Virus record (IMG/VR): IMGVR_UViG_3300007352_000001
Location: 1-64,000 of that record
From: a virus
DNA: 64,000 bases
Direction: 5' to 3' (one strand)
Numbering within the stretch: the stretch's first letter is position 1; the number at the start of each line of letters is the position of its first letter. Shown piece by piece: positions 1 through 64,000 of the stretch. Below the pieces are notes generated by a model. That model saw only the letters and a list, made by a program, of their open reading frames with translations, had not been told where the DNA came from and ran no database searches. Position numbers and translations under genes: made by a program.

Positions 1-13
1 CGCCTGGCGCAAG

Positions 14-415
14 ATGCACGAGCTGGCGCACGCGATCACCAAGCCGATCGTCAACGCGAAGTACGGCGAGGCGCAGCGCATCGGCAAGCTCGGCCACCAC
101 CGCTCGATCCACGAGGCAGAGCGTTCGGTGGAGTGGGAGTGGCACGCCGCGCACAAGCAGCGCGAACTGTCGGCGCAGATCGGGGTGCACGTCCCGGATC
201 ACGTCTTCCACAAGGAGCTGAATACGGTCATGCACGACGCAGTGCACCGCGCCGTGACCGGGAAGTTCACCAACCCGGAGCAGGAAGGCTACGTGCCGCA
301 CAGCCACAAGGTGCCGCTGGCGACGGCGCTCGGGTTGATTCGTCACCACGCGCAGCGCATGGGCTTGACCGACCGCCACCAGACGTTCAAGAACTCGGCG
401 CGTGTCACGGCCTGA
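14..415 (+). CDS. Hypothetical protein, 5' end possibly outside window
   Basis: The frame is 133 codons from the first ATG, but it stays open to the left edge of the window (Ala-Trp-Arg-Lys precede the Met), so this Met may be internal and the gene truncated. The product is rich in His, Glu and Lys and looks largely helical. I recognise no catalytic motif, signal peptide or membrane segment. Its stop lies 14 nt inside the next small gene, consistent with one plus-strand operon. Function unknown. Confidence 0.6.
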   Translation: MHELAHAITKPIVNAKYGEAQRIGKLGHHRSIHEAERSVEWEWHAAHKQRELSAQIGVHVPDHVFHKELNTVMHDAVHRAVTGKFTNPEQEGYVPHSHKVPLATALGLIRHHAQRMGLTDRHQTFKNSARVTA

Positions 416-575
416 ACTCCTGATCGAGAACGGTAAGGCGTGGGTGACCAAGGACGCGTGGTCGCTCGCCTGGCAGAGCGCACGAGGCCACTACCACGGC
501 GTCCACGAGGCGTGGCTCACGCTCGGCTGGGCGTGGTGTGGCCTCTACCGCATCCCGGTCTACATCGTCGGATGA
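402..575 (+). CDS. Small Trp-rich hypothetical protein (57 aa)
   Basis: A GTG-started frame of 57 codons fills the gap between its neighbours, overlapping the upstream gene by 14 nt and the downstream one by an ATGA junction. The product is rich in Trp and aromatic residues (for example AWLTLGWAWCGLYRIPVY), which could form one short amphipathic or membrane-associated helix. The spacing supports it being real, but nothing identifies its role. Confidence 0.5.
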   Translation: MSRPELLIENGKAWVTKDAWSLAWQSARGHYHGVHEAWLTLGWAWCGLYRIPVYIVG

Positions 576-898
576 GCCCACGGCGGACGGACCACGTCAG
601 CCTCTCTGATCCGGACTGGGTCGAGTACGTCTGCCGGAACACTGTCGGCCTGATGTTCTGCGACGCCTGCGGGCAGCAGCTCATCAACTACGCTGCAACG
701 CTTGGGCACAAGGGGCGGATCCAGCTGATCGGCATGACGAGAGGTCATGCACTGCTTGCACACCACGCGGCGCATAACCGGAGCCCACCGGCAACGCTCA
801 GTGTCCACGTTGCCGGTGGGGCGGTCCTGTGGGAATCAGGGCAACCGTGGCGGCGGGTTGGCTTCGCTAGCCGCCCCGGCGTCCCTGGGGTGGACTGA
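572..898 (+). CDS. Small CxxC protein with GRVG-type C-terminal tag
   Basis: This 108-aa product starts at an ATG overlapping the previous stop (ATGA). It has one CDAC pair near residues 29-32 and no clear second zinc knuckle. Its end contains VLWESG followed by RRVGFASRPG, which matches an internal stretch of the protein at 6130-6834 (VLWETG ... GRVGYTSRK). The ending belongs to the C-terminal tag family described in the findings. It converges with the AAA+ ATPase gene, the two stops being one base apart. Function unknown. Confidence 0.65.
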   Translation: MSPRRTDHVSLSDPDWVEYVCRNTVGLMFCDACGQQLINYAATLGHKGRIQLIGMTRGHALLAHHAAHNRSPPATLSVHVAGGAVLWESGQPWRRVGFASRPGVPGVD

Positions 899-899
899 C

Positions 900-2564
900 T
901 TAGCTCTCCTCGTCGAGCTGCGCGCCGTTGCTGCGGCGCCGGGTGCCACTGCGCGCGGCGATGAACGCCCCGCTGCGCTCGATCAGCTCGGTGATACCGT
1001 CTCTGTGGCGCTCATCGAGCCGGCCGTCGCTGAACGCTGCCTGTGCTCCGCGCTGCAGCGCCGCGATGAGGTACGGCCCCGCGAAGGCCATGAACTCCTC
1101 GAACGGGTTGAACTCGTCCTTGCGCATCCGATCTTCCATGATCTGGCGGTGCTGCAGCATGGAGTCGGCGGCGACCAGGAGGTCGGTCGCGTTGACGAGC
1201 AGCGGCTGGTCGTCCTGGACGTAGCGAATCGCCGAGAGCTTCGCGCGCGTGATGATCTCGGAGATCATGGCCGGGATGATGCCGGTCAACCGCTCGCCGA
1301 CCTCGGTGAGGTCCGCGTCATCGGCGATGAGGCCGGCGCCGTAGGTGCGCACGAGGCGAATGGCTGCCTCGGCGTCCGGCGGCTCGATCTCGATGATGTC
1401 GTCGAAGCGGCCGGGGCGCAGCGCCGCCTCGTGGATCAGGTCGATGTTGTTGGTGGTGAGCACGGTGACGACCTTCGTGCCCTTCGAGCCGACGCCGTCC
1501 ATGATCTCCAGCAGCTGGTTGCCGTCGTCGTCGCGCTCTTCCATGTCGCGGTCGATGTCCTCGAAGAACACCATCGCCGGCTGGTACTGCTGCGCGAACT
1601 GCAGCGCCTTGGCCAGGTTGTCGCGGGCGTAGATGAACGTCCACCCGTGCTCGACCGCGATGATCGCCGCCTTGTAGGCGGTCATGGTCTTGCCGGTGCC
1701 GTAGGTGCCGTGCAGCAGCACGCCGCGCTTCAGGCCGACGCCCTCGCGCTCGCAGCGCGCGGTGTTGCGCAGCACGGTGAAGAGCGAGGCGTCGATGCGG
1801 TCCTCGATCCGCGTCGGCAGGACGAGGTGGGCGGGGTTGATGCCCTTCAGGTCGAGGAACTGCGGCCGGCGCATGATGTCGCGCTTCCTCGGGTCCGGGT
1901 CCTCGACGAACGAGATCTGGATCGCCCGGCCGCGGTAGATGCTGTTGCGCTGCAGCTCGATCGCCACCAGGTCGGCGATCGCCTTCACGATCGCAGCGTC
2001 GACGCGCTTGAACGAGCCCGAGAGCACGAACACGGTGCGGTCGGGCTTGATGGCGAGGCTCGTCTGCAGGACGGCCGTCGTGTCGGGCAGCTTGAACTTG
2101 CCCCAGATGACGTCACGCGTCTCGGTCGGGCTGACCTCGACGCCGACCGACGCGTTCTGGTTCTCCCACCAGAAGGCCTTCTCGGTCGAGGTGTAGCCGA
2201 ACTCGCGCTGGAGCACGGCCGCGAGCGCGTGCGCCCCGTCGTACGGGTGCGCGTTGTACTCGCGGTTGATCTCCAGCTCCTCGTCGTCGAGGTGCAGCCG
2301 GCGCGTGAGGATCTCGATGCCGGTCGCGTACGACATCCCTTCGGGCAGCGTGACGATCTTCTTGTCGGTCTGCGTGAACTGCACGTCGGTGTGCCCCGCA
2401 TCCGCTTCCGCCTGGAGATCCTCCAAGAGGGCCTGCAAGACGGCGCCTTTGCGGCGCGACTTGAACACGGCCCCGACGTCGGGCATGCCCTCCACGCCCT
2501 CGGCGCCGTCCATGCTCTCCATGGCACGTACCATCATCGGCTTCTTCCGTGCTGCTGTTGCCAT
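900..2564 (-). CDS. AAA+ ATPase (FtsH/Cdc48-like classic clade)
   Basis: The product is 554 aa. The first ~240 residues are a non-catalytic region. A single AAA+ module follows: Walker A HGTYGTGKT (about 285-293), Walker B MVFFEDID (331-338), sensor-1 TTNN (370-373) and arginine residues in ALRPGRFDD (381-389). Such proteins are hexameric ATP-driven remodelers or unfoldases. No protease or transmembrane segment is present, so a chaperone or remodeling role is inferred. The start was chosen because an AAAGGTGGG ribosome site precedes this ATG; an upstream Met lacks one. It is the last gene of a three-gene minus cluster. Confidence 0.9.
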   Translation of the reverse strand: MATAARKKPMMVRAMESMDGAEGVEGMPDVGAVFKSRRKGAVLQALLEDLQAEADAGHTDVQFTQTDKKIVTLPEGMSYATGIEILTRRLHLDDEELEINREYNAHPYDGAHALAAVLQREFGYTSTEKAFWWENQNASVGVEVSPTETRDVIWGKFKLPDTTAVLQTSLAIKPDRTVFVLSGSFKRVDAAIVKAIADLVAIELQRNSIYRGRAIQISFVEDPDPRKRDIMRRPQFLDLKGINPAHLVLPTRIEDRIDASLFTVLRNTARCEREGVGLKRGVLLHGTYGTGKTMTAYKAAIIAVEHGWTFIYARDNLAKALQFAQQYQPAMVFFEDIDRDMEERDDDGNQLLEIMDGVGSKGTKVVTVLTTNNIDLIHEAALRPGRFDDIIEIEPPDAEAAIRLVRTYGAGLIADDADLTEVGERLTGIIPAMISEIITRAKLSAIRYVQDDQPLLVNATDLLVAADSMLQHRQIMEDRMRKDEFNPFEEFMAFAGPYLIAALQRGAQAAFSDGRLDERHRDGITELIERSGAFIAARSGTRRRSNGAQLDEES

Positions 2565-2619
2565 TCGTTTCCCACCTTTCACCACAGGATAAGGCTCCCA
2601 GCCCCATGCCGGGAGACGG

Positions 2620-2997
2620 TTACGCGGCTGCGTCCTGAGACCGCACGATCGCGATGGCGAAGCCCGCGTCGCGTAGTGCGGCAATGATGTCGTCCGCTGA
2701 GCGCTTGCGCGCGTAGTTCACCTGCAAGAGCGCCCGCGTCGCTGCGTCCTGGCTGAGGATGTCGCCGCCGGTCTCGACCTGCTCGGCGGGGGCCTCGGTC
2801 GCGAGCCACTTGCTGCCCGACTCCCCCACCACGAGCTTGCTGCTGCAGAGCAGCCGGTTGTACTGCCGCACCCGCTCGATGATCTTCGTTTCTGTCTGCT
2901 GCGCGTGCTTGGGACAGAACTGCGGCGGGATGTCCGAGTAGATCGCGTAGACCGCGTGCGCGGTGCAGCCGTTGTAGCAGCAGGTGTACGTGGTCAC
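2620..2997 (-). CDS. Zinc-finger-like hypothetical protein
   Basis: The product is 125 aa with a GTG start that overlaps the stop of the upstream gene (GTGA). The N-terminus has a CCYNGC cluster and, about 20 residues later, FCPKH, together a plausible Cys/His zinc site. The rest is helical and charged (KIIERVRQYNRLL; DDIIAALRDAGFAIAIV). It lies between the diiron-like protein and the AAA+ ATPase on the same strand and is probably cotranscribed. Function unknown. Confidence 0.6.
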   Translation of the reverse strand: MTTYTCCYNGCTAHAVYAIYSDIPPQFCPKHAQQTETKIIERVRQYNRLLCSSKLVVGESGSKWLATEAPAEQVETGGDILSQDAATRALLQVNYARKRSADDIIAALRDAGFAIAIVRSQDAAA

Positions 2998-3695
2998 GCG
3001 GCCACCGGCGTCGGCATGAGGCGCTCGAACGCGAGATTCCAAAACGCGCGCCAGAAGCCCATGACGTCGGTGAACCCGCGCACGGCCTCCACGCGCGTGT
3101 GCCGGTCGCGGATGTAGGGCAGGCACTTGCCGTGCGCCCAGATGATGTGCGACGGCTCGACCTGCACGTGGATGCGCAGGTACGGGTCGGTGTCGAGCAG
3201 CTCAGGGAAGCCGGCTTTCTTCACGACCTCCATGAGGATGAGCGTGATATCGAGCGCCGGGTGCTCGAAGCCGCTGACGAAACCGGTCGCTCGCGCCTCG
3301 GACATGCCCGGCAGCAACGACATGAAGTGCTCGATGATGGACTCGGCGCGCTCGTTCAGCACCAACGTCCCGCCCATCTTCTCGATCAGGTGCACGAGCA
3401 GATCGTAGTGGGGCTCGTGTCCCTCACCGGTCAGGCCGTCCTCTTCGAGGTAGTTCGCCATGAGCTGCTTGCGTGAGGGCTGGTCCGGGTACGCCGCAGC
3501 ACAGCTCAGCAAGATCTGCGGCGTCCGTCTGGAGAAGCTGTACCAGATGCAGAGGAACTCCAGCGCGCGATCGCGCGAGAGGGTCTGGACACCGTTCAGG
3601 CGAGCGAGGTATGGGTTCTGCTCCCCGTGCTGGTAGTCCGTGTACTGCGCGAAGGTGTCGAGGAACTGCGCTGCCTGTGCTTCGAGGTCCCGCAT
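2994..3695 (-). CDS. Heme-oxygenase-like protein, putative diiron oxidase/oxygenase fold
   Basis: A 233-aa, all-helical protein whose metal-ligand-like residues follow the heme-oxygenase-like diiron (HDO/TenA/PqqC) pattern: YLEEDG...GHEPHYD (E84/E85, H93/H96), an acidic helix LILMEVVKKAG (E156), and DPYLRIHVQVEPSH (D170, H176, E180, H183), an HxxxExxH motif. Family members use non-heme iron for oxidations, or cleave cofactors. The substrate is unknown. An AAAGGGAACC ribosome site precedes the ATG. It is the first gene of the minus cluster, facing a divergent operon. Confidence 0.6.
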   Translation of the reverse strand: MRDLEAQAAQFLDTFAQYTDYQHGEQNPYLARLNGVQTLSRDRALEFLCIWYSFSRRTPQILLSCAAAYPDQPSRKQLMANYLEEDGLTGEGHEPHYDLLVHLIEKMGGTLVLNERAESIIEHFMSLLPGMSEARATGFVSGFEHPALDITLILMEVVKKAGFPELLDTDPYLRIHVQVEPSHIIWAHGKCLPYIRDRHTRVEAVRGFTDVMGFWRAFWNLAFERLMPTPVAA

Positions 3696-3802
3696 GGTTG
3701 GTTCCCTTTCCCACAGAGTAGAGGTGATTGACCGGTGACGCGCGCGACAGGGCCAGCTAGCAGAGTTCTGCATCGGTTGTCCATCTTTTTCGGACTTGCG
3801 TT
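3696..3802. promoter_or_regulatory. Divergent intergenic region between two operons
   Basis: This 107-bp gap separates the minus-strand cluster from the plus-strand operon that follows, so it should hold promoters for both directions. It contains a small inverted repeat (GTCC...GGAC around the TTTTT run near 3781) and the only AT-rich patch nearby. I see no convincing -35/-10 pair. The call rests on gene orientation. Confidence 0.4.
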
Positions 3803-4042
3803 GTGACTTCTCCGACCTACACCCTGCAGGACCCCAACACGCAGACCGGGGAACTGGAGGCCTGCGTCGCCTTCCTGCAGTGGCAAGGGCTCCCCTGTCA
3901 GACCTTCTGCACCACCCAGGCGCTCAAGCACAGCAAGGGAGTGCGCCGACCGGTGTTACTTGACCGCAAGGGGAAACCCGTAGCGGTCGGCTTCTTCGAG
4001 ATCGTCAAGTGGATCACCGGCCAGGGCCTCGTACATTGCTAG
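3803..4042 (+). CDS. Glutaredoxin/thioredoxin-fold-like small protein lacking CxxC
   Basis: This GTG-started 79-aa product resembles a short glutaredoxin in outline: an N-terminal strand YTLQDP, a helix CVAFLQWQGL, a central cis-Pro-like RRPVLLDRKGKPVAVG strand pair and a final helix FFEIVKWI. The redox CPxC expected after the first strand is replaced by DPNTQTG, so the usual dithiol chemistry is unlikely. It may be a degenerate fold used for binding. The assignment is by pattern only. Confidence 0.45.
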   Translation: MTSPTYTLQDPNTQTGELEACVAFLQWQGLPCQTFCTTQALKHSKGVRRPVLLDRKGKPVAVGFFEIVKWITGQGLVHC

Positions 4043-4128
4043 ACCCCGGCAGTGAGTTTCGCTGGTGGCTGGCCTTCGGGTGTTGGGCCGTCTTCGCAGC
4101 CATCGTCTTGTGGAGACAGTGGCGGTAA
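4036..4128 (+). CDS. Candidate single-span membrane micropeptide (30 aa)
   Basis: A TTG-started 30-codon frame overlaps the previous stop and encodes a near-ideal single membrane helix (WWLAFGCWAVFAAIVLW) flanked by an acidic N-terminus and a basic RQWR end. The only support is composition and the operon-like overlap. It could be a chance frame. Confidence 0.35.
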   Translation: MLDPGSEFRWWLAFGCWAVFAAIVLWRQWR

Positions 4129-4295
4129 CGTGCGCGCCGCGCGGGCGCGCGACGACTCGGACCAACGGGCCGGCGACCTCCCGCCGAGTTGGTAGCAACG
4201 GCCGGACGGTCCGGCTGCCGCCCCTTTCTCCACAAGGTTGTCCACAGGTTGATGCCGCCCACGTCCTGCGCGATAACCAGGGGCTGGAGGTGGTG
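4129..4295. other. 167-bp intergenic stretch
   Basis: No gene is seen here. It begins with a GC-rich self-complementary stretch (GCGCGCC...GGGCGCGC near 4133-4154) that could terminate or structure the transcript, and it holds the DnaA-box-like site listed separately. Confidence 0.4.
4238..4246 (+). promoter_or_regulatory. DnaA-box-like 9-mer
   Basis: TTGTCCACA matches the DnaA-box form preferred in high-GC actinobacteria, and CTCCACAAG just upstream is an imperfect inverted copy. Single 9-mers occur by chance and no AT-rich unwinding region is adjacent, so origin function is only a possibility. Confidence 0.15.
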
Positions 4296-4775
4296 ATGGA
4301 CGATGAGGGTCGGGTCTCCGCAGTCGAGTACCGCAAGCTCCCCACGCACGATTTTCTGATCTACTCGCGCGCGGCGCTGGAAGCATCGCACCCGCCCACG
4401 GTGCCGCACGTGGTCATCTCGATCACGGGCTACGACGAGAAGGTCGGGCACAAGGCGAACGTGCCGACCAACGAGCACACGTTGGGTATCCACCGGGAAG
4501 TCTTCGCTGACGTCTCACGCACCATGGGCGAGTGGGTGCGGATGACGCCGGAACAAGCCGAGCGGATCGTCGACTTCGTGCGCTCGCATCAGGAGCAGGT
4601 GCAGCTCGTGATCGTGCATTGCCAGGCGGGCATCTCCCGGTCCTCGGCGATTGCACTCGGGCTCCAGCTCCTGCTCGACAATCACATTCACACGGACTTC
4701 CGCGATCGCTACGTGCCGAACCTGCACGTGCTGCGGCTGATTCTGAATGCCGGACTCCGGCATCTCGACCGATGA
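4296..4775 (+). CDS. Dual-specificity/tyrosine phosphatase-like protein
   Basis: A 159-aa protein with the Cys-phosphatase signature VHCQAGISRSSA (HCx5R form) near residues 108-119, preceded by the usual hydrophobic strand VQLVIV. An upstream Asp-containing loop could supply the general acid. Such enzymes remove phosphate from protein Tyr/Ser/Thr or other phosphoesters. The start was chosen at the ATG behind GGAGG (4287-4291). The frame is open further upstream but the composition there is poor. Host signaling or nucleotide metabolism are both possible targets. Confidence 0.8.
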   Translation: MDDEGRVSAVEYRKLPTHDFLIYSRAALEASHPPTVPHVVISITGYDEKVGHKANVPTNEHTLGIHREVFADVSRTMGEWVRMTPEQAERIVDFVRSHQEQVQLVIVHCQAGISRSSAIALGLQLLLDNHIHTDFRDRYVPNLHVLRLILNAGLRHLDR

Positions 4776-4785
4776 GGAGGTGAGG

Positions 4786-5139
4786 ATGATGAGTGCTTCG
4801 ATCTACACAGTACCAGGAGCCACGCCCGTTGCGGGCTCGGCCATGGGGAAGGCACCGGACGACTACCTGGCGCCGCTGCTGGGTCAACTCGATTCGGTGT
4901 TGTCGATGAGCGGGTACCTGCACGCGGAAGTGAGCTTGCTGGAACGCAGCATCGGCGTACTGGCCCCCGACGTGGTCAGCACCGGGGCGAAGGACGCGGC
5001 AGCCGCGCCGTCGGCCAGTGACTTCGCCGCCATGGTGGCGCAGAACCTGAGCCTGCTGTTGCTGCGCTTGCAGGCGGTGAACACGCGCATCTCTGGAGAC
5101 AGCGCGCCCCGTGTGGTTGGGCAGGGGCCGCAAGGCTGA
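4786..5139 (+). CDS. Hypothetical protein
   Basis: The product is 117 aa and begins after a strong GAGGAGGTGAGG ribosome site; a second ATG follows three bases later. Ala/Ser/Leu-rich helices dominate (YLAPLLGQLDSVL; SDFAAMVAQNLSLLLLRLQAV), which suggests a small helical, perhaps oligomeric protein. No known motif was seen. Confidence 0.6.
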   Translation: MMSASIYTVPGATPVAGSAMGKAPDDYLAPLLGQLDSVLSMSGYLHAEVSLLERSIGVLAPDVVSTGAKDAAAAPSASDFAAMVAQNLSLLLLRLQAVNTRISGDSAPRVVGQGPQG

Positions 5140-5147
5140 GCCCAGCG

Positions 5148-5345
5148 CTGCACGCTGTTCTAGCCACGGATCCGCAGGCGCTGTGTCGCGGGTGCTGGCT
5201 GAAGATCAACATCCCCGCGGAGGAGTGGGACGCCATCCTCCGCGGGGACGTCGACGACACGATTGACCCCGAGGCGTTTCTGCACTGGCTCCGCACTGGT
5301 GAGGGTGATCCATGCACATCAACGCCATCTTCCAGGCGCTCGTAG
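5148..5345 (+). CDS. Possible small protein, start uncertain
   Basis: A frame reading LATDPQALCRGCWLKI, then EEWDAILRGDVDDTIDPEAF, has natural protein-like composition and one CxxC. It fills the gap before the next gene and overlaps it by 34 nt. No ATG, GTG or TTG is available in frame; the CTG at 5148 is the nearest start-like codon. The gene is therefore uncertain. Confidence 0.35.
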   Translation: MHAVLATDPQALCRGCWLKINIPAEEWDAILRGDVDDTIDPEAFLHWLRTGEGDPCTSTPSSRRS

Positions 5346-5839
5346 AAGCGCAGGCGAAGCCGCCATGCTGTGCCAAGATCTCGGATCCGCACGCATTGGA
5401 CGCACACATGATTCGTTTCCACCTCGGGAAGTCTCGCCACCAGACCTTCGAGCCTGATGCGGACTGGCGCACGGACAAGATGGGCAAGACCGCACCGGGA
5501 GCGCGCCAAGCACTCGACCGGTCCGAGCTAGGCGCCCCGTGGAAGCGCGCCCACGTGCCGATCGCGCAGTTCATGGATCGGCCTGCGCACGCACCGTCGT
5601 GTTGCACGCGCCCGAGCGATCACAGCTTTCGCATCAACGGTATCGACCACTGGGTGCGTCGCCGGCACAAGGGCGACGTCCAGCAAGCGTTGCGTCAGAA
5701 CCCTGTCGTGCTGGCCCAGAAGCCGGATGGGCAGCTCGACCTCGTCGACGGGTACCATCGCACGTTGCACGCCCAGGCCAAGGGGCACACGCACGTGCCA
5801 GCCGTCATCGTCCGCTCCACTGTCAACCGGTCATGGTGA
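5312..5839 (+). CDS. ParB-like nuclease-domain protein (partial motif)
   Basis: A 175-aa protein whose C-terminal third, QLDLVDGYHRTLHAQAKG followed by HVPAVIV, matches the ParB/Srx fold signature (vvDGhHRxxAaxxxG...vpaxv). The N-terminal part has several Cys and His residues but no familiar domain. In phages this fold appears in DNA-binding or nuclease proteins and in ATP-dependent enzymes, so the activity is not settled. Confidence 0.55.
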   Translation: MHINAIFQALVEAQAKPPCCAKISDPHALDAHMIRFHLGKSRHQTFEPDADWRTDKMGKTAPGARQALDRSELGAPWKRAHVPIAQFMDRPAHAPSCCTRPSDHSFRINGIDHWVRRRHKGDVQQALRQNPVVLAQKPDGQLDLVDGYHRTLHAQAKGHTHVPAVIVRSTVNRSW

Positions 5840-5842
5840 CGA

Positions 5843-6133
5843 ATGCCTGCCTCGGTGAGCTACATGGCCCTGGAGCGGGATAACCCGCGCCAATGGGATC
5901 CCGCGCAGTTGCTGCGCAAGCTGCTCGAAGACATCGAAGACGGGGAGTTCCACCCCGACAAGATGGTGATCGTCTGGAACGAGCAGCCGAAGGACGGCCC
6001 GTCCGGGATCCGGCCGCGCGTTGCGTACGCCGGCACCGAAGGGTATGAGGCTCTCGGCGTGATGCGGCTCGCCATGTGCGACATGGAGCACGGGCTGCTC
6101 GCGCAACAGCAAGCCAGTGAGGATGACGAGTGA
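5843..6133 (+). CDS. Hypothetical protein
   Basis: A 96-aa acidic protein with YMALERDNPRQW near the start, a helix LLRKLLEDIEDGE and a strand KMVIVWNE. It seems to be a compact alpha/beta domain. It overlaps the next gene (GTGA). No function can be assigned. Confidence 0.6.
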   Translation: MPASVSYMALERDNPRQWDPAQLLRKLLEDIEDGEFHPDKMVIVWNEQPKDGPSGIRPRVAYAGTEGYEALGVMRLAMCDMEHGLLAQQQASEDDE

Positions 6134-6834
6134 GGGTGTCGTTCACGACATCATGGCCGATCACCACGAAGTCGGCGGCGGCGAACTACATGGCGCAAGC
6201 GCTGCGGGCCGAAGAGGACCTGAGCCTGTTCCAGCGTGGACTGCAGTTCTGGCTCACGCTCGGTAGTCCGTACAAGTCCACGCGCATGCCGACCATCACG
6301 CCGATCCAACGCGGCAGCACCGTCACGCCCGACGCGATCGAACAGTTCATCCGGCACGTCGAGTGCACCAAGGGTCAAGAGCGCCTCGCCGATGATGAGC
6401 CGTACGGCAACGCCACCAAGCCCAGTACGCCGCGCGCGTCGGCGGGGACGGTGGACCTGCGCGAGTGTGCCGGACCCAACCCGACGATCGCGATCCGCAT
6501 CGAGCACGGCCCCGTCTTGTGGGAGACCGGCTGGTACGAAGGCCGCGTCGGCTACACGAGCCGCAAAGAGCACCGGTGGGACAAAGGACTCACTGGGGAA
6601 GACGTCAGAGTCTCGCGCCGCCGGCAAGGGGTGGTCTACAACTTCGCGTGCCCCTCGTGCAGCGCTCCGGCCGATCCTTGCCAGACGCTTCGCAACGGTG
6701 GGCACCAGGGCGCGTGCATGAACCGGCACCTCTACCAGGTCTGTCGTCTGCACTTGCGGGCCGAGGCCGGCCACTCGATCACCGAGTTCGATGCGGACAC
6801 GTGCTCGTGCTGGATGCCGCGGCGCTACGCGTGA
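6130..6834 (+). CDS. Zinc-ribbon protein with internal GRVG tag-like segment
   Basis: The product is 234 aa (GTG start overlapping the previous stop). Its middle carries VLWETG then GRVGYTSRK, the same block that ends the protein at 572-898. A Cys/His-rich domain follows: FACPSCSAPADPC, CMNRHLYQVCRLH and a final CSC. The tag thus sits between two domains here, as if a tagged protein had been fused to a zinc-finger protein. Function unknown. Confidence 0.6.
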   Translation: MRVSFTTSWPITTKSAAANYMAQALRAEEDLSLFQRGLQFWLTLGSPYKSTRMPTITPIQRGSTVTPDAIEQFIRHVECTKGQERLADDEPYGNATKPSTPRASAGTVDLRECAGPNPTIAIRIEHGPVLWETGWYEGRVGYTSRKEHRWDKGLTGEDVRVSRRRQGVVYNFACPSCSAPADPCQTLRNGGHQGACMNRHLYQVCRLHLRAEAGHSITEFDADTCSCWMPRRYA

Positions 6835-7004
6835 TGACGCACCCCACCACCGTCTGCGACCAGGCGTCGCACGTGAACTGCGGTTGCCTGCTCTCTACTC
6901 CAACACGGGGTGAAGAGCCGAGCTTCATGGCCGAGATCCGAGCGGTAGACGCGTACTTCGATCGGCCGCGCTGGTGGCATCGCTTCTGGCCATGCCGTCG
7001 CTGA
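6834..7004 (+). CDS. Small Cys/Trp-containing protein (56 aa)
   Basis: An ATG overlapping the previous stop (TGATG) opens a 56-codon frame with CxxxxxxxxxCGC near the N-terminus and a basic aromatic tail (RPRWWHRFWPCRR). It overlaps the following methyltransferase gene by 13 nt. Packing suggests a real gene; role unknown. Confidence 0.5.
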   Translation: MTHPTTVCDQASHVNCGCLLSTPTRGEEPSFMAEIRAVDAYFDRPRWWHRFWPCRR

Positions 7005-7558
7005 ACCTCGGCGCGGCGAACACGCGCATCGCCGGCTTCCTCAACGTCGACGCCGACCCGCGCTGGCGCCCAGACGTCTGTGCGCTTCTGACCGAGGTCG
7101 AGTTCCACTCCTGCTCGATCGACCGGGTCTACTGCTCGCACACACTCGAACACCTGCCCTACCCCGAGGCGATCGCAGTGCTGCACAAGATCGGCCGGTG
7201 GATGAAGCCGGGCGGTACGCTCTGGCTCGCTGTGCCAGACTTCGAGCGGTTGTGCCTGATCGTGGCGATCGGTGAGGGTGACAGCGACTACATCCGCAAC
7301 CACTTCTACGGCAACACGCTGGAGCCGTGGAACCCGCACCGCAGTGGATGGACGCGACCCTACCTGACGCAGTGTCTTTCTGACGCCGGCTTCGAGGTCA
7401 TTCGAGACTTCGAGCCGTGGGTTCGCAACGTCGACGACTCGGGGGCAGACGCGTCCGGTGCCTGGTTCGAGTTGAGTAGCGGAGAGCGCGGCCCGCTCTC
7501 GCTCAATCTGGAGTGCCGGCGGCGGGAGGGCGAGGATGCGGGTGGACGCGAACCATGA
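6992..7558 (+). CDS. SAM-dependent methyltransferase-like protein (copy 1)
   Basis: A 188-aa class I methyltransferase-like protein: LNLGAANTRIAGFLNVD (motif I region), IDRVYCSHTLEHL (motif IV-like) and RWMKPGGTLWLAVPDFE (motif VI-like). The classical GxGxG is reduced to LGAANT. It is clearly paralogous to the protein at 15167-15748, sharing YCSHTLEH and LWLAVPDFE. Such enzymes often accompany glycosyltransferases in glycan cassettes. The substrate is unknown. Confidence 0.75.
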   Translation: MPSLNLGAANTRIAGFLNVDADPRWRPDVCALLTEVEFHSCSIDRVYCSHTLEHLPYPEAIAVLHKIGRWMKPGGTLWLAVPDFERLCLIVAIGEGDSDYIRNHFYGNTLEPWNPHRSGWTRPYLTQCLSDAGFEVIRDFEPWVRNVDDSGADASGAWFELSSGERGPLSLNLECRRREGEDAGGREP

Positions 7559-7799
7559 GCTGGCCAAGCACGTCGACATCTACTGCAACGGCCAGCTGCT
7601 CGATCATGTCGCCTGGGCCGACGACGTCGAGGGCGTCGTGAGCCAGTTCAAGTTGACCGCCGCGGGCCTGATCGACACCGCCTATGGCGAGCCCATCAAG
7701 CAGCGCACGGAAGGCACCGTTGAGATCTACCTGCGGCCGAACGCTCCGGATGCCGCGCGCAAGCTCTACTTCCGAGTCGCTGGGCTCTTGAAGGAGTGA
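7536..7799 (+). CDS. Hypothetical protein
   Basis: An 87-aa protein of mixed alpha/beta character (HVDIYCNGQLLDHVAWADD; GTVEIYLRPNAPDAARKLYFRV) starts 23 nt inside the methyltransferase gene behind GGGAGGGCGAGG. No motif was recognised. Good composition and overlap support it. Confidence 0.6.
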   Translation: MRVDANHELAKHVDIYCNGQLLDHVAWADDVEGVVSQFKLTAAGLIDTAYGEPIKQRTEGTVEIYLRPNAPDAARKLYFRVAGLLKE

Positions 7800-7803
7800 C
7801 GTG

Positions 7804-8613
7804 ATGATACCGCGCGGACGCGCCGGCTACGAGTCGACCCCACGCCCCACGCCAGAAGGCAAAGCGGTGCGGCGCTTCGGCGCTCGGATGGCGAAGACCG
7901 ACCGGTGGGCAAACAAGCCCAGCAACAAGGTCGCCTATCAGTACGGCGACGGGATGGCGAAGCACTTCGAGCGGCCGGCACCCTACTTCCAGCATCAGCC
8001 GACCGGCCTCTACGTCCAGCAGCATTCCACGGTGATGGGCACCGACACGCGCCTGACCGGTGACGTGCAGTACTCGGTGCCGGGCATGGGACGCCTCGCG
8101 GTGATCAAACACGACGAGCTGCGTCCCGCCCCGCATGGCATGGACGTGCTGGCGGCGGCTCGGCACAACCGCACGATGACGCGTGGCGCGAAGTGGCCGG
8201 GGCCGGTTGGCCGGCTGGACTATCTCACGCGCAAGCACGAAGGGATCAACGTGCGCTGGGACGACATCCTCGCCGAGGCGTTGAAGAAGTCCTCACCGCT
8301 GCTCGGCAAGACCACCAACATGTTCGGGCCGACCTCGCAGAGCCCCGATGTCCACCAGCGCCTGCGCGCGGTCCTCAGCAACCCGACGCACGACACCTGG
8401 GACAACGCCCACGGCATCGTCGTCTCGCAACATGGAGGCCTCGGCGGCACGACCCTCTGGCAAGCGGTGCTGGCGGTCGACCCGAGCTTCCCGAACGTCG
8501 GTCCCCGGTCCGATGCGTCTGGTCGACGGTTGAAGGGGTGGGATCGAATCCCGGATCAAATGACGTTGGCGCGAGCGATCAAGCACGCCACGTCGCTCAA
8601 GCCGCGGCGCTAG
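7804..8613 (+). CDS. Hypothetical protein, His/Lys-rich
   Basis: About 269 aa (ATG after GTG; either could start). The protein is basic and rich in His, with segments such as GLYVQQHSTVMGTDTRL and HGIVVSQHGGLGGTTLWQA. It contains no membrane segment or known catalytic motif that I recognise. Genes of this style occur repeatedly in this operon. Confidence 0.6.
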   Translation: MIPRGRAGYESTPRPTPEGKAVRRFGARMAKTDRWANKPSNKVAYQYGDGMAKHFERPAPYFQHQPTGLYVQQHSTVMGTDTRLTGDVQYSVPGMGRLAVIKHDELRPAPHGMDVLAAARHNRTMTRGAKWPGPVGRLDYLTRKHEGINVRWDDILAEALKKSSPLLGKTTNMFGPTSQSPDVHQRLRAVLSNPTHDTWDNAHGIVVSQHGGLGGTTLWQAVLAVDPSFPNVGPRSDASGRRLKGWDRIPDQMTLARAIKHATSLKPRR

Positions 8614-8757
8614 TCGCGGCGGGTCTCACTGCGGTCTCTGCGGCGAAAACGTCACCGCACGATCACCGGCAGTTCACGGGTGCGGTGCTACCGACGGGAG
8701 AGGTACGCGCATGCAGCCGGGAGAAAGGGGGTTGGTCGCGAGTCTGCGGAGTGAGCG

Positions 8758-9126
8758 ATGAGATTCACGCTCCCGCCGCCGAAGCTCCTCGCCGAGATCA
8801 ACGGGCATCTCGAAGACTTCTTCACGGAGCACGACGAGGCCGATCTCACCAGCGCGCTCGATCTGCTCTGTGCGTTCTACGACGTCGCCCACCCCCGCGT
8901 ACTGTGGCGCCGCACGATCGACCGTGGGGTCACCCTCGGGATCACCTACCACCACAACACGCTCCACCTGATTCGCCCCGCGGTGTGGGTCACGCGCAAG
9001 CGCGACAACACCGAAGAGGAGTGGATCGAGACGTTCTGGCACGAGTGGTACCACGTCGTGCACTACGTCGATGACGAGACCAAGGCGGACCAGTTCGCGC
9101 GCCTCTGCATGGAGGTCGCCGCCTGA
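8758..9126 (+). CDS. HExxH metalloprotein (zincin-like)
   Basis: The 122-aa product carries FWHEWYHVVHYV, the HExxH zinc-binding motif of zincin peptidases, followed by DDETKADQFARL, a plausible third-ligand helix as in ImmA/SprT-like families. It is short and may be a minimal peptidase domain. A 16-codon leader frame (8711-8761) overlaps its start by ATGA and lies behind GGGAGAGG; it may couple translation. The target is unknown. Confidence 0.65.
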   Translation: MRFTLPPPKLLAEINGHLEDFFTEHDEADLTSALDLLCAFYDVAHPRVLWRRTIDRGVTLGITYHHNTLHLIRPAVWVTRKRDNTEEEWIETFWHEWYHVVHYVDDETKADQFARLCMEVAA

Positions 9127-10562
9127 TGCCACAGGGAAAGTCCGAAGGGGTCGTCCAGTGCCGCAAGTGCGGCACCCACAAGAACCTCTGCACCGACCGC
9201 TCGAACCGCAGCGGCGTGCGCAGCATCTGCCGCAAGTGTCAGCGGCAGGAGTGCAAAGACGGCCGCGCCCGTCGACGCTCGACCAACGGCGGCACGATCA
9301 AGCCGGCGTACCACGCCGCGATCGACGCCGATCAGATCACGCAAGAGACCGAGGGCAACTACGAAGTCGTCACCACGGTCTCGAAGACGATCCGCACCGT
9401 TCCGCAGCTGCTCGACGCGATCAAGGTGCCGCGCAGTGCGTTGCTGGTGAACGGCAGCAGCGAGTGGGTCGTTGACGGCAAGGAAGCGCGCAAGTGGGAT
9501 CAGGGCGTCATCATCGACGGCGTCCACCGCGTGGTCGAACTCTGGTACGTGAAGGTGAATCTCAAGCGCCGCCGTGCGGTGCCGATCGCCTTCGAGCCCA
9601 TCCGGCCGCTGACGCTCACCATCCACATCCCGAGCCGCGCCGACACAGCCCCGCCCGCGAGCTTGCGCCGCGCGCTCATCGTCCCGGACTCCCAGCACGG
9701 CTTCGCCCGTGACGTGCAGGGGCGGCTCGATCCGCTCCACGATCGCCAGGCCTGGGCCTGCATGGTCGAGATCGCCCGCTACGCGAAGCCCAACCGCGTC
9801 GTGTTCCTGGGCGACATGCTCGACATGACCGACTGGTCCGAGAAGTTCATCACCGGACCGGAGTTTCGCTCGGTCACTCAGCCGGCGCTGGTCGAGCTGG
9901 CGTGGAACTTCGCGCAGGTGAAGGCGACGCTCGTGCCGTACAAGCGCGAGCAACCGCATGGGGACTGGCTCGCCGGCAATCACGAGTGGCGCATGGTGAA
10001 GGCGTTCTACCAGCACCTGCGCGCGGCAGCGGAACTCCGGCCGATCGACGAGCCCGACGGGCCACCGATCTATTCCTTCGAGCGGTTGATGAAGCTGACT
10101 GAGAAGTTCGGCATCACCTACCACGACAAGTACCCCCACGCCGAGCTGTGGCTGAACGACAACCTGCGCATTTCCCACGGGGAGCGGGTGCGTGGCGAGT
10201 CCGGCGAGACCGCCAAGTCGGTCATCCGCGATGCGCGCTGCTCGGAGATCTACGGCCACGTGCACCGCATCGAGCAGATCCACAAGACGGTGCACCCGCG
10301 CCATGGCGCGGTCAGCTACGTCGCGTTCTGCCCTGGTACGCTCGCTCGCATCGACGGGACGGTGCCCGCGGCAACCAGCCGGGTGAACTGGCAGCAAGGG
10401 TTCGCGATCGTCGACTACGAGCCTGGCAACGGCCGCTTCTGGATCCAGTCCGTGCCGATCCACCCCGGCGGGTGGGCGATCTACGACGGCAAGGTGTTCC
10501 GCGGGAAGTTCAGCATGGCGGCGCTGCGTGCCGGCACGCCAGGATGGCGATGGGCAGCCTAG
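9126..10562 (+). CDS. Calcineurin-like metallophosphoesterase with N-terminal zinc ribbon
   Basis: This 478-aa protein opens with a zinc ribbon (CRKC at 12-15, CRKC at 35-38). Near residue 185 a metallophosphoesterase domain begins: PDSQHG (187-192), FLGDMLDM (227-234), GNHEW (284-288), SHGE (350-353) and YGHVH (376-380), giving the two-metal site residues. Such domains hydrolyse phosphodiesters of nucleic acids or nucleotides. The zinc ribbon suggests nucleic acid binding. It overlaps the gene before it by a TGATG junction. Confidence 0.9.
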   Translation: MPQGKSEGVVQCRKCGTHKNLCTDRSNRSGVRSICRKCQRQECKDGRARRRSTNGGTIKPAYHAAIDADQITQETEGNYEVVTTVSKTIRTVPQLLDAIKVPRSALLVNGSSEWVVDGKEARKWDQGVIIDGVHRVVELWYVKVNLKRRRAVPIAFEPIRPLTLTIHIPSRADTAPPASLRRALIVPDSQHGFARDVQGRLDPLHDRQAWACMVEIARYAKPNRVVFLGDMLDMTDWSEKFITGPEFRSVTQPALVELAWNFAQVKATLVPYKREQPHGDWLAGNHEWRMVKAFYQHLRAAAELRPIDEPDGPPIYSFERLMKLTEKFGITYHDKYPHAELWLNDNLRISHGERVRGESGETAKSVIRDARCSEIYGHVHRIEQIHKTVHPRHGAVSYVAFCPGTLARIDGTVPAATSRVNWQQGFAIVDYEPGNGRFWIQSVPIHPGGWAIYDGKVFRGKFSMAALRAGTPGWRWAA

Positions 10563-10834
10563 AGATGACACCGATCGGTGCCGGGCCTCGCCGCGGCCGG
10601 CCGCGTACGCGGGGCCTGTTCCAGGAACTGGTCCGTTCCGCGGACAACGGAACAGGCCCAAAACTGGAACAGGCCGTGGTCTGCCCGGTCTGCCGGTACA
10701 GCAGCTTCACCGTGTTCGAGCGCTACCGCATCCGGAAGGACGCGGTCGCGTGGGGCGAGTGGTGCCAGGCGTGCGTGGAGCAGTTTGAGACGCGGGGCTG
10801 GTTCGTGCTGTCGATCGTCCCCGATCAGCCGTAA
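10550..10834 (+). CDS. Zinc-ribbon hypothetical protein
   Basis: A protein of about 94 aa with CPVCRY and, some 33 residues later, CQAC, forming a zinc ribbon over the C-terminal half. The N-terminus is basic (GPRRGRPRTRGLF), reminiscent of an AT-hook. Starts at 10544, 10550 and 10565 are all possible. It overlaps the phosphoesterase gene, so coexpression is likely. A nucleic-acid-binding role is inferred. Confidence 0.6.
   Translation: MGSLEMTPIGAGPRRGRPRTRGLFQELVRSADNGTGPKLEQAVVCPVCRYSSFTVFERYRIRKDAVAWGEWCQACVEQFETRGWFVLSIVPDQP
10613..10675. repeat. GGCCTGTTCC / GGAACAGGCC repeat cluster
   Basis: A 10-mer GGCCTGTTCC (10613-10622) is followed by two perfect reverse-complement copies GGAACAGGCC (10649-10658 and 10666-10675), with a further GTTCC/GGAAC pair between. 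The cluster lies inside a coding sequence. Confidence 0.5.
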
Positions 10835-10979
10835 GCCCAGCAGCGACGATCAGGCGTTGGAGATCCGCAAGGGAGCGCACACGGCATCGCTGATTGTTCG
10901 CGCGATCGCGCTGGGTGCGGGGTGATCGCGATGCGCGGCAGGCCGCGCAACGCAGGCGGAACGGGACGGTCGCGAAACG
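10835..10979. other. Convergent intergenic region
   Basis: This 145-bp gap lies between converging genes. A weak 27-codon frame (from 10931) begins MRGRPRN but runs into the opposite-strand gene, and I do not call it. No T-rich terminator is visible. Confidence 0.4.
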
Positions 10980-11276
10980 TCACAGGAACTCCTCTCCCCT
11001 GCCTTCATCTTCGATGAAGCGGTAGATGATCTCGACGTCCTCCTCGTTGCGGCTGTAGCGCGTGACGAAGACCGCGAGCACATGCCGGACGCGCAACAGC
11101 CGTTGGGCTGTGCGAGTCGCATCCCGTTTCTGCGGCGACGTCCAGCCGATGTCTCGCTCGCCGAAACCGATCCCGGACTGGCAGCAGCCGCCGGCAACCT
11201 TTTCGAGCACGTGATCGAGCGCTGGATAGTGCTCGGCCGAGTACATCGCCTCGATCAAGTAGTATGGTCGGCTCAT
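10980..11276 (-). CDS. Hypothetical protein
   Basis: A 98-aa protein whose start overlaps the upstream stop (ATGA). It begins RPYYLIEAMYSAEHYPAL, has a CC pair, a stretch of basic residues and an acidic C-terminus (EEDVEIIYRFIEDEG). It is the last gene of a minus-strand operon. No motif was recognised. Confidence 0.6.
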   Translation of the reverse strand: MSRPYYLIEAMYSAEHYPALDHVLEKVAGGCCQSGIGFGERDIGWTSPQKRDATRTAQRLLRVRHVLAVFVTRYSRNEEDVEIIYRFIEDEGRGEEFL

Positions 11277-12119
11277 GTGTGCTTCACGTCGGTGAGCCCG
11301 AGCGCCTCGACGACCAGCTGCCGCATGCGGCGCCCGAGCGCATCCACACTGCCGTCGTGAAAGGTGTAGCGTCCAGGGTGGTGCTGCTTCACCATCGTCG
11401 TCCACGCCGCCTTGGCGGTCTTGCAGACGTAGACGTGATCCGCGTCAGTCATCGTCGTGCGCATCGGCGCTTCCGGCGGGAAGGTGACCACTCGGGCCGG
11501 GACACCGTCGACCAAGTGCTTGATCCGCGCGGCCTGGTTGTCCGGCAGGCCGACGACGTAGAGCTTCAGCTCGGCCGGGCGGTGCTCGGTGATCTCGATC
11601 CGCGACGGCTTGATGATGCCCTTGTTCGCCAGCTCGCCGATGATCTGCGCGAGCAGCTGGCGGTTGCGTTCGACCCGCGCCCCGAGCGCCGTGTTCAGCA
11701 TCGACATCCATCAGCGTGCCGATCAGGCGCGTCACGACCGTGGCCACGAGCTGGTCGGTGGACAGCTCGGCGAGTAGTTCCTCTGGTGTCGGCGGTGGGG
11801 GCGGTGGCTCAGGCGGTGGGGGCGGCTCCGGTGCCGGCGCGTCCGCACGCGCGAGCTTCTCCTGCACACCGATTGCGGCCTCGACCAGGCCGTCGGTGAA
11901 CCACTTCTCGCCGACCACGGAGATGATGCCGTTGCGCTGACGCTCGGCAGGCATCACCTCGGCCTGGGCGCGCAGCAAGAGCTTCACCGGCCCCTGTAGA
12001 CTGATCGGATCGTCGAGCCAGATTGCGACCGCTCGCGCGAGCACCGCGGCACGTTCGTCAGCGGTCCAGTCGATGCGCCGCCGTTTCTTCGTCGGATCGT
12101 TAGGGACGCCCTTCGGCAT
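11273..12119 (-). CDS. DNA-binding/DUF2325-like protein, probably split by a frameshift
   Basis: Two reading frames meet at about 11698-11710. The upstream part (start 12119) has IDWTADERAAVLARAVAIWL and a Pro-rich linker. The downstream part (11273-11707) has KLYVVGLPDNQ, then TDADHVYVCKT and a closing helix, resembling DUF2325-type domains. The upstream frame continues past the junction only as low-complexity Arg/Ala/His sequence to 11445. I recall a bacterial family with both halves in one chain, so a 1-nt shift, sequencing indel or programmed shift is likely. Two separate genes with a long overlap remain possible. Confidence 0.5.
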
Positions 12120-12676
12120 CACGGCCTCCTACTCAACTCGAACTTGATGGCGCGCACGACGTCGCGAATCTTCTGCTCGTCATCGAGTCGCACGCTGATC
12201 CTGACCCCGGTCCCGTTGCCTAACGCCTCGACCTCGACTTTGTTGCTGCCAATCTCGCTGCCGAGCTGCTTCCACTTGCCGCGGGCGCGCTCACGCTCTC
12301 GGCGCTTCTCCGCGTCGACCTTCGCCGCCGCAATCCAGGTATCGAGGCGATCGAGCACGGCGTCGATCGGCACCGCGGCGAACGGATAGACCGCGCGGTA
12401 CTTCGGCCGGTCGGTGCTCCCGCCCCACTCGATCGCGACCCGCCACCGCTCGGGCAGCTCGATGTTGCGCTGTACGCGCGGCGGGTACACACGGTGCGTT
12501 GACAGCCGGAGCCGTAGGCGCTCCCCATCAACCGGATCGCTGACGTCGAGCCCGGAGAAGAGGGTTGGGTGGCCTTGCATCAGCTTGTGCCCGCGTCGGC
12601 GCAGGCCTTTGTTGAGCGCGTCGAGCACCTTGCCGGGCGCATTGGCGTTGAAAGCGACTGTCGGGCGACGGGCCAT
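12119..12676 (-). CDS. Hypothetical basic protein
   Basis: A 185-aa protein with Arg-rich N-terminal half, a long charged helix (KVDAEKRRERERARGKWKQL) and a C-terminal strand-helix unit VRISVRLDDEQKIRDVVRAI. It overlaps both neighbours by TGATG junctions. The helix and charge suggest nucleic-acid or protein binding, but no family was recognised. Confidence 0.6.
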   Translation of the reverse strand: MARRPTVAFNANAPGKVLDALNKGLRRRGHKLMQGHPTLFSGLDVSDPVDGERLRLRLSTHRVYPPRVQRNIELPERWRVAIEWGGSTDRPKYRAVYPFAAVPIDAVLDRLDTWIAAAKVDAEKRRERERARGKWKQLGSEIGSNKVEVEALGNGTGVRISVRLDDEQKIRDVVRAIKFELSRRP

Positions 12677-12930
12677 CAGAAAATGATCTCCCCTGCGTCC
12701 TCGATCGGCATGCACTGCAGATGCGAGGTCTCGTAGCGGAGCACGACCTCGTGCTCGCGTTGCTCCGTGATCAGCACCACCTTGCCGTCGCGGATGAGCT
12801 TGTAGATGTGCGTGACCAAACGGACGCGGTACGCTCCATCGCCTGAGAGGAACGCATACGGCGGTTCCTCTGGCTGGCGATGATCCGGCACCATGATGAG
12901 GCGGGGCCGGCCTGCGTAGTCGCGTTCCAT
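12676..12930 (-). CDS. Hypothetical protein (84 aa)
   Basis: A small protein with beta-rich pattern (YRVRLVTHIYKLIRDGKVVLI; HEVVLRYETSHLQ). Its stop and the next start overlap. It may be a small SH3-like or OB-like domain, judged only by strand pattern. Confidence 0.55.
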   Translation of the reverse strand: MERDYAGRPRLIMVPDHRQPEEPPYAFLSGDGAYRVRLVTHIYKLIRDGKVVLITEQREHEVVLRYETSHLQCMPIEDAGEIIF

Positions 12931-12934
12931 GTCG

Positions 12935-13084
12935 TCACGGGAGGTGGGTGAGAATCCAGGTCTGGTGCGTTGGCGACCAGTAGAGCGCGATGTGGTCGTG
13001 GATCTCGATGGGGTCACCATCCTTGAGCGTCGCTTCGTTGTGCAGGACGGTGTCCTGCGCGTAGAGGAAGGCCAGCAGTTCCAC
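12935..13084 (-). CDS. Small hypothetical protein (49 aa)
   Basis: A GTG-started 49-codon frame behind TTGAAAGG fills the space between two minus-strand genes. The product (LLAFLYAQDTVLHNEATLKD ... PIEIHDHIALYW) has ordinary protein composition. Position and ribosome site support it. Confidence 0.5.
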   Translation of the reverse strand: MELLAFLYAQDTVLHNEATLKDGDPIEIHDHIALYWSPTHQTWILTHLP

Positions 13085-13087
13085 CTT

Positions 13088-13372
13088 TCAAGGCTGGACG
13101 CGCCGAAGCACGTCCAGGTCCCGTTCCGCGCCCTGTGTGATCAGCTCCCCTTTGCGCTTCTCGGCTTCGAGGCGCGCTTTGAGCAGCGCCACCGCCTCCG
13201 CGGGCGTCTCGCTGTAGAGCGTGTCGAAGTACGCCCGTGCGTAGTTGGTCAGCGGGCCGTCGTTCGAGCGGATCCGAGCATTCCCCTCGGTGAGCCCGAC
13301 CACGACGGCTTCGCTGATCGTCACCCGACCCTCGGTGATGAACGCGATGTAGACGACCTGTCCCTTCTTCAT
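13088..13372 (-). CDS. Hypothetical protein
   Basis: A 94-aa protein with an N-terminal beta barrel-like pattern (GQVVYIAFITEGRV; EAVVVGLTEGNARI), then helix AEAVALLKARLEAEKRK. Its start overlaps the upstream stop by ATGA. Function unknown. Confidence 0.6.
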   Translation of the reverse strand: MKKGQVVYIAFITEGRVTISEAVVVGLTEGNARIRSNDGPLTNYARAYFDTLYSETPAEAVALLKARLEAEKRKGELITQGAERDLDVLRRVQP

Positions 13373-13857
13373 GACCGCAGCCCGAGCCGCTTGGCGTGGT
13401 CGAGGTCGTGCACCGGGATCGGGATGGTCTCTCCTGTCGGCGTCGGGAGGAATACCACGCGCTTCAGGCTGCTAGCCTGCGCCGCCGGCACGTCGGTGAA
13501 CACCGACGCGTCGTCCGGTTCGTGGACCCGGATGGAGAGCACGGAGGAGACCGCGCGCAGCGGCAGCGTGATCTCCTGGCCCGGCTGGAACGTCAGGTTG
13601 GCGCGGGCGCCGATCACGGTGTCGGCCGCGACGCGCAGCCGCAAGGTGCCGCGCTCGTCGACGGCGAGCACCTCGGCGGTCGCCAGGATCTCGCTGGTGA
13701 CCTCGACGACCTGGTTGGCCGGGTAGTAGCCGATCTGGATCTGGACCTGGTCGCCCACAGCCGGCTCGTCGAACCGCTCGTAGAGGTAGCGGTAGCCGAC
13801 GACGTAGGCGCTGAACGGGAACGACGTGCGGTTGGCAGTGATCTCTACGCGTCTCAT
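13369..13857 (-). CDS. Hypothetical beta-rich protein, first gene of minus operon
   Basis: A 162-aa protein preceded by a strong AGGAGGAACCC ribosome site. Most of it is predicted strands (VQIQIGYYPANQVVEVTSEI; GTLRLRVAADTVIG; ITLPLRAVSSVLSIRV). It heads the minus operon 10980-13857 and is only 35 bp from a divergent gene, so both promoters must lie within or very near coding sequence. Confidence 0.6.
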   Translation of the reverse strand: MRRVEITANRTSFPFSAYVVGYRYLYERFDEPAVGDQVQIQIGYYPANQVVEVTSEILATAEVLAVDERGTLRLRVAADTVIGARANLTFQPGQEITLPLRAVSSVLSIRVHEPDDASVFTDVPAAQASSLKRVVFLPTPTGETIPIPVHDLDHAKRLGLRS

Positions 13858-13892
13858 TGGGTTCCTCCTACCGGGACAAAAGTGCGAGAACT

Positions 13893-14237
13893 ATGCCATT
13901 AACGGTCCGCGATTGGAACGACGATGCGTCCGGATTCTACGCCGTAGATCACCGTCATCCCTTTGCCGCACCGTCCTACGTCGCTCGGGACGCACCACCG
14001 CCCGCCGGCTACGCCGCCCGGCACGTGCTGTCCTTCATGCGAGATGCTCAGATCGTGGCCACGGCCGAGCTGACCGTGGCCGAAGGCGTCTGCCATATCA
14101 GCTTCCTGACGTCCAGCGTGGGCGTCCAGCCGCTCCTGCGGCGCTTCCGTCAACTCTTCCCCGATGTTCGGACCTTCCGCGGCACGCGCAGCGGTGGGAT
14201 CCGCACGGGCTACCACGAGGTCCTTGCGCATGCGTGA
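13893..14237 (+). CDS. Hypothetical protein
   Basis: A 114-aa protein with segments GYAARHVLSFMRDAQIVATA, then AEGVCHISFLTSSVGVQPLL and a final RSGGIRTGYHEV. The order strand, strand, helix with a Val-Gln-Pro-Leu-Leu step faintly recalls an acetyltransferase core, but the acetyl-CoA loop is not clear. Function open. Confidence 0.55.
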   Translation: MPLTVRDWNDDASGFYAVDHRHPFAAPSYVARDAPPPAGYAARHVLSFMRDAQIVATAELTVAEGVCHISFLTSSVGVQPLLRRFRQLFPDVRTFRGTRSGGIRTGYHEVLAHA

Positions 14238-14949
14238 TTGGCTCACCGAGGCGCGCCAGTTCCTGCCCTCGCGGGAGCGGCCCGTCGTGAACATGGAGAA
14301 GGGCGATACCTTCTTGCACCCGAAGCACGGCCAGCTGACGCGCCGGGAGACCGACGCGCTGCAGTTCCGCGGGGCGGACGCGATCCAGCAGATCCGCCGA
14401 AGCCCTGACGTGCACGGCAAGACGGGCAACGTCGACTGGATGGCGCTGCACAAGACGGCCACTGACTTCGGCTACCGCACCCGCTCGGTTTCCAAGGGGG
14501 TGCGCGCTTACGAGCATCCGCAGCTGCGCCACTCGCTCAAGATCTTCTACAACGACCCCTCGAACGACGCCTGGGCGTTCATCGCGGGCCGGCACCGGGT
14601 CGATCACAAGCGCGGCGCTGACGCCTGCCAGATTGGGTACTCGAACGAGGACCTCGGCACCTACCTCGCGCACGTGCACACGGCCCACGCTGAGGGCGGC
14701 AACCACCCCGAACTCTGCCAGCACACCGACCCACGCAAGCGGGGGATTCGGATCGACGTCGGCGAGTCGCGCTTCGCGCACCTGATCGACGCCGTGCTGA
14801 TCGAGCGCAGCCGCCACGGTGTCGGTGATGCGAAGCTCCACCACCAACACTCGCGGTGGTACGCCGCGCGCCCAACGCGCACCCGCGCACACCCCCTGCA
14901 GCAGTCCGACGCGTACCACAGCGGCTACGGGTACGGCGATGCACACTAA
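14230..14949 (+). CDS. Hypothetical protein, His-rich
   Basis: A 239-aa protein starting inside the previous gene. It contains LKIFYNDPSNDAWAFI, LAHVHTAHAEGGNHPELCQH and a His-rich tail. The clustered His, Cys and Asp residues might bind metal, but no known motif is complete. No membrane segment. Confidence 0.55.
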   Translation: MRDWLTEARQFLPSRERPVVNMEKGDTFLHPKHGQLTRRETDALQFRGADAIQQIRRSPDVHGKTGNVDWMALHKTATDFGYRTRSVSKGVRAYEHPQLRHSLKIFYNDPSNDAWAFIAGRHRVDHKRGADACQIGYSNEDLGTYLAHVHTAHAEGGNHPELCQHTDPRKRGIRIDVGESRFAHLIDAVLIERSRHGVGDAKLHHQHSRWYAARPTRTRAHPLQQSDAYHSGYGYGDAH

Positions 14950-14961
14950 GGAACTCTGGTG

Positions 14962-15144
14962 ATGGCGAGCAAAGAGCAGATCAACGCCGCAATCGAGCTG
15001 GTCATGCGCAAGGCGCCGATCGACCAAGTCACGGCTGCGCTGATCGAGGATCGCACCTTCCACGTCCGCGCGATCGGACAGGCGAAGGGACCGGGCGAGC
15101 CGCGTGCCGCGTCCGGGCTCAAGCGCACGCGCAAGCTCTGCTGA
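14962..15144 (+). CDS. Small protein with 17-residue helical module
   Basis: A 60-aa protein whose N-terminus AIELVMRKAPIDQVTAA aligns without gaps to the recurring module described in the findings (here Lys replaces the usual Gly). A short basic tail follows (RTRKLC). The start is the ATG after GTG. Confidence 0.55.
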   Translation: MASKEQINAAIELVMRKAPIDQVTAALIEDRTFHVRAIGQAKGPGEPRAASGLKRTRKLC

Positions 15145-15166
15145 AGCGCTGCCTGAACTGTGGATC

Positions 15167-15748
15167 GTGAAGCTGAACCTCGGCGCGCACGGTACGCGTC
15201 TCCCTGGCTTCCTCAGCGTCGATCTCCTGCCGGACACGCAGCCGGACATCGTTGGGAATCTCCTCACCATCGAGTTCGCCGACGCCTCGATCGAGGAGAT
15301 CTACTGCTCGCACACGCTGGAGCACTTCACGTACCTGCAGGCCTTCGCCCTACTGGAGAAGTTCGAGCGCTGGTTGATGCCCGAGGGCATTCTCTGGCTC
15401 GCCGTGCCGGACTTCGAGGCGCTCTGTCAGATCGTCACGGCCGGTGAAGGGCACAGCGCGCACATCCGCGGGCTCTTCTACGGCGGCGACCACTACGAGA
15501 CCGACGTGCACAAGAGCGGCTGGACCCGCCGCTTCCTGCGCGAGGTCCTCGAAGCACGAGGCTACGAGATCATCGGAGACTGGAACGCGTTCGTCACCAA
15601 CGCCGAAGGCGATGGCAGCGATGCGGCTGGGGTCTGGTTCGAGTGGAGTGACGGCCGGCGCCAAACGCTCTCGCTCAACTGGCGATGTCGGAAGGTGGGT
15701 GGCGGTGGCGCATCGAGAGCAGGCGGACTTCCTACACCGGGTGCGTGA
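15167..15748 (+). CDS. SAM-dependent methyltransferase-like protein (copy 2)
   Basis: A 193-aa protein (GTG start) paralogous to that at 6992-7558: LNLGAHGTRLPGFLSVD, IEEIYCSHTLEHF, ILWLAVPDFEALC and GWTRRFLREVLEARGYE all have counterparts there. It is followed by a second, different methyltransferase and a glycosyltransferase, forming a likely glycan or small-molecule modification cassette. The substrate is unknown. Confidence 0.75.
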   Translation: MKLNLGAHGTRLPGFLSVDLLPDTQPDIVGNLLTIEFADASIEEIYCSHTLEHFTYLQAFALLEKFERWLMPEGILWLAVPDFEALCQIVTAGEGHSAHIRGLFYGGDHYETDVHKSGWTRRFLREVLEARGYEIIGDWNAFVTNAEGDGSDAAGVWFEWSDGRRQTLSLNWRCRKVGGGGASRAGGLPTPGA

Positions 15749-16286
15749 GAAGTTCCCCGAGAGCTTCCGCGGCACGCGCGTCCTGGAGATTGGCTCCTAC
15801 AACGTCAACGGCACCCCGCGTGCCTTCTTCGAGCAGTGCGAGTACACCGGCCTCGATCTGCTGCCAGGGCCGGGCGTCGACGTCGTCGGCGTCGCACACG
15901 AGTACGATCTGCCGGACGCCAGCGTCGACGTCGTGCTCTCGTGCGAGTGCTTCGAGCACAACCCGTACTGGGCCGAGACGCTTGGCTGGATGGTGCGCGT
16001 CCTGCGCCCCGGCGGGCTCTGTGTCATCACCTGCGCTACCACCGGCCGTCCAGTGCACGGCACGTGGTCGACGGACGCCGACGGGCGGGCGGCACACGAG
16101 CAGTGGGTGACGTTGCCGAACGCGCAGTGCGAGCGGCCAGGGTGGGACCGCGACTACTACCGCAATCTCACCGAGGCCGACTTCCGCTCTGTGCTTTCGA
16201 TCGGCGGCGCGTTCACCGAGTACGTGTTCGAGATCGACACCAACCACTGTGACCTCTTCTTCTGGGGTCGGAAACGAGTCCGCTGA
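15699..16286 (+). CDS. Class I SAM methyltransferase
   Basis: The product is about 195 aa (GTG start, overlapping the previous gene by 50 nt). Motif I is VLEIGSYNVNGT, followed by YTGLDLLPGPGVD, the acidic strand end that contacts the SAM ribose. SVDVVLSCECFEHN and LRPGGLCVITCAT are motifs IV-VI. It lacks a DNA-methylase (D/N)PP(Y/F) motif, so a small-molecule, sugar or protein target is more likely. It abuts the glycosyltransferase with a TGATG junction. Confidence 0.85.
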   Translation: MAVAHREQADFLHRVREKFPESFRGTRVLEIGSYNVNGTPRAFFEQCEYTGLDLLPGPGVDVVGVAHEYDLPDASVDVVLSCECFEHNPYWAETLGWMVRVLRPGGLCVITCATTGRPVHGTWSTDADGRAAHEQWVTLPNAQCERPGWDRDYYRNLTEADFRSVLSIGGAFTEYVFEIDTNHCDLFFWGRKRVR

Positions 16287-17161
16287 TGCAAGTCGCCATT
16301 GGGGTTCCCAGCTGCATCTACCCAGAGGGGCTGTTCCACTTGGGGCGTTCGATTGCGGCGGCAACCCAGCACGATCACTACCGTTTGACGGTACTCCTCG
16401 ACGGCAACCGCGACTGGCAGCGGCTCGATCGCATGCCGGAGTATCAGGCGCGGTTCACCACGCTGAAGCTCCACGACGATCCCGAGACCGACCACCAGCG
16501 GATCGAGCGCAACAACCCGAACGTCGGCGACTACGCGTTCCTGCAGGGCTGGCATGCGGCCGGCACTGAAGTGATCCGTCACGCGGAGCGTCGCGGCGTC
16601 ATCGCGGCTTGGAACACGCTGGCGATGCATCTCCTCCAGACCGATGCCGACTACATCGTGATCATGAACGACGACGTGGTCGTGCAGCCTGGCTGGCTGA
16701 ACTACCTGCTGGGCTGCGCCAACAAGGGCTACCCGAAGGGCATCATGTTCGGCTTCGGCAGCGCCGGCACGCCGTCGCATCCTGGTCCGGCATGGCCGGG
16801 GCTGAAGGAAGAGAACTTCTGGGGGCCGTGTCTGTTCCTGCGCGCGAGCTGTGTGCGCGAGCTGATCGGCGATCGCGGCTGGGTGTTCAACCCCGAGTTC
16901 ACCGTCTTCAACTCCGACGGCTGGTTCATCCAAGAAGCCCTCGGCCGCGGCTTCGACATCGTCTCGATCGCCGACCCGCTGAAGCTGAGCACTGTCTGGC
17001 ACCGCTCGCTCGGGCACTGGGTGTACGACGAGGTCATGCGCGACCGTGCCCGCGTCGACGAGTACCACCGCGTCGGCAACTACCCGGCGGCGAACGGCAA
17101 GCTCTTCACCTACGTGCGGATGAACGACGCGTACGACGTCATCGACGAGAAGCTCCTCTAG
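16286..17161 (+). CDS. GT-A family glycosyltransferase (GT2-like)
   Basis: A 291-aa protein with N-terminal VAIGVPSCIYPEGLFHLGRS and RLTVLLDGN, central IVIMNDDVVVQPGW (the DxD-type metal/nucleotide-sugar motif) and SDGWFIQEALGRGFDI. These fit a GT-A fold glycosyltransferase that transfers sugar from a nucleotide donor. With three methyltransferase-like genes nearby it may build a methylated glycan on virion, host surface or DNA. The acceptor is not evident. Confidence 0.8.
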   Translation: MQVAIGVPSCIYPEGLFHLGRSIAAATQHDHYRLTVLLDGNRDWQRLDRMPEYQARFTTLKLHDDPETDHQRIERNNPNVGDYAFLQGWHAAGTEVIRHAERRGVIAAWNTLAMHLLQTDADYIVIMNDDVVVQPGWLNYLLGCANKGYPKGIMFGFGSAGTPSHPGPAWPGLKEENFWGPCLFLRASCVRELIGDRGWVFNPEFTVFNSDGWFIQEALGRGFDIVSIADPLKLSTVWHRSLGHWVYDEVMRDRARVDEYHRVGNYPAANGKLFTYVRMNDAYDVIDEKLL

Positions 17162-17190
17162 TTGACAAACTCCACAGATCCCTGCTGAAT
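17162..17190 (+). promoter_or_regulatory. Candidate promoter with consensus -35
   Basis: TTGACA (17162-17167) matches the sigma70 -35 consensus, and 17 bp later CTGAAT gives a weak -10. It lies in one of the few gaps in this operon, directly before the gene starting at 17199, which would leave a very short leader. Confidence 0.25.
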
Positions 17191-17198
17191 GGCAGACG

Positions 17199-17720
17199 AT
17201 GTCTGTCGCTCGGCGCCGCTTCCGCGCCCAAGTGGTTTGCTACGCGGTGATGTCGCACGTTGGCGGACCGTCCGCGAACCCGAAGCGGTTCGCTAATCTC
17301 ATGCAACGGCAGCTGAACGGCTGGTCGTCCGACACCGCAGCCAACCTTTATCTGCGCCCGATTGGTCTCGATCGCCGTGGCTGGCGGCAACGCGCGCAGG
17401 CGCCGCGGCGCTTTCTCCTTCGGCGCTACCAGCAGGTCGGGGTCAATCTCTCAGTGTACCGGGATCCCGCCAACGGCATCGCTTGGGTCGAGGACCACGA
17501 CACGGGCTTGCAGTATGGCGCCCACCCGTTCATTGAGATGCCACACGATGACCAATCGTTCCACGAACGGATCTTCTCGAAGCGCCAAGTCGAAAAGGCG
17601 TGGAACAAGCACTACGTCATCGGATACGTCCGCACCGATGACGCGCTCGCGACGATTGCGCGGCTCTACTGCCGCTGCAAAGGCAACCACGATGTCGACC
17701 CGCGCGCAGCGGCGGCGTAG
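17199..17720 (+). CDS. Hypothetical protein
   Basis: A 173-aa protein with a basic N-terminal half (RRGWRQRAQAPRRFLLRRY) and a more ordered C-terminal half (YRDPANGIAWVEDHDTGLQY; FSKRQVEKAWNKHYVIGYV; LYCRCKG). No known domain. It overlaps the next gene by 29 nt. Confidence 0.5.
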   Translation: MSVARRRFRAQVVCYAVMSHVGGPSANPKRFANLMQRQLNGWSSDTAANLYLRPIGLDRRGWRQRAQAPRRFLLRRYQQVGVNLSVYRDPANGIAWVEDHDTGLQYGAHPFIEMPHDDQSFHERIFSKRQVEKAWNKHYVIGYVRTDDALATIARLYCRCKGNHDVDPRAAAA

Positions 17721-18345
17721 GCGCACCCAGGGGCTGATGCCCGCCAAGCACCTGTCGGTTGTCGGCGGGGTCTACATCGGCAACGGGAAGTCGATCCCTG
17801 TGCGGCTGGTGGATTTCGACGGCGAGCGGCGTGAGCTGACGGTCGAGATCGTGGCGGACACCGACCACGAGATCAAACCGTTGAAGATGCTCTACATCGA
17901 CGGCCGCGCGTTCACGTACTTGCTGACGCAGCCGCACTTCCGGACCGACGGTGGTACGATTCGGTTCGTCTACCTCGAACACGTGGCCGGGACGTCGCTC
18001 ATCGACCAGCCGCGTAACTTCGCAGTGCAATACTGGCCCGCTCCGATTGCTGTCGCACAAGAGCTTGGGGTGCGCGGCACGCTCTACTGCGTTGCCGGCA
18101 CGCCACATCGCCAAGGGGGTACGTTGCCGCACAACGTGCACGACGAACACGAGGGCAAGCTCGAAGTCATGGGCTACGACCCGAGCCGCCAGATCACGCT
18201 CTACTTGAACAGCTCGCTGAACGTCTCGTGGCAATCACCCAGTGCCGCCCGTTTGTCCGCGTTGCTGCTGGACCGCCCGCAGCCTGGTCAGCTCGTGCTG
18301 CCGAGCACGCAGCTCCAGTACCAGCTCCCCATCGCCCATGAGTGA
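17692..18345 (+). CDS. Hypothetical protein
   Basis: A 217-aa protein with Arg-rich start and beta-rich middle (VRLVDFDGERRELTVEIVAD; GTIRFVYLEHVAGT; RQITLYLNSSLNVSW). It ends in an ATGA-type overlap with the next gene. No motif identifies it. Confidence 0.55.
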   Translation: MSTRAQRRRRRTQGLMPAKHLSVVGGVYIGNGKSIPVRLVDFDGERRELTVEIVADTDHEIKPLKMLYIDGRAFTYLLTQPHFRTDGGTIRFVYLEHVAGTSLIDQPRNFAVQYWPAPIAVAQELGVRGTLYCVAGTPHRQGGTLPHNVHDEHEGKLEVMGYDPSRQITLYLNSSLNVSWQSPSAARLSALLLDRPQPGQLVLPSTQLQYQLPIAHE

Positions 18346-19180
18346 CGAGTACGACGACGTCGGCTTCGTGGCGCACCACACGCGGTTCCGGCACACCCCG
18401 AGTCTCGACCAGCACCGCACCCTTTTCCAATCGCTCCTCCGGCTCCCTGGCGTCGTGCCGTACCGGCAGAAGATGCAAGTCGGCCGCGATGAACAACACG
18501 GCTTGGGCGCCCTCGTGCAAGACCAGGCACGCCGCCGTGAGATCCTCGCGGAGATCCGGGCGATCGCAACTGACCACAAGGTCGGCATCGACCTCGTGCA
18601 GCGGCGCACCAGCGAGTACGTCGATCGCGTCTTGAAGGGCGAACTGCCCGGTCAGTACTCCGACGATCTCGCCGTGCAGAAGGCATGCGTCGGCTGCTCA
18701 GACATCGGCTACTTGGACGACGACGGGCTCTGCGCGAAGTGCATCGCGCGCGTGACCTACCACGTCGTCGACCACGAGACAGCCACCGACCGCTTCCACG
18801 TGGTGAATCAACTCTACGGCGTGCGTGTGTTCGCCTCGAACAACAAGGGCGAGGCCGACAGCGCGGCGCGTGACTGGACCGCCGGCCGGCGCGCGAAGGC
18901 CCGCCAGGGCATCTTCATGAACGCGGGCGAGGCGATCGACGCCGTCGCCCACGGGCAGCCGGTCCGCGGCGCCGCGAAGACGCTCACCAAGAAGACCTTC
19001 GTCCGCAATGACGTCGTCGAGTTCACTGATGGTGCGGGGATCCTGCAACGCGGAGTGGTCCTCCGTGCCCACCGTACGGTGCATGGGCTTGGGTATGTTG
19101 TCCAGGTCACCCGGACGCAGCACAATGTCTGGGTGGTGGCCGCGGATCTCCGCAAAGCGAACCCCGAGCACTGGCAATGA
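18338..19180 (+). CDS. Zinc-knuckle protein with 17-residue helical module
   Basis: A 280-aa protein. The middle carries CVGCSDIGYLDDDGLCAKC, a four-Cys zinc ribbon. Later AIDAVAHGQPVRGAAKT matches the recurring 17-residue module. The end (NDVVEFTDGAGILQRGVV ... GYVVQVTRTQHNVWVV) looks like a small SH3/KOW-like barrel. Function unknown. Confidence 0.6.
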   Translation: MSDEYDDVGFVAHHTRFRHTPSLDQHRTLFQSLLRLPGVVPYRQKMQVGRDEQHGLGALVQDQARRREILAEIRAIATDHKVGIDLVQRRTSEYVDRVLKGELPGQYSDDLAVQKACVGCSDIGYLDDDGLCAKCIARVTYHVVDHETATDRFHVVNQLYGVRVFASNNKGEADSAARDWTAGRRAKARQGIFMNAGEAIDAVAHGQPVRGAAKTLTKKTFVRNDVVEFTDGAGILQRGVVLRAHRTVHGLGYVVQVTRTQHNVWVVAADLRKANPEHWQ

Positions 19181-19184
19181 TCCG

Positions 19185-19421
19185 GTGACCACGGAGCTGA
19201 AACGGAGCCGGTGCACGGTGCCTACCACCATCCACACCACCGCAGGCCAGTGCCACTTCGTCATGATCCCTGGCGGGTTCGTCGCCATCGTCCCTGGCCG
19301 GGTGGGTTGGTACTCGGTGCACTCTCGACAGTGCCCGGAGCCCACCGTGGATGAGCCGAACCGAGCCAGCCGATTCGCCCACGTCGACCGCGTTAGTCGC
19401 CGACTCGCCCGCAAGCGCTGA
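19185..19421 (+). CDS. Small protein with GRVG tag-like segment
   Basis: A GTG-started 78-aa protein with FVAIVPGRVGWYSVHS, matching the GRVG-x-Y-S tag family, followed here by about 34 further basic residues. The N-terminal part is short and beta-like. It overlaps the next zinc-ribbon gene by 71 nt. Role unknown. Confidence 0.45.
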   Translation: MTTELKRSRCTVPTTIHTTAGQCHFVMIPGGFVAIVPGRVGWYSVHSRQCPEPTVDEPNRASRFAHVDRVSRRLARKR

Positions 19422-19533
19422 CGCCACGTTGTACTGTCCTGCGTGCGGGCATCGCGGAGAGGCCCGTCGATGCAAACTCGTGTGCGCCAACCCCGCGTGC
19501 AGCGTGCAGATCATCCTGACGTGCGCGGACTGA
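19351..19533 (+). CDS. Small zinc-ribbon protein (60 aa)
   Basis: The C-terminal half YCPACGHRGEARRCKLVC, then ANPAC, has four to five Cys residues spaced as a zinc ribbon. The N-terminus is a Ser/Thr/Ala-rich linker. It starts inside the previous gene and is overlapped by the next. Confidence 0.5.
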   Translation: MSRTEPADSPTSTALVADSPASADATLYCPACGHRGEARRCKLVCANPACSVQIILTCAD

Positions 19534-19652
19534 TCCGCCACGAACCTGAAGTCGATCGGTCGTGCGCCGGCTGCGGGCGCATCGCCAAGAGCTGGGCACG
19601 GATGCCTCAGCCGAGCTACTGTGTCGTCTGCGCGGCACGATGGAGTGACTGA
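19521..19652 (+). CDS. Tiny zinc-ribbon protein (43 aa)
   Basis: A GTG-started frame gives CAGCGRIAKSW ... YCVVCAARW, a minimal two-knuckle zinc ribbon. It spans the gap between the preceding zinc-ribbon gene and the gene at 19653 exactly, ending one base before that ATG. Confidence 0.5.
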   Translation: MRGLIRHEPEVDRSCAGCGRIAKSWARMPQPSYCVVCAARWSD

Positions 19653-20243
19653 ATGAACCTGGCATTGGACGAGGGGCGTCAGCCCGGCCACTTCAACACC
19701 GCCAAGCGCAACGCGCGCAATGACGCGACGCGCCGCGGCCACAACCTCGGCACGTGGAACAACACGGGCTTCGGTGCGCACGTGGCGGTGTGCAAGGACT
19801 GCAACGCACAGGTGCGCGTGCGGATCACGCCCGACCAGAAGGAATCGTGGATCGAGTCGAAGCCGGCCCTGGCGACCGATTGGTCCGAGGGACAGCCAGA
19901 AGGTGGCGTCTGCCGCACGCGCAAGCCGACCTACGGCGGTGGTGGCCGCGGTGGAATGGCCGAGCACGTCATCGACGCCGTCATGAACGGCGCGGGGGTG
20001 CTCGAAGCGATCAAGGACTTCCGCACGGCCTATCCAGACGGTACCAAGGTGCCGATGACCGCCGACGATCACCGGCCGATCGGCCAGCGTCCACGTGGGC
20101 TCAACTACTCGCACCGCAAAGTGTTGAAGCAGATGCGGGCCACGGGCCGCACCGCGTACGACGACCTGCAGGCGCAGCAGAACCCTCGCCCGCATCTTCC
20201 GTGCGGAGGCTGCGGTCACCCGAACTGCGGCTACTGCGCCTGA
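19653..20243 (+). CDS. Cys-rich protein with 17-residue helical module
   Basis: A 196-aa protein with VCKDCNAQVRVRI early, VIDAVMNGAGVLEAIKD (the recurring module) in the middle and a Cys-rich end PCGGCGHPNCGYC. Between them are basic, Gly-rich segments. Two small zinc sites with a connecting helical module are inferred. Function unknown. Confidence 0.6.
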   Translation: MNLALDEGRQPGHFNTAKRNARNDATRRGHNLGTWNNTGFGAHVAVCKDCNAQVRVRITPDQKESWIESKPALATDWSEGQPEGGVCRTRKPTYGGGGRGGMAEHVIDAVMNGAGVLEAIKDFRTAYPDGTKVPMTADDHRPIGQRPRGLNYSHRKVLKQMRATGRTAYDDLQAQQNPRPHLPCGGCGHPNCGYCA

Positions 20244-20255
20244 AGGAGGTTGATC

Positions 20256-20639
20256 GTGCCGGTCAGTGACATCCGCAAGAATCACAAGGGGCACTTCTTC
20301 GATCGCGACACGATGCGGTTCTTCAAGAGCCGCGCCCATGACCGTTCGTACGAAGGCCCCGGTGGGCACTACTTCGTGACCAGCGAGCAGCAGCCGCGCT
20401 GGGGCGGTGGCCACCAGCGCCGGCACTACAAGGTGCGCAGCTACGACTCTGCGGCTGACCGCATCACCTCCGCGGGCGAGTTCCTCGGCTACAAGACCGC
20501 GCGCCGCGCGCATCGCGCTGCCTCGAAGCTCGCACTCACGCCGCGCAAGATGAAAGTCGCCGAGGCAGCCACTGCGTTGCTTGCCGGGACGCCTGTCGCC
20601 GAAGCGATTACGGCGATCGTCGAGGGCGAGCGCGAGTAG
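20256..20639 (+). CDS. Conserved phage-type protein (TMRFFxSR motif) with terminal helical module
   Basis: A 127-aa protein (GTG start behind GAAGGAGG). The N-terminal half, HFFDRDTMRFFKSR, GGHYFVTSEQ and YKVRSYD, resembles a small domain I recall from many phage proteins, with no known activity. The last 25 residues contain AATALLAGTPVAEAITA, a clear copy of the recurring 17-residue module, here at the C-terminus. Confidence 0.65.
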   Translation: MPVSDIRKNHKGHFFDRDTMRFFKSRAHDRSYEGPGGHYFVTSEQQPRWGGGHQRRHYKVRSYDSAADRITSAGEFLGYKTARRAHRAASKLALTPRKMKVAEAATALLAGTPVAEAITAIVEGERE

Positions 20640-20640
20640 C

Positions 20641-22344
20641 ATGTCACTCTTTCGTAGGGCGGGGCACGCTGCCTGGATCGCTCCGTCCGGCGAAGTGCAC
20701 CCGCTCGACACCAACGAAGGCCACTGGCTCTGGGTGGAGAAGAATCGGCACCGGATTCCGGAGTCGCTCCATCGCCCGACCGCGGAGCAGACCGGCTACA
20801 ACATGATCCAGCGCGGCTGGATTCGTCAGGCAGCGCCGAACGCGTACCACATCGGCCGGCCGCAGGACGTCCGCCGCGTGCGCGATCACGTGCTCATGCA
20901 CCATCCGAAGCTGAAGACGGTCTTCGTCGATCAGATGGGCGGGCCGTCACGTGAGGTGGATGTGCACGAAGATCTCGAAGGGCTTGCTCAAGCGCGTGCC
21001 GCCACGCACCCGGCGCCGAGCGAGGCGCAGAAGCGCGCGGGCAACTACGCCAAGGGCAAGGTGCAGCTGCACGGGATGACGATCGCCATCGAGAACGCCA
21101 GGGGCTCGCTGCGCACCGGCGTCTCGAAGGCCGGAGTGCGCTGGTCGAACCGGATGAAGCACGACTACGGCTACATCCTGGGCACGCTCGGCAAGGACAA
21201 GGATCATCTCGACGCGTTCGTCGGACCGCACCACGAGTCGGAGCTGGTGCACGTCATCGACCAGTACCGTCCCGACAGCGGCGCCTTCGACGAGCACAAG
21301 ATCGTCTTCGGGGCGCGGTCAACAGCTGAGGCCAAGGACATCTACCACTCCAACTACGCGAAGGGGTGGAAAGGGCTGGGACACATCACGCCGATGCACG
21401 TCACCGAGTTCAAGGCCTGGTTGGCGCACCACAACACGATGAGCCCGATGCACGCACAGCGCCGCGCGCCGCACGACACCTTCCGCACGGTGCGCGAGGC
21501 GATCGCCGCCGTCGCGGACGGTGTCGCCCCGGCCGACGTCATCGAGTCAGGTTGGGACGATGCGGTCTATCTGCGTGGCCGGCACGGCGCGTGGCTGAGC
21601 CCGCGCGGGAACTTCCACCCGCTCCAGCGTGGCGAGCTACACAAGGACTGGGTGCACTCGCACGCCAAAGAGCTGGGCGTGAAGGTCCCCAAGCGTCCGG
21701 GCCGCACCGCACCAGGCATGGGCGACACCACCGAGGTCGAGCATGATCTTCTGCGCTCGGGCTGGGTGAAGAAGTCCGACGCCACGACGTACGAGGCGCA
21801 CTCGGCTGAGCCGCGCGTGCTGCGCAGTATCCGGCAGCACATGCGCGAGTATCACCCCGACGAGTCGCACTTCGCGTTGCAGGTCGGCAAGGTCGGGGCC
21901 GGCGCCACCGGTCACTACCTGCCGGTCTGGGAAGGCCTCGACGAGGGCGACGTCATCCGTCCGCCGGTGGCCTGGTGGAACGATCCAGTGCGCATCAAGT
22001 TGCCGATGAAGGGACAGGTGGTGCCGATCAGTCACGGCGTGCATGGCCGGACGCCCCGGCCGACCGCGACCCCCATTGACCCCGTTGCGTTCGAGAAGGG
22101 CGTTGCCAAGCTCCGCGGAGTCCGTGCGGCGCTCGACCACACTGAGCTGAGCCACCGCTCGAAGCTGCCGTGCCCGCAGTGCAAGGGGCCGACCTCCATG
22201 CGCGTGACGCGCCGCGCCACGATCCACACGTGCAAAGACGGGTGGTGCAAGCACGAGTTCACCAAGCCGCTCGCGGAAGAGCGCGAGCGCGATGCTGTCG
22301 CCGAGTGGCATCGTCGCCTCAAGCAAGCTCTCGGACAGGAGTGA
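20641..22344 (+). CDS. Polyvalent protein: two AWI repeats, inorganic-pyrophosphatase-like domain, zinc finger
   Basis: A 567-aa multidomain protein. Residues about 8-100 and 310-420 are copies of a repeat (HAAWIAPSG ... YNMIQRGWIRQ; HGAWLSPRG ... LLRSGWVKK) shared with the gene at 53192. Between them is a domain with AGNYAKGKVQLHGM, IENARGS, DYGYILGTLGKDKDHLDAF and ITPMHVTEFKAWL, matching the phage inorganic-pyrophosphatase-like (InPase) domain of polyvalent proteins. Before repeat 2 lies a recurring module (AIAAVADGVAPADVIES). The end has CPQC...CKDGWC. Polyvalent proteins are often delivered into the host. Confidence 0.75.
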   Translation: MSLFRRAGHAAWIAPSGEVHPLDTNEGHWLWVEKNRHRIPESLHRPTAEQTGYNMIQRGWIRQAAPNAYHIGRPQDVRRVRDHVLMHHPKLKTVFVDQMGGPSREVDVHEDLEGLAQARAATHPAPSEAQKRAGNYAKGKVQLHGMTIAIENARGSLRTGVSKAGVRWSNRMKHDYGYILGTLGKDKDHLDAFVGPHHESELVHVIDQYRPDSGAFDEHKIVFGARSTAEAKDIYHSNYAKGWKGLGHITPMHVTEFKAWLAHHNTMSPMHAQRRAPHDTFRTVREAIAAVADGVAPADVIESGWDDAVYLRGRHGAWLSPRGNFHPLQRGELHKDWVHSHAKELGVKVPKRPGRTAPGMGDTTEVEHDLLRSGWVKKSDATTYEAHSAEPRVLRSIRQHMREYHPDESHFALQVGKVGAGATGHYLPVWEGLDEGDVIRPPVAWWNDPVRIKLPMKGQVVPISHGVHGRTPRPTATPIDPVAFEKGVAKLRGVRAALDHTELSHRSKLPCPQCKGPTSMRVTRRATIHTCKDGWCKHEFTKPLAEERERDAVAEWHRRLKQALGQE

Positions 22345-22346
22345 TC

Positions 22347-23822
22347 GTGAACCCAGGAGTGCGCCTCGCCATCGACTTCGCCACGCAAGGCACGCCGGTG
22401 AGCGTGCTCGCCGAGGCGCTCATCAACGAGATCACCAAGGGCCATCTGAGCGCCCTCATGGCGCACGACCCGCACGCCCTCATCTACCACCCGCAGATCG
22501 AGCAGGGCGGGGAGCGCGAGACGATCGACTGGCACACGCGCAAGAAGCGCAACCCCGGCGAGGACGTCACCCGCTACACTGACGATCTCCGTCCCGAGGT
22601 CCGTGCGCAGTTCCGCTCGCCGAAGGAAGGGGCGTACCGCAAGACCGACCTGACGGTGGTGAAGGCGCACATGGGCCACCCGCTCTACTCGCGTTCCGCG
22701 GTGGCCCCCAACCTCCACGGCAAGCCGAGCGGCCGGCCGGCGCCGTCGATCTCCGGGGAGCACCTCGACTTGATGACGCACGCGGCCAAGGGCCAGGCGG
22801 AATCGCGTCACTGGTACGAGCACATCGCGCCACACGTGCAGCGGATCTTCGACTCTCCGCACTACAAGGACTCACACATGATCATGGGCCTGCTGGCGGC
22901 GTACTCGCCGCAGACCCACCCGCACCCGAACGTCCACAAGGCACTGCGTGGCTGGCGCGATCTGATCCAGGGCAAGCCGCTGATCGGCTCGCACTCGGAC
23001 AACACCAACGCGCTGCGCGCCGCGCATGGGATGCACCTCTCGGGGCCGAAGGTCCACTGGTACAACCGCAACATGCAGCACGGCATCACGCCGACGGCGA
23101 CGACGCCGACCGGGGATCCGATCGGCTCGGTCGACCACCCGACCAACGATCGGCACATGAAGTACGCCTTCCTGCGCGACTACGACGACGAGACGGTGCA
23201 CCCAGAGCAGCACGTCGCGATCACGCAGGCGACGCGGCACGTCGCCAACAAGCTCGGCTGGGGCCAGCACCAGGCGCAGGCCGCGGTGTGGGCGCACGAC
23301 ATCCGTACCACGGGCCTGAACGATCCGTCGTTCCACACGCCGGGCTCGCCGTTCAAGAAGCTCTCGCAGCGCTACGGGGGCTACCTGCCGGTTGTCGACG
23401 ACAAGAAGCCGATCCAGGACTACGGCCAGTTCTTCCGCGAGAACGAGCACGCGCTGCGCGGCATGAAGCACGAGATGGATCAGTACCGCATGTACCACCC
23501 GAACTACCGTGAGCACGCTGGCAAGGGGACGCCGTTCCTCTTCCACCCGGCAGGTATTCGCGGCGCGGCGATCAAGTACGGCCACGAAGTCTCGGCCGAG
23601 CACTTGTCGAACGCGCGCGAGGGGAAAGCGGTCCTCACCGATCTGAAGAATCGCGACATCACCCGCACCGATCCCAAGTCGGGATGGGAGATCGGCCCGA
23701 CTTCCGGCGCCTTCACCGGTCGGAAGAAGGATGTCGTGCGGCCGAACGTGTCGTTCGTGCACCCGACGCAGAAGCGCGTCACCCGCAAGGACCTCAAGAA
23801 CCTGGAACCGGCACCGTTCTGA
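22347..23822 (+). CDS. Large protein with N-terminal helical module and LAAxSPQ-type domain
   Basis: A 491-aa protein (GTG start after AGGAG). It begins with the recurring module AIDFATQGTPVSVLAEA. A central region WYEHIAPHVQRIF ... MGLLAAYSPQTHPHPNVHKA resembles a phage domain I recall (DUF7178-like, LAAxSPQ...N), and later TQATRHVANKLGWGQHQAQA and a long charged tail follow. Activity is unknown. It follows the polyvalent protein with overlapping stop/start, and both may be virion or injected proteins. Confidence 0.6.
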   Translation: MNPGVRLAIDFATQGTPVSVLAEALINEITKGHLSALMAHDPHALIYHPQIEQGGERETIDWHTRKKRNPGEDVTRYTDDLRPEVRAQFRSPKEGAYRKTDLTVVKAHMGHPLYSRSAVAPNLHGKPSGRPAPSISGEHLDLMTHAAKGQAESRHWYEHIAPHVQRIFDSPHYKDSHMIMGLLAAYSPQTHPHPNVHKALRGWRDLIQGKPLIGSHSDNTNALRAAHGMHLSGPKVHWYNRNMQHGITPTATTPTGDPIGSVDHPTNDRHMKYAFLRDYDDETVHPEQHVAITQATRHVANKLGWGQHQAQAAVWAHDIRTTGLNDPSFHTPGSPFKKLSQRYGGYLPVVDDKKPIQDYGQFFRENEHALRGMKHEMDQYRMYHPNYREHAGKGTPFLFHPAGIRGAAIKYGHEVSAEHLSNAREGKAVLTDLKNRDITRTDPKSGWEIGPTSGAFTGRKKDVVRPNVSFVHPTQKRVTRKDLKNLEPAPF

Positions 23823-24217
23823 TGGCCGAGTGGGAGCCGCTTCGCAAACACTGCTGGTCGATTGAGGGCCTGCCGGATGACCTCACGCTCAGTCTCGCGT
23901 GGATCAAGTCCGAACCAGGCCGCTGTGTCATCGGCTTCCGCAGCTGGGTGGATAAGCCGTCCGCGATGTTCGCCTTGCTGAAGGACTTCGCCCGCAAGCC
24001 GCTCATCATCGTGCAGTACGGGCCGTGGATGAGCGATGACCCTGACGGGGCGGTGGTGCGCCGCACGAAGGTGGCGTTCGACGAGATGAAACCGATGCCC
24101 TTCGACCTCGACTACGGTGCCGACCCACAGGCGCCGGACAAAGGTCAAACGTTCGAGTGCGTCCTGTTGACGCGCCCCGAATACACGCTCCTGCCCAATG
24201 CGCGCTCCGCGACCTGA
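23822..24217 (+). CDS. Hypothetical protein
   Basis: A 131-aa protein with DDLTLSLAWIKSEPGRCVIGF, a helix SAMFALLKDFARK, strand PLIIVQYG and FECVLLTRPEYTLL. Alpha/beta character, no known motif. It is joined by TGATG to the gene before it and overlapped by the next. Confidence 0.55.
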   Translation: MAEWEPLRKHCWSIEGLPDDLTLSLAWIKSEPGRCVIGFRSWVDKPSAMFALLKDFARKPLIIVQYGPWMSDDPDGAVVRRTKVAFDEMKPMPFDLDYGADPQAPDKGQTFECVLLTRPEYTLLPNARSAT

Positions 24218-24398
24218 GCAGGTCCTGCACGGCACGCTGCTCTTGCAGCGCCGGGTCACCATCGACCCACCGCTCCACGACGACGAGCCGTGGCAGATCC
24301 GTCTTCCGAACGGGAAACGGATCGCGGTCAGCGAGGAGACACTCCGTGCCTACGGCTTCGAGACACGGGCGCGTATCCCTGCCGTTGAACGCTGGTAG
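24198..24398 (+). CDS. Small hypothetical protein (66 aa)
   Basis: A beta-rich small protein (GTLLLQRRVTIDPP; WQIRLPNGKRIAVSEETLRAYG). It starts inside the previous gene. The pattern recalls a small barrel. Function unknown. Confidence 0.5.
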   Translation: MRAPRPEQVLHGTLLLQRRVTIDPPLHDDEPWQIRLPNGKRIAVSEETLRAYGFETRARIPAVERW

Positions 24399-24427
24399 TT
24401 CGGCCCGTCCTGTGTCAGCGTCGGGCT

Positions 24428-24862
24428 ATGCCCGCCGCTGACGATCTCCAGGACTCACTCTCCACGACCAAGCGGTTGATGGAAGAGTTCGGGTTCACCA
24501 AAGAAGAGGTCCGGCAGCACTTCGAGAACGTGCAGGCGGACATGCAGCGCATGGGTGAGTCGAACGGGGAGCTTGCGGAGGCCGCTCGCTACCTCGTCGA
24601 CGAACTGCGGAAGGCGTACCCCAAGCGGGTCGGCGACTTCTCGCAGCACGGCCCCGCGTTGCCGGACGACCAGTTGCGGAAGGGGCGAGGGGATGGCGGG
24701 GCGGTACGACTGGTACAGCATTCCGAAGACGATCATTTACCACAACAACTGCCCGGACGGATTCACCGCCGCCTGGGTCGCTCACTCGAAGTTTGGCGAC
24801 CACGACGTCCAGTTCCACCCAGCCAACTTCGGCGAACCGCCGCCCGACGTCGCTGGCCATGA
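24428..24862 (+). CDS. Helical protein with GRVG tag; 3' part overlaps next gene
   Basis: The first ~88 residues look real: helices DSLSTTKRLMEEFGFTKEEV and ELAEAARYLVDELRKAYP, then the tag KRVGDFSQHGPAL. Other tagged proteins stop within about 11 residues, but here the frame runs on through 170 nt of the DHH gene with low-quality Arg/Pro-rich sequence. Either the stop has been lost or the overlap is real. Function unknown. Confidence 0.5.
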   Translation: MPAADDLQDSLSTTKRLMEEFGFTKEEVRQHFENVQADMQRMGESNGELAEAARYLVDELRKAYPKRVGDFSQHGPALPDDQLRKGRGDGGAVRLVQHSEDDHLPQQLPGRIHRRLGRSLEVWRPRRPVPPSQLRRTAARRRWP

Positions 24863-25520
24863 CGTCCTGATCGCGGACTTCAGCTACGCGCGCGACGTGC
24901 TCCAACTCTTGCACGGGCGCGCGAACTCGCTGCAGGTCCTCGATCACCACTTCAGCGCGGAGCAAGATCTGCGTGGCCTGCCGTTCTGTGTCTTCGACAT
25001 GGAGCGCAGTGGCGCGGGCCTCACCTGGGACACGCTCTTCCCGGACACGCCGCGGCCGTGGATCGTCGACTACATCGAAGATCACGACCTCTGGCGGTTC
25101 AAGCTGCCAGACTCCAGCGCCGTCCGTGGCTACCTCGGCAGCGTGCCGCGCACCTTCGAGGCCTACGACGCGCTGGTGCAGGTGCCACTCACCGAGGTGA
25201 TCGAGCACGGCCGCACGGTCGAGCGCTACGTCGCCAACCACGTCCGCGAGCTGGTCGACATGTTCGCCCGCCAGGTCGAGTTCGAGGGCATGCGCGTGTG
25301 GGCGATCAACCTGGGCGGACGCCTGGTGAGTGAGACCCTGCATGCGCTGAACGAGCGCTCGGCGGTGTCGGTGGCGTGGTGCCAGAAGCAAGACGGCAAG
25401 TACCTCTACTCGCTGCGGTCCAACGGAGACGTGGACGTGAGCGAACTCGCCCGCCACTACGGCGGCGGGGGCCACCGAACGGCTGCGGGCTTCCGCACAG
25501 ATCGGTGCCTCTGGCTGTAA
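24693..25520 (+). CDS. DHH/DHHA1 family phosphoesterase
   Basis: A 275-aa protein with the DHH signatures HNNCPDGFTAAW (residues 17-28), VLIADFSY (58-65), LDHH (83-86) and VDYIEDHDLW (125-134), plus the C-terminal DHHA1 GGGGH motif (257-261). Relatives such as NrnA and GdpP hydrolyse nanoRNA, pAp or cyclic dinucleotides. All metal-binding motifs appear intact, so activity is expected. The size fits a stand-alone enzyme. Cutting short RNA or second messengers such as c-di-AMP is inferred. Confidence 0.88.
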   Translation: MAGRYDWYSIPKTIIYHNNCPDGFTAAWVAHSKFGDHDVQFHPANFGEPPPDVAGHDVLIADFSYARDVLQLLHGRANSLQVLDHHFSAEQDLRGLPFCVFDMERSGAGLTWDTLFPDTPRPWIVDYIEDHDLWRFKLPDSSAVRGYLGSVPRTFEAYDALVQVPLTEVIEHGRTVERYVANHVRELVDMFARQVEFEGMRVWAINLGGRLVSETLHALNERSAVSVAWCQKQDGKYLYSLRSNGDVDVSELARHYGGGGHRTAAGFRTDRCLWL

Positions 25521-25536
25521 CCCCCAAGGAGATTCG

Positions 25537-25719
25537 ATGCCCACCACGCATGAGCTAGCCGACCAGCTGCTCGACGCCATCGACAACGGCATGCCCGTCG
25601 ACGAAGCGGTCGAGGCCGCGATCAACGAAGCGCCCGCCAAGGGTCCGCGTATGATCCGGTTCGGCACGAGCAAAGAGCGCCTCGGCGCTCGCCCGATCGC
25701 ACAAGCACGCCAGCAGTAA
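25537..25719 (+). CDS. Small protein with 17-residue helical module
   Basis: A 60-aa protein behind CAAGGAG. Residues 10-26, LLDAIDNGMPVDEAVEA, are a clear copy of the recurring module. The rest is a short basic tail (KERLGARPIAQARQQ). It is one of several proteins made of little more than the module. Confidence 0.6.
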   Translation: MPTTHELADQLLDAIDNGMPVDEAVEAAINEAPAKGPRMIRFGTSKERLGARPIAQARQQ

Positions 25720-25729
25720 GACGCAGGAG

Positions 25730-26314
25730 GTGGCGGTGGTGTGGCGGCGGTTTCTCATTCTTGCGCTACTCGTGTGCCCACGGCTCGCCCTGGGTGGTGA
25801 GCTGTACTTCGACCCGGCTGGTGCGATCCTCGACGACTGCGCCACGACGCTGAAGGGCGCGTCTACAGCCGCGCGCATCGCCGCCGTCGACTGTCCGTAC
25901 GTCAACGGCACGCAGCGCACGTTTTACTACGCCACCTGGTGGCCGGCCGGCGCGGGCGTGAACTGGACGCCGAAGGTCACCCACCAGACCAGCGCCACCG
26001 GGCGCGTGTGCTGGCGAGTACAGGCGACGGCACTGGCCGGTGCAGGCGCCTCGGGAAAGAGCCTCAACGACCTCACCTTCAGCGGCGGCGCGCTCTTCAA
26101 CACGAACTTCGCCTCGGCGAACGTATCGCTGGCAGTGACCGGCTCGTCGTTCACTCCGAAGCAGGGCGACGGGACCACCGACTGCAGCACGGTCACCTGC
26201 GCGGGCGCGCGAGTGCTGGTCAAGGTGCAGCGCGAGATGGACGACGGCAGCTGTGCGGCGACGCAGTCTGCGGTCACCGCGAACTTCCAAGGGCTGCTGC
26301 TCACGCATGACTAA
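25730..26314 (+). CDS. Secreted protein A, Sec signal peptide
   Basis: The N-terminus (start GTG 25730 or 25739) has basic WRR, hydrophobic FLILALLVC and a short polar region ending ALGG, a typical Sec signal peptide. The mature part is about 170 aa of beta-rich, Ser/Thr/Ala-rich sequence with several paired Cys, as in exported disulfide proteins. It is paralogous to the next gene (ELYFDPAG / EYYFEPGQG; GRVCWRV / GRVCFSF). Function unknown. Confidence 0.65.
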   Translation: MAVVWRRFLILALLVCPRLALGGELYFDPAGAILDDCATTLKGASTAARIAAVDCPYVNGTQRTFYYATWWPAGAGVNWTPKVTHQTSATGRVCWRVQATALAGAGASGKSLNDLTFSGGALFNTNFASANVSLAVTGSSFTPKQGDGTTDCSTVTCAGARVLVKVQREMDDGSCAATQSAVTANFQGLLLTHD

Positions 26315-26897
26315 GTGGGCAGCGCTCGCCGTGTTCCTCTGGGCGAGCGCCGCGGGAGCGGGCGAGTACTACTTCGAGCCCGGCCAAGGACTCGTTGACG
26401 GCACGTGCAGCCGGAATGTTCGCGGCACTGGCGCCGAGCCGCGCACGCTGGTCCTCACCTGCCCCGACCATACCAGCAGCAACTTCTTCTACTACAACTT
26501 CTCGTACCCCGAGTCGGTCGGGGCTGGGTGGTCGCACATCTGGACTGGATCCTTGCAGTTTGAAGCCGTGGCACCTGGCCGCGTGTGCTTCTCGTTCTCC
26601 TTGTGGGTCATTGACGAGACGGTGCAGTCGCTCAGCAACCTGTCCCCGACGACGTTTGTGTCCTTCGCGACGCGGACCGTCTCGGCCGGTGAGGTGAACC
26701 AGACGCTCAGTGTGCCGATTGCGACGCTGCTCACCACGTTCGGTCAGAACTCCATCCCGGTTGGCTGCAACACGAACGATTGCCGCCGCCGTCGCGCCGT
26801 ATTGCGCATCGGCCGCGCGCCCAGCGCGTCGTGTGCGCCTGGACCAGCGAACACCGGTGCCATCGACCTTCAAGGGATTCGCTTGCGGTTCGACTGA
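26307..26897 (+). CDS. Secreted protein B, paralog of the preceding gene
   Basis: A 196-aa product with signal peptide KWAALAVFLWASAAGAG and mature start EYYFEPGQG. The order of motifs (Cys pairs, FFYYNFSYPESVGAGW, GRVCFSFSLWV, NDCRRRRAVL) matches secreted protein A. The two likely arose by duplication and act outside the cytoplasm. No enzyme motif was seen. Confidence 0.65.
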   Translation: MTKWAALAVFLWASAAGAGEYYFEPGQGLVDGTCSRNVRGTGAEPRTLVLTCPDHTSSNFFYYNFSYPESVGAGWSHIWTGSLQFEAVAPGRVCFSFSLWVIDETVQSLSNLSPTTFVSFATRTVSAGEVNQTLSVPIATLLTTFGQNSIPVGCNTNDCRRRRAVLRIGRAPSASCAPGPANTGAIDLQGIRLRFD

Positions 26898-27271
26898 TGA
26901 ACGAGGCGCGTAAGCCGCGGCGTCAGTTCCAGGTCAACGTCAACAGCCTCTGGCAGCCAGATGACTGGCAGACCGGTGCGTCGTTCTCCGTCGGCGGCAC
27001 CGGACCCGGCAAAGCCGCGCTGCAACGGATCCTGCGGGATCTCACGCCGCGCCCGAAGGGGAAGAAGAAGATGAACAACGAGAGCGCCGCAGAGGTGGTC
27101 ATCGCGCGCGTGATGAACGGCGAGCTGATCGAAGACGTGGTCGCCGAGATGACGCACTGGCCGGCAGTGCCGACCTATCGCGTTGTCCCCAAGCCGAAGC
27201 CGGCGCCGCAACCGAAGCCGCAAGTGAGTCCCAGCGCGCACGCGTCGATGCCGAAGTCGTGGGGCAAGTGA
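26897..27271 (+). CDS. Protein with helical module and Pro/Lys-rich tail
   Basis: A 124-aa protein. Residues about 65-81, VIARVMNGELIEDVVAE, match the recurring 17-residue module. The N-terminal part is basic and the C-terminal third is a Pro/Lys linker (KPKPAPQPKPQ). It starts by TGATG overlap with a secreted-protein gene but has no signal peptide itself. Confidence 0.6.
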   Translation: MNEARKPRRQFQVNVNSLWQPDDWQTGASFSVGGTGPGKAALQRILRDLTPRPKGKKKMNNESAAEVVIARVMNGELIEDVVAEMTHWPAVPTYRVVPKPKPAPQPKPQVSPSAHASMPKSWGK

Positions 27272-27299
27272 GCGGCATCCAAGAAAGTGAGGTGGTGGG

Positions 27300-29036
27300 A
27301 TGATGCGGAAGTTGGTTCTGATCGTCGCAACGCTCCTGATTGCGAACACAGTCAGCGCGGAAAACTGGACGCAGTTCCGGCGCGATGAGCGCCACTCTGG
27401 CTGGGCCACGCTGACGCTCGATACGCCGCTGCATCTCGTCTACGACGGCACGCTGCGCTGGTACAAAAGCGGATGGGTGCCGTCCCCGGCCGTGCAGGTC
27501 GACAACCTGACGATCCGCAACGACACGGTGATGCTGATGGGCTCGGTCGCGGGCGGTGACCCCAAGCAAGCGCACGGCGCCGCGCGGTGGGCCGCGTACC
27601 TCTCGCGCTCGAAGAACTTCGCCAACGCCAAGCCAGGCGGACAGGCTGCCTACCGGCCGTCGCTCTATTTCCTGGAGAGCATCACCCCGAAAGCGGGCAT
27701 CGAGACGGACTCGGGGCACCACCCGTGCCAGTTCTCCATGGGCCTCACCGATGCCGGCGGCTGGATGATGGAGTCGGGCTTCCTGAAGTTCAGCGGCAAC
27801 GTCGTCAGCACGCGCATGCAGTCGGACATCTTCGGCCCGTCGATCTGTCGCGATGACGACTCCGAGGGCCTCTTCATCTCGCGCCAGCAGTGGCATGGCG
27901 GCGGCATGTACGCCCGCCGGCAACCTATGCGGAGCCAGGCCACGGGCACGGGGACGCTCTGGGCGCAGTGGGGCGCGGTCCCTGACGGCGACAACAGCGG
28001 CGACGTCCTCGGCTACACCATCGCCTACGATGCGGTGTACGCCGGCCAGTACCTCGTCAGCAACTTCGTCACCTCGGTCGGCAACCCGAAGAACCTGCCC
28101 AAGAACTACGAGTTCGCCCCAGAGGTCTCCGGCCTTTGCAGCTGGCAGCTGAATCCGCAGCAGCGCCTCTCGTGCCGGCCGGGCTCGTGGGGGCAACTGG
28201 CGACCGACGGGATCCGCCTGTGGACCTACGAGCAGACGCCGTACGAGCGCATCCCCGACGGCTACTGGCAGGTTGGCGGGGCCTCGCGAAAGCTCGTCGC
28301 GCTCAGCATCCCTGACCTGGTCACGATCTTCGAGGCGGATGTCGGCAACATCCCGCTGAACGTGCAGGACGCGCCGCTGGTCGGCCCGTCAGTGATCGCT
28401 ACGATCGCCTACCACAACGATCAGCCGTTCATCGAAGCGTACGACCAGGTGACGTTCACGAAGCTCTGGTCGCGCACCGTGCCGATAGTGCCGCGCTCGG
28501 GCGGCTGCGCCTACTGGCCGGCCCGTGGCACAGAGCAGGTCGTGCTTGCTGCCTCCGGCGACACCATCGTCGTCGCCTCCAACGGCATCAGCGTGCTCGA
28601 CGCCACCACGGGCGAGCTGCTCTTCCAGGACAAGCTCGGCACCACCTACTTCAATCCAGTCATCGCCGACGGGCAACTGTTCGTGCTCCGCGATGATTCT
28701 GGACCGGGGCAAGATCCGGTGACCAACAACTGCTCGGGCAATGCGCTGGAGGTGTGGGCGGGGGTCAACGTTCCGACCATCCCACTCACCCCGCCACCGA
28801 CCGCCAAGCCGACGCTCACCGGAACAGCCACGCGGATCCCGACGCGGACCGCCACGGAGACGCGCACGGCCACGCGTACACGGACGCCGAGGCCTACACG
28901 GACACCGACCACGACGCGCACGGGTACGCGCACCGCTTCACCGACGCGCACACCAAGCGCAGCGCCAGCGTCTCCCACGCCGACCGAGTGCACGTGTCCG
29001 TGTCCGTGCCCGCCGACGGCAATCGGAGCGCAGTGA
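27300..29036 (+). CDS. Secreted PQQ-like beta-propeller protein with Thr/Pro/Arg-rich tail
   Basis: A 578-aa protein. The signal peptide is KLVLIVATLLIANTVSA. The mature region has repeated blade-like units (TVMLMGSVAGG; DTIVVASNGISVLDATTGE; LFQDKLGTTYFNPVIADGQL) that resemble the PQQ/outer-membrane propeller family. The last ~80 residues are low-complexity Thr/Pro/Arg repeats ending in Cys-Pro pairs, of the kind used as linkers or stalks. No catalytic motif was seen; binding to a surface or ligand is inferred. Confidence 0.7.
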   Translation: MMRKLVLIVATLLIANTVSAENWTQFRRDERHSGWATLTLDTPLHLVYDGTLRWYKSGWVPSPAVQVDNLTIRNDTVMLMGSVAGGDPKQAHGAARWAAYLSRSKNFANAKPGGQAAYRPSLYFLESITPKAGIETDSGHHPCQFSMGLTDAGGWMMESGFLKFSGNVVSTRMQSDIFGPSICRDDDSEGLFISRQQWHGGGMYARRQPMRSQATGTGTLWAQWGAVPDGDNSGDVLGYTIAYDAVYAGQYLVSNFVTSVGNPKNLPKNYEFAPEVSGLCSWQLNPQQRLSCRPGSWGQLATDGIRLWTYEQTPYERIPDGYWQVGGASRKLVALSIPDLVTIFEADVGNIPLNVQDAPLVGPSVIATIAYHNDQPFIEAYDQVTFTKLWSRTVPIVPRSGGCAYWPARGTEQVVLAASGDTIVVASNGISVLDATTGELLFQDKLGTTYFNPVIADGQLFVLRDDSGPGQDPVTNNCSGNALEVWAGVNVPTIPLTPPPTAKPTLTGTATRIPTRTATETRTATRTRTPRPTRTPTTTRTGTRTASPTRTPSAAPASPTPTECTCPCPCPPTAIGAQ

Positions 29037-29395
29037 TGCCAGTCCTCGAAGACGGCACTGGCATTCTGTTCGATCCGCCGGAAGAGGACCCGTCTTTCGA
29101 TCAGGACCTGAAGGAAGAGGAAGCGATTCGCCCGAAGGAGGCGAACGTCTTCCAGTTGCAGATGGACAGCTTCGACTACTTCCAAGTGTTCTGGGTCGAT
29201 GCCCAGGGCGGCAAGCACTGGCAGGAGTTCGCAGACTACGCCGTGCTCGAACGGTGGGTGAAGCGCCAGGTCCGTGATGAGTGGCTCGCCGAGCAGGGGC
29301 TCACGATGATGTCGAACTTCCGACTCGCCGAGATCAACCTGCGTGACCGCACCGCCTTTCCGGTGCGCGGTTACAACAAGGTTGGCCAACTCTGA
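29036..29395 (+). CDS. Hypothetical acidic protein
   Basis: A 119-aa protein starting by TGATG overlap. Acidic N-terminus (PPEEDPSFDQDLKEEE), then YFQVFWVDAQGGKHW and a helical C-terminus (YAVLERWVKRQVRDEWLAEQ). No signal peptide. Function unknown. Confidence 0.6.
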   Translation: MPVLEDGTGILFDPPEEDPSFDQDLKEEEAIRPKEANVFQLQMDSFDYFQVFWVDAQGGKHWQEFADYAVLERWVKRQVRDEWLAEQGLTMMSNFRLAEINLRDRTAFPVRGYNKVGQL

Positions 29396-29439
29396 GCCTC
29401 GCGCGTCTGGGAAAGGAGTTTTGGCTCGGAGGTATCACG

Positions 29440-31660
29440 GTGAAAACGTCCCTACGTGGTTGCGCGCTCGCGCTCATGATCGTCGTCGCGCTGGCACAGG
29501 CTGCAGCAGGCGTGACGTACACCGTCACCAGCACCTGCGATACGGGCGACGCCTCTCCGGATGGGACGTGCAGTGACCCGTGCTGTCTGCGCGAATCCAT
29601 CGACGAGGTGAACGCTGGCAGTGGCGGCGACACCATCGCGTTCGCCATCCCCGGCGCCGGCCCGCACACCATCACGCTCGGCTCGGCCTTGCCGACGATC
29701 AGCAAGGCGAACACCGTCATTGACGGCACCACCCAGAGTGGGACGGTGTGCTGCACAGGCTGGGACTGTTCGGCCGCGGTGTGGAAGATCCGCATCGACG
29801 CGAACGGCGGGGACTTCAACATCATCGAGTTCACCCTGGGTGCGACCGACGCGATCGTGCGCGGTCTGGAACTGATCAACGACGACCCAGACGCAGAATA
29901 CGGTCTGACGTTCGACACGGTCGAGTCGGTCACCTGCAACAGCATCCACGGCGGGCGCGGCGGCATTGCGATGTCGAACGGCGGGACCATCGGTGGCGTT
30001 GGGGTCAACGACGCGAACGTCGTCTACGACACCGGGGAGTTTGGCCTCACCTCTCGCGGCACCACCGGCACGAACGTCATCACCGGCAACGTCGTCTGCT
30101 TGGCGCCCGACGGGGAGACCGACGGCGGGCCGATGAACTACGGCATCTACGCTGAAGACTCCGTCGACTTGGTGATCACCAACAATCTCGCCGCCAGCTG
30201 TGATGTGGCCGGCATTCTCACTCGCAGCAGCGGGACGGTCGACACGGTAGTGACCGAGAACACGCTAGGGCCGACGCGCAGTGGCGCAACCACCCACTGC
30301 TTCGGATTCACGGTGATCGAGGACAACGGCACCGGCACCAGCCTGAGCGACAACACGCTCTGCCCACAAATCGGCTGCTGCAACGTGACCGGACTCGAAG
30401 AGTTCGACGTGACCTGCGTCGACCACACCCTCGGCTCAGGCAATCCCTACTCTCAAGCGGACTGTCTGGAGATTGTGGGTGGGGTTGGCGGGGTGCCGAC
30501 GAGTTTCAACCCTGACGCTGTCTGCGACCCGGATGTGAGTGGTACCTGTCCGGCAGCGGTACCGACCGCCACGCCGACTGTCACGGCGACCGCCACCGCC
30601 ACGGCAACGCCCACGTCTGGAGGCCTGACCGACGTCGTTGTCGTGCCGGGCTCGCAAGAATGCCCATCACCGTACGAGACGTTGCTCGCCGGCCACGTGC
30701 CGTACGCGAGCATCGCCCAGCAGTTGCGCGGCGCGTGCCTGCAGCAGCCGCGCAACGAGTTCACGATCGGCCCGTGCGCGGTCTGTGGCAGCGCGCAGCA
30801 CGTCGCCATGGTGCTCGGACGCCAGACGTGCCCTGCCGGGTCCGCGACAGTGTCCGGCTCGATCTACACTTGGGCGGGCCTCTCGGATCAGTTGTGTTGG
30901 CCGACCCCGCCCGACGAAGTCGCGACGGCCGCGGGATCCTGTGTGCTGTGTCAGACGGACGACCCAGTGTTCTCGGTGCACGGGGCGGCAACCTGCCCCC
31001 AGCCCATTCACCGCCTACACCACCGGCAACGTCTACCAGTGGCCGTTGAAGCACCAGGCTGACGGGCTCTGCTGGACGTCCGCTCCGCAAGGGCTCGCCA
31101 CCACGGTCGGCCCGTGCGCCCTGTGCACCAACAGCGTGCGGCCGTTCACTGTGTACGGCACCAGCGCGTGCCCCGACGGCACAACGCAGGTCTACGCGGG
31201 AGGCATCTACCAGTACGGCCTCGGCCCGAAGGTCGATCGCGAGTGCTGGAAGAACCCACCGTCGGCGAGCGCCCTGCAGGTCGGCCCGTGTGCGCGGTGC
31301 GTGGGCAACGGCAAGGAAGTCACCATCAACGGACAGTACGGCTGCCCTGGTGGGTGGACGAAGCTCGCCGACGGGCAAGCCTACTCGTGGAGTCCTGCCC
31401 AGCGGCCGTCAGACCAGTGCTGGCAGCGCGCCCCGACGAACGTCCTGTCACAGCCGGTCGGCCCGTGCTCGCTCTGCCAGCCGTCGACCGACGTCGTCTC
31501 GCTGCTCGGCGCGACGCGCTGCCCCGACACCGCCATCACTACGATCTCCGGCAACGTGTACTTCTGGCCCGGAGGACTCGTCGACAACGCCTGCTGGGTA
31601 CAGCCGGCGTACGACACGACGATGTCCTACATGCCCTGCCAGCTGTGCGTGCTGCCGTAG
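29440..31660 (+). CDS. Secreted CSLREA-like/beta-helix protein with Cys-rich repeats, frame break near 31000
   Basis: A GTG start after GGAGG. The signal peptide ends near AQAAAG. The N-terminal TYTVTSTCDTGD ... CCLRESIDEVNAG ... GDTIAFAIPG is a CSLREA-type start of a beta-helix. A TATATATPTSG linker leads to Cys-rich repeats (GPCAxC ... CPxG ... YxW ... CW). The first frame ends at 31062, but repeats continue in another frame from about 31000 to 31660. Removing one C from the CCCCC run at 30996-31000 restores one chain of about 740 aa. A sequencing indel, phase variation or true mutation are all possible. Confidence 0.65.
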
Positions 31661-31679
31661 GTTCAAGAGGGAGCCTCAC

Positions 31680-31964
31680 ATGCTCGATCCGTCCGGAAGC
31701 CGCGACTTCCTCGTCATCGACGCGGTGCCTCGCATCGGCGGCGATCTTCCCGGTGCGGATGACACCGGGGTGCCGCGCGCGGCCGGCCCTATCTCCATCG
31801 CGCATCCGCTTCAGGCTGGGGAGCGCGTTCGTACCCTGTCCGGCATGGCTGTCGTGCTGGGCGTCACCGGATCCCGCGCAACCCTGCGACTGGATCATAC
31901 CTTCGACGAGATCGTCGTGAACGCCAGCGGCTCCTCCGGTAGCCACTGGAGCACCTCGGTCTAA
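31680..31964 (+). CDS. Small protein, paralog of 34392-34679
   Basis: A 94-aa protein with a Pro/Gly N-terminus and beta-rich C-terminal half: HPLQAGERVRTLSGMAVVLG, RATLRLDHTFDEIVVNASGS. The same pattern, including LxxGxxV, RATLxxxH and NASGS/DASGS, is seen in the protein at 34392. It heads the capsid operon after GAGGGAGCC. A minor virion role is inferred from context. Confidence 0.6.
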   Translation: MLDPSGSRDFLVIDAVPRIGGDLPGADDTGVPRAAGPISIAHPLQAGERVRTLSGMAVVLGVTGSRATLRLDHTFDEIVVNASGSSGSHWSTSV

Positions 31965-31988
31965 CAACCCCACAGGAGGGAACGCACC

Positions 31989-32402
31989 ATGAGTGGAGCG
32001 ACTTCGTTCGCCCAGCTGGTCGCGGCCCACATGGACGGGATGCACCCGACGTCTGTCGTCGAGAGCATGCTGGGTCCGGATCGCACGGACGACTTCACCA
32101 GTGACGACGTGCGAGCCCGCGAGTTCACCCGCATCGCCTCGCAAGCAGCGTCGGCCTTCCCGTACATCGGGCCGGACTGGATCGGCACGATCGCGCAGGC
32201 AGTCCGCCAGGCTGATGCGCAGGGCATGCAGGAACTCGTCCGCATGTCTACCCAGAACCGTGATCAGTATGCGGGCACCGCCCGCATCGACTCTGACGGG
32301 TCGTTCGCGCTCTGGGACGCGATTCTCAAGGGGCTGCTCGCGGTGCCGACCACCCAGCTGCCGCCGCCCGCCCCGCCGCTGAACACGGCCCCGCTTCCGT
32401 AA
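31989..32402 (+). CDS. Hypothetical virion-region protein with N-terminal helical module
   Basis: A 137-aa protein after AGGAGGGAACGC. Residues about 9-25, LVAAHMDGMHPTSVVES, align with the recurring module. The rest is helical (FTRIASQAASAFPYIGPDW; WDAILKGLLAV) with a Pro-rich end. Its place in the capsid operon makes a capsid or core role plausible. Confidence 0.6.
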   Translation: MSGATSFAQLVAAHMDGMHPTSVVESMLGPDRTDDFTSDDVRAREFTRIASQAASAFPYIGPDWIGTIAQAVRQADAQGMQELVRMSTQNRDQYAGTARIDSDGSFALWDAILKGLLAVPTTQLPPPAPPLNTAPLP

Positions 32403-32406
32403 GGTC

Positions 32407-32631
32407 GTGGCGATCTACCCGGATACCTCGGAGTTCGAGCATCCGGAGTTCACTGAAGCGGATCTCCCTGCGCTGCGTACGCACCTCGAAAACGCCGCGC
32501 AGCAGTTGGAGCTAGCGCTCCGACTGACCACCCACACGTCCAACCACAACCTGCGCGCCTGGCAATCGCGGATCGCGAATCTGCGCCACGGCGTGCACGG
32601 GCTGCTGAACCAGCTCCGGCATCGGTTCTAG
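32407..32631 (+). CDS. Small helical protein (74 aa)
   Basis: A GTG-started protein made of two predicted helices: LPALRTHLENAAQQLELALRL and LRAWQSRIANLRHGVHGLL. It may be a helical hairpin, possibly a small capsid or scaffold-associated factor. No family recognised. Confidence 0.55.
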   Translation: MAIYPDTSEFEHPEFTEADLPALRTHLENAAQQLELALRLTTHTSNHNLRAWQSRIANLRHGVHGLLNQLRHRF

Positions 32632-32655
32632 CCCGACTTTCCCAGGAGGTTCATC

Positions 32656-33528
32656 ATGCAGAGTTCCGGTCGCCGGCAGCTGTCGGCACCCAAGGGGACT
32701 GCGTTCACCGGCACGGGTGTGATGGCGGCTTCGACGTCGGCTACGGTCTACGCCAACGCCAACACCACGCTCACGGCCAACGCGGCAAAGGCAGCGACGA
32801 GCATCGCCGTCGCCGAACGCCGCGGCATCCAGGCGTCGCAGTCGCTGATCGTCGGCTTCGGAGCCGATTCGCAAGAAGTCGTCACCGTCGACGGTGGGTA
32901 CTCGCCGGCCACCGGCGCGGGCTCGGTCACGGTGTCGGCGCTCAAGAAGGCACACCTCGACAACGAGACGGTCGTCGAGCAGCTGTCGAACACCCCGGTC
33001 ATGCCGGGCACGGTGGTCGTGAAGTCCGGCTCGGATGTCGCTGGCGTCGACGACGGCGCTGGCAACCTGGTCGCCAGCGGCGTTGCCGACCCGATCAGCA
33101 CCGGCACGATCGACTACACCAGCGGCGCGGTCAGCGTGACGTTCGGTGGGTCGTCGTCGCGCACCATGACCTACAACGGCGACAAGTTCTCCGACCAGGG
33201 CGCGATCGACTCGCTCGACGGCTCGGGGTTCTACCGCAACTTCCAGGTCCTGCAGTACACGCGCTTCGACGCGCCGGACAACGTCGCGCTCAAGAACCTC
33301 GGCACCACCACGGTCAGCTGGCTCGTCGAGAAGTCGCTGAACGGTGGCAAGTCGTTCAAGAGCGCGGGCAAGTCGGGCACGCTCAGCTCGCTCGCCAAGG
33401 CCGTGTCGATGCTCAACTCGGGCGCCGGCACGGACATGGTGCGCATCCGCGCTGGCGCTGCGTCCACGGGTTCGTCGTCGGTCCTCGAAGTCGACACGTA
33501 CTCGGACATCTCGGACAACGGCCAGTAA
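32656..33528 (+). CDS. Putative capsid decoration/structural protein with Ig-like domain
   Basis: A 290-aa protein after CCAGGAGG. Ala/Thr/Ser-rich N-terminus (a beta-rich capsid style), then residues about 114-173 (PVMPGTVVVKSGSD ... DDGAGN ... GTIDYTSGAVSVTF) that match an insertion in the major capsid protein. The end is a beta-rich receptor-like domain. It sits just upstream of the protease and capsid genes. Decoration or spike role is inferred. Confidence 0.6.
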   Translation: MQSSGRRQLSAPKGTAFTGTGVMAASTSATVYANANTTLTANAAKAATSIAVAERRGIQASQSLIVGFGADSQEVVTVDGGYSPATGAGSVTVSALKKAHLDNETVVEQLSNTPVMPGTVVVKSGSDVAGVDDGAGNLVASGVADPISTGTIDYTSGAVSVTFGGSSSRTMTYNGDKFSDQGAIDSLDGSGFYRNFQVLQYTRFDAPDNVALKNLGTTTVSWLVEKSLNGGKSFKSAGKSGTLSSLAKAVSMLNSGAGTDMVRIRAGAASTGSSSVLEVDTYSDISDNGQ

Positions 33529-33564
33529 GCCGGCGTCCGCCCAACTCACAGGTCACGATCGCCG

Positions 33565-34377
33565 ATGCCTGGTCCGGATTTCGCCGTCGACGGCTTGTCT
33601 CCCACTCAAGTGCCGGGGCTGGGTCTCCAGCCCCGGTCACTCGGGAGCTGCAACAAGTGCCGCTACTACGGCGAGCCGGCGTTCGACGATCGCTGCCCTC
33701 AGTGCGGAGATCCTATGGAACTGAAGACGCCTGCAAATCCTGCTGCCGACACGCGTACCAACGCGCCAGGCAGTCAGCCGCAGGCGCCCGCGGCGCTCAC
33801 CTCGTCCGCCGACCAATCGACCATGGAATCCATGGTCGAGGGGGCTGACGGACTGGAGTGCGCCTTCTGCGGGTTGGTCATGGGCCTCGAAGAGGAGTGC
33901 TGCCCGCGGTGCGGGCTCACGGTGGAAAACACCGAGAGTTCTTTCGCAGCCAGTGCCTCCTCGCCGAAGTCCTACCAGCCTGGCGGGCTCCTGCCTTCCG
34001 AAGATCATCCCATGAACTGCGCAGCCTGCGGCATGCCCGTGGGTGAGTCGCTCTGCAACAACTGCGGCTTCCGTGCAGTCAGCGAAGACGAGGACCTCTC
34101 GTGGTCCGACATCGTCTCGCCGGCTGTCCACGCGAACTCCCGCTTCGCGGTCTCGGCCGCGATGCAGTGCGACGAGCAGGGACTGAAGCAGCTGGCCAAC
34201 TCGCTCGTCTGGGGCGAGGACGGTCAGCGGCAGCTCGACCCGGAACAGCTGGCCGGCGAGCCGCCCAAGTGGCTCCCAGCACAGCACGAGTCGCTCTGGC
34301 GCGATCTCGTCACGGACCACTCGTACACCACGTACCGTGACGCGGTCTTCGCGCTCAAGCGCGAACTCCTGGCCTGA
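33565..34377 (+). CDS. Protein with three zinc ribbons
   Basis: A 270-aa protein with CNKC...CPQC (about 29-53), CAFC...CPRC (about 99-115) and CAAC...CNNC (about 152-166), three double-Cys zinc ribbons joined by Ser/Ala/Pro linkers. The C-terminal ~90 residues are helical (LWRDLVTDHSYTTYRDAVFAL). It is between capsid genes; a role in head assembly or packaging is possible but unproven. Confidence 0.65.
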   Translation: MPGPDFAVDGLSPTQVPGLGLQPRSLGSCNKCRYYGEPAFDDRCPQCGDPMELKTPANPAADTRTNAPGSQPQAPAALTSSADQSTMESMVEGADGLECAFCGLVMGLEEECCPRCGLTVENTESSFAASASSPKSYQPGGLLPSEDHPMNCAACGMPVGESLCNNCGFRAVSEDEDLSWSDIVSPAVHANSRFAVSAAMQCDEQGLKQLANSLVWGEDGQRQLDPEQLAGEPPKWLPAQHESLWRDLVTDHSYTTYRDAVFALKRELLA

Positions 34378-34391
34378 CGGAGGGAACGGCG

Positions 34392-34679
34392 ATGGCAACC
34401 ATTCTCGTTCCCGGACAAGTTCCGAAGCGCGCGACCGACGGCCAGCCGCTGGCGTCGTCGAGCGACCTGAAGCCGCGATCGGAGGGGCCAGTCACGCCCT
34501 CCCAGCCGCTGCAGGTCGGCGACATCGTCGACACCAAGGACAACCGTCGTGCGCAAGTCGTCGCTGTGTCTGGGCAGCGCGCGACGCTGCTCTTCGAGCA
34601 CCTCGACCACACCGGCTACGGCGACGGCTTGATCACCGTCGACGCGTCCGGCTCGACCGGTTCGACGGGGCCGCTGTAA
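34392..34679 (+). CDS. Small protein, paralog of 31680-31964
   Basis: A 95-aa protein after ACGGAGGGAAC. The C-terminal half QPLQVGDIVDTKDNRRAQVV, RATLLFEHLDHT and ITVDASGSTGS matches the beta-rich half of the protein at 31680. It precedes the protease gene. Function unknown, probably structural. Confidence 0.6.
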   Translation: MATILVPGQVPKRATDGQPLASSSDLKPRSEGPVTPSQPLQVGDIVDTKDNRRAQVVAVSGQRATLLFEHLDHTGYGDGLITVDASGSTGSTGPL

Positions 34680-34683
34680 GCCC

Positions 34684-36294
34684 ATGTCGGATCCCGTTAC
34701 CTCCCCGCTCCTGCTGGAGGAGACGCGCATCTTCACGCCCCAGATCGTGGAGCGCGCAACGCCCGGTGGTCGTCTGCGACTGCAAGGCATCTACCAGCTC
34801 GGCGAGGTCGTCAACCAGAACAAGCGTCGGTACCCGAACCCGCTCTGGGATCGGTTGCTGGGGGAAGGTTCCGCGTTTCAGAACCGCGTCCGCGCTCGCC
34901 GTGTACTCGGCGAACTCGGGCACCCCAAGGACGGCAAGACGCTCCTCGAACGCGTCTCGCACCTGATCACCAAGACCTGGATCGACCCCAACGGGCGGCG
35001 TGACTGTCTCGCCTGCGAGCAGAGCCTCAACCCCGGCCACTACCACGTCATGGCCGAGGAAGAGGTGCTCAACACGCCGCACGGGAAGATCCTGGGCGAA
35101 CTCTACGAAGCTCAGGTCGAAACCGGCGTTTCCTCGCGTGGCCGCGGCACGCTCGTCCCGATGGGCGAGTACTCCAACGTCAACGACGACTACGCCATGG
35201 AGACCTTTGACCACGTGCTCGATCCGAGCACGCCTGGTGCGATGCCGCGCGTCGTGTCCGAGAACGTCGTCGGCGTCATCTCCCGCTTCGCCAACTGCGA
35301 CGCCACCCCTGCGGAACTGCAGGGGTACCGTTCCATCCTGGCTGAGGTGACCGAATCGGCCGCGCCCGAGATCCGTTCCAACGCCCACGCGGTGATGGAA
35401 GCGATCGAGGTGCGTCTTGCCAACGCGAGTCGTGGACAGGTGCAGTGCTCGGTGCCGGCGTCGGCACCCCTGCTGCACATGTCCGACAGTGATTCTCGCG
35501 TCGAGTCCCCTCTCGCCGCAACCCCAACCCTGGAGGCACGCATGACCATCACCAAGGACCTGCCCGAGGTCCGTGCGATTGTCGCCGAGGCCGTCCGCGA
35601 GCACGAGGCATCGCTCCGCACGCAGTTTGACACCGCCATGTCCGAGATGGTCGCGACGGTGGAGAGCCTGCAGCAGGAGCTGCTCGCGTCGCAGCAGCGC
35701 AATGAGGCTGCTGACCTCGTCGGCAATGAGCTGGTCTCCCAGCTCAAGGAAACGAATCTGAAGCTCACGGCGTACTCGACCGCGAACAGCGGTGGGCATG
35801 ACGTGCTGCAGAAGTTCGACACCGCCAAGGGCGTGATCGAGGAACTCATCGAGCACGTCCGCAGCCTGCGCTACGCCGAGGCCCGCGCCGATGCGGCCGA
35901 GCGTCTCCTCTCCGAGGTGGTCGCTCGCACGCAGCGCGAGCATCTGATGGCGCACGTCGACCGCCTGCTCCAGGTGGTCCCCGAAGAGCACGTCGGCCGC
36001 GTGAAGCCGTTCCTCACCGAGGCGAGCAGCATCGCCGAGGCGAACCGTCGCTTCTCCACCGTCACCGCCGCGCTCATCACCGAGGCGCCGGAGACCGAAC
36101 AGCCGGCCGCGGTGCGTACCGACGGCGCACTCCCGCCGACCGCGGGACACCACGCCGCCGCCCTCACCGAGTCGACCACGCTCGTCGGCACTCCTACCCA
36201 GGGGACGCAGGCCGGGCAGCAGGTCAACGAGAGCGTGAACATCACCCGCGCGATGGTGCGCCGGCTGTCCGGCCGCACCGCCGTCGGCGCGTAA
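34684..36294 (+). CDS. Prohead maturation protease fused to scaffold/core protein
   Basis: A 536-aa protein. Its N-terminal ~200 residues resemble T4 gp21-type prohead proteases, with GELGHP (a His candidate) and GVSSRGRG (a Ser/Arg motif), which fit the His/Ser arrangement of that family. From about residue 280 on the chain becomes charged, helical and coiled-coil-like (MSEMVATVESLQQELLASQQ; AEARADAAERLLSEVVAR), like a scaffold core protein. It lies directly before the major capsid gene. Fused protease-scaffold proteins are known in other phages. Confidence 0.75.
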   Translation: MSDPVTSPLLLEETRIFTPQIVERATPGGRLRLQGIYQLGEVVNQNKRRYPNPLWDRLLGEGSAFQNRVRARRVLGELGHPKDGKTLLERVSHLITKTWIDPNGRRDCLACEQSLNPGHYHVMAEEEVLNTPHGKILGELYEAQVETGVSSRGRGTLVPMGEYSNVNDDYAMETFDHVLDPSTPGAMPRVVSENVVGVISRFANCDATPAELQGYRSILAEVTESAAPEIRSNAHAVMEAIEVRLANASRGQVQCSVPASAPLLHMSDSDSRVESPLAATPTLEARMTITKDLPEVRAIVAEAVREHEASLRTQFDTAMSEMVATVESLQQELLASQQRNEAADLVGNELVSQLKETNLKLTAYSTANSGGHDVLQKFDTAKGVIEELIEHVRSLRYAEARADAAERLLSEVVARTQREHLMAHVDRLLQVVPEEHVGRVKPFLTEASSIAEANRRFSTVTAALITEAPETEQPAAVRTDGALPPTAGHHAAALTESTTLVGTPTQGTQAGQQVNESVNITRAMVRRLSGRTAVGA

Positions 36295-36333
36295 GCGCCA
36301 GGTGCGTTCACCCAACCCCCAACGAGGTACTAC

Positions 36334-37860
36334 ATGATCACTGCCAATCTGGTGGAACAGACGAGTGGTCGTGGCCTGAGCGACAACTTCCTGTCGCTGG
36401 GTCGCGTCCTCTCCGAGGAGCGCTGGGCCGACTACTGCAACGACCCCGAGATCCCCATCGCAGAAGACGCGACCCGCTACGGTCTCGCGTGCATGCTGGA
36501 GAATCTCGATCGCTTCCTCGGTCAACTCGACGAGACCACGCGCGCGGTCGCGATCGGCGACTTCCAGAAGTACGCCTTCCCCCTCGTCCGCGCCATCTTC
36601 CCTGAACTCGTCGCGAACAGCCTGGTGTCGGTGCAGCCGATGCTCGGCCCCACGAGCCTGATCTTCTACCTGGACTTCGTCTACGGGACGAACAAGGGCT
36701 CGGTGCGTCGCGGTGACACCGCCTTCTCGGCGGTGGCGCGCGGCCCGAACAACCCATCGTACACCTCGCCGAACGTCGACGAGGAGCAGGTCGCGACTGG
36801 CGACGGCACCACGGTGGCGTTCACCGCGAACATCTCCTTCACCCCGATCGTTCCGTCCTCGATCGTCATCACCGACGGCATCCAGGTCGTGACCGACAAC
36901 GGGGCGGGCGGTGTGACCGGCGACGCGTCGGCCGGCTCGGTCAACTACGCCAACGGGTCGCTGGCCGTCACCTTCAGCTCGGCGCCGTCGTCGGGCACCC
37001 CGATCACCGTGTCGTACACGTACGACATGGAAGCCAACCCCCTCCTGCCGGAGATGGACCTGGTGCTGCAGAGCACCCCGGTCATGGCCCGGCCGCGCAA
37101 GCTCAAGACCAAGTGGTCGCTGGAGGCGGCGTTCAACCTCCGCTCGCTGCATGGTCTGGAGGCTGAGGTCGAGTTGACTTCGGCCGTCGGCAGCGAGATC
37201 CGCTTCGAGATCGACCGCGAGGTCATTCTCGATCTGCAGAAGCTCGCGGGCGCGGGCTCGGTGTTCTGGAACAAGGACCTGCCGCAGGGCGTGTCCTTCA
37301 CCGAGCAGAAGCTGTCGATCATCGACACCTTCGTCACCGCCTCGAACCTCATCCACAAGACGACTGGTCGCGGCACCGCCACCTGGATCCTCGGTGGCGA
37401 GGGCGTGGCCAACGTCATCGAGACTCTGCCCGGCTTCGTGCCGACGCCGGGTCTCCCGAGCGGTCTCGTCAAGGGCGTGTACCGCGCGGGCCGTCTGAAC
37501 GGGCGCTGGGACTTCTTCAAGGACCCGTTCTACACGGACAACTTCTTCATGATGGGCTACAAGGGCATGAGCTTCCTGGAAGCCGGCTACGTGTACGCCC
37601 CGTACATCCCGCTCTACACCACGCCGACGATCGTCCTGGACGACTTCATCGCGCGCAAGGGTCTCGCCACGCAGTACGGCAAGAAGGCGGTGAACCCGCT
37701 CTTCTACGTCACCGGTGAGGTCGACCGCGGTCTCGCTCTGGAGACCAAGGCTGGTGTCGCCGCGGGCACCATCTCGTCGAGCGGTCAGGCCGTCCTGACC
37801 CACGGTTCGGCGAAGGAAGACCTCGGCCTGGCAACGGGCCGCGGCGTCTTCGGCATCTGA
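36334..37860 (+). CDS. Major capsid protein (T4 gp23-like)
   Basis: A 508-aa protein after CGAGG. FPLVRAIFPELVANSLVSVQ, then PMLGPTSLIFYLDFVYG, matches the conserved gp23-family block (RxxP.LIA...VQPM..PTG.IF). The C-terminal half (WSLEAAFNLRSLHGLEAEVE; LGGEGVANVIE) also fits. Residues about 150-231 form a beta-rich insertion absent from the core, related to the decoration-like protein at 32656. It is the main shell subunit and is expected to be cleaved by the upstream protease. Confidence 0.88.
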   Translation: MITANLVEQTSGRGLSDNFLSLGRVLSEERWADYCNDPEIPIAEDATRYGLACMLENLDRFLGQLDETTRAVAIGDFQKYAFPLVRAIFPELVANSLVSVQPMLGPTSLIFYLDFVYGTNKGSVRRGDTAFSAVARGPNNPSYTSPNVDEEQVATGDGTTVAFTANISFTPIVPSSIVITDGIQVVTDNGAGGVTGDASAGSVNYANGSLAVTFSSAPSSGTPITVSYTYDMEANPLLPEMDLVLQSTPVMARPRKLKTKWSLEAAFNLRSLHGLEAEVELTSAVGSEIRFEIDREVILDLQKLAGAGSVFWNKDLPQGVSFTEQKLSIIDTFVTASNLIHKTTGRGTATWILGGEGVANVIETLPGFVPTPGLPSGLVKGVYRAGRLNGRWDFFKDPFYTDNFFMMGYKGMSFLEAGYVYAPYIPLYTTPTIVLDDFIARKGLATQYGKKAVNPLFYVTGEVDRGLALETKAGVAAGTISSSGQAVLTHGSAKEDLGLATGRGVFGI

Positions 37861-37868
37861 TCGAAGCG

Positions 37869-37900
37869 GGAGGTGGGCTCGCTTCGGTGAGTCCACCTCC
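37869..37900 (+). terminator. Hairpin after major capsid gene
   Basis: GGAGGTGG (37869-37876) pairs with CCACCTCC (37893-37900), extended by a wobble and CTC/GAG to a 12-bp stem with an 8-nt loop. The following bases are C/T-rich but lack a T run, so it may terminate weakly, process or stabilise the capsid transcript. Confidence 0.4.
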
Positions 37901-37925
37901 GTCCTTCCCCACCACGGAGGATTAC

Positions 37926-38264
37926 ATGGATCCAAGCAACAGCGGCGAGTGGATCAAGCTCTTCTCCACGCTCGACATGGGCGTGATGGTCGCCATCGGC
38001 ATCATCGCTCTGATCTGCGAGCGCGCCTCGAAGGTCAACGACGCCATGGCCCTCCTGATCCCGCTCGCTCTCGGCACCGCCTGGGGCATGCTCGAAGCGT
38101 CGCAGCAAGGCTGGGGAGAACCGTACGTGATCGCCAAGGGGGCGCTCATGAACGGCGCCGGTGCCTCAGTCGCCGCGCAGCTCGTCAGCCAGGGCTGGGA
38201 CAAGTTCATCGAGAAGGTCTCAGGCAGCAAGACGACTCCTCCACCGCCACCGCCTGGCGCGTAA
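37926..38264 (+). CDS. Small membrane protein, holin-like
   Basis: A 112-aa protein with predicted helices MVAIGIIALICERA and MALLIPLALGTAWGML, and a third weakly hydrophobic stretch, ending in a Pro-rich tail (TTPPPPPPGA). Two or three membrane spans with a polar tail are consistent with a holin. It is followed by two further membrane proteins. A lysis role is inferred only. Confidence 0.5.
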   Translation: MDPSNSGEWIKLFSTLDMGVMVAIGIIALICERASKVNDAMALLIPLALGTAWGMLEASQQGWGEPYVIAKGALMNGAGASVAAQLVSQGWDKFIEKVSGSKTTPPPPPPGA

Positions 38265-38277
38265 CACCGGACGACCC

Positions 38278-38796
38278 ATGTCGTTCATCAACTGGCTATT
38301 CCAGTCCGACTGGATGCCGCACCGCTACTGTGTGCTCGGCAACCCGTGGCTGGTGTGGCCGCAGGTGATCGCGGACGCCATCATCGCCTTGTCGTTCATC
38401 ACGATGCCCTTCGCGATTGCCCAGTTCGTCAACAAGAACCATGAGAAGCTCGTGGCAGCGGGCATCGGGTTCGTCCGGCTCTTCGCGCTGCTGGAACTGT
38501 TCATGTTCTGTTGCGGCGTCCGGCACCTCGTGCAGGTCTACACCATGTTCGTCGGCGCCTACGTGCTCGATGAGATGGTCACCCTCGTCACCGCCTGCTT
38601 CGCACTCCCCACAGCGGTCGCCGTGTTCTGGGGCGTCTCACGGGCCAACTTCATGTGGGCGGACTCGCTCGTCATCGAGCGGTTGGAACGGGCCATGACC
38701 CGATTGGCGGGGATCATCGTGCGCATTCGTCCGAAGAGCACCATCATTCCACAACCCGACACCATCATCACCCATGAGACGGCCCCCTCCCCATGA
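38278..38796 (+). CDS. Membrane protein like the ethylene-binding domain of ETR1
   Basis: A 172-aa protein with three predicted membrane helices. Helix 1 (DAIIALSFITMPFAIAQFV) follows the ETR1 pattern DFFIAIAYFSIPLELIYFV, keeping Asp (D33) and Pro (P44); ETR1 Tyr32 is Phe here. Helix 2 ends in CGVRH, matching the copper-binding Cys-x3-His (C65, H69 in ETR1; C79, H83 here). No kinase or GAF domain follows; the tail is short and basic. Copper or small-ligand sensing is inferred from this pattern; a holin-like pore is the alternative. Confidence 0.6.
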   Translation: MSFINWLFQSDWMPHRYCVLGNPWLVWPQVIADAIIALSFITMPFAIAQFVNKNHEKLVAAGIGFVRLFALLELFMFCCGVRHLVQVYTMFVGAYVLDEMVTLVTACFALPTAVAVFWGVSRANFMWADSLVIERLERAMTRLAGIIVRIRPKSTIIPQPDTIITHETAPSP

Positions 38797-39269
38797 CCGA
38801 GCAGTCGTCGACCGACCTGGAGTTGGTCGAGGACTTCGCCATCGTCGCCCAGGACTTGCGCGAGGCTGTGACGCAGCTGCGCCGGCTGAACGCCTCTCCT
38901 CCCCCACCGGCCGAGGAGAAGACCTGGAAGCAAGTGATGGTGAACGTCCTCGGCACCATCATCGCGTCGCTGCTCTCCGCAGCGTTCGGCGCCTACCTCG
39001 GGCTCGCCGTGAAGATGGGACAGATCGACCGTATCCTTGAAGATCTCGCCAAGACCGACACGCGTCACGCCGAGGAAGCGGAGCAGTTCGAGCAGCGCGC
39101 TTCGCGCGACCAAGAAGACACCCAACGCATCATCGACGACCTGCGCTCCAAGCAACAGGACCTTGTCGCTGAGGTGGTGGGATTGAAGTCCACTGACCGG
39201 CTGCACGAGCGGGAACTCGACTCGTATGAGCGCCGGCTCGCCACCGTGGAGTCCCGGCCGCACAAATGA
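38793..39269 (+). CDS. Single-span membrane protein with coiled coil
   Basis: A 158-aa protein: N-terminal charged helix, a Pro spacer, one membrane span (VNVLGTIIASLLSAAFGAYLG), then a long heptad-like charged helix (ILEDLAKTDTRHAEEAEQF ... RSKQQDLVAEVV). The layout fits a spanin-like, sensor or host-membrane adaptor. It is cotranscribed with the two preceding membrane proteins (ATGA overlap). Confidence 0.55.
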   Translation: MTEQSSTDLELVEDFAIVAQDLREAVTQLRRLNASPPPPAEEKTWKQVMVNVLGTIIASLLSAAFGAYLGLAVKMGQIDRILEDLAKTDTRHAEEAEQFEQRASRDQEDTQRIIDDLRSKQQDLVAEVVGLKSTDRLHERELDSYERRLATVESRPHK

Positions 39270-40003
39270 CCGACGTTCAGCCGCTCCTCCAACCGAAGAA
39301 GCTCGTCGAGGACGACCTCAAGACCTACGTCTTGCACATGCTCGGTGCGCCGTTCGTCACCGTCGAGGTCAAGCCCGAGCAGATCACCACGTTCATCACG
39401 AGCGGCCTGGAGCGGTACTCGCGCCTGATGCCCAAGCTCCGCTACTTCTCGATCCCAGCGTTTGCCGGCATCCAGGAGTACGAGCTGCCGCGCGACACCA
39501 TCGGCTTCGGTGTGTGCGACGTGATGATCCCGCGCCTCGATCCGATCGCGCCATTGCTGCTGAGCAGCGGCCCGCGCCTCGACATTTTCGGCTACCGGTA
39601 CTCCTACCCCTACCGCGACATCTCCGAGCTGTACATCGACTACTTCTACTTCAAGGAAGCCACGCGCATCCTCTCGGCCGACTTCGACTGGGAGTACCTC
39701 GATGGCGCAATCCGCATCCATCCGAAGCCTGACGAGCCGTTCCCGCTGACCTACGTGAGCGCGTTCCCGCGCGACCTCGACTCGTTTCCCGCGGACGACT
39801 TCGACTGGTTGAAGGACTACGTGCTCGGCAGCGTGAAGGTGGCCGTCGGTCATGCGCGCCGGAAGTTCGGCACGATTCCTGGTGCGCAGACCGGGCAACA
39901 GCTCGACGGCGCGCAGATGATCAGCGAAGGCATGCAGATGGTGAAGGACGCGGAAGAAGACCTGCTGCTCCGTACGCCGCCCTTCCCGCTGTGGCGTACC
40001 TGA
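39266..40003 (+). CDS. Neck/head-completion protein
   Basis: A 245-aa protein. LKTYVLHMLGAPFVTVEV, ITSGLERYSRLMP and a C-terminal DYVLGSVKVAVGHARRKFG ... LDGAQMISEGMQMVKDAEED match the layout of neck proteins seen in large T4-like phages (LGaPvxxVE; Kfg.ipg...ldG..misEG). Such proteins close the portal vertex and join head to tail. It sits just after the membrane genes and before a second neck protein. Confidence 0.65.
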   Translation: MTDVQPLLQPKKLVEDDLKTYVLHMLGAPFVTVEVKPEQITTFITSGLERYSRLMPKLRYFSIPAFAGIQEYELPRDTIGFGVCDVMIPRLDPIAPLLLSSGPRLDIFGYRYSYPYRDISELYIDYFYFKEATRILSADFDWEYLDGAIRIHPKPDEPFPLTYVSAFPRDLDSFPADDFDWLKDYVLGSVKVAVGHARRKFGTIPGAQTGQQLDGAQMISEGMQMVKDAEEDLLLRTPPFPLWRT

Positions 40004-40470
40004 TGCCGCCGATCGAAGAGACGCCGCAAAGCGTTCCCACCCAGGACGTGCCGCTGGCCGGTGGCCGGCAAGACCTGGAGTTCGTCATCACCACCAACGC
40101 CGAGCAGTTCACCTACCTCTACCCGGCACTGCGCTTCTTGCCGCTCGACCGCACGCGCGACTCCGACCCGCTCTACCGTGAGAAGGTGAAGCCGGTCTTC
40201 CTCGACCCGGTCACAATCCCGACCTACGTCGAGCTGCAGCCGCAGCTGAAGCTGCTCAAGCGCTTCGGGATCGAAGAAGAGCAGGAAGCGATCGCTGTGT
40301 GGTCCTGCCGGCACCTGAACCAGTACAAGCTCGATCCGAAGACGGGTGACCGCCTGCAGTACTTCAACATCCTCTTCGAGCTGTTGACCGTGAAGCTCAC
40401 CGACTACTTCCTCTCAACCCAGGTGCCGCTGAACAAGGTGGCGACCCTGAAGCAGGTGGCGCAACGATGA
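40003..40470 (+). CDS. Putative neck or head-tail connector protein
   Basis: A 155-aa protein (ATG 40003 by TGATG overlap; GTG 39991 is an alternative). It contains DPLYREKVKPVFLDPVTIPT, YVELQPQLKLLKRFGIEEEQ and a C-terminal LQYFNILFELLTVKLTDYF, a pattern seen in phage neck proteins. Position between neck and later structural genes supports this. Confidence 0.6.
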   Translation: MPPIEETPQSVPTQDVPLAGGRQDLEFVITTNAEQFTYLYPALRFLPLDRTRDSDPLYREKVKPVFLDPVTIPTYVELQPQLKLLKRFGIEEEQEAIAVWSCRHLNQYKLDPKTGDRLQYFNILFELLTVKLTDYFLSTQVPLNKVATLKQVAQR

Positions 40471-41729
40471 CGAATCCTCTCCGCGCGGTTGTGGATGCGA
40501 TCGCCAAGGACTACACGGCGTACTCGACCGGCGACGTCGACCGGATCAGCGGCGTGATTCGTCAACGGCTGGAGCGCACCCATCCGCACTTGGTGAGCGG
40601 GGCCACGAGCGGTTCTGTCGATGTGCACGTGCATGACCACTTCCGTGAGCGCGACGCGCGCCACCGCCGGCAGTTCTATCGCGAGGAGTTCGAGGGTATG
40701 GTGAGCCCGATCTGGGAAGGTGTGCTCAGCGAGATGCCGATCATCGGCGGGACCAGCTACAGCGACCATCCGCACCCCGAGGTGTACACGCACCTGGAGA
40801 ACGCGCGCCTGCGCGGCACGCGGCTGAAGATCACCTACGGCGACGTGAAGACTGGCCGTTCGTGGGAAGATCCCAGCGAGACCGAGCAGCTGAAGCGCCG
40901 GCCTGGCTGGATCCGCGCCTACGGCGCCCTCGGCAAGATCGGTCGGTCGATGGGACCGACGAAGATCCCTCTGGAGATCCCCACCGCGCGCTCGATGGGT
41001 GGCGGTGGGTTGCTCGTCAGCAACATCGTCAAGATCGAGCACGCCAACAAGAAGCACGGTGGTCTGATCTGGCAGCACCCCAAGTACCATGTCGGCAGCA
41101 ATCGCGTCGGCGACGCCAGCGCGGGCGGACCGCCAACGTCGGTGGGCGAAGCGATCCTACAGCGCATCATGTACGCACACGAGGACGTGCGCGACGTGAT
41201 CGAACAGCTGACGCGTCCCGACCTCGACGAGGCTGAGAAGCCGGCCGCGCGGTTGATCGACAGCGTGCGTCCGCACGATCGCGTCACCTATCTGATCCAC
41301 GCCGGCACCGGCCGCAACGGGCCGGAGTGGAAGCAGCACACCGGCCGGGTCGTCATGGTGAAGCCGAGCGGGCACGATCACCTGGTCGTCAACGGTGGTG
41401 GGCGCCACGGGACACCGCACGTGGTCACGCACGACACGCTGCTGAAGGTGCACACGCGCAAGGTCGACGGGCCGAGGCCGTTACCAGCCACTGCCAAGCG
41501 CGACCCACACGGCTTCAGCGAAGCCAAGGTGCGCGACACGGCCAACGAGCTGGGCTGCGAGCACTGCGGTGGGCGGGCGAAGTTCTCCTACGGCACCGCC
41601 GGCAAGATGCACTACGCGTGCACCACGCCAACATGTGGCAAGATCACCAGCAAGCGCGTGCTCGGGAGCGCAGGCGCGACCGCGGACCCGTACGGCTCGC
41701 GCTTCCTCGTCCCACCGTCGCGCCGATGA
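40467..41729 (+). CDS. Structural-region protein with C-terminal zinc ribbon
   Basis: A 420-aa protein. The middle is basic and His-rich (VDVHVHDHFRERDARHRRQF) and the end has CEHCGGRAKF ... CTTPTC, a zinc ribbon. It also contains PHDRVTYLIHAGTGRNGPEW, beta-like. No exact family was recognised. It shares overlapping starts with its neighbours, so it is part of the same morphogenesis transcript. Confidence 0.55.
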   Translation: MTNPLRAVVDAIAKDYTAYSTGDVDRISGVIRQRLERTHPHLVSGATSGSVDVHVHDHFRERDARHRRQFYREEFEGMVSPIWEGVLSEMPIIGGTSYSDHPHPEVYTHLENARLRGTRLKITYGDVKTGRSWEDPSETEQLKRRPGWIRAYGALGKIGRSMGPTKIPLEIPTARSMGGGGLLVSNIVKIEHANKKHGGLIWQHPKYHVGSNRVGDASAGGPPTSVGEAILQRIMYAHEDVRDVIEQLTRPDLDEAEKPAARLIDSVRPHDRVTYLIHAGTGRNGPEWKQHTGRVVMVKPSGHDHLVVNGGGRHGTPHVVTHDTLLKVHTRKVDGPRPLPATAKRDPHGFSEAKVRDTANELGCEHCGGRAKFSYGTAGKMHYACTTPTCGKITSKRVLGSAGATADPYGSRFLVPPSRR

Positions 41730-41920
41730 TGGTTCCCGACGCACCAGAACTCATTGACCAGTTGCTCTCAGTCGCACTGCGACTCGGCTGGCGCGTCGCG
41801 GTGCTGCCCAATCACCCCGGCGGCATGATCATGGGCACCGACGCGTACATGAACGCGGTGCAGGACGAACTCACCGGCGAGAAGCTCCAAGTCTACGAGC
41901 AAGTCGCCGGGCTCTGCTAG
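41726..41920 (+). CDS. Small hypothetical protein (64 aa)
   Basis: A helix-strand-helix small protein (LIDQLLSVALRLGWRVAVLP; GTDAYMNAVQDELTGEKL) starting by ATGA overlap. No motif. Confidence 0.55.
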   Translation: MMVPDAPELIDQLLSVALRLGWRVAVLPNHPGGMIMGTDAYMNAVQDELTGEKLQVYEQVAGLC

Positions 41921-41928
41921 GAGGATCC

Positions 41929-42132
41929 ATGGCCGGCCACGTCTACATGACGACGCAGTTCGCTCTGAGCGCACGGGTGCCGGGGATGCTGATCACCGAC
42001 GACCCCATCCGCGCAGGGTTCGACTGGCATCACCTCTACCGGGACCAGGTGAACCCTCGGCTGCGCCGGCTGCGCGAGCCCGAACGAACCCGCGAGTCCC
42101 TCGACCGTCTGCCCTACTACCAACGGGCGTGA
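41929..42132 (+). CDS. Small hypothetical protein (67 aa)
   Basis: A small protein after AGGAGGATCC. It has a short hydrophobic start then basic residues (LRRLREPERTRESLDRLPYY). It converges with a minus-strand gene. Confidence 0.55.
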   Translation: MAGHVYMTTQFALSARVPGMLITDDPIRAGFDWHHLYRDQVNPRLRRLREPERTRESLDRLPYYQRA

Positions 42133-42163
42133 GCAGAACAGGCCGAGACTGCGGGCACCCTTG

Positions 42164-42442
42164 CTACGAAGCGAGTAGCGAGCAGAAAAACTCGCGCTGT
42201 GGCTGGTCCAACTCCTGGACCTGGTCGTAGAGCGAGACGACTTGCGCAAGCCGCGGCGGCTGGTGGGCAACCCTCGGTTCGGTCCGGACCGTCGGCTTGA
42301 CCGTGAGCCGCCGCGCGGTCGCGCGCTTCGGCCCAGCTCCGTTGCCGGCGGTAGCCGCTGCCGCGCGACGTTTCGCGTGGCGCTCGGTGGCGAGCTTGCT
42401 CAAGTGCGCTCGCATCTCCTTGCTCATCCTGCGTCGTGCCAT
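42164..42442 (-). CDS. Small basic protein, likely DNA-binding
   Basis: A 92-aa protein preceded by a strong GAAGGAGGAAAC ribosome site. The N-terminal 35 residues are highly basic (MARRRMSKEMRAHLSKLATE; HAKRRAAA), followed by a Pro-containing linker and a short helix. It is the only minus-strand gene between 31 and 49 kb and faces a divergent operon across a 64-bp gap with a palindrome, so it may regulate it. Confidence 0.6.
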   Translation of the reverse strand: MARRRMSKEMRAHLSKLATERHAKRRAAAATAGNGAGPKRATARRLTVKPTVRTEPRVAHQPPRLAQVVSLYDQVQELDQPQREFFCSLLAS

Positions 42443-42459
42443 GTTTCCTCCTTCGCTGT

Positions 42460-42479
42460 GAGGTCCTAGTGCAGACCTC
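42460..42479. promoter_or_regulatory. GAGGTC palindrome between divergent genes
   Basis: GAGGTC (42460-42465) and GACCTC (42474-42479) form a perfect inverted repeat around an 8-nt spacer, in the gap between the basic protein (minus) and the plus operon. It could be an operator or a small hairpin. Confidence 0.35.
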
Positions 42480-42506
42480 TTCAGCCTATGTCTTGGCTAG
42501 GTGATC

Positions 42507-42809
42507 ATGCCAACTACGGTTCCGCAAGCCATCCAAGCGGTTTTGGACGGACATTCCACAAAAAGTCTGGTGGAAGCCCTCCTCGAAGGCCGCAAAATCA
42601 CCCGGTGGTGGCAGGCGCATGCTGGGGACCTCGTGACCGACATCACGATGGGACAACCGGCCGGCGTCGGGCGCGTGAAGCGCCAAGACAAGAATGCCCG
42701 CGTGGAAGTCGAGTGGCTGTCTCACCCGCACTACAAGGGCAGGACGTTCACGCACACCCAAGGGGAACTGCGGAAGCTGCGCAAGCCTGGGGAAGGGAGC
42801 CAGCAATGA
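42507..42809 (+). CDS. Small protein with N-terminal helical module
   Basis: A 100-aa protein (ATG 42507; a GTG lies six bases upstream). Residues 7-23, AIQAVLDGHSTKSLVEA, are the best copy of the recurring 17-residue module. A beta-rich domain follows (GRVKRQDKNARVEVEWL; YKGRTFTHTQGEL). It heads the plus operon 42507-47773. Confidence 0.65.
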   Translation: MPTTVPQAIQAVLDGHSTKSLVEALLEGRKITRWWQAHAGDLVTDITMGQPAGVGRVKRQDKNARVEVEWLSHPHYKGRTFTHTQGELRKLRKPGEGSQQ

Positions 42810-43234
42810 CCGATACCAACCGCGTGAAGTACGTCGGCCTCGGAGATCTCATCCGACTGACGACGAAGTCCATCGACGATGGCATGAAGGTCGGTCTGCG
42901 ACACAAGCTGACGCAGACCTCCGAGCAGCTCACCACTCAGGTCCTCGACGAGGAGCAGGTGCGAGCGGTGCTCGACGACCTGCAAGCCTTCGCGCCGTTG
43001 CGCGAGACGATCGACGCCGTCCGTCACGCGATCCGCACTTCCCGCGACCTGCAAACCTTCTGCTCGACGATGCTGCGCTACGTCGAGGAACAGGGCGAGA
43101 TGGCGGCGCAGACGATGCGCTCGATGCCGGACCGTCCACAGGGCAACAACCCACAGACTGCGAGCGGTGAGCACTACCACCGCGCGCAGGACGAGATGGA
43201 GCGCCTGGCGTGGGACTTGATCAACCAGTCGTAA
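42806..43234 (+). CDS. Hypothetical helical protein
   Basis: A 142-aa protein with mainly helical pattern (YVGLGDLIRLTTKSIDDGMK; LDEEQVRAVLDDLQAFAPLR; FCSTMLRYVEEQGEMAAQTM). It overlaps its upstream neighbour (ATGA). No family recognised; a structural-region position suggests a virion or assembly role. Confidence 0.55.
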   Translation: MTDTNRVKYVGLGDLIRLTTKSIDDGMKVGLRHKLTQTSEQLTTQVLDEEQVRAVLDDLQAFAPLRETIDAVRHAIRTSRDLQTFCSTMLRYVEEQGEMAAQTMRSMPDRPQGNNPQTASGEHYHRAQDEMERLAWDLINQS

Positions 43235-43238
43235 GCCA

Positions 43239-43859
43239 ATGGCGATCCCGGACATCACAGCGATGGGCATCTACGTAGATCACGGGCGCAACCTCCGCGG
43301 AAAGCTGATGGTCGAGCACGGCGCGTGGATCGCGCTCGGCCGTACCAAGTTCGACACGGTCGACTACCCGTGGTCGAACGAAGGCGCGCCGCCGGCCGAG
43401 AGCGCCACCGACGACGAGTTCACCATCGACAACGAGATGACCTCACCGCTCGGCAGTCAGGTGATGGTGCCGTTCAAGAAGGCGACCATCTGCGCGATGG
43501 TGAAGCAGGACGCGGAAGGAACCATCGAGTTCGGTTCGCAGACCTGGAAGGTGTCGACCGAGGCGGACGCCAAGCACATCTACTTCAAGTTCATCATCGA
43601 GCCCGAGGACTTCGAGCCGCTGTCGGGGACACCGCACCAAGGTTTCCCAGCCATCCTCGGCTATCGCCGGCTCGAAGTGCATCTCGGCACGGTGCAGAAC
43701 GCGCAGTTCGCGAGCGATCTCACCTCGCGGCGCAAGCTCGTGCTCGCGACGACTCCTGGCGGCAGTGATCTCGGCCGACTCTTGTTCGTGTCGAATGAGG
43801 TCTTGCAGAACCGACTGCCGGAAGAGCGGCACGTCATCGAGATTCTCCTCCTCGCATGA
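43239..43859 (+). CDS. Putative virion structural protein
   Basis: A 206-aa beta-rich protein (GKLMVEHGAWIALGRT; HIYFKFIIEPEDFEPLSG; LGRLLFVSNEVLQNRL). Style and location between neck-like and tail genes fit a virion component. No exact family can be named. Confidence 0.5.
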   Translation: MAIPDITAMGIYVDHGRNLRGKLMVEHGAWIALGRTKFDTVDYPWSNEGAPPAESATDDEFTIDNEMTSPLGSQVMVPFKKATICAMVKQDAEGTIEFGSQTWKVSTEADAKHIYFKFIIEPEDFEPLSGTPHQGFPAILGYRRLEVHLGTVQNAQFASDLTSRRKLVLATTPGGSDLGRLLFVSNEVLQNRLPEERHVIEILLLA

Positions 43860-44194
43860 GCACGCTGCTGACGTTGAGCGGAACGATCATCCGCACCACC
43901 GACATCGAGAACCGCGCCTACCTGCCGGTCTCGGCCCAGGACACGATCACCGCCGACGAGTTGAGCACGGTGGGCATCGCGCCGACCGGTTCGTTCGTTG
44001 CCTCGTTCGTCCAGGTGCCGACCGGCTCGTTCGTCGCCTTGCAAGCGGACCGTCCGGTCGACCTCACGCTGAACGGCTTGGAGCCGCTGCGCGTGCGCGA
44101 GATCTATCTCAGCGGCACGCGGGTCCTTGGCATCACGATCTCGAACCCTGACGCCCAGAATCCGGTGAAGGTCCGGCTGCTGGTGGGAGGCTGA
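43856..44194 (+). CDS. Small beta-rich protein, paralog of next gene
   Basis: A 112-aa protein: ADRPVDLTLNGLEPLRVREI, YLSGTRVLGITI and VKVRLLVGG. The order and spacing match the next protein (SEQEITVTLEG; LRGTDIASITLF; VHVILGG). Beta-sandwich-like. Probably a minor virion component. Confidence 0.6.
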   Translation: MSTLLTLSGTIIRTTDIENRAYLPVSAQDTITADELSTVGIAPTGSFVASFVQVPTGSFVALQADRPVDLTLNGLEPLRVREIYLSGTRVLGITISNPDAQNPVKVRLLVGG

Positions 44195-44196
44195 CC

Positions 44197-44550
44197 ATGG
44201 CGCGGTTTCGCACCCGCACGGAGATCTACCGCGCGGACACGCGCGACCTTGTCAAGCTCGCCATCTGGCAAGGCTTCGCAGAAGTCGACCAGACGCAGGA
44301 TCTGCAGCTGGTGCTCCCGATGTCGGGCAGCACCGTCACGCTCGACCCGGCCAACTACGGCATGACGCGGTTCGAGGAAGTGTACCTGGAGAGCGAGCAG
44401 GAGATCACCGTCACGCTCGAAGGGACCACGACCGCCGAGCTGCAGCTCGAACAGATGCTCATCCTGCGCGGCACCGACATCGCCTCGATCACGCTGTTCA
44501 GCGCGTGGCCGGTCGAGACCAGGGTGCACGTCATCCTGGGAGGCAGCTGA
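44197..44550 (+). CDS. Small beta-rich protein, paralog of previous gene
   Basis: A 117-aa protein with IYRADTRDLVKLAIWQGFAE at the start and a C-terminal half matching the preceding protein. The pair probably came from duplication and diverged. Context suggests a structural role. Confidence 0.6.
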   Translation: MARFRTRTEIYRADTRDLVKLAIWQGFAEVDQTQDLQLVLPMSGSTVTLDPANYGMTRFEEVYLESEQEITVTLEGTTTAELQLEQMLILRGTDIASITLFSAWPVETRVHVILGGS

Positions 44551-45107
44551 TGTACACGCCCCAGGGCCTCACCTGGGTCTCGGCAGGCCAGCGTGATGCC
44601 CAAGGGCGCCTGCGCCGCGGCACGGTGCCGTGGGATTCCGTGAAGCCGATTCGGTACAAGAACCCGATCGGCCCCCACACCACCGCTGTGCGGCACACGA
44701 TCTTGATCCGCGATCATCACTTCGGTGGTCCTACCGGGACACCTAACACGCTCGGGTTCGGCGGGAGCCTTGGCCCGGTGACGCGCAAGGACATTGGCCG
44801 AACCCTCACCGTCGACAAGCTGCCTGACGGGCGGTGGATCGACCACATCAGCACGGAGAAAGCTGTGGCACAAACCCGAGTTGGTGACGCGAGTCGCCGT
44901 GGTTCCGATTGGAAGAAGCGCAACGAGGCAGTCGAAGAGAACTTCGGCGCGATCTATCACCACCACTTCGCCGTCCCGGCCACGGGCATCTCGGCGCAGC
45001 GGCCGTGGTCGCGTCAGGACTTTCGCGACTACTACCAACAGCACCCCGATCTGCCGCAGCTCGTCGGTGACGAACTCGCAGAGCAGATCCGGAAGGTCTT
45101 CGAGTAA
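44550..45107 (+). CDS. Hypothetical protein
   Basis: A 185-aa protein starting by TGATG overlap. It has AVRHTILIRDHHFGGPTGTP, FGGSLGPVTRKDIGRTL and a C-terminal DFRDYYQQHPDLPQLVGDEL helix region. Basic, with several His. No known domain. Confidence 0.55.
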   Translation: MYTPQGLTWVSAGQRDAQGRLRRGTVPWDSVKPIRYKNPIGPHTTAVRHTILIRDHHFGGPTGTPNTLGFGGSLGPVTRKDIGRTLTVDKLPDGRWIDHISTEKAVAQTRVGDASRRGSDWKKRNEAVEENFGAIYHHHFAVPATGISAQRPWSRQDFRDYYQQHPDLPQLVGDELAEQIRKVFE

Positions 45108-45130
45108 GCCTTCCCTGACGGAGGATGAGC

Positions 45131-47773
45131 ATGAGCAACTGGTACACGGACCGCCTGAACGACGTGTCGGCGATTCGCCAGGCACACTACGGGCGCACCG
45201 ATCACGGCCGGCCGTTTCAGGTGAACGAGTCGGTGCAGCTCACCGCACGTGTGGTCACTGAGAGCGCAACGCTGCCACCCTACATCACCGGCCGCGTCAC
45301 GTCGCTCGATGAACACGGCGTGACGGTCGACTTCAGTGGCTACGGCAAGCAGCGTCTCGGCGAGGCCGTCGCGCGCGACTTCCTGGTCGGCTACCGGAAC
45401 CACACCCCGGTCGACGTCCTGTCGCGCATGATGGGCAAGGGGCCGAACAAGCTCCACGAGTTCAAGGTTGGCGACACGGTCACCGACCGCCACGGGGCGG
45501 CGTTGGTGATCGAGCGCATCGACCCGAACACGCAGACGGCGATGCTGACCGACGGCTCGCACCTCTACCCGCGGCCGATCCGCGAGTTGAAGCTGGCGGG
45601 AGGCGGCGCCGCGATCGGCGGCGGCAAGGTGGTCGCCGAGCGTGGCAAGCAGGGCAACGGCAAGCAAGGCACTCTGCAGGAAGAGGGCGAGCGCCAGACC
45701 GTTGGGTCCGACGGGATCGCGCCAGGCACGAAGGTGCGCGTCACGAGCATCGACCCGATGTTCAACCAGTGGCGCCGGTTCGCTGTGCAGCAAGGCGAAG
45801 CGGAAGGCATCGTCGGCCAGGAAGGCACCGTGATCGCCGCGATGTACCCGACGGGCGTCGGGGCCGGTGGGCAGTCGCAGGGCGAGACGATGTACCGCGT
45901 ACTCTTCCCGTTCGGCGGCAAGAAGGACCTCTCGGCGAAGGAACTCGCCATGGGGGGAATGGGCGGTGACGGCCTCGTTCGCGAGTCCGTGAACCGGGGG
46001 TTGCTTCGGCGCCCCGGCCAGCGCCCGATCGACGAATCGCTCCTAGAGGAAGGATCGGCGTTCAGTCGCCGGCACTACGAGCGCATCGCGGACCTGATCC
46101 GCGAGTCGAGCATCCCCGAGAACGATCGACACGAGATCGTGCAGAGCTTCGGCCGCACGTTCATGAACGACAATCCCTACTACGACCACGCGCGGTTCGC
46201 CTCGCGCGTGCACAACGACATGGAAGGGGCCGGTCGGCAGTCGCGCCAGGGCATCACGGCGACGCCGACGCAGCGCCACTTCGTCGAGGTGGCGCGCACG
46301 CTGCGCGAGGCGCACATCAACCAGGACTCGCGCAACAAGCTGGTCCAGGCGTTCGGTCGGCACTTCAGCGGCCTCAACGAGCGCTACAAGCACCACGTCT
46401 TCCACAAAGCCGCTGGTGGGGTCGGGGATCCGATGGCCGGGCTGCACGAGGCCGGTGGGGTGACCCAAGGCTCAGTCATTCGCCAGCCGAAGCCGGTGAC
46501 CGACAAGTCGGTCAAGGCGGCGACCAAGCCGCGGGCAATGGCGTCGAAGATCGGGCAGACCGTCAAGACCGGCGGCACGGGCGGGGTCGTGGTCGGCGAA
46601 GAGAAGGGGCTGCTCAAGGTGCTGACCGACGATGGGCGGCAGGTCTTCGTCAACGAGTCGGTGCTGATGGCGCCGGCCGGTGGCCAGGCTCGCTGGACCC
46701 CTCCGCAGACCGAGTACAACGCGCCGCCCATCGCGCTCGCGGTCGGCTCGACCATCAACTTCGATGGCCGCTCGGGCGTCGTGGTCGAGGCCGGTCCCGC
46801 CTCGTGCCGCGTCCTGATGGACAACGGTGAGGACCTCCGTGTCGCCACCCGCTCGCTCGCCCTCGCCGAGGGTGAGAAGCCGGCGTTCTTGAAGGACAAG
46901 GACGACGACAACGACGACTCGGGTTCCAAGAAGAAGGACGAGAAGTCGGGGTCCAAGGACAAGTCCGGCTCCAAGGACAAGGACGACGACGAAGACGAGG
47001 ATGAGGACGACGACAAGAAGGACGAGAGCGTCGGCATGATGGCGCCGCAGTCGATGGGCCTCACCGCACCGTCGCTCGCACGTCCGGCTGGCGCCGCCCA
47101 AGCCCTCGAAGGTCAGACGATCGACGTCGCTGGGCAGCCGGCGATGATCCTCGGATTCACCAAGTTCAACCAGGCCGGGCAACCGACCGAGGCCCGCGTC
47201 GCCTACGAAGGCGGCAAGGAAGGGCTCGTCACGCTCGCAGAGAAGCGCGTGGACGAGTCGATGCAACTCGCCAAAGGGCTGACTCGCCGGCTCATGCGGG
47301 CGGACAACGCTGCGCGTGTGAGCGCGCAGAGCGGCACGGTCGACCGCCAGGTCGCCCAGGTCGCCGCCCGTCTGCGCCCAGTCAGCGAGAACAACCATCG
47401 CGCCCGCGCGGTCGACCTCGACCAGAGCAACGCGCTGGCGATGTCCGCGATCCAGCCGAACGGCCAGATCGTGAACCCGGAGATGGCCCAAGCGCTCGCC
47501 ATGGTGCAAACCAAGCTCGGCAACTCGCCGGCCGTCAAGCAGGCGGAAGGTGTCCTCGCTGGCGTGCGCCAGCCGGGCGCGGCATCGCCCAAGGCGATGA
47601 GCGAGGAGCAACTCAGCGAGGAGCGTCGCCGCGCGCTCACACGCGGCCTCGTGCGCAGCGTGAAGGAAGGCAAGGGCTTCAGCCCCTCGCGGCCGATCGT
47701 CACCTCGACGGGCACGGCCGTCACCGAAGACGTGCTCGCCGGGGCGCAGTTTGTCCCGAACACCGAGATCTGA
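45131..47773 (+). CDS. Large virion-region protein with helical repeats and acidic linker
   Basis: The product is 880 aa; the second ATG (45131) has a better-spaced GGAGG than the first (45125). The N-terminal third has SH3-like units. Two tandem helical repeats follow (FSRRHYERIADLIRESSIPE ... FGRTF; RHFVEVARTLREAHINQDSR ... FGRHF), of a type I recall from phage structural proteins. An acidic Asp/Glu/Lys/Ser linker precedes further beta-rich repeats. The last 150 residues are helical. It resembles a multi-domain virion or tail protein. Confidence 0.6.
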   Translation: MSNWYTDRLNDVSAIRQAHYGRTDHGRPFQVNESVQLTARVVTESATLPPYITGRVTSLDEHGVTVDFSGYGKQRLGEAVARDFLVGYRNHTPVDVLSRMMGKGPNKLHEFKVGDTVTDRHGAALVIERIDPNTQTAMLTDGSHLYPRPIRELKLAGGGAAIGGGKVVAERGKQGNGKQGTLQEEGERQTVGSDGIAPGTKVRVTSIDPMFNQWRRFAVQQGEAEGIVGQEGTVIAAMYPTGVGAGGQSQGETMYRVLFPFGGKKDLSAKELAMGGMGGDGLVRESVNRGLLRRPGQRPIDESLLEEGSAFSRRHYERIADLIRESSIPENDRHEIVQSFGRTFMNDNPYYDHARFASRVHNDMEGAGRQSRQGITATPTQRHFVEVARTLREAHINQDSRNKLVQAFGRHFSGLNERYKHHVFHKAAGGVGDPMAGLHEAGGVTQGSVIRQPKPVTDKSVKAATKPRAMASKIGQTVKTGGTGGVVVGEEKGLLKVLTDDGRQVFVNESVLMAPAGGQARWTPPQTEYNAPPIALAVGSTINFDGRSGVVVEAGPASCRVLMDNGEDLRVATRSLALAEGEKPAFLKDKDDDNDDSGSKKKDEKSGSKDKSGSKDKDDDEDEDEDDDKKDESVGMMAPQSMGLTAPSLARPAGAAQALEGQTIDVAGQPAMILGFTKFNQAGQPTEARVAYEGGKEGLVTLAEKRVDESMQLAKGLTRRLMRADNAARVSAQSGTVDRQVAQVAARLRPVSENNHRARAVDLDQSNALAMSAIQPNGQIVNPEMAQALAMVQTKLGNSPAVKQAEGVLAGVRQPGAASPKAMSEEQLSEERRRALTRGLVRSVKEGKGFSPSRPIVTSTGTAVTEDVLAGAQFVPNTEI

Positions 47774-47779
47774 TCACTC

Positions 47780-47797
47780 GGCCGCTCACCCGCGGCC
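47780..47797 (+). terminator. Short GC hairpin
   Basis: GGCCGC (47780-47785) and GCGGCC (47792-47797) form a 6-bp stem with a 6-nt loop just after the large gene. There is no T run, so termination is possible but weak. Confidence 0.3.
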
Positions 47798-47832
47798 AAC
47801 AGCAACCCCTGATGTGGGGAGGAGGTGGGTCA

Positions 47833-48209
47833 TGTTGAAGGCCACTCGGGATCGCTCACTGGTGGCGGTCCTCCTGGTGCTGCTGGCGTTTGCGAACGCC
47901 AGCTGTTCGGCCATGCCCTCGTGGCTCGGCGGCACGACGCCGCAGACGCTCGATGAGGGGATTGCCACCGGCTACGTCACCCTGACGGCAGCCAATCGGA
48001 CGTTCGCCACGCTGGTCCAGTCCAAGGTGTTCAGCCCTGAAGACGCGCAGTCCGTGTCGAAGGAGTTGGACAACGCCGGCTTGTACCTGCGCCAGGCGAA
48101 GGGCGCGCTCGCCAACAAGGATCCGGACTCCGCAGAGGAGTATCTGAGCCTGGCGACGCAGATTCTCCAGCTCGTGAACAACGAGCTGGCCAAGCGGTCG
48201 GCGAAGTAG
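47833..48209 (+). CDS. Putative lipoprotein or secreted small protein
   Basis: A 125-aa protein after GGGAGGAGGTGGG. It starts with basic residues then hydrophobic LVAVLLVLLAFANASC, a lipobox-like end (ASC) though position -3 is not ideal. The mature part is helical (SKELDNAGLYLRQAKGALAN; ATQILQLVNNELAKR). It may be a membrane-tethered lysis or exclusion factor. It lies just before the nuclease gene. Confidence 0.55.
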
Positions 48210-48246
48210 TTCACCCGGAACGTTGGGTGGTGGAGGAGGTGAGGTC

Positions 48247-48468
48247 ATGAATCCGGAAATGATCGCGCAGATCATTCAGTACATCCTGCTCGGGATCCAG
48301 GTCTCCGAGCAGCTGCTGAAGGCGTCCGCAGAGTTGAAGGACGTCCTGGCAACCGCTCGCGCCGCGGGCGGGGTCACCGACGAGCAGTGGGCTGAACTGG
48401 AAGCCAAGCTCGCCGACGCGGAAGCGGCACGGCGCGCAGCCGTCGCACAGGCGGCGGACGGCCAGTAA
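48247..48468 (+). CDS. Small helical protein (73 aa)
   Basis: A protein after GGAGGAGGTGAGG, with hydrophobic helix IIQYILLGIQV and a charged, Ala-rich tail (WAELEAKLADAEAARRAAVA). It could be a short membrane-associated or coiled-coil factor. The gene sits between a lipoprotein and a secreted nuclease; a lysis role is possible but not shown. Confidence 0.55.
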   Translation: MNPEMIAQIIQYILLGIQVSEQLLKASAELKDVLATARAAGGVTDEQWAELEAKLADAEAARRAAVAQAADGQ

Positions 48469-48470
48469 CC

Positions 48471-49079
48471 GTGTGGTTGCTGGGCCTCGCGGCCTGGTTC
48501 TTCCTGTGCGAGCCGGCGTGGGCACAAGAGCCTACGCCGGCTCCAACAGGTGCCGCCGCAGAATACGACCGCAGCGCGTGGCCGCTGTGGACTGATGAAG
48601 ATCGAGATCGGGAGGACGCGCGCACGGAGGTGCTGATTCGCGACTCACTGATCCCGCCGCGCGTGTTCGTGAACAACCGCGGCAACCGATTGGTCAGCGA
48701 GGGCGTGTGGGTCTGTCCCTACACTGGACAGGTCATGACCGACCCGCGCCAACTCGACATCGACCACATGGTACCGCTCGGCTACGCGTTCCACGCGGGC
48801 GGCAAGGACTGGACGCGTGAGCAGCGCCAGGCCTATGCGAACTGGCTCCAAGATCCGAATCACCTGAAAGCGGTGAGCGCCTCAGCCAATCGCTCGAAGA
48901 GCGATCAAGGTCCGGCCGAGTGGAAGCCGCCGCTGAAGACGACCTGGTGCGAGTACGCGATTGCGTTCGCGGAGGTCGCGACCACGTGGCACTTGACGTT
49001 GCCGCCGGCTGATGCGCATGCGATCGTCGAGATGATCGCGACCTGCCCGCTCTCCAACCGGTGGGATCTCCGCGAGTAA
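48471..49079 (+). CDS. Secreted HNH-type nuclease (DUF1524-like)
   Basis: A GTG-started 202-aa protein. Signal peptide WLLGLAAWFFLCEPAWA-Q. The mature domain has LDIDHMVPLGYAFHAGGKDW, then YANWLQDPNHLKAVSASANR and SKSDQGPAEWKPP, matching the HNH/DUF1524 family (DHxxP...N...K). A secreted endonuclease that may degrade DNA outside or in the periplasm is inferred. It could act in competition or in entry exclusion. Confidence 0.75.
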   Translation: MWLLGLAAWFFLCEPAWAQEPTPAPTGAAAEYDRSAWPLWTDEDRDREDARTEVLIRDSLIPPRVFVNNRGNRLVSEGVWVCPYTGQVMTDPRQLDIDHMVPLGYAFHAGGKDWTREQRQAYANWLQDPNHLKAVSASANRSKSDQGPAEWKPPLKTTWCEYAIAFAEVATTWHLTLPPADAHAIVEMIATCPLSNRWDLRE

Positions 49080-49163
49080 CACGATCGACGAAGTGCCGGC
49101 TCTAGCTACGCCGCCGGCAAGCAGGTAGAGCAGAGCAGAGACGTCGCTCGGCCAGATGGAGAC

Positions 49164-49241
49164 CGGGGTGTAGGGCAGCCAGGCCAGCCCACCTGCCTTG
49201 GGAGCAGGTTGCCGCAGGTTCAAATCCTGCCACCCCGACCA
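49164..49241 (+). tRNA. tRNA-Pro(TGG)
   Basis: The cloverleaf is complete: acceptor CGGGGTG/CACCCCG, D-stem GGGC/GCCC, anticodon stem CCTGC/GCAGG with loop CTTGGGA (anticodon TGG), T-stem GCAGG/CCTGC with loop TTCAAAT, discriminator A and an encoded CCA. C1-G72 fits tRNA-Pro. It ends two bases before the HNH gene. Upstream (49080-49163) is a 7-bp hairpin TGCCGGC...GCCGGCA but no second tRNA. Confidence 0.9.
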
Positions 49242-49242
49242 T

Positions 49243-50037
49243 CTAGGCGACGACCCGATCGACGCGCTTCACGGGCGCATCAACGGCGTAGAGCGGTGAC
49301 AAGTGCCGCGGCTTCATGGTCGCGATGAAGTGCTCGCGCCAGCCGCGGGCAAACGCATCGAGATCCTCGATCGACTGCACCACGAGCTGTCCGTGCGCCG
49401 CGTGCCGGATGCTGGTGCGCACCACCTGCTGCGCCAGCTCGTGCGCTTCGCTCCAGGTCGCCGTGCGGCCGAGGTAGGTGTCGATGCGCTCCCAGAGCTG
49501 CTCGCGCTTCTCGGGGGGAATCACCCGAGCGTGTCGATCCAAGGCTGAGGCCGACCGGATGGCCTTGCCGCGGGTGCGGTCCTCCTCGGAGACGTCCTCG
49601 ACCGGCGCGCCAGGCTTCGGGATGTTCAGTGCCGCGGCGATCTCACAGCGGCGCTGATGGGCGAGCTGCTCGTAGCGCTCGTGGCAGTCGACACAGAGCG
49701 CGACGACGTCGTACGAGTTTCGAGAGCCCAGGCGGTTGGGAAACCACCGCCGGTAGCAGTACGGCACGATGTGGTGCTTGGTGAGCCGCTCAGTGACTCC
49801 ACAGACGGCGCAGTGGTTCGCCCGCGGCAAGAGCATGTAGGCGTTGCCCTTGTCGCCCGGACCGTTCGGCTCGAAGGTGAGCCGGATCTGCTTGTCGCCG
49901 ACGTACTCGGCGAGGTTGTTGCGCAGGTAGAAGTTCACCTTGCGCTGTGATGCTCGACACAATGGCTCCCCCTCACGGGTGAGGATCAACCAGTTGTCGA
50001 ACAGGACCCCCCGCCTCGCCTTCAACCGCCACCGCAT
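49243..50037 (-). CDS. HNH-type protein like the C-terminal zinc region of EXD2
   Basis: A 264-aa protein. The N-terminal ~70 residues are beta-rich; then CAVCGVTERLTKHHIVPYCY, SYDVVALCVDCHERYE gives Cys-x2-Cys ... HH ... Cys-x2-Cys-His, an HNH zinc fold. The pattern matches the C-terminal region of EXD2-type exonuclease proteins, but the exonuclease domain itself is absent. The C-terminal part is helical. Lying right after a tRNA gene, it may be mobile, like homing endonucleases. Confidence 0.7.
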   Translation of the reverse strand: MRWRLKARRGVLFDNWLILTREGEPLCRASQRKVNFYLRNNLAEYVGDKQIRLTFEPNGPGDKGNAYMLLPRANHCAVCGVTERLTKHHIVPYCYRRWFPNRLGSRNSYDVVALCVDCHERYEQLAHQRRCEIAAALNIPKPGAPVEDVSEEDRTRGKAIRSASALDRHARVIPPEKREQLWERIDTYLGRTATWSEAHELAQQVVRTSIRHAAHGQLVVQSIEDLDAFARGWREHFIATMKPRHLSPLYAVDAPVKRVDRVVA

Positions 50038-50057
50038 GGCACAGGAGAATAGGCACG

Positions 50058-50321
50058 ATGGCCGACCGCGTCCAGGTCCAGTCAGAAACGACCACCTCCG
50101 TCGGTGTTGGGCCTGGTCTGGTGCGCCCGTTGGCGCTGCAGCACAGCGGCCTCGCTGACGAGTTCTTCCACCGCTTCGGCCGCATGCACCCCGGCGGCAT
50201 CCAACAGGCCTTCTCCGACTTTGCCCACGCGCGCGACCTCTCCAGGGACGACGCCGAACAGTTGCGCACCCGGCTGCATCAGGTGTACGGTCTCACCGGC
50301 ATTGCGACGCGTGTCTGGTGA
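50058..50321 (+). CDS. Hypothetical protein (87 aa)
   Basis: A small helical protein (LADEFFHRFGRMHPGGIQQA; LSRDDAEQLRTRLHQVYGL) first in a plus-strand train of short genes. It lacks the GRVG tag carried by the next seven products. It is only 20 bp from the divergent HNH gene. Confidence 0.55.
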   Translation: MADRVQVQSETTTSVGVGPGLVRPLALQHSGLADEFFHRFGRMHPGGIQQAFSDFAHARDLSRDDAEQLRTRLHQVYGLTGIATRVW

Positions 50322-50330
50322 GGTGAGGGC

Positions 50331-50555
50331 ATGGGTGAGGGTGGGGACTTTTCCTTTGTCGATCTAGGAGAGCAGTGCACCAGCGACCGCGCGCTGGCGA
50401 TCCGGTTCCTCTGGGAGAGCATGCAGGCCGGCCTCATGCAGCTAGACGAAGTGCGCGCCGGCCTCGACCTCCCACTGATCGGGCAGCCGCCTGGCCGTGT
50501 TGGTGACTTCTCGAAGAGCGGTCCAGCGCCGCTCAGCTTGCCAGGATACTGCTGA
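50331..50555 (+). CDS. Tagged small protein 1 (GRVGDFSKSGPA)
   Basis: A 74-aa helical protein (DRALAIRFLWESMQAGLMQL) ending GRVGDFSKSGPAPLSLPGYC. It is the first of seven adjacent, unrelated short proteins sharing this tag. The stop overlaps the next start (TGATG). Function unknown. Confidence 0.65.
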   Translation: MGEGGDFSFVDLGEQCTSDRALAIRFLWESMQAGLMQLDEVRAGLDLPLIGQPPGRVGDFSKSGPAPLSLPGYC

Positions 50556-50905
50556 TGCTCACGCGCAAGCGTCTGCTCGCCGCGGTGAAGTACCCGACCC
50601 GGTACGATGACCGCTGGCGTGAAGAGAGCTGGCCGGTCATCCGGTTCACGACCGACCAGATGTCCGAGCTGAAGCTAGGGGATCGCATCAGTGTCGACGT
50701 CGGCAAGGCGAGACAGAGCCGCATCTACGTCGTCGACTCGATCACGCACACCCCCGAGGGCGGGACCAACATCAGTGCCCACATGCCGATTCTCGGCGAC
50801 GCACCAGGTGAGAAGACCTACGACGTCTTGCTCGGGCCACCGAAAGGGCGTGTCGGGTTCTTCTCGAACGACGGCCCCGCGCCGAAGACTGCGAGCTGTC
50901 CGTGA
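50555..50905 (+). CDS. Tagged small protein 2 (GRVGFFSNDGPA)
   Basis: A 116-aa protein with a beta-rich middle (RISVDVGKARQSRIYVVDSI) resembling a small ASCH/PUA-like domain, then tag GRVGFFSNDGPAPKTASCP at the end. The domain guess is by pattern only. Confidence 0.6.
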   Translation: MLTRKRLLAAVKYPTRYDDRWREESWPVIRFTTDQMSELKLGDRISVDVGKARQSRIYVVDSITHTPEGGTNISAHMPILGDAPGEKTYDVLLGPPKGRVGFFSNDGPAPKTASCP

Positions 50906-51139
50906 ATGGGCGATCGCCTTCCAGATTTCTTCCACAACGGCACGTTCGACTTCGAGCCGCTGACGCGGCATCTCGACGAACTCGGTTGGCAGACCGAGGC
51001 CGCAATGCGTCAGTTCGCGCGATTGGCGGCGCTCGCTTTCCGTATTCCCGAGGAGTACCTCGTGCCGCCGATCCCGACTGGGAGAGTGGGGTCGTACTCG
51101 GAGGGTGGACCAGCGGCGCGCACAGCACTGCGGCCATGA
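50906..51139 (+). CDS. Tagged small protein 3 (GRVGSYSEGGPA)
   Basis: A 77-aa helical protein (LDELGWQTEAAMRQFARLAA; LAFRIPEEYL) ending in GRVGSYSEGGPAARTALRP. It starts immediately after the previous stop. Unknown function. Confidence 0.6.
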   Translation: MGDRLPDFFHNGTFDFEPLTRHLDELGWQTEAAMRQFARLAALAFRIPEEYLVPPIPTGRVGSYSEGGPAARTALRP

Positions 51140-51366
51140 TCCCGAAGGGCGAGAAGCCGTTGACGCGCAACCAGCAACGCATCGTCAACGCGCTGAAGGT
51201 CATCGGTGAGAAGGGCCTCCTCGATCATCCAGTAGAAGATTTGACCGAGAGCGAAGACGTGCGCAGAGCTGTGGCAGTGCTCAAGAAGTTCTTGGTGCCG
51301 AAGAACGGCCGCGTCGGGTACTACTCGCAGCACGGACCGGCGAAGTCGACGAGTCGCTTCCCATGA
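51136..51366 (+). CDS. Tagged small protein 4 (GRVGYYSQHGPA)
   Basis: A 76-aa protein starting by ATGA overlap: helices RNQQRIVNALKVIGEKGLL and SEDVRRAVAVLKKFLV, then GRVGYYSQHGPAKSTSRFP. The tag is the clearest copy. Confidence 0.65.
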   Translation: MIPKGEKPLTRNQQRIVNALKVIGEKGLLDHPVEDLTESEDVRRAVAVLKKFLVPKNGRVGYYSQHGPAKSTSRFP

Positions 51367-51635
51367 GCGGCAGCGGACCGGTGATGACGTGCGTCCAGTG
51401 CGGGAAGATCGGTCTGTTCCTACGCTCGGACAACCTCTGCGATCACTGCTGGAAGCAGCTCATGCACGCTCGTAACTACGGGATGACCGGCAGGCAGTTC
51501 CGAGACATCATCGAGGCGAGCCACATCGCGATGCCGGCGCCGATCCCTGACTGGATCACGGTGCTATTCCCAGCGGGGCGCGTCGGCTTCTTCTCGCAGT
51601 TCGGGCCGGCGCTGCGTACCGACACGCACCCATGA
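51363..51635 (+). CDS. Tagged small protein 5 with zinc ribbon (GRVGFFSQFGPA)
   Basis: A 90-aa protein: CVQCGKIGLFLRSDNLCDHC zinc ribbon, a helix, then GRVGFFSQFGPALRTDTHP. ATGA overlap with its neighbour. Confidence 0.65.
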   Translation: MSGSGPVMTCVQCGKIGLFLRSDNLCDHCWKQLMHARNYGMTGRQFRDIIEASHIAMPAPIPDWITVLFPAGRVGFFSQFGPALRTDTHP

Positions 51636-51904
51636 AAGACGCCCCGCCACCGAAAGGGGTCGTCTGGGTCGACCGGGAGGGCGTCCGCGTCCAGAACATC
51701 GAGGACTTCGAGTGGTACCGTGAGCACATCGAGAAGCCGCTGAAGGCTCTCATGGAACGCTCCGGCCAAGAGGTCATCCCCCTACGTGGATGGACGTTCA
51801 CGCCGGACGGCAAGTGGGCGATCAGCAAGAAGCTCCCTGTGCACGGAAGCGCCGGTTCCTATTCGATCAACGGTCCGGCAGACTCGACGAAGACATGTCC
51901 TTGA
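51632..51904 (+). CDS. Tagged small protein 6 (GSAGSYSINGPA)
   Basis: A 90-aa protein with EDFEWYREHIEKPLKALMER and a beta-like GWTFTPDGKWAISK, ending in the tag variant GSAGSYSINGPADSTKTCP. ATGA overlap at the start. Confidence 0.6.
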   Translation: MKDAPPPKGVVWVDREGVRVQNIEDFEWYREHIEKPLKALMERSGQEVIPLRGWTFTPDGKWAISKKLPVHGSAGSYSINGPADSTKTCP

Positions 51905-52194
51905 TCGACGAGTTCCCAGCCTTGCGCGGCTGGTACAAGATCACGCCACAGGCGGTCGAGTTGCGTGGCCGGGGAATCTCGCCGCTTGCGCCGATACATG
52001 TGTGTACCGGTCCGCCGGTGATCGAGTGCCAGTTTGACGACGATCGCTTGAAGCTCGAAGAATACCTGCGCCGGCAGATGAACGAGGAAGCCTGGCGGCT
52101 CGACATGCAGCTGCGACACTTCCGTGGGCGGCTAGGAAGCGTCGGCTCGTTTTCGCTCCAAGGACCTGCGCCGCGAACGGAGAACTACCCGTGA
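51895..52194 (+). CDS. Tagged small protein 7 (GSVGSFSLQGPA)
   Basis: A 99-aa protein with a longer helix (LKLEEYLRRQMNEEAWRLDM) and tag variant GSVGSFSLQGPAPRTENYP at its end. It starts 10 nt inside the previous gene. Confidence 0.6.
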   Translation: MSLIDEFPALRGWYKITPQAVELRGRGISPLAPIHVCTGPPVIECQFDDDRLKLEEYLRRQMNEEAWRLDMQLRHFRGRLGSVGSFSLQGPAPRTENYP

Positions 52195-52379
52195 TGGACT
52201 CTGGGACGACCTATAAGCGTGGCCCTGCCCGCACCGGTGGTGAACAAGACGTGATCTCGCGCCGCTGGCGCAAGATGCTCTGCTACTGCGTCCGCACGGG
52301 CGTCACGGCGAAGATCAAGCGCGGCATCCGCCGCCGCGAACGCCGCGAGGGGCGGCACGAGGCACAGAGCGAATGGTAA
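52194..52379 (+). CDS. Small basic protein (61 aa)
   Basis: A basic protein with KRGPARTGGEQDVISRRWRK and CYCVRTGVTAKIKRGIRRRE. It starts by TGATG overlap with the last of the tagged genes but has no GRVG tag. Nucleic-acid binding is plausible from charge. Confidence 0.5.
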   Translation: MDSGTTYKRGPARTGGEQDVISRRWRKMLCYCVRTGVTAKIKRGIRRRERREGRHEAQSEW

Positions 52380-52966
52380 ACGAACGCTTCTTCGATCGCT
52401 CCGGGCCAGATGGGCTCGAAGGTGGGCAGGGCGGGGTCGCTGGCGGCTCTCCTAACTCCGAGTTCTCCGGTGGTGGCGCGAACAGCCAAGCCGGTCGTTG
52501 TCCGAGCTGCAACGCCAACTTCCCAGTCGACGATCCGAACCGGACGACGTTCTGCCCTGAGTGCGGGCAGCAGCGGCAGGGCGTGGTGGCGACGGCGGCA
52601 GCCCAGCAGCGCGGCGGGTGGGGCGTCTACGGCACTGGCCGGCCGGGCTATCTGCGTGTACCGGGCGGGCCGATCTCGACCAATGAAATGGCCGGCAAGC
52701 TCCGGCTCAAGTATCTCGGCGGCAATCTCTTCGAGATGGAGATGCAGGGCGCGACGCTCGAACACGCGCTCTCATCGTCGCACTCGGTGATGTCGCATCG
52801 CCTGCGGGCTCTTGGTATGAACCAGGATCGCGTGATGCAGACGCTGATCCACTGGCTCTTCAACGAGGCCAAGGCGGGACAGGAGTACGTGTGGGATCTC
52901 GCAGGCGGCACGCGTATGGTGGTCGACGAACGCGGTTTTCGTCGCCACGTCGAAGTTTCGGAATAA
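52373..52966 (+). CDS. Zinc-ribbon protein
   Basis: A 197-aa protein with a Gly/Ser-rich start, then CPSCNANFPVDDPNRTTFCP-EC, a zinc ribbon, and a helical/beta C-terminal half (LRLKYLGGNLFEMEMQGATL; QTLIHWLFNEAKAGQEYVWD). No clear family. Confidence 0.6.
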   Translation: MVNERFFDRSGPDGLEGGQGGVAGGSPNSEFSGGGANSQAGRCPSCNANFPVDDPNRTTFCPECGQQRQGVVATAAAQQRGGWGVYGTGRPGYLRVPGGPISTNEMAGKLRLKYLGGNLFEMEMQGATLEHALSSSHSVMSHRLRALGMNQDRVMQTLIHWLFNEAKAGQEYVWDLAGGTRMVVDERGFRRHVEVSE

Positions 52967-53199
52967 CCGACGACTTCGACGACGTCCCGGAGTTGAACAG
53001 CCTCCCGAAGCTCGACATCGAGTTCGCCCCGCCGGTGAAGCGCCGCTCGCGGCGACTCGACGGCTGGACGCACCAAGACAGACCCTTGCGTGTCGAGGGC
53101 GTCGCCCCACCAGCAATCGACCGGCGCAAGCCGTTGCGCCGCGGACAAGTCGGCTACGCCTCGCGTGGCCGGCGCAAGAGGACGATCGACGATGCGTGA
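52891..53199 (+). CDS. Small protein ending in a GRVG-like tag, start uncertain
   Basis: The 3' part is protein-like (DFDDVPELNSLPKLDIEF ... RRSRRLDGW) and ends RRGQVGYASRGRRKRTIDDA, close to the ending of the protein at 572. The ATG at 52891 makes a 76-nt overlap; a later start (an ATA at 52963 overlapping the upstream TAA) would fit the packing but is non-canonical. Start is unresolved. Confidence 0.45.
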   Translation: MGSRRRHAYGGRRTRFSSPRRSFGITDDFDDVPELNSLPKLDIEFAPPVKRRSRRLDGWTHQDRPLRVEGVAPPAIDRRKPLRRGQVGYASRGRRKRTIDDA

Positions 53200-53707
53200 T
53201 GTCTCCGCGGCGATCAGTGCGATTCTCGACGGCGCGGCCGTGCCGGTGATCGCCGAGGCGATGATGCGCATGGGCATGGGTGCCCCGCCGCCGGTCAACA
53301 CCGGCGCCACCGGCGAAGCCGAGGATCGCAAGCACGCCGCGTGGATCGAGCCCAACGGCCGTACGCACGTGCTCGGCAGGGAAGAGATTCACGGCGACTG
53401 GGCCACGGCACGGCCCGAGATGTGGCCCAAGCGAGCGTACGCGGTCTACCGCGCCGCGGCCGGCCGCGGCGACGACACCTACCACGACGAATCGCGGCAA
53501 ATGAGCCGCATGATGAAGGCCGGGTGGGTGCGCAAGGCTGGCGCCGCCGCGTACCACGTCCACGCCCGCGAGCAGATCCCACGGGTCCTCGCCCACGTGC
53601 GCCGCTGGCATCCAGACGTCGACGAGTTCCATGTCGACGTCGGCTCGCCGAAGATCAAGACGACGGTCACGATGAACGCGCACACCGGGTGGCCGGTGCG
53701 GAGGTAG
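53192..53707 (+). CDS. Protein with helical module and AWI repeat
   Basis: A 171-aa protein. Residues 6-22, AISAILDGAAVPVIAEA, are a copy of the recurring 17-residue module. Then HAAWIEPNGRTHVLG ... MMKAGWVRKAGAAAYHVHA ... VRRWHPDVDEFHVDVG matches the AWI repeat found twice in the protein at 20641. Function unknown. Confidence 0.65.
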   Translation: MRDVSAAISAILDGAAVPVIAEAMMRMGMGAPPPVNTGATGEAEDRKHAAWIEPNGRTHVLGREEIHGDWATARPEMWPKRAYAVYRAAAGRGDDTYHDESRQMSRMMKAGWVRKAGAAAYHVHAREQIPRVLAHVRRWHPDVDEFHVDVGSPKIKTTVTMNAHTGWPVRR

Positions 53708-53715
53708 ACTGACTC

Positions 53716-55266
53716 ATGCCCATGGACGCTTCGCCCTACCAAGCTCAAGGACCGGGTGACCCGAGCGCAGGCGCGGGGCCTCCGGCGTCGCAGAATCCGC
53801 CGCCGCCAGGCCCACCACAGGTCCCTGGGGCGCCGGATCCGCGCATGCAGCCGTTTGGGCAGCAGGCGTCGCCCGGCAACTTCCTGCAGCAGATCCGACA
53901 GTTCTCGGCGGACTGTGCCCAGGTCGAAGAGATCGTCACCGAGCTGCAGAAGCTCCTGCTGCAGATCAAGATGTCGATGCCGCCCGATCGCGTCGAGGCC
54001 ACGACCCAGGCGATGGGGCAGCTGCTCGCGGCGCAGTCTGGGCTCACCGGTGCTCGCATGGTGCTGGAGATGGCCACGATGCCGCAGCAGCAAGCCGGTG
54101 CCGGCGGTGGCGGTGTGCGAGAGGACAAGACGCCCGAGCCGACGACGTTCACCGCGCTTGTCGAACAGGCGGGCAAAGCAAAGTTCGGCCTGCCTCATGC
54201 GCCGCGGCGCTACACCTGCCAGGACTGCGGCCAAGAGCAGAAGATCTCGACCAACCACACCGACGACGTATCGGACTACTGCCGCGGCTGTTCGTGGAAG
54301 CCGTCGTTCGGCAAGACGGGCCACAACATCCCCGCGCTCGGTGGGCATACCTACCGCCGCTTCTCCTACGTCGGTGAACTGAAGGAATCCGCCGATGACA
54401 TCGAGCGCACGCTCGGGGTTGGTCGCTACGCTCGGCCGCAGACCGCCGCTGATCGCAAGCTCATCCGCGACTTCCTGGCGCCGAACACGACGGCAACGGC
54501 AGATGCATGGGCACGCCGGCCGGCCGGTCCGGTGACCACGCACGCCCGCTCGCCGTTCCAGCTGTCGATCCAGAAGACCGCCCTCGGGAAGAAAGGCGGC
54601 GTGCACGAAGCGCTCGCGACGACCTCGCACCACATGAGCGGGGGCGGTGGCACCGCGACGCAGACGCTCACCATCCCTGAGCGCGAGTACCAGATCCGCG
54701 AGTTCACTGACGGGCCGGTCACCCGTTACGAGCTGTCGCGCATCGGCAATGACCTACGGGCGCAGGTGCCGATCTACGTGTTCCATGACCAGAAGACCGG
54801 CGCGTGGAAGTCGACGCTTTTCCAGGAAGACGACGGAGGCGGCGATCGCCACGCCGAGCTGGTGAAGCGCTGGCTCTTCCAGGGCCGGCCGGCACGCATC
54901 ACCGACGCCATGGAACCGGTTGGCGGCTCGCCGCCAGCGTGGCCGTTCATGGACAACGACGGCTACGAGCGGCCAGGCTTCCACTCGACCCAGCGGCCGG
55001 TGGGAATCCCCGATCCAGGTCCGGGCCAGGGGCACTATGCCGAGTCGTCGTTCGGCGCGCTTGTTGACGAGACCAAGCGGTTCTCGAAGAGCGAGGTGGT
55101 GGCGTCGCTGCGCCAGCACGCACAGGACATCCGCGACGGCAAGATCAAGACGCGCTCGCCGAACGATGAGCCGCACACCATCATTGGCCCCGACGGCAAG
55201 CCGCACATCCCTCGTGGCCGTGTCGGGGCTGCCTCGCGCGTGCGCGTGAAGAAAGGCCGCGTATGA
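53716..55266 (+). CDS. Large protein with zinc ribbon and GRVG-like terminal tag
   Basis: A 516-aa protein. It begins with a Pro/Gly/Ala-rich region, then helices (VEEIVTELQKLLLQIKMSM), a zinc ribbon (CQDCGQEQKI ... YCRGC) and several beta-rich segments, and ends in GRVGAASRVRVKKGRV, a tag variant. It is cotranscribed with its neighbours. A virion or assembly role is possible but unproven. Confidence 0.6.
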   Translation: MPMDASPYQAQGPGDPSAGAGPPASQNPPPPGPPQVPGAPDPRMQPFGQQASPGNFLQQIRQFSADCAQVEEIVTELQKLLLQIKMSMPPDRVEATTQAMGQLLAAQSGLTGARMVLEMATMPQQQAGAGGGGVREDKTPEPTTFTALVEQAGKAKFGLPHAPRRYTCQDCGQEQKISTNHTDDVSDYCRGCSWKPSFGKTGHNIPALGGHTYRRFSYVGELKESADDIERTLGVGRYARPQTAADRKLIRDFLAPNTTATADAWARRPAGPVTTHARSPFQLSIQKTALGKKGGVHEALATTSHHMSGGGGTATQTLTIPEREYQIREFTDGPVTRYELSRIGNDLRAQVPIYVFHDQKTGAWKSTLFQEDDGGGDRHAELVKRWLFQGRPARITDAMEPVGGSPPAWPFMDNDGYERPGFHSTQRPVGIPDPGPGQGHYAESSFGALVDETKRFSKSEVVASLRQHAQDIRDGKIKTRSPNDEPHTIIGPDGKPHIPRGRVGAASRVRVKKGRV

Positions 55267-55631
55267 GCTTCCAACGGCTCGTCGACCAAGTCATCGAGTC
55301 TGACAAGGACCCGTCGCACGCCAAGGCGCCGTCGCTCGGGCAGATGAGCAGTCAGTTCTCCTCGCGCTTGCGGATGCCAGGGAAGATGCCACGGCTCGGC
55401 AGCCTCCGGCCTGGTACGGGCCGCGCGCTCCCGCTCGCCAACCTCCGACCACAGTTGCACCAGGGCCAGCACGCGATCCACGGCCCTGGGGACCTCAAGC
55501 CGAAGTTCCGTTTCCACTCGCAAGCGATCGCCGGGCGCGTCGCGCAACTCCTCTCGATGCGCTCGAAACAGAAGCACGAAGTCCGGTTGAGTCCAGTGGC
55601 GCAGCGCCATCCTTTCGCGCCAACGGGCTAA
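55263..55631 (+). CDS. Small basic protein
   Basis: A 122-aa protein rich in Arg, Lys, Pro and Ser (SSRLRMPGKMPRLGSLRPGT; GRVAQLLSMRSKQKHEVRL). Its start, LVDQVIESDKDPSHAKA, is a degenerate match to the helical module. It ends the short-gene train. Confidence 0.5.
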   Translation: MSFQRLVDQVIESDKDPSHAKAPSLGQMSSQFSSRLRMPGKMPRLGSLRPGTGRALPLANLRPQLHQGQHAIHGPGDLKPKFRFHSQAIAGRVAQLLSMRSKQKHEVRLSPVAQRHPFAPTG

Positions 55632-55681
55632 CCACCAGCCGACGGCCTGCTCTGCCCAGCTCGCCGACCCGGCGCGTCCTG

Positions 55682-55708
55682 CGGGAGCGCCCTCCCCCGG
55701 CGCTCCCG
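55682..55708 (+). terminator. Stable GC hairpin before tail genes
   Basis: CGGGAGCGCC (55682-55691) pairs perfectly with GGCGCTCCCG (55699-55708) around a 7-nt loop. It lies in a 137-bp gap between the short-gene train and tail genes. No T run follows, so it may be a terminator or processing site. Confidence 0.45.
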
Positions 55709-55768
55709 TAGTCGACCTGTTCAGCACGGGAGGCTTACCCGTGCGGCAGCACCAACGGAGACAAGCAC

Positions 55769-56662
55769 ATGGCGCTGCTGGACATCTTCCGTATCTACGA
55801 TCGGCACGTGGTCGACTTCGTTCGACACACCGTGAATCCGATCATCACGCAGTTGGACGTCGATGTCAGTGACGACGTCTCCTTCGCTTCGCCCGAGCGT
55901 CCCTACGCGGCTCGCGGCAACAATCCCCAATCTCGTGAACAAGCAGAACGCACCAAGCACGTCTCCGGCCTGATCGGAGACTTCCAATACGACGACCTGG
56001 TCGGCCAGACCGAGACGACGATCGACGAGCAGCGCGGCGTGCAGACCTTTGCCACGCCACGAGTGTCAGTCACGCGGCTCACCTGGCAGTTCTCCTCCGC
56101 ACGCAACAACACCGTGCCGGTCCGCCGGCTCCGGGTGTGGGATGCGGACGGCAAGCAGAACTTCTACCTGCAGACCGCCAAGGGCATCCGTCCGTGGGAT
56201 CTGCACTACCAGCTCGACTTCCAGACGCGCTTTCGCGAGGACATGAACCAGCTCCTGCGCTGGTACCTGTACCACCCGGACCAGACCTACTCGATCCAGG
56301 TGGACTTCCGGTACCCGTGGGGCTTCAAGTCCATCCCGCTGCAGTTCGATCAGATCGTCGACAACTCCGACATCGAGACCGGCGAGAAGGAACGCGCGAT
56401 CCGCTACACCATCCCCATGACCGTTGAGGGGTGGATGCTCGAAGCGTACGAGACCGAGCGGGACATTCCGTTCGACTCGGTCGCGCCGAACTTCTGGCTC
56501 ACGCAGAAGACCCGCATCGCCAAGACGGTCTGCATTCAGCACGCGCTGGCGTCGTTCGACGCCGCCGGCAACGTGCGCTCCTCCACCATCATCGAGCTGC
56601 CCGAGACGTGTTTCTCCGGAAGCACCATCGCGCTCCAAGGCAGTGGGAGCACGACGATCTAA
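55769..56662 (+). CDS. Putative tail/virion structural protein
   Basis: A 297-aa protein after CGGAGAC. Beta-rich segments (SVTRLTWQFSSARNNTVPVR; LHYQLDFQTRFREDMNQLL; RYTIPMTVEGWMLEAYETER) resemble tail completion or terminator proteins of contractile phages. It stands with a tail-completion-like protein and just before the sheath region. The exact role (terminator, stabiliser or baseplate) is not settled. Confidence 0.55.
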   Translation: MALLDIFRIYDRHVVDFVRHTVNPIITQLDVDVSDDVSFASPERPYAARGNNPQSREQAERTKHVSGLIGDFQYDDLVGQTETTIDEQRGVQTFATPRVSVTRLTWQFSSARNNTVPVRRLRVWDADGKQNFYLQTAKGIRPWDLHYQLDFQTRFREDMNQLLRWYLYHPDQTYSIQVDFRYPWGFKSIPLQFDQIVDNSDIETGEKERAIRYTIPMTVEGWMLEAYETERDIPFDSVAPNFWLTQKTRIAKTVCIQHALASFDAAGNVRSSTIIELPETCFSGSTIALQGSGSTTI

Positions 56663-57162
56663 TGCGCCCCTCCGATCTCACCAAACAGGTCCACCGTGCG
56701 CTCAAGGAAGAGTGGGACCGGTTGAAGGAGCAAGAAGGGAAGAAGCTCGCGCGCGAGTTCAAGAATGACCTGCGCACGCGCATCAAGCTCCAGGCCTTCA
56801 CCAGCTGGGTGCCTCTCTCACCCGAATACAAGAAGCGCAAGGAGAAGCTCGGGCTCGACCCGCGCACGCTGATGGCACGGGGCGACTACGTCAACTCGAT
56901 CCGGATCCGCCGCACAACCGAGAACACCTACGTCGTCGACGTGCCGCAGACCGTCAAGCACTACTCCGGTCTCACCTACAAGGAGCTGGCGGCGGTGCAC
57001 GAGTACGGCAGCAAGAAGGCGCACATCCCGGCTCGGCCGCATTGGCGTCCCACCATCCGTCGCTACCAGGCTCGCAAGCGCGAGCTGGAGAAGGCGATGC
57101 AGGAGAAGCTCGTGCAGCGGGTCGAGAAGCGCGTGAAGGCCTCGCTCAGCGGTGGGAGCTAG
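56662..57162 (+). CDS. HK97 gp10-like tail completion protein
   Basis: A 166-aa protein. WVPLSPEYKKRKEKLGLDPR ... RTLMARGDYVNSI and VHEYGSKKAHIPARPHWRP have the layout of HK97 gp10-family proteins (phage tail completion/neck), with the typical IPARPxxxP. The C-terminal helix is Lys/Arg-rich. It starts by TAATG overlap and its stop shares CTAG with the opposing gene's stop. Confidence 0.7.
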   Translation: MRPSDLTKQVHRALKEEWDRLKEQEGKKLAREFKNDLRTRIKLQAFTSWVPLSPEYKKRKEKLGLDPRTLMARGDYVNSIRIRRTTENTYVVDVPQTVKHYSGLTYKELAAVHEYGSKKAHIPARPHWRPTIRRYQARKRELEKAMQEKLVQRVEKRVKASLSGGS

Positions 57163-57737
57163 AGCGCGACCAGGAGCCCGGTAGAGACGATCAGGATCAA
57201 CACGAAGAGCATCACCCAACGGGTTGCAATGATCCGAATGCTGATGTCCTGGCCGAAAAACTCCGTGCTCTTCTTGCGACGACGCTGCCCGTCGACCGGC
57301 TCTAAGACGATGCTCTTGATCAGGCACATGCGCCGGAAGAAGTAGACCCACATCGGCACGAAGGTCGCCAAGAACAGGACGCCAATCACGACGTGCAAGA
57401 TGTCCTCGCCCGCCACCTTCCAGACGATCAGGGCGAGCGTGACCTTGCCGGTTGTCGAGGCTAAGAACTGGTCCGCGGCCACGCCCAACTCTTTCGCCAC
57501 CGTGGTGAAAGCGAGAGCGATGTCCTTGCCGAGCTGTGCCCAGTCGCTCACGCGTTCAGGGGTCAGTGCGCCGAGCGCGTTGGGGTCTACAGTCGGGGTG
57601 GAACGCATCCGCTCAGCCTGCTGGGCCAGGTCCAGCTTCTGCATCTCTGACAGCCCGCTCGTGTCAACGGTGACAGCAGCGAATGCTCCACTGCTGAACA
57701 CCAGGGCTCCTACGACGATCGCCACCGTCATCCTCAT
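57159..57737 (-). CDS. Membrane protein with signal peptide
   Basis: A 192-aa protein after GGAGGACAGCG. Signal peptide MTVAIVVGALVFSSGAFA, then a mostly helical part and two hydrophobic spans (LHVVIGVLFLATFVPMWVYF; WVMLFVLILIVSTGLLVAL). It ends facing the tail-completion gene. A membrane role, possibly in host modification, is inferred. Confidence 0.6.
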   Translation of the reverse strand: MRMTVAIVVGALVFSSGAFAAVTVDTSGLSEMQKLDLAQQAERMRSTPTVDPNALGALTPERVSDWAQLGKDIALAFTTVAKELGVAADQFLASTTGKVTLALIVWKVAGEDILHVVIGVLFLATFVPMWVYFFRRMCLIKSIVLEPVDGQRRRKKSTEFFGQDISIRIIATRWVMLFVLILIVSTGLLVAL

Positions 57738-58294
57738 CGCTGTCCTCCATCCTCTTCTCGGCGAAACGCTTCGATGTCGCTCTTCGTCACAAGCGCGGTG
57801 CAGGGGACGTCCAGCTCGTCCTCGATCCGGCGTCGCCCACCTTCCTCGCGGTCAACGCACGCGAGCACCATCAAGACCTTCAGTTGCGCGGCTTTGCATG
57901 CTGCCGCCGCTCGTAGCACGCTTCCACCGGTGGTGATCACGTCCTCAACGAGGATCACGCGGTCGTTCGGTCGTGTCGGGCCGGTGATGACGCTGGTGTC
58001 GAGCCCGTGGTCCTTGGGCTCGCGGCGTACGCTGAACCAGTAGAGGTCCGGGCACAGTGCGAGCACCGCAACTGCCATCGGGTCCGCACCGAGCGCCGGC
58101 CCGCCAACGCCATGGGCAGAGCCAGGGAGTGGACCAATCAGGTCGACCAGCGCCGGCATGATGTCCCCGCGGCGCAGCGCCTTGCTGGCGTCAATCAAGA
58201 CGGGGCTACGTCCACCCGAGGACAGCTTGAAGTCGCCCGTGCGGTAGGAGAACGCGGCGAGTGCTGCCAGGAGTCGTCTTCGGCTCGGATTCAT
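57734..58294 (-). CDS. Orotate phosphoribosyltransferase-like enzyme
   Basis: A 186-aa protein after CGAGGAGCC. GDFKLSSGGRSPVLIDASKA, SVRREPKDHG (the OPRTase Lys/His loop) and VILVEDVITTGGS (PRPP-binding loop, residues 113-125) match orotate phosphoribosyltransferase, which makes OMP from orotate and PRPP. All key loops appear intact. Next to tRNA genes, it may supply pyrimidine nucleotides during infection. The substrate is inferred by family. Confidence 0.85.
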   Translation of the reverse strand: MNPSRRRLLAALAAFSYRTGDFKLSSGGRSPVLIDASKALRRGDIMPALVDLIGPLPGSAHGVGGPALGADPMAVAVLALCPDLYWFSVRREPKDHGLDTSVITGPTRPNDRVILVEDVITTGGSVLRAAAACKAAQLKVLMVLACVDREEGGRRRIEDELDVPCTALVTKSDIEAFRREEDGGQR

Positions 58295-58306
58295 GGCTCC
58301 TCGAAA

Positions 58307-58379
58307 TGTCCCCGACGGGAATCGAACCCGTGTTGCCGACGTGAAAGGCCGGTGTCCTAGACCGCTAGACGACGGGGAC
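58307..58379 (-). tRNA. tRNA-Glu(TTC)
   Basis: Read on the minus strand: acceptor GTCCCCG/CGGGGAC, D-arm TCTAGCGGTCTAGGA, anticodon loop CTTTCAC (anticodon TTC), T-arm CGGGTTCGATTCCCG. No CCA is encoded. First of the three-gene minus-strand tRNA cluster from the left. Confidence 0.9.
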
Positions 58380-58384
58380 TGAAG

Positions 58385-58466
58385 TGCGAAGAGGGGGAGT
58401 CGAACCCCCACGGATTGCTCCACTAGGCCCTCGACCTAGCGCGTCTGCCAGTTCCGCCATCCTCGC
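58385..58466 (-). tRNA. tRNA-Leu(GAG), C33 in anticodon loop
   Basis: Minus strand: acceptor GCGAGGA/TCTTCGC, anticodon stem CTAGG/CCTAG with loop TCGAGGG (anticodon GAG), a long variable arm and T-arm GGGGGTTCGACTCCCCC. Position 33 is C rather than the near-universal T. No CCA is encoded. Confidence 0.85.
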
Positions 58467-58507
58467 CAATGCTGTCAGAAAACTGTGCTGGTTTTTCTGA
58501 CAAGGAG

Positions 58508-58592
58508 TGCGCGGAGAGGGACTTGAACCCCCACGCCGTGTGGCCGGCAACAGGTTTTGAGCCTGCCGTGTCTGCGATTCCACCATCCGCGC
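58508..58592 (-). tRNA. tRNA-Leu(CAA)
   Basis: Minus strand: acceptor GCGCGGA/TCCGCGC, anticodon loop CTCAAAA (anticodon CAA), long variable arm and T-loop TTCAAGT. Its 5' end directly abuts the stop codon of the SPOUT methyltransferase gene, so the two are likely on one transcript. Confidence 0.9.
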
Positions 58593-59150
58593 TTACTGTC
58601 CATTCCACCCGGCCGCAGTGATCTCGCCGCGGTGTTCGTGCAACATCTCGTTGAGCGGGAGGATCGGCTCTTCTCCCACCAGCTGCCGTTTCATCAGTCG
58701 ATCGTACAACAGCACGTTCACCGCTGCACTCAAGTTCAAGCAGTGGAAGCTCGGGATGTGGACGAAGCGGTGACAGAGTGTGCGGTACGCTGGCGGCACG
58801 GCGCCGTCTTCCGGACCAAACACGTAGACTGGGCGCGCCGGATGCTCGAAAGTCGTCAGCGGCTCTGAGTGCTCAAAGAGATCGACGCACACCGGCGTGC
58901 AGTCCACCGGCAAGGCGTCGAACGGCCGCTCACTACGCTGCCAGTTCACGGCTGCGTACCCTTTCATGCGTTCCTCACGTGGCAGGCGTTCGTACTCATC
59001 GCCGGTCACACGAGTGCCGGTCCAGAAGAGGGTCGATACGCCGAAGCACGACAGCGCGCGGATCGCTGCGCCAACGTTGTGCGAGTACTTCGGGTCGACC
59101 AGGACGACCGCAGGAACCTCCAACCGTTTCATCGTCACACCAGCGGACAT
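58593..59150 (-). CDS. SPOUT family RNA 2'-O-methyltransferase (TrmH/TrmL-like)
   Basis: A 185-aa protein. Motif 1 is DPKYSHNVGAAIRALSCFG (N25, G27, R31), motif 2 VYVFGPEDGAVP (about 108-119) and motif 3 HIPSFHCLNLSAAVNVLLYD (about 131-150), the knotted SPOUT core. The short, N-terminal-extension-free form resembles TrmL, which methylates the wobble base of tRNA-Leu. The adjacent tRNA-Leu(CAA) makes this a fitting candidate target. Start could be 59132, 59150 or 59159. Confidence 0.85.
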   Translation of the reverse strand: MSAGVTMKRLEVPAVVLVDPKYSHNVGAAIRALSCFGVSTLFWTGTRVTGDEYERLPREERMKGYAAVNWQRSERPFDALPVDCTPVCVDLFEHSEPLTTFEHPARPVYVFGPEDGAVPPAYRTLCHRFVHIPSFHCLNLSAAVNVLLYDRLMKRQLVGEEPILPLNEMLHEHRGEITAAGWNGQ

Positions 59151-59154
59151 CGTT

Positions 59155-59179
59155 CGCATAGCTCTGTGTTGGTTGTCAA
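59155..59179 (-). promoter_or_regulatory. Consensus -35 upstream of SPOUT/tRNA operon
   Basis: On the minus strand TTGACA (59179-59174) is a perfect -35, followed after 13 bp by TATGCG. The spacing is too short for a standard sigma70 promoter, so only the -35 is clear. It is placed to drive the methyltransferase, the tRNAs and perhaps the OPRTase gene. Confidence 0.25.
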
Positions 59180-59313
59180 CGCTGAGCTTCCGCCCGTCCC
59201 CTAACCTTCGCGCTCTCTCATTCGACTCCATGTGACCGAACCATCCTTGGGCGGATGGGTCGGCCTGCCCTGATGGCGTTGGGAGAGGCGACCACCACAG
59301 GAGGGGTGCGCCT

Positions 59314-61068
59314 ATGGCCACCGCATTCGTCTCTCCCGGTGTGTTTGTCCGGGAGATCGACCAATCCCTGTACGTCCGGCAGCTGTCGGATACGTCTTTG
59401 GGAGTGGTCGGTACCGCCAGCTGGGGTCCGGTCAACGAACCGCAGCTGATCACCAGTGTCAACCAGCTGCTCAACACCTTCGGTCCACCACTCGGACTCG
59501 ACACGAGCAACGCCTACGGCACCGCCGTCCACCCGATGATCAACACGGTCATGCGCTACCTGCGCAAGGGTCGTCGCGCGTGGGTCGTACGTGTCGAGGG
59601 GTCGGGCAGCAACTCGGCCGTGGAAGCCAACGTCGATCTCTACGCGATCGCCGGATCGGGCTCGGGGCCGTCGATTGCAGTGAACGCCAAGCACGGCGGC
59701 ACCTACGGCAACCAGATCCGCCTGCGGATCTCGAACGGCACGATCACTGGCCGCAAGAAGCTGACCGTCTACCTCGGCTCGCCGAACGACGCCGCGGTCC
59801 TGCAACAGGTCGAGACGTTCGACAACCTGAAGAAGACCAACGAGGCGGCCACCGCGACGACGTCGACCGACGTCGACTCATGGCTGACCAAGATCAACGG
59901 CGTCTCGGCGTACATCGAGGTCGCGCAGGGTGGTGACATCACCAACCAGCCCGACAACGTGAACCAGTCCGAGCCGGCGTCGGCGGGTCTCCAAGACGCG
60001 TCCGATCTCACCAACTCGGCCGATCAGCTCGACACCAACGACACGTTCTACAGCTTCGCGAACGGCGCCGACGGTGTGGGGCAGGTCTCGGACTCCGACT
60101 TCATCGGCACGCCGACGGGCGGGCCGAACGGGCAACCGTCTGGTCTGCACTGCTTCGACAACGCGGAAGCGTTCGTCGTCAACGTGCTGGCCGTGCCGGG
60201 CGCCCAGAAGCACTTCAACTCGACCGAGCACATCCGGCCGGGGCACACGTCGGCCATCGTCAACGCCCTCCAGTCCGTCTGCCTGATCCGGCAGGACTCG
60301 ATGGCACTGGTCGACCCACCGATCGCGCTCACGCCGACGCAGGTCGCGCACTGGCACAACGGCGACTTCAACCTCGACGGCACCGACGAGTCGGCGGCGT
60401 TCAACTCGAACCTCCTGGCGCTCCACTACCCGTGGGTCCAGGTGTTCGACGAGTTCACCGGCACCAACGTCTACCTCCCGCCATCGGCGTTCGTCGCCGA
60501 GGCGATCGCCAACACGGACTTCGTCTCGGATCCGTGGTTCGCACCGGCTGGTCTCAACCGTGCCCGGATCGAGGCGGCGATCAAGGCCGAGCGCACGCTC
60601 ACCCAGGGCGAGCGCGACTTCCTCTACTCGGGCGGCAACGTCATCAACCCGATCGCCACGTTCCAGGGCACCGGGCTGGTGATCTGGGGACAGCGCACGA
60701 TGCAGCGGCAAGCCACCGCGCTCGACCGCATCAACGTGCGCCGCATGCTGCTCATCCTCCGCAAGCTGATCGCCACGGCGTGTCAGTCGCTCGTCTTCGA
60801 GCCGAACGACGCGACGCTCTGGCGGCGTTTCCGTGGCCTCGTCTCGCCGTTCTTGGAGGCGGTGCAGAACCGCCGCGGCATCACGCAGTTCCGTGTGATC
60901 TGCGACGAGACCACCAACACCCCTGACGTCATCGAGCAGAACCAGATGATCGGGAAGATCTTCATTCAGCCGACCAAGACGGCTGAGATCCTGGTCATCG
61001 ACTTCGTGCTGACGCCACAGGGGGCGCAGTTCCAAGAGATCGTCCAGTCGCTCGGCGGCTCGGTCTGA
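59314..61068 (+). CDS. Tail sheath protein (gp18-like)
   Basis: A 584-aa protein behind AGGAGGGG. It begins ATAFVSPGVFVREIDQSLYV, the usual sheath N-terminus (SPGVYVxEiD), followed by SDTSLGVVGTASWGPVNEPQ and TSVNQLLNTFG. The C-terminal part (NVRRMLLILRKLIATACQSL; RGITQFRVICDETTNTPDVI) fits the conserved sheath core that contacts the tube. It contracts during injection. Size is close to T4 gp18. Confidence 0.92.
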   Translation: MATAFVSPGVFVREIDQSLYVRQLSDTSLGVVGTASWGPVNEPQLITSVNQLLNTFGPPLGLDTSNAYGTAVHPMINTVMRYLRKGRRAWVVRVEGSGSNSAVEANVDLYAIAGSGSGPSIAVNAKHGGTYGNQIRLRISNGTITGRKKLTVYLGSPNDAAVLQQVETFDNLKKTNEAATATTSTDVDSWLTKINGVSAYIEVAQGGDITNQPDNVNQSEPASAGLQDASDLTNSADQLDTNDTFYSFANGADGVGQVSDSDFIGTPTGGPNGQPSGLHCFDNAEAFVVNVLAVPGAQKHFNSTEHIRPGHTSAIVNALQSVCLIRQDSMALVDPPIALTPTQVAHWHNGDFNLDGTDESAAFNSNLLALHYPWVQVFDEFTGTNVYLPPSAFVAEAIANTDFVSDPWFAPAGLNRARIEAAIKAERTLTQGERDFLYSGGNVINPIATFQGTGLVIWGQRTMQRQATALDRINVRRMLLILRKLIATACQSLVFEPNDATLWRRFRGLVSPFLEAVQNRRGITQFRVICDETTNTPDVIEQNQMIGKIFIQPTKTAEILVIDFVLTPQGAQFQEIVQSLGGSV

Positions 61069-61076
61069 TCTCAGTC

Positions 61077-61112
61077 GGCCCCGGCGTCGGTTACCGCAAC
61101 GACGCCGGGGCC
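61077..61112. terminator. Bidirectional terminator hairpin
   Basis: A perfect 13-bp stem GGCCCCGGCGTCG / CGACGCCGGGGCC (arms 61077-61089 and 61100-61112) with a 10-nt loop lies between the converging sheath and secreted-protein genes. TCTCCCTT follows on the plus side. Confidence 0.75.
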
Positions 61113-61124
61113 TCTCCCTTCACG

Positions 61125-61649
61125 TCACGGTGTACAGAAGCCGAAGTCCTCGCTGCACTTCGCCTTCACGCGCCCACGGACCTGCACCTGACGTCCCAAC
61201 CCGTCGCGGTAGGAGTAGAAGAAGTCACCGTCGCTGCTGGTGAAGCGAAGCGACGGCCCGGACCCACTGAATCGCCACTCTTCGGCCATGCCGCCGACGA
61301 GCACGTTCTGGGTGGAGAGATCGACGGTGTCACTGCCCAGGACACCGGTGAACAGGAAGCGCCGCGTGAGTCCGGCTTCCTGCTCGCGGCCACGGAACGT
61401 GACCGTGTCCGCATCAGCATTGAGCGGGCAGTTCACGTCGAAGTCGATGATGCGCAAGGACTCGGGGTCGCCGCCGGCCGGCGGAACCCACTCGATCAGG
61501 TTCAGTCCGCCGTGGCACGAGATGGTCTCGCGGTTGCCGTCGATCACCCGAGTGCCCTTGATCTTCGCCGTACCGATGAACTGCGCGCTGGCCGTGCTAG
61601 CCGCGGTCAGAACGAGCGCGGCGAGTACGAGTTTCTGCAGTCGATACAT
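61125..61649 (-). CDS. Secreted protein of unknown function
   Basis: A 174-aa protein after GGGGGGAAA. Signal peptide KLVLAALVLTAASTASA, mature start QFIGTAKIKGTRVID. The mature part is beta-rich with a few Cys, as in periplasmic or outer-surface proteins. It lies next to a membrane glycosyltransferase as cargo between sheath and tube genes. No enzyme motif seen. Confidence 0.65.
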   Translation of the reverse strand: MYRLQKLVLAALVLTAASTASAQFIGTAKIKGTRVIDGNRETISCHGGLNLIEWVPPAGGDPESLRIIDFDVNCPLNADADTVTFRGREQEAGLTRRFLFTGVLGSDTVDLSTQNVLVGGMAEEWRFSGSGPSLRFTSSDGDFFYSYRDGLGRQVQVRGRVKAKCSEDFGFCTP

Positions 61650-61741
61650 TGTGGTTTCCCCCCACAAAGCTGAGGTGCATTGGCATTCGCACACGATAGC
61701 CCCCACGTGTGCGAGGGGGACCACGACAGTTCATCAGGGTG

Positions 61742-63313
61742 TCACTCGGTCAAATACGCACGGAAGCGTATGCGATCGCCGTACACCACTTCGAGTTCGT
61801 GCCCGTCGGGCCAGCGCTCTTCTGCGCGCGGTGCCCACGGCAGATACCGACCGAGGAAGAAGAACGCCGCTGGCGGGGTGACATCGCCCCAGGCGCCATC
61901 CTCGGCCGCACGAAACTCGCGCGATCGGTCCCGTGCATCCAAATCCCCAGCAAGGAAGCGGAGCGTCTCGTAGTGCACGCTCCAGCGGTCGGAGAAGAAG
62001 TTGACCTGCGTGCCCGCCGGCAAGGTGACCACCTGCTCGGCGAAGAGCCGCAGTTCGGGTGCAAAGACGTGCTCGGCCTCTTCGGTCTTGAGCGACGCCG
62101 GGTAACGCAAGATGTCCACCGCGGCACTGAGAGCGAGAATCGCCCCGAGCGCGGCCGTCCACTGGTAGCGCTTGGAGTGCCACAAGGCGCCGAGCGGCAG
62201 CGCCGCCAGGAACGCGATGAACGGCGCGAGCGCCAGCGTGCGTCGGAAGTCGCCGTTGCCAGTGGTCAGGATCGCTCCCCACGGGAAGATCAAGACAGCT
62301 GCGCAGCAGACGGCGCACGCCCAGTCGAACCGGCGATGCCAAGCCAGCACGAAGCCGACAGCGGCGGCGATCGAGATCAGTGGGTTGATCGGTGGGAAGC
62401 CTGGACTGGACAGGCCGTCACCGAAGTCTGGGCGCCCGCCAGCGAGAAGCCCAACAACGAACTTCCCTAGCTCGGCGATGATGAGCGCCACGCGCTCCCA
62501 CCAGTGCGCCGCGGCCAGCCACTCCTCGGACGTGAAGATCATCAGGCCGGAAGCGCGGTTGAAGTACTGCTGTGGGTTCTCGACCGCATACAAGATCATC
62601 GGCACCACCGCGGTGCTCACCGCCACCGCGAAAATGGTCGCCCGCGCCAGGTAGCGATCAGACGGCTCACGGATTTTCGCCAGCACGAACATAGCCGCGT
62701 AGAGCGCAAAGGTGAGTGGATAGGCGTTGTACGTGTAGATCCCCAAGCCTGCGAGGAACCCCGCGGCCAGGGACAGCCCTGGGTGCGCACGGGTACGCAG
62801 CGCGTAGGTGAGCACGATGCAGGTCGCCAGCATCACCAGCGGCCAACTCGCCACCATGTAGCCGGTGCGGCTCAGGTGGAAGTGCCACGGCATGCACGCC
62901 AGCAGGAAGGCGGCGATGGTCGCCTGTGGGCGTGAGAACCAGAGCAACCCGAGCACGTAGGTGAGCACCACCGTGGCGATACCGAGGACCGCGATCGCCC
63001 CACGCAGCGTCGTCATCGAGACACCGAAGACAGAGAAGACGGCGGCGACCCAGTAGAGCGGCCCGGCCGGTTGCCCCAGTCCGCTGGGGTAGACGTAGGG
63101 ACCGATCCAGCCTTCGTCGAGGATGCGCTGGGCATCGAGCCCGGTGAGCGCCTCATCGCCGTGGAGACCGAACGGCACGTCGCCGATCCCCACCAAGCGG
63201 ACCAGTGCGGCGAAGACCGCCACCACCAGCCCCAGGCTGATGGTCAGCGCCCGCTCCCGCGTCGCCGTCGCCACCCCTGCCTGCGCCGGGGCGGCGGCAA
63301 CCCGAAACATCAT
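61742..63313 (-). CDS. Membrane glycosyltransferase (GT39/ArnT-like GT-C)
   Basis: A 523-aa protein with about 10 to 12 hydrophobic segments (LTISLGLVVAVFAALVRLVG; AVLGIATVVLTYVLGLLWF; LAAGFLAGLGIYTYNAYPL). The loop after helix 1 holds LHGDEA, the acidic catalytic motif of GT-C enzymes, which transfer sugars from polyprenol carriers. The C-terminal ~110 residues are soluble. Such phage enzymes can alter surface glycans of the host or exclude other phages. Start 63313 or 63310. Confidence 0.75.
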   Translation of the reverse strand: MMFRVAAAPAQAGVATATRERALTISLGLVVAVFAALVRLVGIGDVPFGLHGDEALTGLDAQRILDEGWIGPYVYPSGLGQPAGPLYWVAAVFSVFGVSMTTLRGAIAVLGIATVVLTYVLGLLWFSRPQATIAAFLLACMPWHFHLSRTGYMVASWPLVMLATCIVLTYALRTRAHPGLSLAAGFLAGLGIYTYNAYPLTFALYAAMFVLAKIREPSDRYLARATIFAVAVSTAVVPMILYAVENPQQYFNRASGLMIFTSEEWLAAAHWWERVALIIAELGKFVVGLLAGGRPDFGDGLSSPGFPPINPLISIAAAVGFVLAWHRRFDWACAVCCAAVLIFPWGAILTTGNGDFRRTLALAPFIAFLAALPLGALWHSKRYQWTAALGAILALSAAVDILRYPASLKTEEAEHVFAPELRLFAEQVVTLPAGTQVNFFSDRWSVHYETLRFLAGDLDARDRSREFRAAEDGAWGDVTPPAAFFFLGRYLPWAPRAEERWPDGHELEVVYGDRIRFRAYLTE

Positions 63314-63435
63314 GGTCGGCGCGTAGCATACCTCTTCAGCTTTTGTCCAGCACCACCTCACCACCCCACCACACTGACGGCACCGGTCGTCATTAACCGC
63401 GGCCTTTTTGTGAGCCGCGAAGCGAGGTCACCCGC
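63314..63435. promoter_or_regulatory. Divergent region before tail tube gene
   Basis: A 122-bp gap between the minus-strand glycosyltransferase and the tail tube gene. It has a CGCGGC...GCCGCG inverted repeat around CTTTTTGTGA near 63397-63418, which may be a hairpin or operator. No standard promoter was seen. Confidence 0.35.
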
Positions 63436-64000
63436 ATGGGTATCCATGTCTTGGCAACGAACCTGGCGCAGCAGAATGGGTTCTTCGAGCCCCAGCGCCA
63501 GCACAACTGGAACCTGGAGATCACGGGTATCGGCGACGGCAACGACGCCGAGATCATCTCGCTCTCGCTCGCCAACGGATTCATTCCCCAGGTGGCGAAC
63601 GAAGAGGTCGAGATCCCGTACGGCAACGAGCGCGTGTACGTCGCCGGCAAGGCTGTCTGGGCAGCCGGTACGGTGACGGTGCGCGACTGGGTGGACCGTC
63701 GCACGGCGGCAGTGCTCTACAACTGGCGTCTGCAGGTCTACAACCCGGTCACCGGTCGCATCGGTCTGGCGAGCCAGTACAAGAAGAAGGCCTTCGTGGT
63801 CCTCTTCGGCCCGAACCAGGACGAGATCGGCGGCGTAGTTTCCAACCCGAAGATGGAACGGGAATGGGAGCTGATCGGCTGCTGGCCGCAGACGGTCAAC
63901 TACGCCGCGAACGGACTCGACATGTCGTCCAGCGGACAGGTCATGATCGAGCTGAACCTGCGCTACGACAAGGCCATCGCAACGCAGATCGAGTCGGCTG
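63436..64000 (+). CDS. Tail tube protein (gp19-like), 3' end outside window
   Basis: The visible 188 residues begin GIHVLATNLAQQNGFFEPQR and include NWNLEITGIGDG, RVYVAGKAVWAAGTVTVRDW and a late ELIGCWPQTVNYAANGLDMS, matching the tail tube family of contractile phages (hx.W.L.I.g....; ..l.GcWP..V). The tube forms the inner channel around which the sheath contracts. It follows the sheath gene but is separated from it by minus-strand cargo genes. The end is cut by the window. Confidence 0.85.
   Translation, partial: MGIHVLATNLAQQNGFFEPQRQHNWNLEITGIGDGNDAEIISLSLANGFIPQVANEEVEIPYGNERVYVAGKAVWAAGTVTVRDWVDRRTAAVLYNWRLQVYNPVTGRIGLASQYKKKAFVVLFGPNQDEIGGVVSNPKMEREWELIGCWPQTVNYAANGLDMSSSGQVMIELNLRYDKAIATQIESA

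Follow-up and report, generated by a model that had tools for sequence, protein, structure and literature searches.

Why should seven consecutive, overlapping genes of a virus encode short proteins that have little in common except the way in which they end? We studied this question in the first 64 kb of the 241,426-base virus record IMGVR_UViG_3300007352_000001 (hereafter the window, i.e., the whole stretch of 64,000 nucleotides), to which nine further stretches, making up the remainder of the record, were joined for a whole-genome gene count. A simple codon-usage caller gave 361 genes and predicted proteins, with 93% of the sequence coding; it missed tag-bearing open reading frames (ORFs) at 572-898, 24428-24862, 125.8 kb and 226.2 kb. 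Judging from matches to T4-like families, the host is a giant phage from the T4 superfamily, its head protease and head protein being of T4 type:

34684-36294 of the window: head-maturation protease
36334-37860 of the window: major head protein
56662-57162 of the window: neck protein
59314-61068 of the window: tail sheath
from 63436 of the window: tail tube
173.6 kb of the record: T4-like portal

The best matches of the sheath and the head protein among named phages are below 40% identity, so that the lineage is a distant one.

The seven-gene train and its shared ending

The seven genes of the train (50331-52194) lie amid head and tail genes of the plus strand:

50331-50555, plus strand: gene 1 (g079), 74 aa; tag GRVGDFSKSGPAPLSLPGYC at 50493-50552
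50555-50905, plus strand: gene 2 (g080), 116 aa; tag GRVGFFSNDGPAPKTASCP at 50846-50902
50906-51139, plus strand: gene 3 (g081), 77 aa; tag GRVGSYSEGGPAARTALRP at 51080-51136
51136-51366, plus strand: gene 4 (g082), 76 aa, helical body; tag GRVGYYSQHGPAKSTSRFP at 51307-51363, within a tail predicted to be disordered
51363-51635, plus strand: gene 5 (g083), 90 aa, CxxC zinc-ribbon-like; tag GRVGFFSQFGPALRTDTHP at 51576-51632
51632-51904, plus strand: gene 6 (g084), 90 aa; tag GSAGSYSINGPADSTKTCP at 51845-51901
51895-52194, plus strand: gene 7 (g085), 99 aa; tag GSVGSFSLQGPAPRTENYP at 52135-52191

The original prediction had described seven overlapping ORFs with a shared ending, a Pro just before the stop codon in six of them and bodies that are little alike, and all of this was borne out. 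The endings follow, in register, the consensus G[RS][VA]G-x-[FY]-S-x-x-G-P-A-x-[RKS]-T-x-x-x-P-stop, the exception being gene 1, which is one residue longer and diverges past GPA. The terminal Pro is found in six of the seven train proteins, compared to 7.9% of other genes (P = 1.6e-6), and is encoded by CCG, CCA and CCT; these six genes also conserve the Thr three residues past GPA, for which all four codons are in use. The bodies of the proteins show no significant mutual similarity, except that those of genes 3 and 7 match weakly over 21 aa, and a family profile search found no family above the curated cut-off for any of the seven. The structure prediction of g082, the one usable model for the context of the tag, has a fairly confident helical body and a tag region of low confidence, without secondary structure.

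Directly upstream of the train (49164-50037 of the window) there is a tRNA-Pro gene and, after it, a minus-strand HNH-like gene; this region is likely to be an insertion hotspot.

We compared codons to residues in the 12-residue core of the train. The codon is identical in 70 of the 166 same-residue pairs, whereas 67.6 are expected from the codon usage of the phage. Identity at the level of chance means, in line with the original prediction, that the conservation resides in the protein and does not reflect a recent DNA repeat; any shared DNA origin has to be old enough for silent sites to have become randomised. The Ser of other flavours of the tag is encoded by both TCN and AGY codons, again a signal at the protein level. 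Recent duplication with identical codons, which the original prediction had set against a functional tag, was also looked for, and synonymous codons were random instead. A DNA repeat or a regulatory element was rejected because of this random choice of codons. In Rickettsia, palindromic elements place the same peptide in frame in unrelated genes and proteins of one genome; unlike those elements, the codons here are randomised, and DNA similarity is no explanation.

Distribution of the core in the genome and in relatives

To put the tag in the context of the genome, we counted every four-residue gapped pattern, with none chosen beforehand, in the 361 predicted proteins. The commonest one is R-V-G-x-x-S, present in 19 proteins versus 1.8 expected from composition (P about 1e-13), or in 14 proteins outside the train (P about 9e-9); permuted patterns (GRV..S, VGR..S, etc.) occur in 1-3 proteins each. 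Chance would account for about two of the 19 matches, the weakest-looking being g221, g234, g279 and g294. Twelve of the 19 copies fall within 40 residues of the C-terminus (19% expected, P = 4e-5), the others being mostly internal, as in g010, g063, g072 and g353. Outside the window the core is present on both strands, and the carriers at 108-112 kb (minus strand), 209 kb and 226 kb are distant from the main head-tail block. Therefore, the earlier figure of 13 proteins in all is an undercount. The six further sites named along with it are all in frame, including the two in uncalled ORFs of the window. Other carriers within the window are as follows:

572-898, plus strand: uncalled ORF, ends VLWESGQPWRRVGFASRPGVPGVD; core at 851-871
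6130-6834, plus strand: g010, internal VLWETGWYEGRVGYTSR; core at 6541-6561
7807-8613, plus strand: extended g014, weak candidate N-terminal copy MIPRGRAGYES at the start
19185-19421, plus strand: g034 ORF, GRVGWYS at 19296-19316, 34 residues before the end
24428-24862, plus strand: uncalled ORF overlapping the next gene at its end, internal KRVGDFSQHGPALPDD; core at 24623-24643
40467-41729, plus strand: g063, internal NRVGDASAGG; core at 41103-41120
44550-45107, plus strand: g072, internal TRVGDASRR, just upstream of a domain common to the relative L017; core at 44877-44894
52993-53199, plus strand: g088, C-terminal GQVGYASRGRRKRTIDDA; core at 53143-53163
53716-55266, plus strand: g090, 516 aa, C-terminal GRVGAASRVRVKKGRV; core at 55216-55236; the homolog in the relative L013 ends ERIGDVSGGRVPDDA

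The ORFs at 572-898 and 6130-6834 also have VLWE[ST]G in common, about ten residues ahead of the tag, and may contain a common domain.

The flavours of the tag are local. The form GRVGx[FY]SxxGPA is that of the train. HLQxGQ[VI]GYASR is found in three neighbouring ORFs near 226.1-226.4 kb; the C-terminal tag of g088 also contains GQVGYASR, and GQVGYASQ occurs around 125.8 kb. The minus-strand genes g141, g142, g144 and g145 (108.1-111.8 kb) have RVGDAS[RK], or a near variant of it, toward their ends, and so do g297, g072 and g063 at one site or another.

Two of these carriers belong to known families. The protein g145 matches phrog_1987, and g142 matches phrog_26039 over residues 7-134 of 150, so that its tag, at residues 137-143, is outside the family domain. 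The tag is absent from 5 of 5 annotated phage homologs of g142 and from 75 of 75 homologs found in viral contigs, most of the latter ending shortly past a conserved PGGMPY; in the ORFs around these 75 homologs the motif is not recurrent (seven single matches in all). Thus, the tag belongs to the phage rather than to the widespread family, and was added on here. This bears on the possibility that all carriers derive from one ancestral gene of which the end alone is still recognisable, the peptide being a structural element. The weak match between train genes 3 and 7 would fit such hidden paralogy; however, the bodies differ (helical in g082, zinc-ribbon-like in g083, phrog_26039 in g142, phrog_1987 in g145) and the homologs of g142 are complete without a tag, and we regard this as the least probable of the explanations considered here.

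Comparison across the lineage rests on two or three genomes. Gene order from g073 to the sheath is conserved in the contig L013 (13.2 kb, sheath 58% identical), which lacks the train, its g078 homolog being followed directly by the g086/g087 homolog. L013 has a sister tag, RIGDVSG, at three sites: (i) at the C-terminus of the g090 homolog (786 aa, L013:5312-7672); (ii) internally in the same protein; and (iii) internally in the g073 homolog. The protein g090 itself ends with GRVGAASR where its L013 homolog has RIGDVSG, although the regions before the tag do not align. The L013 homolog of g090 has also gained several CxxC zinc-ribbon-like modules along with the internal tag, both absent from the 516-aa protein of the window. 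Another sister copy, KIGDVSG, is present in L014. Another relative, L017 (81.8 kb, AT-rich, head protein 68% identical), has neither the train nor a recurrent tag over its 81.8 kb; the end of its g090 homolog, YIGDVIGNNG, was considered as a tag and set aside as probably a chance resemblance within a zinc ribbon. Since the train is absent from the same place in L013 and L017, it is an accessory cassette in a lineage that uses the tag.

A search for the motif at protein ends in other phages had been suggested in the original prediction; run on IMG/VR for GRVGxxS..GPA, it gave no convincing copies elsewhere (none with the strict pattern and, with a looser one, six matches, none of which ends a convincing gene). 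A scan for PERIGDVSG found the two relatives and five others, with the motif in frames of at least 40 aa in two only. Both of these frame matches were rejected, one being apparently opposite a coding strand and the other inside a DNA-binding-like repeat protein, with no further copies. No relative was found by a sheath search of bacterial and archaeal genomes, and a literature search on phage-wide C-terminal motifs gave nothing useful.

These data can be compared with a neutral scenario, in which short DNA segments were copied between neighbouring gene ends without any function. The clustering of flavours in neighbouring genes does suggest local copying at some time; however, silent sites are saturated while residues are kept, and therefore selection has held the residues since any such copying. 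It also speaks against this scenario that L013 keeps the sister tag at the same g090 end, after regions that do not align. We consider neutral spread highly improbable.

What may read the tag

Random codons, unrelated carriers, the predicted disordered tail of g082, addition to a known family and the sister tag of a relative together make a recognition tag acting at the protein level a well-supported reading of the sequence. The original prediction is thus supported in part, the uses that it proposed being conjectural; internal copies in several carriers argue against a simple C-terminal degron. It is probable that something binds the tag. As to what, our preferred, if tentative, interpretation is that the peptide is a lineage-specific docking or address tag for one receptor, most likely the prohead interior. 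In this scheme, a short linear tag would be carried on flexible Pro/Gly-rich tails or between domains of unrelated accessory proteins; one putative lineage-specific receptor would bind the R-[VI]-G-x-x-S core, so that a gene acquiring the tag in frame would have its product sent to the same destination. With the inside of the prohead (core or shell) as the most likely receptor, some twenty small proteins would ride in the virion and be delivered with the DNA, in a manner similar to that of T4 capsid targeting sequences (CTS) or encapsulin targeting peptides. The flavours differ enough for more than one receptor to be possible.

The internal proteins of T-even phages are diverse and have a targeting sequence alone in common (PMC3012670; PMC9026906). 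The T4 CTS is N-terminal and is cut off by gp21 after L/I-x-E (PMC9026906). The resemblance to the CTS of IPI-IPIII and Alt consists in one short peptide on otherwise diverse small proteins of one phage genome, in a T4-superfamily phage with a T4-type head protease and head protein, and in a variable cassette amid virion genes. The differences are that the CTS occupies the first 10-19 residues, whereas the tag is mostly in the last 40 residues or internal (N-terminal copies are weak candidates only), and that there is no cleavage motif inside or beside the tag in this phage. The cleavage rule of its head protease is likely to be [VLI][TN]E[SAD], given the similarity to the T4 rule L/I-x-E (PMC9026906); several such sites are present in the head protease (34684-36294) and in g073 (45131-47773). 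Being neither N-terminal nor next to a cleavage site, the tag falls outside the definition of a CTS, although it may act in the same way.

We consider prohead loading, in the manner of the CTS, the likeliest destination. The train has head and tail genes around it, as a variable cassette encoding injected proteins might, and the RIGDVSG copies of L013 are in head-region proteins that hold several [VLI][TN]E[SAD]-like sites, one copy being followed by the site-like KVTES; both make us lean toward the prohead as receptor and make packaging and injection possible. Conversely, other carriers are located well away from virion genes, and the carriers taken together show no enrichment in likely protease sites (1 site in 3905 aa versus 27 in 74213), which counts against the virion. 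Taken together, the virion is a plausible destination for the tag, somewhat short of a probable one.

The same sites bear on the idea that the tag is itself cut by a phage protease, freeing a tail or a linker. In L013 the tag is located between domains of large head-region proteins and, in one copy, just upstream of KVTES, as might be expected of a cleavage site; on the other hand, the tag lacks the Glu of the likely head-protease site, and such sites are dense in the protease itself and in g073. Cleavage at the tag is therefore quite unlikely in our estimation.

Encapsulin cargo carries a C-terminal targeting peptide on a flexible linker, which binds the inside of an HK97-fold shell (PMC7925596). 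The core of the native M. xanthus peptide, LTVGSLRR (PMC7925596), has a hydrophobic residue and Gly followed by Arg, loosely as in RVGDASR, the two being compared by sequence only. Here, a flexible tail was predicted in g082 only, and the tag copies are C-terminal in many proteins and internal in some. A search of the record for encapsulin (PF04454) gave no match at E <= 1, with positive controls matched, and an encapsulin system was rejected on this ground.

Another reading, nearly as likely as a virion destination though still doubtful, is that the tag addresses proteins to a hub outside the virion, for example takeover factors to one host machine or to a compartment or filament made by the phage. 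The scatter of carriers over the genome and over both strands favours such a hub, as does the tubulin/FtsZ-like protein that the phage encodes. The homologs of tagged g142 and g145 map close to the termini of the XacN1 (ORF003) and CBB ("redundant repeat") phage genomes, where early genes are often located, which suggests an early role. However, the largest cluster of tags sits among virion genes, and no chimallin homolog was found with phiKZ gp54 as the query, a weak test with a distant query run without a positive control. Selective protein sorting is also known in giant phages of the Chimalliviridae; unlike the tag, import into their phage nucleus relies on surfaces, with no conserved signal sequence found (PMC11087766).

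The strict C-terminal position in the train, with its terminal Pro in six proteins, would also suit a degron or an adaptor-binding tag through which a protease, of the host or of the phage, would degrade phage proteins in a regulated manner. Tags of the ssrA type end in AA-like residues; the terminal residues here are not of this kind, and elsewhere the tag is internal or as far as 34 residues from the end. We find a degron unlikely.

Returning to the docking tag and its receptor, a broader and more doubtful version is a phage-wide sorting code, in which the peptide and a dedicated receptor would bring unrelated proteins, about twenty of them or more, together in one particle or compartment, and the flavours (GRVGxFSxxGPA, GQVGYASR, RVGDASR, RIGDVSG) would mark sub-destinations or sister phages. 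If one receptor reads the tag, some twenty unannotated phage proteins would form one functional group, giving a handle on their function. A prohead receptor would make the tag the C-terminal equivalent of the T4 targeting sequence, arrived at by a different route, whereas a compartment in the cell would imply a peptide sorting signal of a kind so far not found in nucleus-forming phages. In either case, sequence alone would predict which uncharacterised proteins act together.

Other features of the record

Several observations were made along with the analysis. A minus-strand block with three tRNA genes (57159-59138 of the window) separates the neck gene from the tail sheath gene; in both L013 and L017 these two genes are adjacent. 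The protein at 20695-22344 of the window has a strong match to PF18823 (InPase domain), which occurs in PHROGs labelled endolysin, DarB-like antirestriction and minor head protein. Elsewhere in the record, a family A DNA polymerase of 1064 aa (144493-147687) has an N-terminal domain of the uracil-DNA-glycosylase superfamily in the same protein, and the tubulin/FtsZ-like protein (191405-192562) has a TubZ-like C-terminal domain, in a phage of the T4 superfamily. Finally, six tandem genes encoding proteins of about 180-225 aa (221578-225226) have a different C-terminal ending, C[DN]FRxLE[VI]xY, with one distant copy at 151105-151665; these genes look like paralogs.
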